Source: a virus
Direction: 5' to 3' (one strand)
Virus record (IMG/VR): IMGVR_UViG_3300010413_000629
Location: 1-24,096 of that record
Length of the DNA: 24,096 nt
How positions within the stretch are numbered: the first letter of the stretch is position 1; every line of letters starts with the position of its first letter. Shown piece by piece: positions 1 to 24,096 of this stretch. The notes under the pieces are model-generated. The model saw only the letters and a list, made by a program, of their open reading frames with translations, was not told the origin of the DNA and made no database searches. The position numbers and the translations under genes are program-made.

Positions 1-222
1 GAGAAGAAGTTCGCAACAATCAAGGCAGTCATCTCCTCAGATGAGGAATTTTGGACTATGTTCGAACATCCTATTGACTCCTCTCAAACATGGAGTCCAA
101 AGGCTAGAGAGCAAGCAGAACTAGAAGCAGAGCAGACTAAAGACGTTACCAATTGGGACGGAGAAATTGAGGATGAAGAAGAGGAGGAAGAAAATGAACA
201 AATAGAAATGAACTTGGCATGA
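1..222 (+). CDS. 3' end of an acidic phage protein (partial)
   Basis: An open frame enters from the left edge and ends at TGA 220-222, so only the last 73 residues are visible. The end is strongly acidic, with a long Glu/Asp run (IEDEEEEEEN) close to the C-terminus. Acidic tails of this kind occur on phage ssDNA-binding and replication proteins, but nothing here identifies the family, so I leave the function open. The last codons overlap the -24/-12 promoter-like site at 215-230. The gene belongs to the same rightward set as what follows. Confidence 0.75.
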   Translation, partial: EKKFATIKAVISSDEEFWTMFEHPIDSSQTWSPKAREQAELEAEQTKDVTNWDGEIEDEEEEEENEQIEMNLA

Positions 223-230
223 TTCTTGCT
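215..230 (+). promoter_or_regulatory. Candidate sigma-54 (-24/-12) promoter P1
   Basis: TGGCATG-ATTC-TTGCT matches the sigma-54 consensus TGGCACG-N4-TTGCW at all defined positions but one (T for C in the -24 box). GG (216-217) and GC (228-229) are exactly 12 bases apart, and the site is preceded by T, like the other three copies in the window. It straddles the stop codon of the upstream gene. The predicted transcript would begin near 241 and carry the HNH gene and the sigma-54 activator gene, giving the activator a possible positive-feedback loop. This is inferred from sequence only. Confidence 0.7.
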
Positions 231-240
231 ATCATATTAC

Positions 241-260
241 AGTGTATGAGCACCTACACT
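241..260 (+). promoter_or_regulatory. 5'-end stem-loop of the P1 transcript
   Basis: AGTGTA (241-246) pairs perfectly with TACACT (255-260) across an 8-base loop. The stem begins at the +1 position predicted from P1 (12 bases past the C of the -12 element). A 5'-terminal hairpin could protect the message. It would also bury the ATG at 246, which favours the ATG at 270 as the HNH start. Six base pairs is modest, so it could be chance. Confidence 0.35.
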
Positions 261-269
261 TGGAAGAAT

Positions 270-719
270 ATGCCACTAACTGTAACTGAGGATGGAAAAA
301 TATTCTGTAATGGAAAGGAGAAATTTCAATCTGTATATAAAAATAAAAGAAATAGACGTTCAATATGCACGGATCAAGGAAATCAGTATGTACATAGAGT
401 AGTCTGGGAACACTTCTATGGAAAGATTCCTTCTGGCTATTGTCTCCATCACAAGGATGGAAATGCTTCTAACAATCATCTCTCCAACTTAGAGGTAATG
501 CCACATGGCGCTCACACTAAGAAGCACATTGAAGAAGATGGACCTACAAGTATAACATTCTTGACAGATAAAGAAATAGAAGAAATAAAATCTAGTGCTG
601 AGTTTCAAAGAGTAATAGCAAAAAAATATAGTATCTCTCAGCCCTATGTTAGTATGATAAAGAACAACAAGAGGCTATCAAACTATGATAAAGATAAAAT
701 CTCAAGAGGATTGTGCTAA
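270..719 (+). CDS. HNH endonuclease with C-terminal helix-turn-helix (homing type)
   Basis: This 149-residue protein is of the freestanding homing-endonuclease kind common in phages. An N-terminal TEDGKIF segment resembles the 'VseDGrV' lead-in of such enzymes. The HNH core spans about residues 42-86: VHRVVWEH, then LHHKDGN (H60, H61, D63, N65), NNHLSNLEVM (N69, N73), and H79/H82/H86. The last third (about 98-135, LTDKEIEEI...ISQPYVSMI) looks like a helix-turn-helix that would contact DNA. I chose ATG 270 because GGAAG lies just before it; ATG 246 falls inside a hairpin and ATG 219 lies inside promoter P1. The 3' end overlaps the activator gene by 35 bases. The target site is unknown, and it need not be active. 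Confidence 0.85.
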   Translation: MPLTVTEDGKIFCNGKEKFQSVYKNKRNRRSICTDQGNQYVHRVVWEHFYGKIPSGYCLHHKDGNASNNHLSNLEVMPHGAHTKKHIEEDGPTSITFLTDKEIEEIKSSAEFQRVIAKKYSISQPYVSMIKNNKRLSNYDKDKISRGLC

Positions 720-1488
720 GGAATATCAGAGACTACTAGACGAAACTGGCTATAAAAAATCCGGTGATCCTGAGTTTGATCGGATGATGGAATTTCATCA
801 TCTAACAGGACTAGTAGGAAACTCGACTGAGAGAGCACTGAATAGGATTATTACTAGATGCCCTCAAGTGATAGAGATCAAGAAGCGATTAAAGATTCTA
901 GCAACTGTGAATGATCCAGTACTACTGACTGGAGATTCTGGCACGGGCAAAGAACTTGCAGCTAAAGTACTTCATGGAGAGCGCACTGGAATCTTTTGCG
1001 CTATTAATTGTAGTGCAGTTGTGGAGAATCTTATTGAGTCAGAACTATTTGGACATGTTAAGGGAGCATTTACTAGCGCACATGTGGATAAGGATGGATT
1101 AATTGCACAAGCATCAGGAGGTAGTTTATTTCTTGATGAGATTAATTCTGCGTCTAAGTCATTCCAAGCTAAGTTGCTTAGAGTAATCGAGGAAGGAGAG
1201 TATAGGCGAGTGGGATCTGCATCTGTAGAGTCAACAGACTGTAGATTCATCTTCGCATCTAACTCTACAACTCTTAGTGAATTAAGGAGAGACTTCTATT
1301 ATCGCATATCTACATTTCAGATAGATCTACCTAATCTAGTATCAAGAGGTGATGACTATAAGCTTATCGCGGAAGAATGTGGCTATCAAGATTGGATGGG
1401 AGCAATTCCAGATGAGGTATTCGAGGGCAACATTCGATCACTTAAAGCTTGGATACGTCGCCAGATAGTTTATGGTAAGCTAATATAG
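685..1488 (+). CDS. Sigma-54 activator (bEBP-type AAA+ ATPase), ATPase domain only
   Basis: This 267-residue protein carries the AAA+ core of the bacterial enhancer-binding protein family, which remodels closed sigma-54 RNA polymerase complexes by ATP hydrolysis. Visible in order: Walker A GDSGTGKE (83-90), the sigma-54 contact loop GAFTSA (127-132; canonical GAFTGA), Walker B SLFLDE (147-152), sensor I in ASN (191-193), arginine-finger segment LRRDFYYRIS (200-209), and sensor II in GNIRSL (248-253, R251). About 75 residues precede the core with no recognisable receiver, GAF or PAS domain, and no Fis-type DNA-binding helix-turn-helix follows it. Such proteins (FlgR of Helicobacter and CtcC of Chlamydia are precedents) can act from solution. 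The ATG lies inside the HNH gene, with AAGAGG about 10 bases upstream. Promoter P1 lies upstream and P2 directly follows. A non-transcriptional AAA+ role is possible. Confidence 0.9.
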   Translation: MIKIKSQEDCAKEYQRLLDETGYKKSGDPEFDRMMEFHHLTGLVGNSTERALNRIITRCPQVIEIKKRLKILATVNDPVLLTGDSGTGKELAAKVLHGERTGIFCAINCSAVVENLIESELFGHVKGAFTSAHVDKDGLIAQASGGSLFLDEINSASKSFQAKLLRVIEEGEYRRVGSASVESTDCRFIFASNSTTLSELRRDFYYRISTFQIDLPNLVSRGDDYKLIAEECGYQDWMGAIPDEVFEGNIRSLKAWIRRQIVYGKLI

Positions 1489-1511
1489 CAGGTTGGCACG
1501 CTTCCTGCTAT
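1485..1511 (+). repeat. Inverted repeat enclosing promoter P2
   Basis: ATAGCAGG (1485-1492) pairs perfectly with CCTGCTAT (1504-1511) around an 11-base loop. It begins at the end of the activator gene. The loop holds the -24 box (TTGGCACG) and the right arm holds the -12 box (CTGCT) of P2. It could form a weak terminator-like hairpin in read-through RNA (the following bases, TGTTATAC, are not a real T-tract), or be an operator-like dyad. The other three promoter sites lack this dyad. Confidence 0.4.
1494..1509 (+). promoter_or_regulatory. Candidate sigma-54 (-24/-12) promoter P2
   Basis: TGGCACG-CTTC-CTGCT has a perfect -24 box and one mismatch in the -12 box (C for T). The GG and GC are 12 bases apart. 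It sits in the short gap after the activator gene. The predicted +1 is near 1520, leaving a leader of about 45 bases before the ATG at 1565, which has its own strong ribosome binding site. Because the activator is encoded immediately upstream, this is the clearest activator/promoter pairing in the window. Confidence 0.8.
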
Positions 1512-1564
1512 TGTTATACGGTGTTATGATACGAATAAAACAATCTAGCGGAGAGGTGGTAGAA

Positions 1565-2119
1565 ATGGGAAGAGACGTAGGATTATCAGAGAAAGAACTA
1601 GCTGCGATGAGGCGCAGCACTACGAGACCGTACTTCAATTACACTAATGGACTTCAAGGCAAAGCACTGTTAAAACAGATACAAGAACTAAACTATAGAG
1701 TATTCTATCCTGAAGCTATGGGAATGTCTCTCAGTAGTATGAAGCAGCGGATTTATAATTCAATAAACTTTGCTATAAAGTATCTTGATGATGATGTTCG
1801 TAGCTTAAGAGATGTGTGGAACAAGTGCAAGGTTAGAACTTTGGATGATAAGATAGAAATGTTTTATAATCCAGAAGCTATGACACTAACTTTAACTGAT
1901 ATACCTAAGCCTGATGCTGGAACAGAGATATTGAAGACAGAAATCATGACCAAGATCAAGGATTGGGTAACGGCAGCCAAACCTATGGAGAAGCTAGAGA
2001 TGCTAGTAGCAGTGGGAGGATCTGTAAGAGAGGAAGTAAATAACTATATCGCATCTCTTGGATCAGCGTGGATAGGTAAAGCTTATCCAGATAGAATAAT
2101 CATAATCCGTAGAAGCTAA
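1565..2119 (+). CDS. Hypothetical phage protein, 184 aa, first gene after P2
   Basis: I do not recognise the family. The product is mostly alpha-helical and mixed in charge, with a central stretch (SLSSMKQRIYNSINFAIKYL) and a basic C-terminal IIIIRRS. No membrane segment or signal peptide is visible. The frame can be extended upstream (ATG 1526, TTG 1493), but GGAGAGGTGG ends about 5 bases before ATG 1565, and the predicted P2 transcript starts near 1520, so I take 1565 as the start. A strong ribosome binding site plus its own promoter suggests high early expression. TAA at 2117-2119 is followed within a few bases by the next gene's ribosome binding site. Confidence 0.8.
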   Translation: MGRDVGLSEKELAAMRRSTTRPYFNYTNGLQGKALLKQIQELNYRVFYPEAMGMSLSSMKQRIYNSINFAIKYLDDDVRSLRDVWNKCKVRTLDDKIEMFYNPEAMTLTLTDIPKPDAGTEILKTEIMTKIKDWVTAAKPMEKLEMLVAVGGSVREEVNNYIASLGSAWIGKAYPDRIIIIRRS

Positions 2120-2122
2120 TAG

Positions 2123-2130
2123 AAAGGAGG
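2123..2130 (+). promoter_or_regulatory. Strong ribosome binding site that points to an ATT start
   Basis: AAAGGAGG is the best Shine-Dalgarno match in the rightward module, yet no ATG, GTG or TTG lies at working distance in any useful frame. The next in-frame TTG (2151) and ATG (2160) are 20 and 29 bases away. The in-frame ATT at 2136 is 5 bases away, an ideal spacing, so it is the likely start of the next gene. Confidence 0.7.
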
Positions 2131-2135
2131 CTACT

Positions 2136-2417
2136 ATTACTATCGAGCAGTTGTTGGAAATGTCCGCGGAAAAACTATCCGATTTAACTGATGAACAACT
2201 TACTGCATATCTTAAGCCATATTTCTCAGAGACTCGTAGGACTATGCCTGCGAAGTTGCTGAAGAAAGTCAAAGAGTTATATGATGAACGAACTCTCGCA
2301 GAAGCTAGAAAGTTTGCAGAAGAAGTGCTACGATCTGGAGAAGCAGAAGCAAGTACTGCTCCTAGCACTAGCAAATCTGGCTTCAAGCTTAGACTTGGAT
2401 CAAGTAGTAGTAAATAA
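2136..2417 (+). CDS. Small acidic/helical phage protein, probable ATT start
   Basis: Read from ATT 2136 (as initiator Met) the product begins (M)TIEQLLEMSAEKLSDLTDEQL and is 93 residues long. It is helical, with a Ser/Thr/Lys-rich low-complexity tail (GEAEASTAPSTSKSGF, ending SSSSK). The N-terminal 'TIEQLLEMSAEKLSDL' pattern looks like a designed protein start, and it is lost if the TTG at 2151 or ATG at 2160 is used. Function is unknown. It sits between the P2-linked 184-aa gene and the nuclease gene; 48 bases without a clear signal separate it from the latter. ATT starts are rare but real (infC of E. coli). Confidence 0.7.
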   Translation: MTIEQLLEMSAEKLSDLTDEQLTAYLKPYFSETRRTMPAKLLKKVKELYDERTLAEARKFAEEVLRSGEAEASTAPSTSKSGFKLRLGSSSSK

Positions 2418-2465
2418 ATCTCAAGCACTAGACAATAACACACTAATACTAGAAACAAAAGACCA

Positions 2466-3332
2466 ATGGATAATAGAGATATAAAGCCTGAAATAAGAGT
2501 TGATTCATCTCTTCTTCGAGTGTCAGGATGTAGAAGGAGAGTTAAGTGGATGCTGGAAGGCTATCATGAAACATCTAATCCTAATGCTATAGTAGGAGAT
2601 GCTATTCATAAGTATCTGCAGTATTCTTCTCATGGAGATAAAGATGCAAAGATAAAAGTTCTAAATAATTATTCTGGTCCAGATACTTCAATGATATTGA
2701 ATGCAATAACAGCATTGGAGATTTCTGGAGGAGCAATTCCAAAGCCTACTACACTTATCGGAAACATATCCGCAACAGAGATCTACTTTAAGAAGAACAT
2801 AAGTAAACTCGACGATCCTTATAATATCTCTGTGTGCGGCACGATTGATAGAATCAGTTTCGAAGATGGATGTGTGCAAGTTATAGATCTAAAGACTACA
2901 CGCAAGTACGATCAAGAGAAGTACTTCTCTGAGTTCAATACTGATCCACAACCATTGTTTTATATGTGGTATCTGTGGAAGTATGGCAAGGACATTCTTA
3001 ATCCAGTGGAGTGGTCGGCTATTCAAGAAGGAAAGCTAATGGCTAGAATTGCTGCATTGTTTCTTACGCAGAAGCCAATGCCTAAGCTTAGACTATCTCC
3101 GCCGATTACTTACTCTCCGAATCATCTAGCAGAGTTTGATGCCTATCTATGCTATGAAGCTATACCTAGAATAGAAGATGCGCTGGAGAATCCTAGTAAA
3201 GATGGACTAGCTCTTAACCTATGCTCGAATCAATATTGCCCATTCACTTTCTGTTGCATAAGAGATGAAAGTATTATTGATGCGATGCCAAAGACTGAGG
3301 AGGGATGGAATCCTGCTACATGGAGACAATAA
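2466..3332 (+). CDS. PD-(D/E)XK nuclease, RecB/Cas4-like, with probable Fe-S cysteines
   Basis: This 288-residue protein has the hallmark order of the PDDEXK_1 / RecB-nuclease superfamily: an early His (GDAIHKYLQ, H48), TIDRI (D128), VQVIDLKTT (D141-x-K143) and a following Gln motif (DPQPLFYMW, Q162). One Cys near the N-terminus (C22 in SGCRRR) and a C-terminal set (C253, C258, C263, C264 in LCSNQYCPFTFCC) are arranged like the cysteines that hold a 4Fe-4S cluster in AddB, Dna2 and Cas4. Expected activity is metal-dependent DNA end processing. Together with the Sak4-like ATPase and the SSB-like protein downstream it forms a plausible recombination set. It is not evidence of CRISPR: no array or other cas gene is present. 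ATG 2466 lacks a strong ribosome binding site. Confidence 0.88.
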   Translation: MDNRDIKPEIRVDSSLLRVSGCRRRVKWMLEGYHETSNPNAIVGDAIHKYLQYSSHGDKDAKIKVLNNYSGPDTSMILNAITALEISGGAIPKPTTLIGNISATEIYFKKNISKLDDPYNISVCGTIDRISFEDGCVQVIDLKTTRKYDQEKYFSEFNTDPQPLFYMWYLWKYGKDILNPVEWSAIQEGKLMARIAALFLTQKPMPKLRLSPPITYSPNHLAEFDAYLCYEAIPRIEDALENPSKDGLALNLCSNQYCPFTFCCIRDESIIDAMPKTEEGWNPATWRQ

Positions 3333-3339
3333 ATATCAT

Positions 3340-3528
3340 ATGACAACTCTAAGTCGCGCAATGCAACTATTGCAAATAGCTAGTAAGAGATTAATTACTA
3401 CATGTGAATGTAGAGATAATCTGATGTGCGAATTTTGTAGATTCAAAGAAGCAGTGGACACACTTTCACGCGAATACGCACAACAAACTAAACATTATAG
3501 AAAACCAAGAAGGCAAATATATCTATGA
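3340..3528 (+). CDS. Small Cys-rich basic protein, possible zinc-binding
   Basis: This 62-residue basic protein contains C-x-C-x5-C-x2-C (CECRDNLMCEFC, residues 22-33), a spacing able to bind one zinc ion, followed by an Arg/Lys-rich tail (HYRKPRRQIYL). ATG 3340 lies 7 bases after the nuclease stop; an upstream in-frame ATG (3265) would overlap the nuclease gene by 68 bases and is less likely. The stop overlaps the next start in ATGA. Function unknown; nucleic-acid binding is a reasonable guess. Confidence 0.65.
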   Translation: MTTLSRAMQLLQIASKRLITTCECRDNLMCEFCRFKEAVDTLSREYAQQTKHYRKPRRQIYL

Positions 3529-3722
3529 GTGATCCAGATACATATCGAGAATGGTTGGACTTAGCAAGTAAAGCGGCATCCGATCATATGCCAGACAACT
3601 ACGGCTTCATCTTGTTTGCTGTGCCTATCGGCAAGACTAATATGATGAGGCTGGCTACAAACCTAGATAGAGAGTCAGTGTTAGCATTGATGAATGGATG
3701 GATAGAAAGTCAAAAGTCATGA
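3525..3722 (+). CDS. Small phage protein, 65 aa, conserved-looking
   Basis: Starts in the ATGA overlap with the previous stop, with AGAAGG upstream. The core DNYGFILFAVPIG followed by a basic/hydrophobic strand and 'TNLDRESVLALMNGWIESQ' resembles small phage proteins seen in many genomes (strand-strand-helix), but I cannot name a function. It is soluble, without signal or membrane segment. Its stop again forms an ATGA overlap with the next gene, so the four small genes here are probably translated as a coupled set. Confidence 0.65.
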   Translation: MSDPDTYREWLDLASKAASDHMPDNYGFILFAVPIGKTNMMRLATNLDRESVLALMNGWIESQKS

Positions 3723-4009
3723 AGTATAGTACTAATCTGTTATATGTAGTGCAGGGAATCATTCGCGCAATAGAAGATGAAGAAGAGCATGTATTATTGC
3801 CTGATGATTCTGTGCTACTAGAGACCATAGTGATTAACTTTGTACATGCTCTAATAGAAAAGTATATTAAAGGCTCAAAAGAGCACGGAGGAAGTCTAGC
3901 TAAAAGAGATCTGGAAAAGGAAATGTACGATGAGATTATAGATCTAGTCGTATATAAAGAAGCGCAGAGGTATCTTAACAAACACCAGAACAGGAGTGAA
4001 ATAGAATGA
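3719..4009 (+). CDS. Small all-helical protein, 96 aa, acidic motif
   Basis: ATG 3719 is the ATGA overlap start; the ATG at 3698 in the same frame would overlap the upstream gene more and is less likely. The product is helical. The segment KEHGGSLAKRDLEKEMYDEIIDLVVYKEAQRYL shows an E-x-x-x-D-E-x-x-D pattern faintly like the metal-binding helices of MazG-type NTP pyrophosphatases, which is a tentative suggestion only. It lies among replication and recombination genes. (The quoted segment is residues 54-86 in outline; the key residues are the paired acids.). Confidence 0.6.
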   Translation: MKYSTNLLYVVQGIIRAIEDEEEHVLLPDDSVLLETIVINFVHALIEKYIKGSKEHGGSLAKRDLEKEMYDEIIDLVVYKEAQRYLNKHQNRSEIE

Positions 4010-4224
4010 AAGAAATCAAGACAGACTCCTTAGAGATTAGCGAAGCGGAGTTTGAAAAGAAGAGAGAAGAATTCATCAAAGTTATACTTATAACTCTAGC
4101 TGAAGATAATCCAGGAATAAAAGAGGATCAGCTATTAGAGAAAGCAAGGAAAGAATACGAGACATTTATAAAGTGGCTAGGAATCTATCTCAAAATAATG
4201 CAGACAAATCTAGAGGATCTATAA
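4006..4224 (+). CDS. Small charged helical protein, 72 aa
   Basis: ATG 4006 overlaps the previous stop in ATGA and has AGGAG 9 bases upstream, so translation is well supported. The product is highly charged and helical (EISEAEFEKKREEFIKV...EKARKEYETFIKWL) with a short hydrophobic stretch near the end. No family recognised. TAA at 4222-4224 is one base before the next start. Confidence 0.65.
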   Translation: MKEIKTDSLEISEAEFEKKREEFIKVILITLAEDNPGIKEDQLLEKARKEYETFIKWLGIYLKIMQTNLEDL

Positions 4225-4225
4225 T

Positions 4226-5005
4226 ATGTACATACCAGAAGGAACACAAGACAGCCAGGCAGCAACACACTTTCGGCTTGCAATTCTAGGAGAAGCAGGC
4301 ACAGGAAAGACTACTTCTGCGCTTACGTTTCCGAATCCTTATGTGATAGACTTCGATCATAAACTTCCGGCGGGAATTCCTAGTGCACCATTTTGGAATG
4401 CTGACTTCGTTAAACGTCTAGTGAAGCCAGTGTCTGGACTTATTCCACCGAATCGTAGAGATGCACTGAAAATCTGGCTGAAGAATAATGTAGAGGAGTT
4501 TCTTCCAGAGCAAACACTAATCCTTGATTCGTGGACTATGGCGCAGCATGGGTTTGATGAGCAGACCAACTTCGAGATTCCGAATAGAGATATATCGGAT
4601 GAGAACTGGAAGTTCTATAGGAAGAAGCTGATGTGGAGTACACTCATAGCGGACTATCTGAAGCGAGCTAAGTGCAATGTTGTAGTGATAGCACATCTGC
4701 AGAAAGAGTATGATCCTAATGGTAATTGGGTAGGCAAATACTCTCCATTGCAAGAAGGTAAATTCTCAGAAGCTATGCCAGCATTCTTCACGGACTTCAT
4801 TAGACAGTTAGCAATACCAGAAGTTAAAGATCCAAAGACAGGAGTAGTTACGTCAACAAAGTATATATGGAGAATTAAACCTGATAGACAGTTCTCATCA
4901 TTCGTGCATGTGAAAACTGATACAATTGAGATTCCTGCAAAGTATGAAGAACTAGAAAGAGTCATTCGGAAAGCTTCTGATGTTGGCACGAATCCTGCTA
5001 ACTAG
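4226..5005 (+). CDS. Sak4-like RecA-fold ATPase (AAA_24 type), ssDNA annealing/recombination
   Basis: This 259-residue protein has Walker A LGEAGTGKTT (21-30, K28) near the N-terminus, then NPYVIDFDH, Walker B QTLILDS (96-102, D101), and a strand ending in NVVVIAHLQKEYDP that resembles the sensor region of phage RecA-core ATPases. This layout fits the Sak4 / AAA_24 group, which in phages works with an SSB to anneal or pair single strands. The gene next to it (5059) encodes the SSB-like protein, and a PD-(D/E)XK nuclease lies upstream, which supports the role. GAGGA sits about 9 bases before ATG 4226. Its last codons overlap promoter P3. An alternative is a different replication-associated P-loop ATPase. 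Confidence 0.82.
   Translation: MYIPEGTQDSQAATHFRLAILGEAGTGKTTSALTFPNPYVIDFDHKLPAGIPSAPFWNADFVKRLVKPVSGLIPPNRRDALKIWLKNNVEEFLPEQTLILDSWTMAQHGFDEQTNFEIPNRDISDENWKFYRKKLMWSTLIADYLKRAKCNVVVIAHLQKEYDPNGNWVGKYSPLQEGKFSEAMPAFFTDFIRQLAIPEVKDPKTGVVTSTKYIWRIKPDRQFSSFVHVKTDTIEIPAKYEELERVIRKASDVGTNPAN
4984..4999 (+). promoter_or_regulatory. Candidate sigma-54 (-24/-12) promoter P3
   Basis: TGGCACG-AATC-CTGCT is almost the same site as P2: perfect -24 box, C for T in the -12 box, exact 12-base GG/GC spacing, TTGGCACG core and CTGCTA end shared. It lies in the last codons of the ATPase gene and predicts a transcript starting near 5010, upstream of the SSB-like gene. SSB proteins are needed in bulk, so a dedicated promoter makes sense. 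Confidence 0.78.
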
Positions 5006-5015
5006 TAATTGAATT

Positions 5016-5038
5016 TCTCCTCAAATGCGTAGAGGAGA
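5016..5038 (+). promoter_or_regulatory. 5' leader stem-loop of the SSB-like gene
   Basis: TCTCCTC (5016-5022) pairs perfectly with GAGGAGA (5032-5038) across a 9-base loop, about 6 bases from the +1 predicted for P3. It hides the only good Shine-Dalgarno-like stretch (GAGGAG), which is in any case about 21 bases from the ATG at 5059. The rest of the leader is an unstructured A/C stretch (AACAAAACAAACAAAACA). The stem may protect the 5' end, while the A-rich leader recruits ribosomes directly. Confidence 0.5.
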
Positions 5039-5058
5039 TTAACAAAACAAACAAAACA

Positions 5059-5616
5059 ATGAGTGATAAACAAGAACCATCAATCAAACTAGCGGATGCA
5101 GCACTGGGCGGAGATGTTAAGATCCCCACGAATAGATACCAGTTGCACGTCAAAGCGGCAGAATCCACTCTCAGCAGAAAGGGCAATCCTATGGTTGTCC
5201 TTACTTGCGAGATTATCAGTCCGGATACTGTAGAGTTTGCCGGTGAAACTATTGCAGTTCAAGGTAAAGAAGTCAGATACTACCTCTCACTGAGTAACGC
5301 TGCGGCAGGAATCTTCAAGCAGACTATGACTAAGCTAGGTCTGCTGGAGTCTTTGGATCAGCAGCTTACTCTTGCAGAGTTGGCTGAGAACTTCCCGCTT
5401 GAGATCTTCAATGGTCTCACGTTTGAGGCAGTTCTCTCTAGCGAGGAGAATGTCAAGCGACAAGATCCTACTCCTGAACAGCTAGCTGCAGGACAAACAC
5501 AAGGAGATCCTATCCTTGATTCAAACGGACAAGAACTAAAACTTGGCTGGATTATTCGAGCCAATCTGGCCAATATCATTCCAGGTTCTGCGGGTAGAAT
5601 CGAAGAGGCATACTAA
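5059..5616 (+). CDS. Probable ssDNA-binding protein (phage SSB-like)
   Basis: This 185-residue protein begins MSDKQEPSIKLADAALGGD and continues with a beta-rich region (IPTNRYQLHVKAAES...KGNPMVVLTCEI) of the type seen in phage single-strand-binding and DUF669-like proteins, which often follow a Sak-type ATPase. It ends with an acidic IEEAY, typical of SSB tails. No Cys and no membrane segment. ATG 5059 follows the A/C-rich leader; no canonical ribosome binding site is present. It has its own promoter candidate (P3) and a strong stem-loop behind it, suggesting a separately controlled transcript. The assignment is by fold impression and context, so moderate. Confidence 0.65.
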   Translation: MSDKQEPSIKLADAALGGDVKIPTNRYQLHVKAAESTLSRKGNPMVVLTCEIISPDTVEFAGETIAVQGKEVRYYLSLSNAAAGIFKQTMTKLGLLESLDQQLTLAELAENFPLEIFNGLTFEAVLSSEENVKRQDPTPEQLAAGQTQGDPILDSNGQELKLGWIIRANLANIIPGSAGRIEEAY

Positions 5617-5630
5617 TACGTAACCTTATA

Positions 5631-5697
5631 GCCGGGATGCAGTAGGTTCTTTTCTTTGCCAAAGGTTTCCTTCCTACTGTGTCCCGGCTTCTTCTTT
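5631..5697 (+). terminator. 16-bp stem-loop with T-rich tail (terminator or RNA processing site)
   Basis: Left arm 5631-5646 (GCCGGGATGCAGTAGG) pairs with right arm 5673-5688 (CCTACTGTGTCCCGGC): 14 Watson-Crick pairs and two adjacent G-U wobbles, with no bulge. The 26-base loop contains a small inner hairpin (CTTT-GCC-AAAG). TTCTTCTTT follows. It is the strongest RNA structure I found in the window and sits 14 bases after the SSB-like gene. It may end or attenuate the P3 transcript, or be cut by RNase III. The next gene's ATG (5698) follows directly. Confidence 0.7.
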
Positions 5698-5940
5698 ATG
5701 CCAATACTAATCCGGTCGATCATGTATGTAGATGCTACTGGAATTACTAGATCGGCAATTCTTACTGGAAAAGCTCCAATAAGATATTTCTATTTAGCGT
5801 CTAGAGTACCAGATAGAGAACCACTTAACTTGCATTGTAGCATGATAGTTACTCCAGGCTACACTACTTCTGATTACGATGCCAGCAATAAGAACTTTGC
5901 CGCGGAAACCTTACAACGGAATAACCATCCTCCTAGATAA
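5698..5940 (+). CDS. Hypothetical protein, 80 aa, between SSB-like and polymerase genes
   Basis: Open frame from ATG 5698, right after the stem-loop, to TAA 5938-5940, overlapping the polymerase N-terminal gene by 62 bases. The product (MPILIRSIMYVDATG...) is not recognised. No Shine-Dalgarno precedes ATG 5698 or the in-frame ATG 5722, so the start is uncertain. Codon choice is like the neighbours (many AGA, CTA, ATA codons), which supports it being real. It fills the only gap in the replication run. Confidence 0.5.
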   Translation: MPILIRSIMYVDATGITRSAILTGKAPIRYFYLASRVPDREPLNLHCSMIVTPGYTTSDYDASNKNFAAETLQRNNHPPR

Positions 5941-7288
5941 AGGTTCTAGATTTGATAAGTATAATTTGTGTGGTGGTATTGCAGGAAACTATCTAAGAGA
6001 AGCATTACTTCCGTATAATCTAGATCATTGTGATAGACAGACACTAATAGCAAAAGCTAAACTACTTCCCAACACTAAGCTAGTATTTCTCATGGGAGAG
6101 CGAGTACTAGAAAGAGTTGGAAAATATAATCTATATCAGAATCGCGGAACTCCATTTAAACAGGATGGAGTTATTTATATTCCTACCTTTCCATGTCAAG
6201 AGTGCATGGATGTAAGAGACTATGAACTAGGAGAACTCGGAAAGATACCTGATGAAAAACAAGAAGATGAAAAAGACAGAAGTAAAACAGCGCGAAGTAA
6301 CTTCCGCTTCTGGATGTTCAAAGACATCGCCAAAGGACTTCGCCTATTGGCCGACCCAAAACCTAGAACACGACTTGAAGTCTTCAATATTAGACCAACA
6401 CTTGAGGATGCACTGCAATATCTCAGATCTGGAGGAGAGAGGTGTTACTTTGACATTGAAACGCACCCTAGCGGAACTCTACAATGCTTCTCGGTCGCGA
6501 TAGATGAAGGGATGGTTTATGCAATACCAATATATAACTATCACAATTCCCTCCATTATGGAGAACTAGGCACTTATAAAATACTTCAGACTCTAGCTTC
6601 TTGTCTGAATAAGATGTCCGTAGTGGTGCATAATAGCAACTTTGATCTTCCCTTTCTTTTTAACGAGTACAGAATTCCCTTTGGCAAGAAGATCGAAGAC
6701 ACTATGGTTATTAATAATCGCATATTTCCAGAGGCTGAGAAGTCACTAGCGCATTGCATTAGTTTATGGACAGATTATCCCTATCATAAAGGAGAAGGAA
6801 TCTTTGATCCACATACATTCAATGAAGAAGAACAGTTACTAAGATATAATGCAAGAGATGTTCACCGAATGCGGGACGTACTAAAGTATCAATATGAATA
6901 TGCACAACCGGACCCGGGAATGGTCAACTCTATTGAGCAGGCTAAGAAGTCACTATATCCACTACTGGTTGCATCCCTCACAGGTATCGAGATTGATACA
7001 GATGCGCTGGAAGTTAAAAGAAAGGAACTCGAACTCTATCTCAAACAGTACAAAAGAATTGCAGAAATCCTCTGCGGATTCGACATCAACCTTGCAAGCT
7101 CGAAACAGCTTGGAGAGTATCTCATTGGTAGATGCGGATACAAAGCAGTCAAGCTTTCAAGCTCAGGAAAGACTTCAGTCGATCACGAATCCCTTACGAA
7201 ATTGGGCAGAACATATTCCAATCCGATAATAAGATTAGCGATAGCCTATAAAGCAAAACAGAAACAACTAGGATTTATAAAGCTATGA
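5879..7288 (+). CDS. DNA polymerase I family, N-terminal piece (UDG-like + 3'-5' exonuclease + thumb)
   Basis: This 469-residue protein is the front part of a family A DNA polymerase. Residues 1-115 resemble the uracil-DNA-glycosylase fold fused to some phage polymerases (GIAGNYLREALLPYN..., KLVFLMGERVLE, RGTPF, YIPTFP), though catalytic residues cannot be confirmed. The proofreading exonuclease is intact by motif: FDIETH (D192, E194), HNSNFDLPFL (N252, D256), YNARD (Y323, D327). A thumb follows (LVASLTGIEIDTDAL...), and the protein stops at IRLAIAYKAKQKQLGFIKL, equivalent to the 'ileyR.laKLkstY' helix of Pol I. The polymerase palm and fingers are encoded separately at 8239-9135. The stop overlaps the ligase start (ATGA). 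No intein motif is seen at the end. Confidence 0.9.
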   Translation: MPAIRTLPRKPYNGITILLDKGSRFDKYNLCGGIAGNYLREALLPYNLDHCDRQTLIAKAKLLPNTKLVFLMGERVLERVGKYNLYQNRGTPFKQDGVIYIPTFPCQECMDVRDYELGELGKIPDEKQEDEKDRSKTARSNFRFWMFKDIAKGLRLLADPKPRTRLEVFNIRPTLEDALQYLRSGGERCYFDIETHPSGTLQCFSVAIDEGMVYAIPIYNYHNSLHYGELGTYKILQTLASCLNKMSVVVHNSNFDLPFLFNEYRIPFGKKIEDTMVINNRIFPEAEKSLAHCISLWTDYPYHKGEGIFDPHTFNEEEQLLRYNARDVHRMRDVLKYQYEYAQPDPGMVNSIEQAKKSLYPLLVASLTGIEIDTDALEVKRKELELYLKQYKRIAEILCGFDINLASSKQLGEYLIGRCGYKAVKLSSSGKTSVDHESLTKLGRTYSNPIIRLAIAYKAKQKQLGFIKL

Positions 7289-8073
7289 AATTAGACGTAA
7301 TGCTAGCACATGAGTACTCGCCGGACAAGCTAAAGTTCCCTTGCTATTGCCAACCAAAATTGGATGGTGTTAGAGCAATCAGTGTAGATGGAAAGCTATA
7401 CTCTAGAACGGGAAAACGCTTCACAACTTTAAATCATATCGAGAAGTATCTTCCCGTCAAGTGCAGAATAGATGGAGAAATCTACAACCAGGCTTACCGA
7501 TTGCAGGAGATTAATGCTATGGTTAATCCCAATCGTAAGCTGCATCATGAAGATGTAACTAGTCTATCTTACTGGATGTTCGACATCATTAATGAGAACG
7601 AACAAGTAGATAGACTTCGCACTCTAGAAGCTCTTGGACCTATTCCGCATACTCTAATAATTCCAACTATGTCTTGCGCTAGTCTATCAGATGTAGAAGG
7701 TTGGAATTCTTTCTGGTTAGAGCATGGCTATGAAGGAAGTATGATAAGATTCCCATTAGGAAAGTACACTAATGGAAGATCCAATAATCTACTGAAGTGG
7801 AAACCTTTCAAGGACTCAGAGTTTAGATGCACTGGAATTAACTATGGAGAGAGAATAGGTAAGCATCGAGACTGTCTTGGAAGCATACAGTGTGTCACTT
7901 CTGAGGGTAAACTATTCAAAGTTGGCTCTGGTTTTTCTGACCAGCAGAGAGTGGACTTCATCGAACATCCTGATGAAATTATAGATCATCAAGTCACAGT
8001 TCGATACGATCAGCTTAGTAGAGATAACATTCCTTTGCGGCCAAGATTTATAGCAGTTAGAAGGAATCATTGA
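7285..8073 (+). CDS. ATP-dependent DNA ligase
   Basis: A compact 262-residue ligase that seals nicks, using ATP to adenylate the active-site lysine. Motif I is QPKLDGVR (K25, D27, G28, R30), Ia SRTGK (40-44), III RIDGEIY (61-67), IIIa YWMFD (96-100), IV YEGSMIR (149-155) and V LLKWKPF (169-175, K171 and K173). About 85 residues after motif V form the OB-fold domain. There are no extra N- or C-terminal domains, as in small phage and chlorella-virus ligases. It starts in the ATGA overlap with the polymerase front piece and lies between the two polymerase pieces. All key residues are present, so it should be active. Confidence 0.95.
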   Translation: MKLDVMLAHEYSPDKLKFPCYCQPKLDGVRAISVDGKLYSRTGKRFTTLNHIEKYLPVKCRIDGEIYNQAYRLQEINAMVNPNRKLHHEDVTSLSYWMFDIINENEQVDRLRTLEALGPIPHTLIIPTMSCASLSDVEGWNSFWLEHGYEGSMIRFPLGKYTNGRSNNLLKWKPFKDSEFRCTGINYGERIGKHRDCLGSIQCVTSEGKLFKVGSGFSDQQRVDFIEHPDEIIDHQVTVRYDQLSRDNIPLRPRFIAVRRNH

Positions 8074-8075
8074 CC

Positions 8076-8276
8076 ATGCTTTATCGTATAGTTGCACCAC
8101 ACTTTGTGGCTGGTATTATCTCTTATAATAATACAATAAGAGATACTGCTCCTATTGTGCATTATATGCGCGGATGGACTCTTGATAGAGCCAAGAACTA
8201 TTGTAGGTATAAGAGGTGGTCAATCCAACAAATAGAGCATGAAGATATACACTCAGTACAAGCCAGCAGGGACTAA
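8076..8276 (+). CDS. Small phage protein, 66 aa, between ligase and polymerase C-terminal piece
   Basis: ATG 8076 lies two bases after the ligase stop (a TTG at 8070 in frame is the alternative). The product MLYRIVAPHFVAGI...TAPIVHYMRGWTLDRAKNYC has the look of a small, widespread phage/bacterial protein type of unknown function (short beta strand, then 'API..M.GW.LdrA..YC' helix). It overlaps the polymerase C-terminal start by 38 bases, so both frames are used there. Probably translated together with the ligase. Confidence 0.65.
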   Translation: MLYRIVAPHFVAGIISYNNTIRDTAPIVHYMRGWTLDRAKNYCRYKRWSIQQIEHEDIHSVQASRD

Positions 8277-9135
8277 GAGCTTCCGTCTCTCTGCTGCTAA
8301 GTTAAAGGATAGACCATCTGTAAATATCCAGCAGATTGATGACGAGTTCTTCAAGCTTCTAAAGCCAAGAGAGGGAATGTGTTTTGTCAAGGTAGATCAG
8401 GCTGGTGCGGAGTCTAGAATTGTAGCCTATCTTGCTAGGCGCGGAAACTATAGGAGATTGATAGAGCTTAAAGTAAAGCATCATACCTATGTTGCACTTC
8501 AACTATATCCTGAGATCTTTGGTAAACAGTATAAAGGAGTGCCTCCAGATGAACTGATTAAACTTCCTAACTGGATAGAACTTAGAGATACAGTAAATTC
8601 TTCTGGTAATCCATACGCTATAGCTAAGATGACAGTGCACGCTTCGTCTTATGGTATTGGTCCAGGAGAACTATCAGACAGAATTATGGATAAGTCTAAT
8701 GGCAAATTATACTTATCTCTTAATGAAGCTAAGAAAGTACTAGACACATTCTATCGAACTTTTCCAGAACTAGCAGAATGGCAAGGGCTAGTAATTAAGA
8801 CTGTGAAACAGTATAGAGAACTGCGGAATCTATTTGGCTATCCGAGAAAGTTCGAAGGACAGTTTCATGATAGATACTTCAAGGAAGCTCTGTCATTTAT
8901 TCCGCAGTCAACTGTCGCCTGTTTGAACAATATAGTGTTCACGGAATTACAGGAGGAAATAGAATCCGGAAGGTTGGCAGGAAACTTGCTGCTAAATGTA
9001 CACGATAGTATAGGCATGGAAGTACCAATAGCAGATAAGGAGAAAGCAATCGAAGTTATACAGAGACTTTATGCATCTCACGAACTAAAAGGTTGGGATA
9101 ATACTATCTTCCGAATGGAGACGGAAGTTCAATAA
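8239..9135 (+). CDS. DNA polymerase I family, C-terminal piece (palm and fingers)
   Basis: This 298-residue protein holds the catalytic core missing from the gene at 5879. It opens with IYTQYKPAGTKSFRLSA (matching 'vhts..q..taTGRLSS' of Pol I). Motif A is VKVDQAGAESR (D53, E58, R60), motif B in the O-helix is KMTVHASSYG (K130, H134, Y138, G139), and motif C is NVHDSIGMEV (H255, D256). Both catalytic Asp residues are present. Position 134, where Pol I has Phe762, is His; the acidic residue after the motif C Asp is replaced by Ser. The two pieces together cover the family with only about 8 residues unaccounted for. An in-frame TAG sits 6 bases upstream of ATG 8239, so this is a true separate start; the ribosome binding site (AAGAGGTGG) is rather far. 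Confidence 0.92.
   Translation: MKIYTQYKPAGTKSFRLSAAKLKDRPSVNIQQIDDEFFKLLKPREGMCFVKVDQAGAESRIVAYLARRGNYRRLIELKVKHHTYVALQLYPEIFGKQYKGVPPDELIKLPNWIELRDTVNSSGNPYAIAKMTVHASSYGIGPGELSDRIMDKSNGKLYLSLNEAKKVLDTFYRTFPELAEWQGLVIKTVKQYRELRNLFGYPRKFEGQFHDRYFKEALSFIPQSTVACLNNIVFTELQEEIESGRLAGNLLLNVHDSIGMEVPIADKEKAIEVIQRLYASHELKGWDNTIFRMETEVQ
8975..8990 (+). promoter_or_regulatory. Candidate sigma-54 (-24/-12) promoter P4 (inside a gene)
   Basis: TGGCAGG-AAAC-TTGCT has a perfect -12 box and one mismatch in the -24 box, with correct 12-base spacing and the leading T shared with P1-P3. It lies within the coding sequence of the polymerase C-terminal piece, about 160 bases before the helicase gene, which it could drive. 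Because it is fully inside a gene it is the least certain of the four. Confidence 0.45.
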
Positions 9136-9150
9136 TAGGAAACCAAATGA

Positions 9151-10320
9151 ATGATCTCATCATGGCTAGAGCTCACAAGCAACTTAATATCACCGATTCC
9201 CTTCAAGACAATGGCTTTCTATACTATGATAGGAGCTTGCATGGAGAGAAGAGTATGGATAGGATCTATAGATTGGATGCCATTGTTTCCAAATCTCTAC
9301 ACAATAATGGTAGGTCCACCTGCTAGTGGTAAGAGTCTAACACTTAAAGCGGCATACTCAGTACTTAGCGAAGTAACAGATGGAGATGAGGAGAGATTTC
9401 CTGTAGCTCCAGACGCAACAACATTTAGAGCACTACTAGATACTATAAATGGAAACTCAAGAGCAATTAAGAATGGGGAAGGAGATAGATATGAATACAT
9501 GTCAACTCTCTTCCTTCTTGAAGAGATTAGCAGTCTTTTTAGGAGAAATGAAGAAGATGTATCCAGGCTTCTACTACAAACTTACGACGCAAACAAGAAG
9601 TACGAATACTCCACAAGTACTAGAGGACATATCAGACTTCGAAATACATGTGTCTCAATACTCGGATGCACAACTAAGGATTTTCTCGACTTGTGTTTTA
9701 GTGATCAAGTTCTGCTTGAAGGATTCGCAAGTAGAACTATCTTTGTATTTGCCGACTCTCCAGCCTTTAGAACATCTATCATCCCTCCTCTTAATGTTTC
9801 ACAACTGGAACATAAGATAAAGATTCAGCACCATATTGCCAAGCTAGGTAATCTCTACGGTCCTGTAGATAGTTCTGCTATAGATGCTCTGGTTGAAGAA
9901 TGGTGGCAGGATGAAGCTAGTGTAACAACTAATACTCATCCTAAGCTAGCACATTATTATGGAAGAAAGAATATCCATATTAAGAAGCTAGCAATGTGCA
10001 TACACTTTAGCAAATCTGTGGAGATGAAGATTGGCGCGGAGTGTTTTGGAGAAGCACTGGCAGTACTAGATAGTGTAGAAACTACAATGCACGAGGCAAT
10101 ATCTATGGGAGGAAAGAACGAATTAGCTCCAGAGGCTAGACAAATCCATTCGTGGATTAGATCCAATCCAGGCACTAGCTACACAGACATCCTGCTTAAC
10201 TTCTATGACTCTAATCCAAAAGGAGAGCAGGGCATACAAGAGATCTTGCAAGCCCTGCTTAATATGAAGAAGATTAAGGAGACGATTACTAAAGCAGGAA
10301 GAACCTTCTTACCGAAATAG
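9151..10320 (+). CDS. Replicative helicase, DUF3987-like P-loop ATPase
   Basis: This 389-residue protein has Walker A GPPASGKS (55-62) preceded by LYTIMVG, and Walker B LFLLEE (120-125), with an N-terminal helical lead-in and a segment ASRTIFVFAD (arginine-finger-like). This is the pattern of DUF3987-type helicase/primase-helicase proteins that unwind DNA at phage forks. The last 70 residues (EARQIHSWIRSNPGTSYTD...LLNMKKIKETITKAGRTF) look like a winged helix. AGGAAA lies 8 bases before ATG 9151. It is the last gene of the rightward module and ends 10 bases before the end of the convergent virion module. Candidate promoter P4 is upstream. No separate primase is visible in the window. Confidence 0.8.
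   Translation: MISSWLELTSNLISPIPFKTMAFYTMIGACMERRVWIGSIDWMPLFPNLYTIMVGPPASGKSLTLKAAYSVLSEVTDGDEERFPVAPDATTFRALLDTINGNSRAIKNGEGDRYEYMSTLFLLEEISSLFRRNEEDVSRLLLQTYDANKKYEYSTSTRGHIRLRNTCVSILGCTTKDFLDLCFSDQVLLEGFASRTIFVFADSPAFRTSIIPPLNVSQLEHKIKIQHHIAKLGNLYGPVDSSAIDALVEEWWQDEASVTTNTHPKLAHYYGRKNIHIKKLAMCIHFSKSVEMKIGAECFGEALAVLDSVETTMHEAISMGGKNELAPEARQIHSWIRSNPGTSYTDILLNFYDSNPKGEQGIQEILQALLNMKKIKETITKAGRTFLPK
10226..10259 (+). repeat. Inverted repeat near the end of the rightward module
   Basis: AGCAGGGC (10226-10233) pairs perfectly with GCCCTGCT (10252-10259). The space between them contains a second dyad (CAAGA-GA-TCTTG). It lies inside the helicase gene about 60 bases before its stop and near the convergence point. 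No T-tract follows on either side (TAATATG after it), so it is not a standard intrinsic terminator. Confidence 0.3.
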
Positions 10321-10330
10321 AACTCCCTTT

Positions 10331-13300
10331 CTATCTTTCTAATCCCATCACTTCTTGAAGAGAAGTTCTTTCTATTCCCACTTTTGGAATTAGCTGTTGC
10401 TTCATTCTATTGGCCATTACCTGCTGCAGATAAGTAGCCATCAGAGCCTTGCCTGCTTCTGGACCTCTCGTTTTAGTAAACCAGTTCAGATAGTTAAGAG
10501 CTTCCGAAGACTCTGATGGCATCCAAGTTATCGGCATATCTTTTAGTCCTTCCATCCTTGAAGCCATAGCTTGTGGAGTAGGAGAGAGATTCTGCGCTCT
10601 CTGCATAGCTCTCTGAGCCAATCCTCCTGCCTCTTCTAAGTCTGTAGTTCTCTTGAACTCCTGTTCTTCTGTTACTGCTACATTAGATCTCAATGGTATT
10701 TGTGGACCTAAAGGATAGCCAGAAAGGAATCGGTATGTTCGGAGATCTCTTCCACGTCCTCTTCGTTCGATGTCTTCTTTCTTCTTCTGAAAGGGTCCGC
10801 CAATAGTCTCAGCAGCACCATACCTAGAGAGAAGAGACATAATAACTTTGAATGATTGGATATTATTATCTGCCCAATCAAGAGCTAGATCCACGGTATC
10901 CATAGGATCTAGTTCTCTCTCCAATGCTGCTGTTACTAACTGCGATGCATCTGCGATAGTATTGGCTATCATTGAGAATGCAGGAACAGGAATGGCATCT
11001 TGTGGCGCAGCTTTGTATAGAGTTACATCTGTAAATCCTCGAAGCAATTCTGACATCCATCCGACTAATCCTGTTGCGGCAGCTAGTCCAAGGAACTTGT
11101 AGGTTAGAATCTCTGCATAAGTCTGTGCATCCATTCCCTTAGCAGCAACAATCTCTTCCCAAGATGGCTGCTTTCTTTCTGTTCCTGTAGCAAGAGTTCG
11201 CATTGACTCAATAACTCCACCGGCTATTGGCAGACCCATCAAGCTAAATACTGCTGGCTTGAAGTTGCCTTGCATTGCTGCTTGGACAATGTTACGATTG
11301 AACTTAACCATCTGTCCAATGTTCCAGCGCAGAAGTCCTACTAGTGGAGATAGTGGTCCAGCATATGCCCATCCAGGCAGATCTCTGAAGTCGTAAGTTC
11401 CTTGAACCTCTTCTGTAAATCTTGCGGCGATCTCTTGGAGTTCTGCTTGCGTGAATTTCTTATCTCCACGCTTTATCATGTTCTCGAATTGATCTCTTCC
11501 GAATCTTCGAAGAAATGTCTCAGCTTCTTTCTTTACTTTTCCTGTACCTTGGAAGTATAGATCTGTGAAGTCATCAGCAATGTATCTTCCTACTCCATAT
11601 GTGAGTGCTCTTGATTGTCCTTCAAGGAAGTTTCTACCTTGGAGCGAGTTATATTGATCGCGTATTACTCGGATAGCTTGGCTAGCTTCAGTAGTTGCAC
11701 CTACCAGAGTTTCAAGCTTTCCAATATCTCGGATTACTCCTTGTGCGGTAGCTTCTTTATAGTACTGCTTCGTGTTTTGAACTGAATGCGCCCAAGCTTT
11801 AGCGAACTGTCCAAAGCCTCTTACATGTTGGAGTGTGAGAAATGGAGCATTAGCTAAGTCAACTGCACCAGTAAGCGGACCAAGAACAATGGCTCTTCCA
11901 ATAAGATTGAAATTCTCTGCTACTTGTGCTGCTCCAGGATTCTCATCCTTAGCTAGCATGTAGCGAGAAATTCTCTTGAACTCCTCAGTGCCAGACATTA
12001 TTTTATCAAGCGACCAAGGTTCTCCGCTAGGTGTATCATACATTTTATTGTATAGCGGATTGTTCATTAGATCATCATATGCGAACGCTCTAGCTACACG
12101 TTCCATAGATCTATTCAATCTTCGGAATGGATTAGATTCTACCCAACTATCTGGTATTCCTAATCCTCCAGCCTTAGTCAATGGTCCGAAGTCTGGACCA
12201 ATATCAGGAGAGTCAAGCTGTCGAATATTCTCTAATAGTCCTCCGAAGTTTTCATTGGCCAGCTTTAGAGCTTCCTCCTCAGTAGCTCCATGCATCTTCA
12301 TCGCTCTATCTTTTTGTACTTTGATGAATTGCTTCCTTAGCTGCTTTCCTTTAATACTTCCAGGCTCTTGAGATAACACTTGGTAAATATCTCTACCAAT
12401 GATACGAGGGATAAAGAATTCACTTACTTCTCCCTTCTTCATCTTGGTTCGAGCTTGAGTAGATCTAACATTTCTGTTAGCTCCAATGTCTTTCCAAATG
12501 GCCATTAATCCTTTAGCCATCTCCTGCTCATTAGGAGTTAAAGATTCAAGCGGAACAGGATTAGGTCTTCCATATAGAGCATCTTCAGAGGCTCCATAGG
12601 CATAGTCCATAAACTTAGTTACTTTGCCTAGAGATACTGCTGCTGGAGAAGTAGGATTCTTTTGCAGTAGATCCATCGTGGTCTTGGCCATTCCAGTCTT
12701 TGGAAGGTATTTACCATATAGATCATTCAGCCTTGAATATAGATCTCCTCGATACATTCTATGGCTAGCTGCCCAACTCTCCATTACATGCTGTGCATCA
12801 TTTCCAGCTTCTTCAGATACTGTATTTGCTATTCTATCTCGCAGAGATTCAGAATCAGATCGAAATAGCTTTCTCGCTACATCAGATAGTTTGAACTGAT
12901 CCTTGCTGGTTATTGGCGCGCTGTCTAGATCTGTTCTCGCGGCATCTCTTGGAACAGCAGGAACAAATCCAGGAAGTTTATTGTTGACAAATGGCTGATC
13001 GAATTCTCCTTGGTAGGTCAGAAGATCATAGACTTCTTTGTCGCTGAGTCCATCAAGTCCTCCGCCGAATAGAGATTTAACTTTAGCTTTTAGTGCGGAC
13101 CAGAATCTCTCTGGCTCTGACTTTACTCCCTTCTCTTTAGTTCTTTCAGAGAGTTCTTTAGCTAGAGTTTCCACTACGAATTCATCAAGCTCGTCGAAGC
13201 TGGCTATTGGCCGTCCAAGCTTTCCTTCAAGAATTTTCTGCATTCGACCATACATCTCCGACATGTAGCGGACTTGTTTAGCATTTCCGAATCCACGTAT

Positions 13301-15181
13301 CCAGTCTATCCAATGGTGGAATGCTTCATGAATTGGAGAGGTAGCTTTAGCATCTCCATACAGAGACATGTAACTCCAAGGCTCTCCAGGAAACCATACT
13401 CTAGCGAATGCGTTAGGATTGGTTTCGTTCATTCTGAAGATGTCTCGGTCTGTATATCCTTTGCGATGCAAGAACTCGTTCAGCCAAGTCATGCGTACAG
13501 CATTGTCCTCGATCTCTTTAAGAGTTTCCGCTGTATTTGCAATCTGCTGGAGCTTGAAGTAACCTTTAGCTCTAGCTTCTTCTAGTGCGAAGTTGAAGAA
13601 TTTAACCTCAGGAGTTCCTCTCCATCTCCCGATGTGTCCTGCTCCGTGCTGGATTCGATCTAGAACGTATAGGACGAATCTTCGATTGAATTCTTTATTG
13701 AAACTCTTCTCTACCCAACTAGCTTTCTCAGATTGAAGTCTAGCTTTTATCTTAGGATCAAGCATCTTCCGATACTCTTGAACATCCTTGATGCTCATAG
13801 ATCGCTCTATTACTCTTAGCGCGGATGCTTCAGAGAGCTTTCCACCATACTGCTGATCAAGATCAAAAGCTTGTTGTCGAAGTCTAGTATTACCACCAGA
13901 CATCATTTTCTCATATTGATCTATTGTAGCATCATCAATCTTCTTGACTCGATTCTTAATAGTCTGAGCAGTCTTGTTAGCTTCGGATGATAGTCTAGAA
14001 GCTACCTTCTTTCCTTCAGTAGTGGAAGTATCTACTCCACCCTGACGATTTAGATTCTCAGTTACTCCATCAATATACTCTGTATCAGTTGGTCCAGAAT
14101 CAGCTAGAGATTTAAAGTATTCATCATATGCGGCTGCTTGCTCATCAAGAATAGGTTCTCTAGGAGGAGGCTTCCTAGTAACTGGTGTAGGAGCTTCAGG
14201 AACTGCTGTAGGCCTAATCGGAGATGGAGCAGTAGGAGTAGGTTCAGTTGGAGGAAATGTTCTTCCATATGGTCCAACTCCACGCGGAGGAGTTACTGGA
14301 GGAGGAGGCTGAGTTAATCCATATGGACCTAAAGGTCTGAATCCTCCAGTTGTAACTCCAGAAGGTCTGATTGGTCCGGCTCCAGGCGCAGGAGGAACAG
14401 CAGAAGGATATGTTACTCCACCTAGTCCTTCTCCTGACCATCCAGGCGGTACTTGTCTTCCAGTAATAGGAGGGGTCTTAGGCCCAAATGTAGGAAGTGG
14501 TTCAAGCCCAATCTTCGGACCTAAGCCCCAAGGCTGTGTAAAGAATGTTCCGAATGCGGCAGCGGCAGCTAATCTCTCAGGAGAGAACTGTCCGGTAGCA
14601 TATTGATTCGCACCTTCTATTCCTGTTTCTACTGCTGCGGATGCTGCTGAGTTTAATAGTATTGCTTTGCTCGCAGGAGATATAGGACTTCCAGGGACTT
14701 TAACGAACATCCTACTTAGTGCTTTAGGAGCAGCAAGAGTAGGTCTTAGAAATGCTGCGGCAGGAGCTACTCCTCCAACAAATGATGCTAGAGGATGTGC
14801 TTCTTGAGATCTAGCTAGATAGTCTTCGTAACTTTCAAAAGTGTCTTCTCCTAGTACTTTAGGAGCTACCCAGTCTTGTACTAGTCCTGCGCCGAAACCT
14901 AACCCTAAGCCTCCAATCAATGCTCCACCGGCAGTACCAATAGGTCCAAGAGGTGCTCCTATTGCTGCACCTTTAACAGCACCTAGAAAGCCTGCTCCTG
15001 TAGGTATTGCATTTCTAGCGGCGTGTGCAGCAACAGTTCCCATCATACCGGGAACATCAGTGTCTGGAGAGAATACCTCCATCTGAGCTTCCATCTGCAT
15101 CTTCGAAAGCTCAGCACGCCGCTTGAATGCGGCTCTTATCTCGTCATCCGTATATCTGATTGGAGCATTAAGGAGTGACAT
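10331..15181 (-). CDS. Giant internal virion / DNA-ejection protein with HExxH metalloprotease-like motif
   Basis: A 1616-residue protein at the end of the virion module, in the place of T7 gp16. Residues about 50-110 are Gly/Ala-rich and hydrophobic (GAAIGAPLGPIGTAGGALIG) and could insert in a membrane. Residues about 230-345 are a Pro-rich linker with repeated GPYG. A zinc-peptidase-like signature HEAFH (H618, E619, H622) is followed by an acidic helix (DEFVVETLAKE, E667/E671) that could give the third ligand. The rest is helical, with long charged segments and more hydrophobic stretches near 1370-1450. I see no clear transglycosylase motif. Such proteins are packed in the capsid and ejected to form a channel for DNA; the peptidase motif may cut capsid or host proteins, or be structural. 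The start forms TAATG with the upstream stop. Confidence 0.75.
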   Translation of the reverse strand: MSLLNAPIRYTDDEIRAAFKRRAELSKMQMEAQMEVFSPDTDVPGMMGTVAAHAARNAIPTGAGFLGAVKGAAIGAPLGPIGTAGGALIGGLGLGFGAGLVQDWVAPKVLGEDTFESYEDYLARSQEAHPLASFVGGVAPAAAFLRPTLAAPKALSRMFVKVPGSPISPASKAILLNSAASAAVETGIEGANQYATGQFSPERLAAAAAFGTFFTQPWGLGPKIGLEPLPTFGPKTPPITGRQVPPGWSGEGLGGVTYPSAVPPAPGAGPIRPSGVTTGGFRPLGPYGLTQPPPPVTPPRGVGPYGRTFPPTEPTPTAPSPIRPTAVPEAPTPVTRKPPPREPILDEQAAAYDEYFKSLADSGPTDTEYIDGVTENLNRQGGVDTSTTEGKKVASRLSSEANKTAQTIKNRVKKIDDATIDQYEKMMSGGNTRLRQQAFDLDQQYGGKLSEASALRVIERSMSIKDVQEYRKMLDPKIKARLQSEKASWVEKSFNKEFNRRFVLYVLDRIQHGAGHIGRWRGTPEVKFFNFALEEARAKGYFKLQQIANTAETLKEIEDNAVRMTWLNEFLHRKGYTDRDIFRMNETNPNAFARVWFPGEPWSYMSLYGDAKATSPIHEAFHHWIDWIRGFGNAKQVRYMSEMYGRMQKILEGKLGRPIASFDELDEFVVETLAKELSERTKEKGVKSEPERFWSALKAKVKSLFGGGLDGLSDKEVYDLLTYQGEFDQPFVNNKLPGFVPAVPRDAARTDLDSAPITSKDQFKLSDVARKLFRSDSESLRDRIANTVSEEAGNDAQHVMESWAASHRMYRGDLYSRLNDLYGKYLPKTGMAKTTMDLLQKNPTSPAAVSLGKVTKFMDYAYGASEDALYGRPNPVPLESLTPNEQEMAKGLMAIWKDIGANRNVRSTQARTKMKKGEVSEFFIPRIIGRDIYQVLSQEPGSIKGKQLRKQFIKVQKDRAMKMHGATEEEALKLANENFGGLLENIRQLDSPDIGPDFGPLTKAGGLGIPDSWVESNPFRRLNRSMERVARAFAYDDLMNNPLYNKMYDTPSGEPWSLDKIMSGTEEFKRISRYMLAKDENPGAAQVAENFNLIGRAIVLGPLTGAVDLANAPFLTLQHVRGFGQFAKAWAHSVQNTKQYYKEATAQGVIRDIGKLETLVGATTEASQAIRVIRDQYNSLQGRNFLEGQSRALTYGVGRYIADDFTDLYFQGTGKVKKEAETFLRRFGRDQFENMIKRGDKKFTQAELQEIAARFTEEVQGTYDFRDLPGWAYAGPLSPLVGLLRWNIGQMVKFNRNIVQAAMQGNFKPAVFSLMGLPIAGGVIESMRTLATGTERKQPSWEEIVAAKGMDAQTYAEILTYKFLGLAAATGLVGWMSELLRGFTDVTLYKAAPQDAIPVPAFSMIANTIADASQLVTAALERELDPMDTVDLALDWADNNIQSFKVIMSLLSRYGAAETIGGPFQKKKEDIERRGRGRDLRTYRFLSGYPLGPQIPLRSNVAVTEEQEFKRTTDLEEAGGLAQRAMQRAQNLSPTPQAMASRMEGLKDMPITWMPSESSEALNYLNWFTKTRGPEAGKALMATYLQQVMANRMKQQLIPKVGIERTSLQEVMGLER

Positions 15182-15531
15182 TATTTTAGAAAGCGGTTAA
15201 GGGGATTCAATGAACGGAAATAATCTTCAATAGTCTTGTTCTCTCTGAATCCCGTGTTTATATCTTCCATCTCTCCAAGATTCTGTCTACCTTTAGCTAA
15301 GAATATTCTATCCTGCTCAGACATTCCCATATTGGAATTTACCATATTGGGATTTGTCATTCCAAAGAGCATCTCTGGTGGACCTAGACGTTTGATGTCT
15401 AAAGGCTCATTTGGATCTTCTTCTTGCTTTCCTCCTCCACCGCCAAGAGCTTTACCGGCCATCTTTCCTGCTAGCTTCTGCGCTAGCTTGTTCTTTAGAA
15501 AACCTAGTAGTGCTGCGTAGAAGTAGATCAT
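15181..15531 (-). CDS. Small virion-associated protein, 116 aa
   Basis: Starts in an ATGA overlap with the 305-aa gene and ends in a TAATG overlap with the giant protein, so all three are probably translated as a chain. The N-terminus (YFYAALLGFLKNKLAQKLAGKM) is an amphipathic/hydrophobic helix followed by a Gly run (GGGGG) and an acidic/Asn-Met-rich middle. No family recognised. Its place among candidate internal virion proteins suggests a small membrane-interacting virion component. Confidence 0.7.
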   Translation of the reverse strand: MIYFYAALLGFLKNKLAQKLAGKMAGKALGGGGGKQEEDPNEPLDIKRLGPPEMLFGMTNPNMVNSNMGMSEQDRIFLAKGRQNLGEMEDINTGFRENKTIEDYFRSLNPLNRFLK

Positions 15532-16445
15532 GGTACGTAAGTAGGTTGGTTTATCCTTTTATTCAATTCTTGAAGATGTCTTTGTCTAGCACCTTCCATA
15601 GTCTGTGGAGCTTCTCCAAGATTAAGATTACCGAGTCCTCTTAAAAATTCAACTATAGGAAGTTGATTCTGTTGTATCCCATAATTTGGAATAGTTTCTC
15701 TTTCCGCTTGAGCCTCCATCATTTGCTGCTGAATTTTCGCTTTTTTACTAGCTACTTCTTGTTTTTGTTCCTCCGCTTGTTTACCTACTTTAGCCATAAA
15801 GTCCGAAGCTTCTTTCATACTATCAAACTGCTTCAAACTATGGCTAGGATAAGGCAAGAATCCTCCCATCTGATCAGATACAGCTTCAGAAGTTACTACC
15901 ATAACAGAACCATCTTCATTACGAATAATGGTAGAACTTCCCATAGGAATATTAATATTAGAGGGTGGTGTCCAACCACTCTTAAATAATCTCACTCTAG
16001 CTGCTTCTTTTGATGCTGGACTAGACTCAGGATCAAATAGAGTTTTAGCTGCATCATTTACTTCCTTCTTCTCTAACTTAGACTTCTTCTCCAATTCCTT
16101 CAAAGATAGCTTAGTCTTAAGTCTCTCTTGCTTTTGGGTTGCTTCTATATTTAAGGCACTATTTAATTGTGCTAGTGCTCTAGCATACTTATCTGCCTCT
16201 GCCATCTGCTCCAGTGTCTGCTGTCCTGCAAGCTGCTGTCTAGCCATTGCAGAGCTTCCAGAGATTCTCGCAGCTTCTCCCTGCATAGCAAGATCGTTGA
16301 GATAAGATACCTGCTGAGGGTAGAATATGGACTGTGCAACTGTAGGTACTCCTTCTCCGCGAGGATAACCTTCTCTTGGAAGTGGAGTCTTAGTGAGCTT
16401 ACCTAGTCCTCCAAGAAGTCCAGTAAGAAATGGATTCTGAGCCAT
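15528..16445 (-). CDS. Candidate internal virion protein, 305 aa, coiled coil
   Basis: A hydrophobic/Gly start (FLTGLLGGLGKL) is followed by long Ala/Gln/Lys-rich helical stretches (about residues 60-135 and 215-260, e.g. EEQKQEVASKKAKIQQQMM) typical of coiled coils in phage internal virion proteins. AGGA lies about 8 bases upstream of the ATG. It sits between the 284-aa protein and the giant protein, as T7 gp15 sits before gp16. No enzymatic motif is seen. The homology to gp15 is positional inference, not sequence evidence. Confidence 0.7.
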   Translation of the reverse strand: MAQNPFLTGLLGGLGKLTKTPLPREGYPRGEGVPTVAQSIFYPQQVSYLNDLAMQGEAARISGSSAMARQQLAGQQTLEQMAEADKYARALAQLNSALNIEATQKQERLKTKLSLKELEKKSKLEKKEVNDAAKTLFDPESSPASKEAARVRLFKSGWTPPSNINIPMGSSTIIRNEDGSVMVVTSEAVSDQMGGFLPYPSHSLKQFDSMKEASDFMAKVGKQAEEQKQEVASKKAKIQQQMMEAQAERETIPNYGIQQNQLPIVEFLRGLGNLNLGEAPQTMEGARQRHLQELNKRINQPTYVP

Positions 16446-16453
16446 AATAAATC

Positions 16454-17308
16454 CTAGCCTATTAAGCTGCTAATGCCAAGCAGATTTCCCCAACCCTTAG
16501 TAACATTCTGCCCAAATCCATACCAAGGATTGGATTGGAATTGTCCCATAGCCTGATTAGTCTGCGCTTGATATTGACCAAGCTGACTACCAATCTGAGA
16601 TCCAACTTGTTGTCCTGTAGATCCGATAGTTCTATCAGGTCCACCATACTGTCCCCAAGCTGCTGTAATAGAAGGTCTTCCAAGTGCAGCTTGTGTAGGA
16701 TCAAATCCAGTTCTTACAGCAGGAGCTACTCCAGCGGCTTGACCAAGAGCTTGTGAGACTCGAAGTTGTTTGTCCATTAGTCCTTGGCCGAACATCATAG
16801 CATTGCTTACGGTGTTCGCCTGAGAAGGAGCAGTTAAAGCGCCAGTCTGTACGCCTTGTCGAGCAAGTGCGGATTCGATTTCTCTTCGCTCTGTAGGAGA
16901 TAACCGATTAGGATCTAGACCTCCAATCAGTTCTGCGGTCTTTGAAGCTAGAGGCTGCGCTACTTGTAGAAACTCAGGCTCCAAAGTAGTCATCATTCCG
17001 CGCAGAGCTTCTCCGAATTGAGGACCATATCTTCCAAGTGATTCAATGTCTCCTGCCATTTGGGCTTCGCGGAGATCTTTGCCTAGTTCTGTGTATCTTG
17101 GAAGTACATTCTCAGCTATGCCTGCTTCTATGTCTGCGAATTTTGGTGCATAGTCAGCATAGGTCTGGTATCTAGCTGCCTCAGAGATAGGCATAGACTT
17201 AGCCATCTCCTGAGTAATAGGAACTAGATAGTCCTGTAATCCTTTAAGCCATGCCTCAGCGGATTCGCTAGGACTTGGCACATCAACATCAGGAGAAAAG
17301 CATCCCAT
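16454..17308 (-). CDS. Candidate internal virion protein, 284 aa
   Basis: Starts MGCFSPDVDVPSPSESAEAWL with an excellent ribosome binding site (GGAGGT, 5 bases before ATG). The first two thirds are helical (ADIEAGIAENVLPRYTELG, SPTERREIESALARQG); the last third is Gln/Gly/Ser-rich and low in complexity (GSTGQQVGSQIGSQLGQYQ), with aromatic Gly-Trp repeats at the end (NPWYGFGQN, KGWGNLLG). This composition is common for podovirus internal/ejection proteins, and the position matches T7 gp14. No catalytic motif. Confidence 0.7.
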   Translation of the reverse strand: MGCFSPDVDVPSPSESAEAWLKGLQDYLVPITQEMAKSMPISEAARYQTYADYAPKFADIEAGIAENVLPRYTELGKDLREAQMAGDIESLGRYGPQFGEALRGMMTTLEPEFLQVAQPLASKTAELIGGLDPNRLSPTERREIESALARQGVQTGALTAPSQANTVSNAMMFGQGLMDKQLRVSQALGQAAGVAPAVRTGFDPTQAALGRPSITAAWGQYGGPDRTIGSTGQQVGSQIGSQLGQYQAQTNQAMGQFQSNPWYGFGQNVTKGWGNLLGISSLIG

Positions 17309-17310
17309 AA

Positions 17311-17751
17311 TTACCTCCGAACGGTTTCTAAATTAAGTCGTAGTTGGCCATTATCTCTTGGTTGTACTGGAGAAGGAATAAGATTCTTAGAGTACATGTT
17401 TAGATGTCCTAGAGATTTGTATCCTAGATGTTCTTCTAAAGCCCTCTTATAAGGACTATCATCTCCAGTAGCTGCAAAGAAATAATTAACTCCAAGTCCT
17501 CCACTAAGAATAGCTTCACACTGGCTAATTGCTTGAAGAGATTCTTTTGGACCTTGGTCAGAGTCTAGCCAGTAAGATACAATGGGTATGTTGAATAAGC
17601 TGGCGCATCCAATTATTTCGCCGCCTTTCCAAAAGGCTACGTTTGGATTGACCATCAAATGCTCATCACTGGATGCAGCTTTAGAGGCCAATTCGAATTC
17701 CTCTTTAGTAGTAATCTTTCTTACCTGTACTAGTTTATCGAGTATTGACAT
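17311..17751 (-). CDS. GNAT-like protein in the T7 gene 13 position
   Basis: A 146-residue protein with the shape of a small GNAT-fold acyltransferase: a helix after KITTKEEFELASKAA, strands with VAFWKGGEIIGCASL (substrate-side strand) and YFFAATGD, then a helix with DDSPYKRALEEHLGYKSLG, the usual 'yxxx-lGyk-lg' end, and MYSKNL. The acetyl-CoA loop (Q/R-x-x-G-x-G/A) is not clear, so it may be a catalytically dead structural relative. It lies between the nozzle-like and internal virion proteins, where T7-like phages carry gene 13, and overlaps the upstream gene by 22 bases. Confidence 0.6.
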   Translation of the reverse strand: MSILDKLVQVRKITTKEEFELASKAASSDEHLMVNPNVAFWKGGEIIGCASLFNIPIVSYWLDSDQGPKESLQAISQCEAILSGGLGVNYFFAATGDDSPYKRALEEHLGYKSLGHLNMYSKNLIPSPVQPRDNGQLRLNLETVRR

Positions 17752-19403
17752 TGTCTTGATTGTACGTTAGAGATCTCTTTAATCATCTCTTCTGTTTCAG
17801 TTTGTATTTCTATGATCTTTAGTGGACCGCTGAATTCTATATAGCGAGAAATCTTGGTACCACTATGCGTAGAAGGAAGGGTAAAAGTCATCTTAGAAGA
17901 TACTCTGTATGGTGCTCCCATTTCTTTTCTTATATCGTTTCCACCATCTACGCTATCTCCTACTGTTATTTTATTCTGATCTCCAGAAGCAATTTCTGAA
18001 GCGTCAACTAGCATTCGCACGAATTTAGTTTTGTGTTCTTTAGATAGATCTATGATAGTTCCTTGTGAAGTTTCCATCTGAGGAACTATCGACTTAAGAA
18101 TGATCTGAGATGACTCATATTCAGAAGAGTCATATAGCTTATAGATCTGGTCATCTACTGTTATACAGTATAGCTCATCCTTGTCTTTGGATATTGTCTG
18201 AGCAAACTGCTTAACCTTTCCTATTCTTATCTTTCCTCCTTCTATCTCAGGATCATCTATGGTCAATTTATCTACTCCCATGTAGGATTGATTAAGTGTG
18301 TCATAGACTACAATTCCATGATCTCCACCAATTAGATCTACAGAGAATAAAGCGTAGTTGTCCCATAGATAGGCGCAACTAGAGTCTCGATTCTGAACTA
18401 CGCTTTCCATCAGGCGAGAGATCTTCTGGCTGAAAATAGAGTTTCTTCCTTCATTTGAGATCTGTCTAACAGAGTTAAAAGACTTTATTCCTTCGTAGTC
18501 AATGAATCCAAGATCACCAAGTAGATCTACCATGCTAAACTGGTTGACTATTCCTGCTGTAAATAGTTTAGTGTTCCGAAAAGCAGGTTCTCCAAATAAA
18601 GTTTTGTTATCATCGAATTCTACTAGATATACTGCGTAATCTGTTCCTACTAGAACTCCAGAGTTATTCATATCCAGAATAGCTCGGATCTCATTGAAGT
18701 CAACTGCGTGTCTAACTAGATCTGCATTTTCTACGGCTATTTGTGGAGTTCCATTTGATTCGATTGCTACTGCAAAATCCGCAGGACGACCAGAGACCGA
18801 ATGGTATATTTTATTTCCGTCAGCAATAAGGAATAGCTTTGCCGCGGTGAAAGTCATTAGAGTTCCGATTGGAATATAGGCTTCTTGTCCTGCTCTTGTA
18901 TAGTTTACTTCCGTGCACCGAACTACTTTCAGAACTCCACCATCCTGATAAACTATGTAGCCTAGATTGATTCCATCTTGAACTACTATTCCTTGAGGAG
19001 TTTCTACTACGCGAGTGAAAGTTACTTCTGGATCTTCGTTAGCTGTATCTGCTATTCTCAGATAGTTAAGAGTGCTGCGGGGAATTGATTGTACATAAAC
19101 TCTATTCACGTCTGGATCTAACTGTACGCCACCGACTCTTCTCCAGAAGGACTCCTCTGATAACTTATAATAGAGCTTTCCTCCAGATACTACAGCTAGA
19201 ATCTCTCCTACAGAGAAGATAGCTTGTTTCTTTCCAGGCACAAGATTCTCTAGATCCTGATTAACTGGACGCTGAACTCCTTCGATTACATCATATCTAG
19301 TCCTTACGTTCTGACCGTATCCGTACTCATTGTCAGAAATCTTAGTATCGTCCGTGAGGAGATTCATTCCTCCGGAGAAGGATCTATGGATATGAGTAGC
19401 CAT
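17730..19403 (-). CDS. Tail nozzle / stabilisation protein (T7 gp12 or P22 gp10 type)
   Basis: A 557-residue beta-rich protein. The N-terminus (THIHRSFSGGMNLLTDDTKISDNEYGYGQNV) is the usual opening of phage stabilisation/nozzle proteins ('GGmn...d....ea..l.N'), followed by repeated strand pairs such as GEILAVVSGGKLYYK, KLFLIADGNKIYHS and RAILDMNNSGVLVGTDYAVYLVEF that suggest a beta-propeller. It would close the tail tube in a short-tailed virion. I take the start at 19403, where TAATG overlaps the adaptor stop, rather than 13 codons upstream. The assignment rests on pattern and gene order. (Key residues only are quoted; the N-terminal motif is residues 3-33.). Confidence 0.75.
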   Translation of the reverse strand: MATHIHRSFSGGMNLLTDDTKISDNEYGYGQNVRTRYDVIEGVQRPVNQDLENLVPGKKQAIFSVGEILAVVSGGKLYYKLSEESFWRRVGGVQLDPDVNRVYVQSIPRSTLNYLRIADTANEDPEVTFTRVVETPQGIVVQDGINLGYIVYQDGGVLKVVRCTEVNYTRAGQEAYIPIGTLMTFTAAKLFLIADGNKIYHSVSGRPADFAVAIESNGTPQIAVENADLVRHAVDFNEIRAILDMNNSGVLVGTDYAVYLVEFDDNKTLFGEPAFRNTKLFTAGIVNQFSMVDLLGDLGFIDYEGIKSFNSVRQISNEGRNSIFSQKISRLMESVVQNRDSSCAYLWDNYALFSVDLIGGDHGIVVYDTLNQSYMGVDKLTIDDPEIEGGKIRIGKVKQFAQTISKDKDELYCITVDDQIYKLYDSSEYESSQIILKSIVPQMETSQGTIIDLSKEHKTKFVRMLVDASEIASGDQNKITVGDSVDGGNDIRKEMGAPYRVSSKMTFTLPSTHSGTKISRYIEFSGPLKIIEIQTETEEMIKEISNVQSRQCQYSIN

Positions 19404-20341
19404 TAACGTGGATAGATAGAGGGATAGATCTTTCTTCCCCAAGAGTAGTTCATGCGATTAGGAGCAAAGTTCATGAACTTCTCCACATGTCCAGATTGAT
19501 TCTGAACAATAGACTTTATTCTAGATTCTGCTCTACCTGCATAAACCTCAGCTAGTTGTCCTCCATCTTTCTGCGCTAGATACCACAGTGCTACAGTTCG
19601 ATAGTAGATGACATCATCGTAGCCATCAAGCTGGAACTCTGATGCATCTCCTGACATTGGATAATACGGAGGTTTGTATAAGACTTCAACCGCACAGTTA
19701 TCAGTTAGACTCCGACCCGGATAAGTAGAGACATCAACTATAGTGTATTCGCAGACGTAGCGATTATTAGGAAATATTCCTAGTAGCTCATCACCTTCTG
19801 AGTAGATCTCAATATTGCAAGTAGTGAGGGCATCCTTCTTAATAGAACGTAGATCTAGCCAGAGATTGGTTGTAATTACTTCCAGTGCATCTAGATCTAA
19901 AGTTTCTATAACACTCTGCGCGGTAGCAGTGGAGCCTTCAATAGTGATGCTTACATCAGAATTAAGCTCTGCTTGTACGAACTTGATCCTTCCCATACTC
20001 TGAGGAGTTATGGCTATTGGACGCTTGCCAATCAATCTCCAGACATCTGCATCATATGCTTCAGGCTCATATGAATACTTTGGTCGCATGTCTGTAAGAA
20101 CTGTGCGGTACATAGTATCCGATTCTCGTATTCCTCGGATCTCTCCCATGAAGTGTGGAAGTGCTACTCGTCCTCCTGACTGTACTCCTACAGATGCTTC
20201 AACTAAGCAGTTAGGAAGATCATGTGTTTCCCACACTTCACGCGCAGCCTCATTGATGAGTTCTTCTACATAGGCATCATCTGATCCTACTAGAAGACCC
20301 GTCTTGCGGCAGACTCTTTGTTTTAGAGTAAGTAAGCTCAT
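19403..20341 (-). CDS. Head-to-tail adaptor (T7 gp11-like tail tube A)
   Basis: A 312-residue protein starting MSLLTLKQRVCRKTGLL, with the helical YVEELINEAAREVWETHDL typical of adaptor proteins (a helix bundle that docks on the portal), followed by a beta-rich middle and a C-terminal helix VALWYLAQKDGGQLAEVYAGRAESRI. This arrangement, directly before a nozzle-like gene, matches the gp11-gp12 pair of T7-like phages. It starts 5 bases after the tail-spike stop with no Shine-Dalgarno, so it probably depends on re-initiation. Confidence 0.75.
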   Translation of the reverse strand: MSLLTLKQRVCRKTGLLVGSDDAYVEELINEAAREVWETHDLPNCLVEASVGVQSGGRVALPHFMGEIRGIRESDTMYRTVLTDMRPKYSYEPEAYDADVWRLIGKRPIAITPQSMGRIKFVQAELNSDVSITIEGSTATAQSVIETLDLDALEVITTNLWLDLRSIKKDALTTCNIEIYSEGDELLGIFPNNRYVCEYTIVDVSTYPGRSLTDNCAVEVLYKPPYYPMSGDASEFQLDGYDDVIYYRTVALWYLAQKDGGQLAEVYAGRAESRIKSIVQNQSGHVEKFMNFAPNRMNYSWGRKIYPSIYPR

Positions 20342-20346
20342 TTAGA

Positions 20347-23154
20347 TTATGGAGGAGTATAGCTTCCACTAGCAACAACCCACTCTCCACCAAGCCTTCC
20401 CCAAATTCGAGTATCAGTTCCTCCTGGAGTAGTGTTCAAATAGGGTGCTTCCGGGAAGCTAATGTAGAATGTCCAAAGTTGAGTCGTTTGATTACATACT
20501 AGTTCCACCTTTCTAGTAAGCCTAGAGTTATCAGGCGGAGAAGGAATGATAGTATCCGCCTCGCTAGCGGGAGCTTTAACTGTGAAGAGATAGGTCAAAT
20601 CATCCGTAACAGTTGTGGTGAAATGACCATAGAAATGAATATCTCCAGCACGGGTATTGTTAGGTTTAATCTGTGTGAGAATAAAGGTAAACACTCTCTG
20701 AGGAATAGCATAGAGACCATTAGCACTGTATTGGTCAGATGCCCAAGTTGCTGGCGGAATTCTAGGGAGCACTAAATGCAGACTTCCATCAATACCGTGA
20801 TAAACAGTCCAGTAGTATGATCTATCCTCATCGCCAAACTTGGTAGGATCTGAAGTAGATTGATCTCCAAATACACACTGATATACGCCTTCTGCGGTGT
20901 GCCAAGTTACATCTGACCAACTAGAGATTGGTCTTCCATTTGCAGAGTCAAGATAGCCTGCACGATTGAGATAGATGTGTTTCTCCAAAGGAGCATAAGT
21001 GCCCTCTCTCAGTGCTGCTACGATTCCTCCTGGAAGAAAAGCGTAAGCTCTAACTGGAGTTCCATCGGCTTTATAGTTGCTAAGTACATCGAACTCCTGA
21101 GGATTACTCATTACGGTATTCGCATTCGACCATTGAATGCAGCCATAATCAGCATATCCTTCTATCGCGTCATCTTCCAGAACTATGTCATTACGTTTAG
21201 GTAAGTCAAAGATATTAGCATTTAGCTTAATCCCTCTTACCATAACCGTATTAGCTATGTAACTGTCTATATAAATAGTGAATCCAGTTGCTTGAAAATT
21301 TCCAGCGCTACCAGCTTGAATAGCGCCTTTGAACTGGTTATTAGTGATCTGGATATTGAAAAATATAGTTGGAAAGTCAGACTGGCCAGGCCTATTCGCC
21401 ACAGTATAGAGACGAATTGCATTCATGTCCTCTACTGTGTCTTCGGCATAGTCCAGATACTTCTGGCTTAACTTTAACTCTGCAGTGTTGCTAGAGATAA
21501 GGGCATTTCTGAAACTTCCATATCTTCCACCAGTTGGTGGCGTAATGTTAGCAGCAGCATTACTCCAAGTAAGGAACGACCTAACATTCTTACAGGTATT
21601 ACCAGTTATTACAACCCTGTCTAAACCTTTGTTATCCGCATAAATGAAGTTACCGTCAAAGTTAGATGCAGCGTTATTTACTATACGCACATCTGTGCAT
21701 CCGACTGCTGTAATCCCTTGCATCCAACTGCGATTAGTATCTGTCCAGACTAGATTTCTAATATGATTTCCTAGAATTAGTACATCATTGTATCCATTTA
21801 CTGTAATGCAGGAAATCTCAGGCTGGTGATCGTTTCTTAAAGATCCTTCAGTATCATTACCTGCTTCATAGAACTCACAGTTAAGAACCTTGACTGAGTT
21901 CAGATTGTCTTTGTAAGGATCACTAGGAACAATAGTTAGCTCCTCTCTATCTACAATTAGAATAAAGCATTCTTTAGCTATCGAGACTTCTTTGCAGGAG
22001 TTAAATCGCCTTGCTGAAACTCCATCTATTAGAACATCCGGACAAGCATATAGTCTAACTCCAGCAGAAGTAACTGCAATATCAGTATCAGTCTTCCAGT
22101 TTCCAAATACGTTATCCAGTTGAAAATCTCTTATAATAGCTCCAGAGCAACCCTTAAAGAAGAACATTGCTGTGTTGTTGACATCGAGAGATGGAGATAT
22201 TGTAGAATCAGCTAGACATCTTACAATAGAAGCATCCTTTCCTAATCCAGTAAGCTTCAATGCTGGACAGTTTTCTCGAAATACTGCCGTAACAAAAACA
22301 TAAGAATTATTGTTAGTTCTAGGCTTAACTCCATAAGCACCCACTTGTAGCTCACAGCTACCATATGCTTCCAAGCAGGACTGAATAGGAGTAGAGTTAT
22401 CTGTTCCAGATGTTCCATCAGCATTACAGTCTGGAACTCCACCGAACCATTCGCATCTAGGAGATCCGCTAGTAATACGATAGAACCTTCCTACAAAATC
22501 TTGCGGAGTGATAATAGATCCATTATCATCATCCTCAGATCCAGTAGCTTGAAAGAGAAAGAACCCACCCCCTCCATCTCTTGCAGTAGTATGACCTAGA
22601 ACACCCACTATCAATGTATCGGGAAGATCATTTCCTGCTAAGGCTCGAAGATCTGCTACAGACTCATAAGTTATACCAGACCATAGAACTCCGTCTATGT
22701 TCTGTACATTACCGCTGAAAGCGTTAGGATCTAACTTGTCAAGAGCTACAGTTCCATCGGCTAGCGCACTGCCCTGGAGAGTGTTAGGATAGATTCCGTA
22801 AGGGTACTCTGTGTTCCAGAACTCTTTCCACTGAAGAAAGTCAGGATCAGATGCCATCTCGGGGTCCCAAACATACATCCGAAGATAGTACACATCTGGA
22901 GAAGTAGCGGACCAGTGATGCCTAATCCAGATATACCTTTGTAGCTTTGTGACAGTTGCAGCATCAGGTACTCTAGGATGATCTACACCAAAGTCTGAAG
23001 TGTAGAGCGTCATTCCTCGGATAGGATCTTGAGAGTCCTGAGGATATGCAGAGTTTACATGCTGGTCTAGAAGACTTCTACTCCACTTCTGTAGAGTTAC
23101 AAAGTTTACTCCACCTTCTAGATCTTTTTCAGAGCTTACTAATGTAGAAGCCAT
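20347..23154 (-). CDS. Tail spike / fibre with pectate-lyase-type beta-helix
   Basis: A 935-residue receptor-binding protein. The N-terminal ~150 residues (particle-binding part, ending GTVALDKLDPNAF) are followed by a typical beta-helix entry domain, about residues 160-290: YESVADLRAL, DGGGGFFLFQ, DDDNGSIITP, GRFYRI, EWFGG, and GTDNSTPIQSCL ('DdT.aiQ'). Residues about 300-640 are beta-helix rungs rich in Asn ladders (NHIRNLVW, VRIVNNAASNF, VVITGNTCKNV). The last ~230 residues are a beta-rich C-terminal domain (trimerisation or glycan binding). Likely a surface-polysaccharide depolymerase or adhesin; catalytic residues cannot be assigned. TAA of the gene upstream is one base before its ATG. 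Confidence 0.85.
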   Translation of the reverse strand: MASTLVSSEKDLEGGVNFVTLQKWSRSLLDQHVNSAYPQDSQDPIRGMTLYTSDFGVDHPRVPDAATVTKLQRYIWIRHHWSATSPDVYYLRMYVWDPEMASDPDFLQWKEFWNTEYPYGIYPNTLQGSALADGTVALDKLDPNAFSGNVQNIDGVLWSGITYESVADLRALAGNDLPDTLIVGVLGHTTARDGGGGFFLFQATGSEDDDNGSIITPQDFVGRFYRITSGSPRCEWFGGVPDCNADGTSGTDNSTPIQSCLEAYGSCELQVGAYGVKPRTNNNSYVFVTAVFRENCPALKLTGLGKDASIVRCLADSTISPSLDVNNTAMFFFKGCSGAIIRDFQLDNVFGNWKTDTDIAVTSAGVRLYACPDVLIDGVSARRFNSCKEVSIAKECFILIVDREELTIVPSDPYKDNLNSVKVLNCEFYEAGNDTEGSLRNDHQPEISCITVNGYNDVLILGNHIRNLVWTDTNRSWMQGITAVGCTDVRIVNNAASNFDGNFIYADNKGLDRVVITGNTCKNVRSFLTWSNAAANITPPTGGRYGSFRNALISSNTAELKLSQKYLDYAEDTVEDMNAIRLYTVANRPGQSDFPTIFFNIQITNNQFKGAIQAGSAGNFQATGFTIYIDSYIANTVMVRGIKLNANIFDLPKRNDIVLEDDAIEGYADYGCIQWSNANTVMSNPQEFDVLSNYKADGTPVRAYAFLPGGIVAALREGTYAPLEKHIYLNRAGYLDSANGRPISSWSDVTWHTAEGVYQCVFGDQSTSDPTKFGDEDRSYYWTVYHGIDGSLHLVLPRIPPATWASDQYSANGLYAIPQRVFTFILTQIKPNNTRAGDIHFYGHFTTTVTDDLTYLFTVKAPASEADTIIPSPPDNSRLTRKVELVCNQTTQLWTFYISFPEAPYLNTTPGGTDTRIWGRLGGEWVVASGSYTPP

Positions 23155-23155
23155 A

Positions 23156-23749
23156 TTAGTTTCCAGTTCCAGTTTCCTCAGGTATAGGTATCATTCCAGT
23201 CTCTGGAAGATCAGTTTCAGCTTCTGGTACAGATTCTGTGCCAGTAGCTAAACAAGATGCTGCGGTATAAATATCAGATTGTTCACAGCTTAATAGACTC
23301 ATTTCAAATTCGTAGGTATCCTCGGGGAAGTTTACTCCTTGGTCTTTACTGGTCCAGAACTCTAGAGTAAAGTTGGAGTATATTACTTGATCGGAGTAAG
23401 TAGGATACCAAATATTGTGCTGACCAGATTCAGATAGAATGTATCTCTTTAGTTCATGAATCTGTAGCAACTCATCTTCTTCATTCGGAGTAAGATTCTT
23501 CCAATATCTAACGCAGATTACTCCGTCGCCTGCAATGGTAGGGACCTTTGTGAATACAAATGAGAACGAAGTAGAGAAATGGCAAACACATCGAACTTCA
23601 GCGTAGTCATCAAAAGGTGTACCAGAGCAGGCAACAGAGAATTGTAGTTTACTGAAGAAGGGTCCACAGACCGACGACTGAGCAGATTGGTACGGTACGT
23701 CACAAGACGTAAGCAGTACTGCCGGTCTGCAGGCCCATTCAGAACTCAT
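23156..23749 (-). CDS. Cys-rich hypothetical virion-region protein, 197 aa
   Basis: A protein with nine Cys, most in the first 80 residues (C7, C16, C28, C40, C54, C56, C79), a beta-rich middle (SFSFVFTKVPTIAGDGVICVRYW, residues 60-82 in outline) and an acidic, Pro/Glu-rich tail (ESVPEAETDLPETGMIPIPEE). No signal peptide or membrane segment. I do not recognise a family. It lies immediately upstream of the tail spike in the same transcript, so a spike-associated or baseplate-like part is possible. The many cysteines are unusual for a cytoplasmically assembled phage protein and could bind metal. Confidence 0.65.
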   Translation of the reverse strand: MSSEWACRPAVLLTSCDVPYQSAQSSVCGPFFSKLQFSVACSGTPFDDYAEVRCVCHFSTSFSFVFTKVPTIAGDGVICVRYWKNLTPNEEDELLQIHELKRYILSESGQHNIWYPTYSDQVIYSNFTLEFWTSKDQGVNFPEDTYEFEMSLLSCEQSDIYTAASCLATGTESVPEAETDLPETGMIPIPEETGTGN

Positions 23750-23751
23750 AA

Positions 23752-23781
23752 CTAACAGCCCTTACCTTTTTTCTTCTTCAT
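23752..23781 (-). CDS. Micro-ORF MKKKKGKGC (9 aa) between virion genes
   Basis: On the - strand, the stop TAA of the rightmost gene (23783-23781) overlaps an ATG (23781-23779) as TAATG. The frame reads MKKKKGKGC and stops at TAG (23754-23752), three bases before the ATG of the Cys-rich gene (23749). It fills the whole intergenic space, using the same overlap style as neighbouring real genes. It is too short to prove. The A/G-rich codons also contain the Shine-Dalgarno-like bases (AAAGGTAAGGG) for the next gene, so it may simply be the leader that couples translation. Confidence 0.4.
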   Translation of the reverse strand: MKKKKGKGC

Positions 23782-24096
23782 TACGGCAGCTTCATTGGCT
23801 CGACCACAGGCACGTAAGGATTGGAGTGACTGAGATCGAGCGGGTTATCAGTGGCAACAAAATTGTCCACGTAAGTCTTCGACTTGGCAATGGCGTCTTT
23901 CAGATCAGCTAAGTCGGCTGGAGTCAAACCATCGTTAAGTCGATTAGACTGCGAGATCCGCATATTAACATTTGCACCCATCAACTGAAGCACTGCGTTT
24001 TCAATGGCTGTATTTTCAGTCGGAATAACAGCCTCTGCAATATTAGTTAGCGGCATTTCAGCCCAATAGTGAAAGTCACTAATTGATGCAGAAGCA
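23781..24096 (-). CDS. C-terminal part of an unknown virion-region protein (5' end outside window)
   Basis: The frame is open to the right edge: upstream of the ATG at 24056 it continues as ASASISDFHYWAE without a stop. No good Shine-Dalgarno precedes ATG 24056 (GGGCTGAA), so I treat the gene as truncated by the window. A 91-residue protein from 24056 is the alternative. The visible part is helical (NAVLQLMGANVNMRISQSNRL, LADLKDAIAKSKTYVDNFV) and ends DLSHSNPYVPVVEPMKLP. Family not recognised. Confidence 0.6.
   Translation of the reverse strand, partial: ASASISDFHYWAEMPLTNIAEAVIPTENTAIENAVLQLMGANVNMRISQSNRLNDGLTPADLADLKDAIAKSKTYVDNFVATDNPLDLSHSNPYVPVVEPMKLP

Follow-up and report, generated by a model that had tools for sequence, protein, structure and literature searches.

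A phage-encoded activator and the sigma-54 factor of the host very probably drive the middle and late promoters of the phage represented by IMG/VR virus record IMGVR_UViG_3300010413_000629 (24,096 bases, here called the window), which is a fragment and not a full genome. The RpoN holoenzyme stays closed until an AAA+ activator remodels it, and since sigma-54 polymerase is silent without such an ATPase, the arrangement would provide a very tight off/on switch. What can be established from the DNA itself is the domain make-up of the activator, the putative promoter sites, their conservation, synteny, and the co-occurrence of sites and activator. A broader reading, which we hold to be likely, is that a widespread phage family runs its whole middle and late programme on host sigma-54 through a virus-owned activator that needs neither sensor nor enhancer, a mode of control not previously described and one in which RpoN is a required host factor.

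The rightward genes of the window (1-10320) encode an HNH endonuclease, the activator, an exonuclease, a Sak4-like ATPase, a two-gene polymerase with a ligase between its parts, and a DUF3987 helicase/primase (Table 1). No significant Pfam or PHROG matches were obtained for the leftward genes, and an Rfam search of the window found no element and no intron. In 15 relatives with long contigs, most of this gene set is present in the same order. The best explanation is that the window belongs to a tailed phage whose family is uncultivated and whose organization is LUZ24-like. Pseudomonas phage LUZ24 has a similar layout, with rightward early and replication genes, leftward structural genes and split polymerase genes, but it has annotated sigma-70 promoters, no activator, and a single one-mismatch match to the site described below in 45 kb. 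The family A polymerase is also split, with other genes in between, in G001, G002, G006, G008, G020, G021 and G025, and is one gene of ~790 aa in relatives such as G033, G039 and G017. The HNH gene probably starts at 246 or 270. For the gene after P2, a homologue of which occurs in relative L035 (E 2e-5), the longest ORF begins with a TTG at 1493, but the most likely start is the ATG at 1565; this ATG has a ribosome-binding site, GGAGAGGTGG, and lies 45 nt past the expected P2 transcription start. The name SSB-like rests on position alone, with no family match. The virion proteins of the family, among them the probable capsid protein and one of 1,600-2,300 residues, had no match in Pfam, PHROG or NCBIfam where tested; they are an undescribed structural module.

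Table 1. Putative sigma-54 sites and predicted genes of the window.
Feature	Position	Strand	Evidence or remarks
P1, TGGCATGATTCTTGCT	215..230	+	1 mismatch; expected start ~241; precedes HNH gene and activator
HNH endonuclease gene	219..719	+	Between P1 and activator; Pfam HNH_3, E 1.4e-16; PHROG HNH
Sigma-54 activator, AAA+ only, 267 aa	685..1488	+	PF00158, E 3e-47; AF2 model; tree
P2, TGGCACGCTTCCTGCT	1494..1509	+	1 mismatch; 6 nt past activator stop; expected start ~1520; precedes gene 1565
First gene after P2, 184 aa, function unknown	1565..2119	+	Ribosome-binding site and position
PD-(D/E)XK exonuclease (Cas4-like)	2466..3332	+	Family core gene; orthologues in relatives
Sak4-like annealing ATPase	4226..5005	+	Pfam/PHROG-type matches; orthologues in relatives
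P3, TGGCACGAATCCTGCT	4984..4999	+	1 mismatch; last codons of Sak4-like gene; expected start ~5010; 59 nt before 5059
SSB-like small protein	5059..5616	+	Downstream of P3; orthologues at equal syntenic position
Family A DNA polymerase, two genes	5879-7288, 8239-9135 (span 5879..9135)	+	
ATP-dependent DNA ligase gene	7285-8073	+	Between the two polymerase genes
P4, TGGCAGGAAACTTGCT	8975..8990	+	1 mismatch; inside C-terminal part of polymerase, 160 nt before helicase/primase gene
DUF3987 helicase/primase	9151..10320	+	Downstream of P4; orthologues in relatives
Virion/late genes	10331..24095	-	Cut off before capsid region; orthologues of several in relatives

The activator has the features by which the bEBP family is recognized, namely a PF00158 AAA+ domain with Walker A (GDSGTGKE), Walker B (LFLDEI), an arginine-finger segment (RRDFYYR) and sensor II (GNIR). 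The canonical L1 loop, which contacts sigma-54, is GAFTGA; the window protein has GAFTSA, one change away, which meets the L1-loop criterion as a variant whose activity has not been shown. Among the relatives the loop is GSFTGA (the commonest), GAFTGA or GSYSGA. The predominance of GSFTGA or GSYSGA over GAFTGA in the activators of L008-L085 is a signature of the phage family that may tune contact with host RpoN. The AF2 model was confident (pLDDT 87.9), with the first 50 residues uncertain. Its nearest PDB folds were all sigma-54 activators (closest NtrC4, NtrC1, LuxO and FleQ), every PDB match found by sequence was likewise a sigma-54 activator, and the viral AAA+ folds on record matched the model only remotely. 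There is no C-terminal Fis-type DNA-binding domain: the chain stops 16 residues past sensor II and no HTH family matched. Such a domain is usual in bEBPs, neither universal nor defining. No sensor (receiver or GAF) domain could be recognized.

When the window activator or its TubA-like protein was used as a single-sequence query, no close relatives were found. Relatives of the activator at 34-46% identity were found at 80 IMG/VR loci, nearly all of them likewise AAA+ only. A tree placed 31 phage activators, including that of the window, in one cluster with support of 92/94, which is under the strict mark. Gut phage DP SC_2_H4_2017 (MT121960) also has a bare sigma-54 AAA+ protein (304 aa, L007:7770-8684), but it lies on a separate branch beside a bacterial sequence, and no TGGCACG-N4-TTGCW sites were found in the 41 kb of this phage; its activator was apparently acquired independently. 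Because this protein groups with a bacterial one and away from the phage clade, phages probably captured a sigma-54 activator on at least two occasions. Most INPHARED matches to the activator were host chromosome contigs filed as phage, and these were used solely as bacterial references. CAKLQH02/CAKLQF02, AFYI/AGRM and several MT835-838 scaffolds are bacterial chromosome pieces of this kind (NtrC, AtoC, ZraR, RtcR and others), and such mislabelled entries inflate counts of phage sigma-54 regulators.

The initial annotation had reported a complete bEBP AAA+ core together with four plus-strand sites of the type TGGCACG-N4-TTGCW, and both were borne out: all the core motifs lie in ORF 685-1488, and the sites are at the positions given there, each with one mismatch. 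All four begin with TTGGCA and have C as the last spacer base, as had been noted. Dinucleotide shuffles gave a chance expectation of 0.10 sites per window, against which the annotation's own estimate of 0.2 was fair, and none of 100 shuffles reached four. The usual description of a sigma-54 promoter (GG at -24, GC at -12, fixed spacing, frequency above chance) is thus met. There was no further site in the window at two mismatches, and none at two or fewer in the leftward region, 10331-24095.

The check named beforehand asked whether activator-bearing relatives also have sites upstream of the same genes, and it was strongly passed. We counted a site when it lay within 300 nt upstream of a gene. 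The gene after the activator, which starts the replication operon, has a site before it in 41 of 49 cases at no more than one mismatch and in 48 of 49 at no more than two; for the probable major capsid gene the counts were 10/13 and 13/13. For a large late gene that precedes the terminase, the count was four of five. Elsewhere sites were rare, occurring upstream of 42 of 1647 other genes at one mismatch and before none of 70 activator genes. The order on the gene maps is activator, site, replication operon and, elsewhere, site, large late protein, terminase, portal, scaffold, site, capsid. In 16 contigs there were 17 exact sites, compared with 0.2 in shuffles, and 55 at up to one mismatch, compared with 6.3. 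The activator loci held 97 sites against three for the reversed pattern. With one record per 60%-identity activator cluster the numbers were 45 and zero; 13 of the 17 clusters had sites, and for the other four no site was found in the available DNA. Shuffles and reversed patterns together rule out chance or base composition as the cause. A few single-mismatch matches lie inside activator genes of relatives, near the Walker A region, and look like coding coincidences.

A second set of loci, fetched through the capsid gene alone and therefore independent of the activator, had a site before that gene in 45 of 60 cases and one distinct single-mismatch site elsewhere. A blind enumeration of gapped words also found GGCA-N7-TGCT to be the commonest in both promoter classes; it was present in 28 of 31 distinct capsid upstream regions and in all 16 regions of the other class, compared with at most 5 in shuffles.

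Conservation before the same genes is met for the P2 and capsid classes, partly for P3 and P4, and not for P1. P2 is a strong candidate for a sigma-54 promoter, judged by a position after the activator that is kept in most relatives and thus family-wide. P3, which is well spaced from gene 5059, is a moderate candidate; the sites of other relatives lie before another gene of about the same size. For P4 the case is moderate to weak. A site is found at the same codon position in the divergent G020 and G021 and not in other relatives, and a coding coincidence is not excluded; intragenic sigma-54 promoters do exist in Salmonella (PMC3844500). The relatives have no site before the activator and hence no counterpart of P1, so there is only weak support for P1 as a promoter of the HNH gene and the activator in a positive loop. 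Its 16-mer is identical to one before the next gene in L041/L047. Since the window holds only the replication half, late (capsid) promoters of this phage are inferred from the relatives.

No phage-encoded RpoN was detected in any of 32 records, in a search that did detect its positive controls; host sigma-54 must therefore be used, an inference made without transcription data. A search for T7-type RNA polymerase was also negative in all 32, and there the positive control likewise went undetected. The sole hint of a host is weak, being a matter of metagenomic binning. One relative, contig C112, was binned with a Deltaproteobacteria MAG (RA.bin139) that encodes RpoN and other activators; C112 encodes a bare activator of 245 aa and has a site 121 nt upstream of its capsid gene.

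Related phages without the activator bear on how the sites should be read. Desulfofustis phage LS06-2018-MD01 and Caulobacter phage Kuura have the polymerase, helicase and exonuclease of the family (E down to 1e-74), and neither an activator nor a site at one mismatch or fewer was found in them. In the Desulfofustis phage, a gene with weak similarity (E 0.0013) to the one after the activator has TTGACA-N17-TATGGT upstream, which resembles a sigma-70 promoter. It remains conceivable, though improbable in our judgement, that the sites are real sigma-54 promoters mainly for host activators that respond to stress or nutrient signals, the phage protein only adding to or modulating their action. Phage promoters of the -24/-12 type could respond to host activators, and these are present in the single candidate host genome. 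However, 37 of 42 capsid-fetched records encode the activator (the remaining five are 20-25 kb fragments), the activator adjoins its first promoter, and related phages that lack it also lack the sites.

We give still less credence to an AAA+ protein aimed chiefly at host genes for metabolic reprogramming, with phage promoters secondary. A protein without a DNA-binding domain should act on host sigma-54 promoters too, as DctD250 does in Salmonella (PMC3844500), but divergent phages keep sites upstream of their own replication and capsid genes, which speaks against this as its main role. That the ATPase has been repurposed for replication or packaging, and that chance or coding coincidence accounts for the sites, we regard as scarcely tenable. 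The variant loop GAFTSA, the PHROG label of "unknown function" for a related family and the location of P4 inside a coding region could be cited for it; against it are the shuffle, reversed-pattern, positional and blind tests, together with the fold and motifs, which are those of the sigma-54 clade and which viral AAA+ proteins on record match only distantly. GAFTSA also counts against our preferred reading, activation of middle and late promoters through host sigma-54, to the extent that its effect on sigma-54 contact is undemonstrated.

Under that reading an ordinary sigma-70 promoter would presumably drive early expression of the activator, because the relatives have no sigma-54 site before it. 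The protein would assemble as an AAA+ ring and act from solution; an AAA+ core alone activates without an enhancer in the case of DctD250 (PMC3844500). Column counts upstream of the sites showed nothing that stands out, although an enhancer was not systematically sought. The ring would then remodel host polymerase holoenzyme containing host RpoN, poised in the closed state at the phage -24/-12 promoters. The replication operon promoter just past the activator would fire, so that middle genes come on only after the activator is made; in relatives the same would hold for the capsid gene and for the operon of the large late protein and the terminase, each with its own promoter. ATPase activity, use of RpoN and timing are all inferred here, with no transcript, promoter or protein data. 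The initial annotation had proposed a private phage regulon run through host sigma-54. The regulon is supported by the conserved sites and by their absence from relatives without the activator, but "private" is too strong, because an activator with no DNA-binding domain should work from solution. By analogy, it could fire host sigma-54 promoters too, and host activators might fire those of the phage. With activator-promoter pairs conserved, the idea can be put to a direct test in E. coli. It would imply phages that depend on RpoN and a collateral induction of host sigma-54 genes in infection, and would make such phages a natural source of minimal activators.

Known routes of phage takeover include appropriated sigma-70 polymerase, anti-sigma factors, and sigma factors or polymerases of the phage itself. 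Ogr of phage P2 and MotA of phage T4 are phage factors that redirect host polymerase; like T4 gp33/gp55/gp45 (PMC2988020) they resemble the present protein in being made early and turning that polymerase towards middle or late promoters. They differ in acting on sigma-70 or a phage sigma, whereas the protein described here is an ATP-driven sigma-54 remodeller. Natural HTH-less sigma-54 activators are known in Helicobacter (FlgR) and Chlamydia (CtcC), but these are cellular proteins with receiver domains and signal input, and the phage proteins have neither. DctD250 and PspF(1-275) also consist of the AAA+ core alone and are constitutive, acting from solution without an enhancer (PMC3844500); they are laboratory truncations, whereas the phage core is a natural, conserved viral gene product. 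A late form of T4 polymerase has been likened to sigma-54 polymerase for its strict dependence on an activator (PMC2988020). A search of the open-access literature, which leaves out most subscription papers and preprints, turned up no phage activator paired with a sigma-54 regulon, and priority is not established. Bdellovibrio phage phi1422 was earlier said to carry a "sigma-54 regulator", gp46 (PMC3391216). We rejected gp46 (NC_019525, L213:24471-24800) as an activator; the 109-aa protein is of the Fis-type HTH kind and lacks an AAA+ domain, and its annotation as a "sigma-54-dependent transcriptional regulator", repeated in that paper, is a probable misannotation. A putative sigma-54-like protein of Pectobacterium phage Q19 (PMC7693777, HHpred E 0.67) was set aside as unrelated.

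The capsid gene is so called as a probable identification, not a proven one. Its model was poor (pLDDT 41.6) and had no significant PDB match; the best eight matches were all phage capsid proteins. The order terminase-portal-scaffold-capsid agrees with the name, and the terminase, portal and scaffold genes were themselves named by size and order only. A marine-type subclade (L153, L154, L157, L166, L173, L180, L181, L189 and L191) has no site before the capsid gene, which may there be expressed from an upstream promoter.

Capsid mRNA leaders contain tandem hairpins with the loop AGGGCA, preceded by GCTTCT or GCTACT. They occur in L133-L192, no more than ~200 nt before the capsid gene (in L163, for example, at about 2870-2945), with two copies in 45 of 60 loci, and all lie either before that gene or, past the scaffold gene, at the end of a contig. 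Among 42 distinct units, pairs 2-4 are standard in 40, compared with shuffled means of 17.6-28.0, and there are strong compensatory changes. No Rfam match was found even at E <=1. The site-less subclade retains the hairpins; they persist where the sigma-54 site is lost and are therefore a separate feature, a candidate for a new leader RNA or protein-binding element and perhaps a translational operator.
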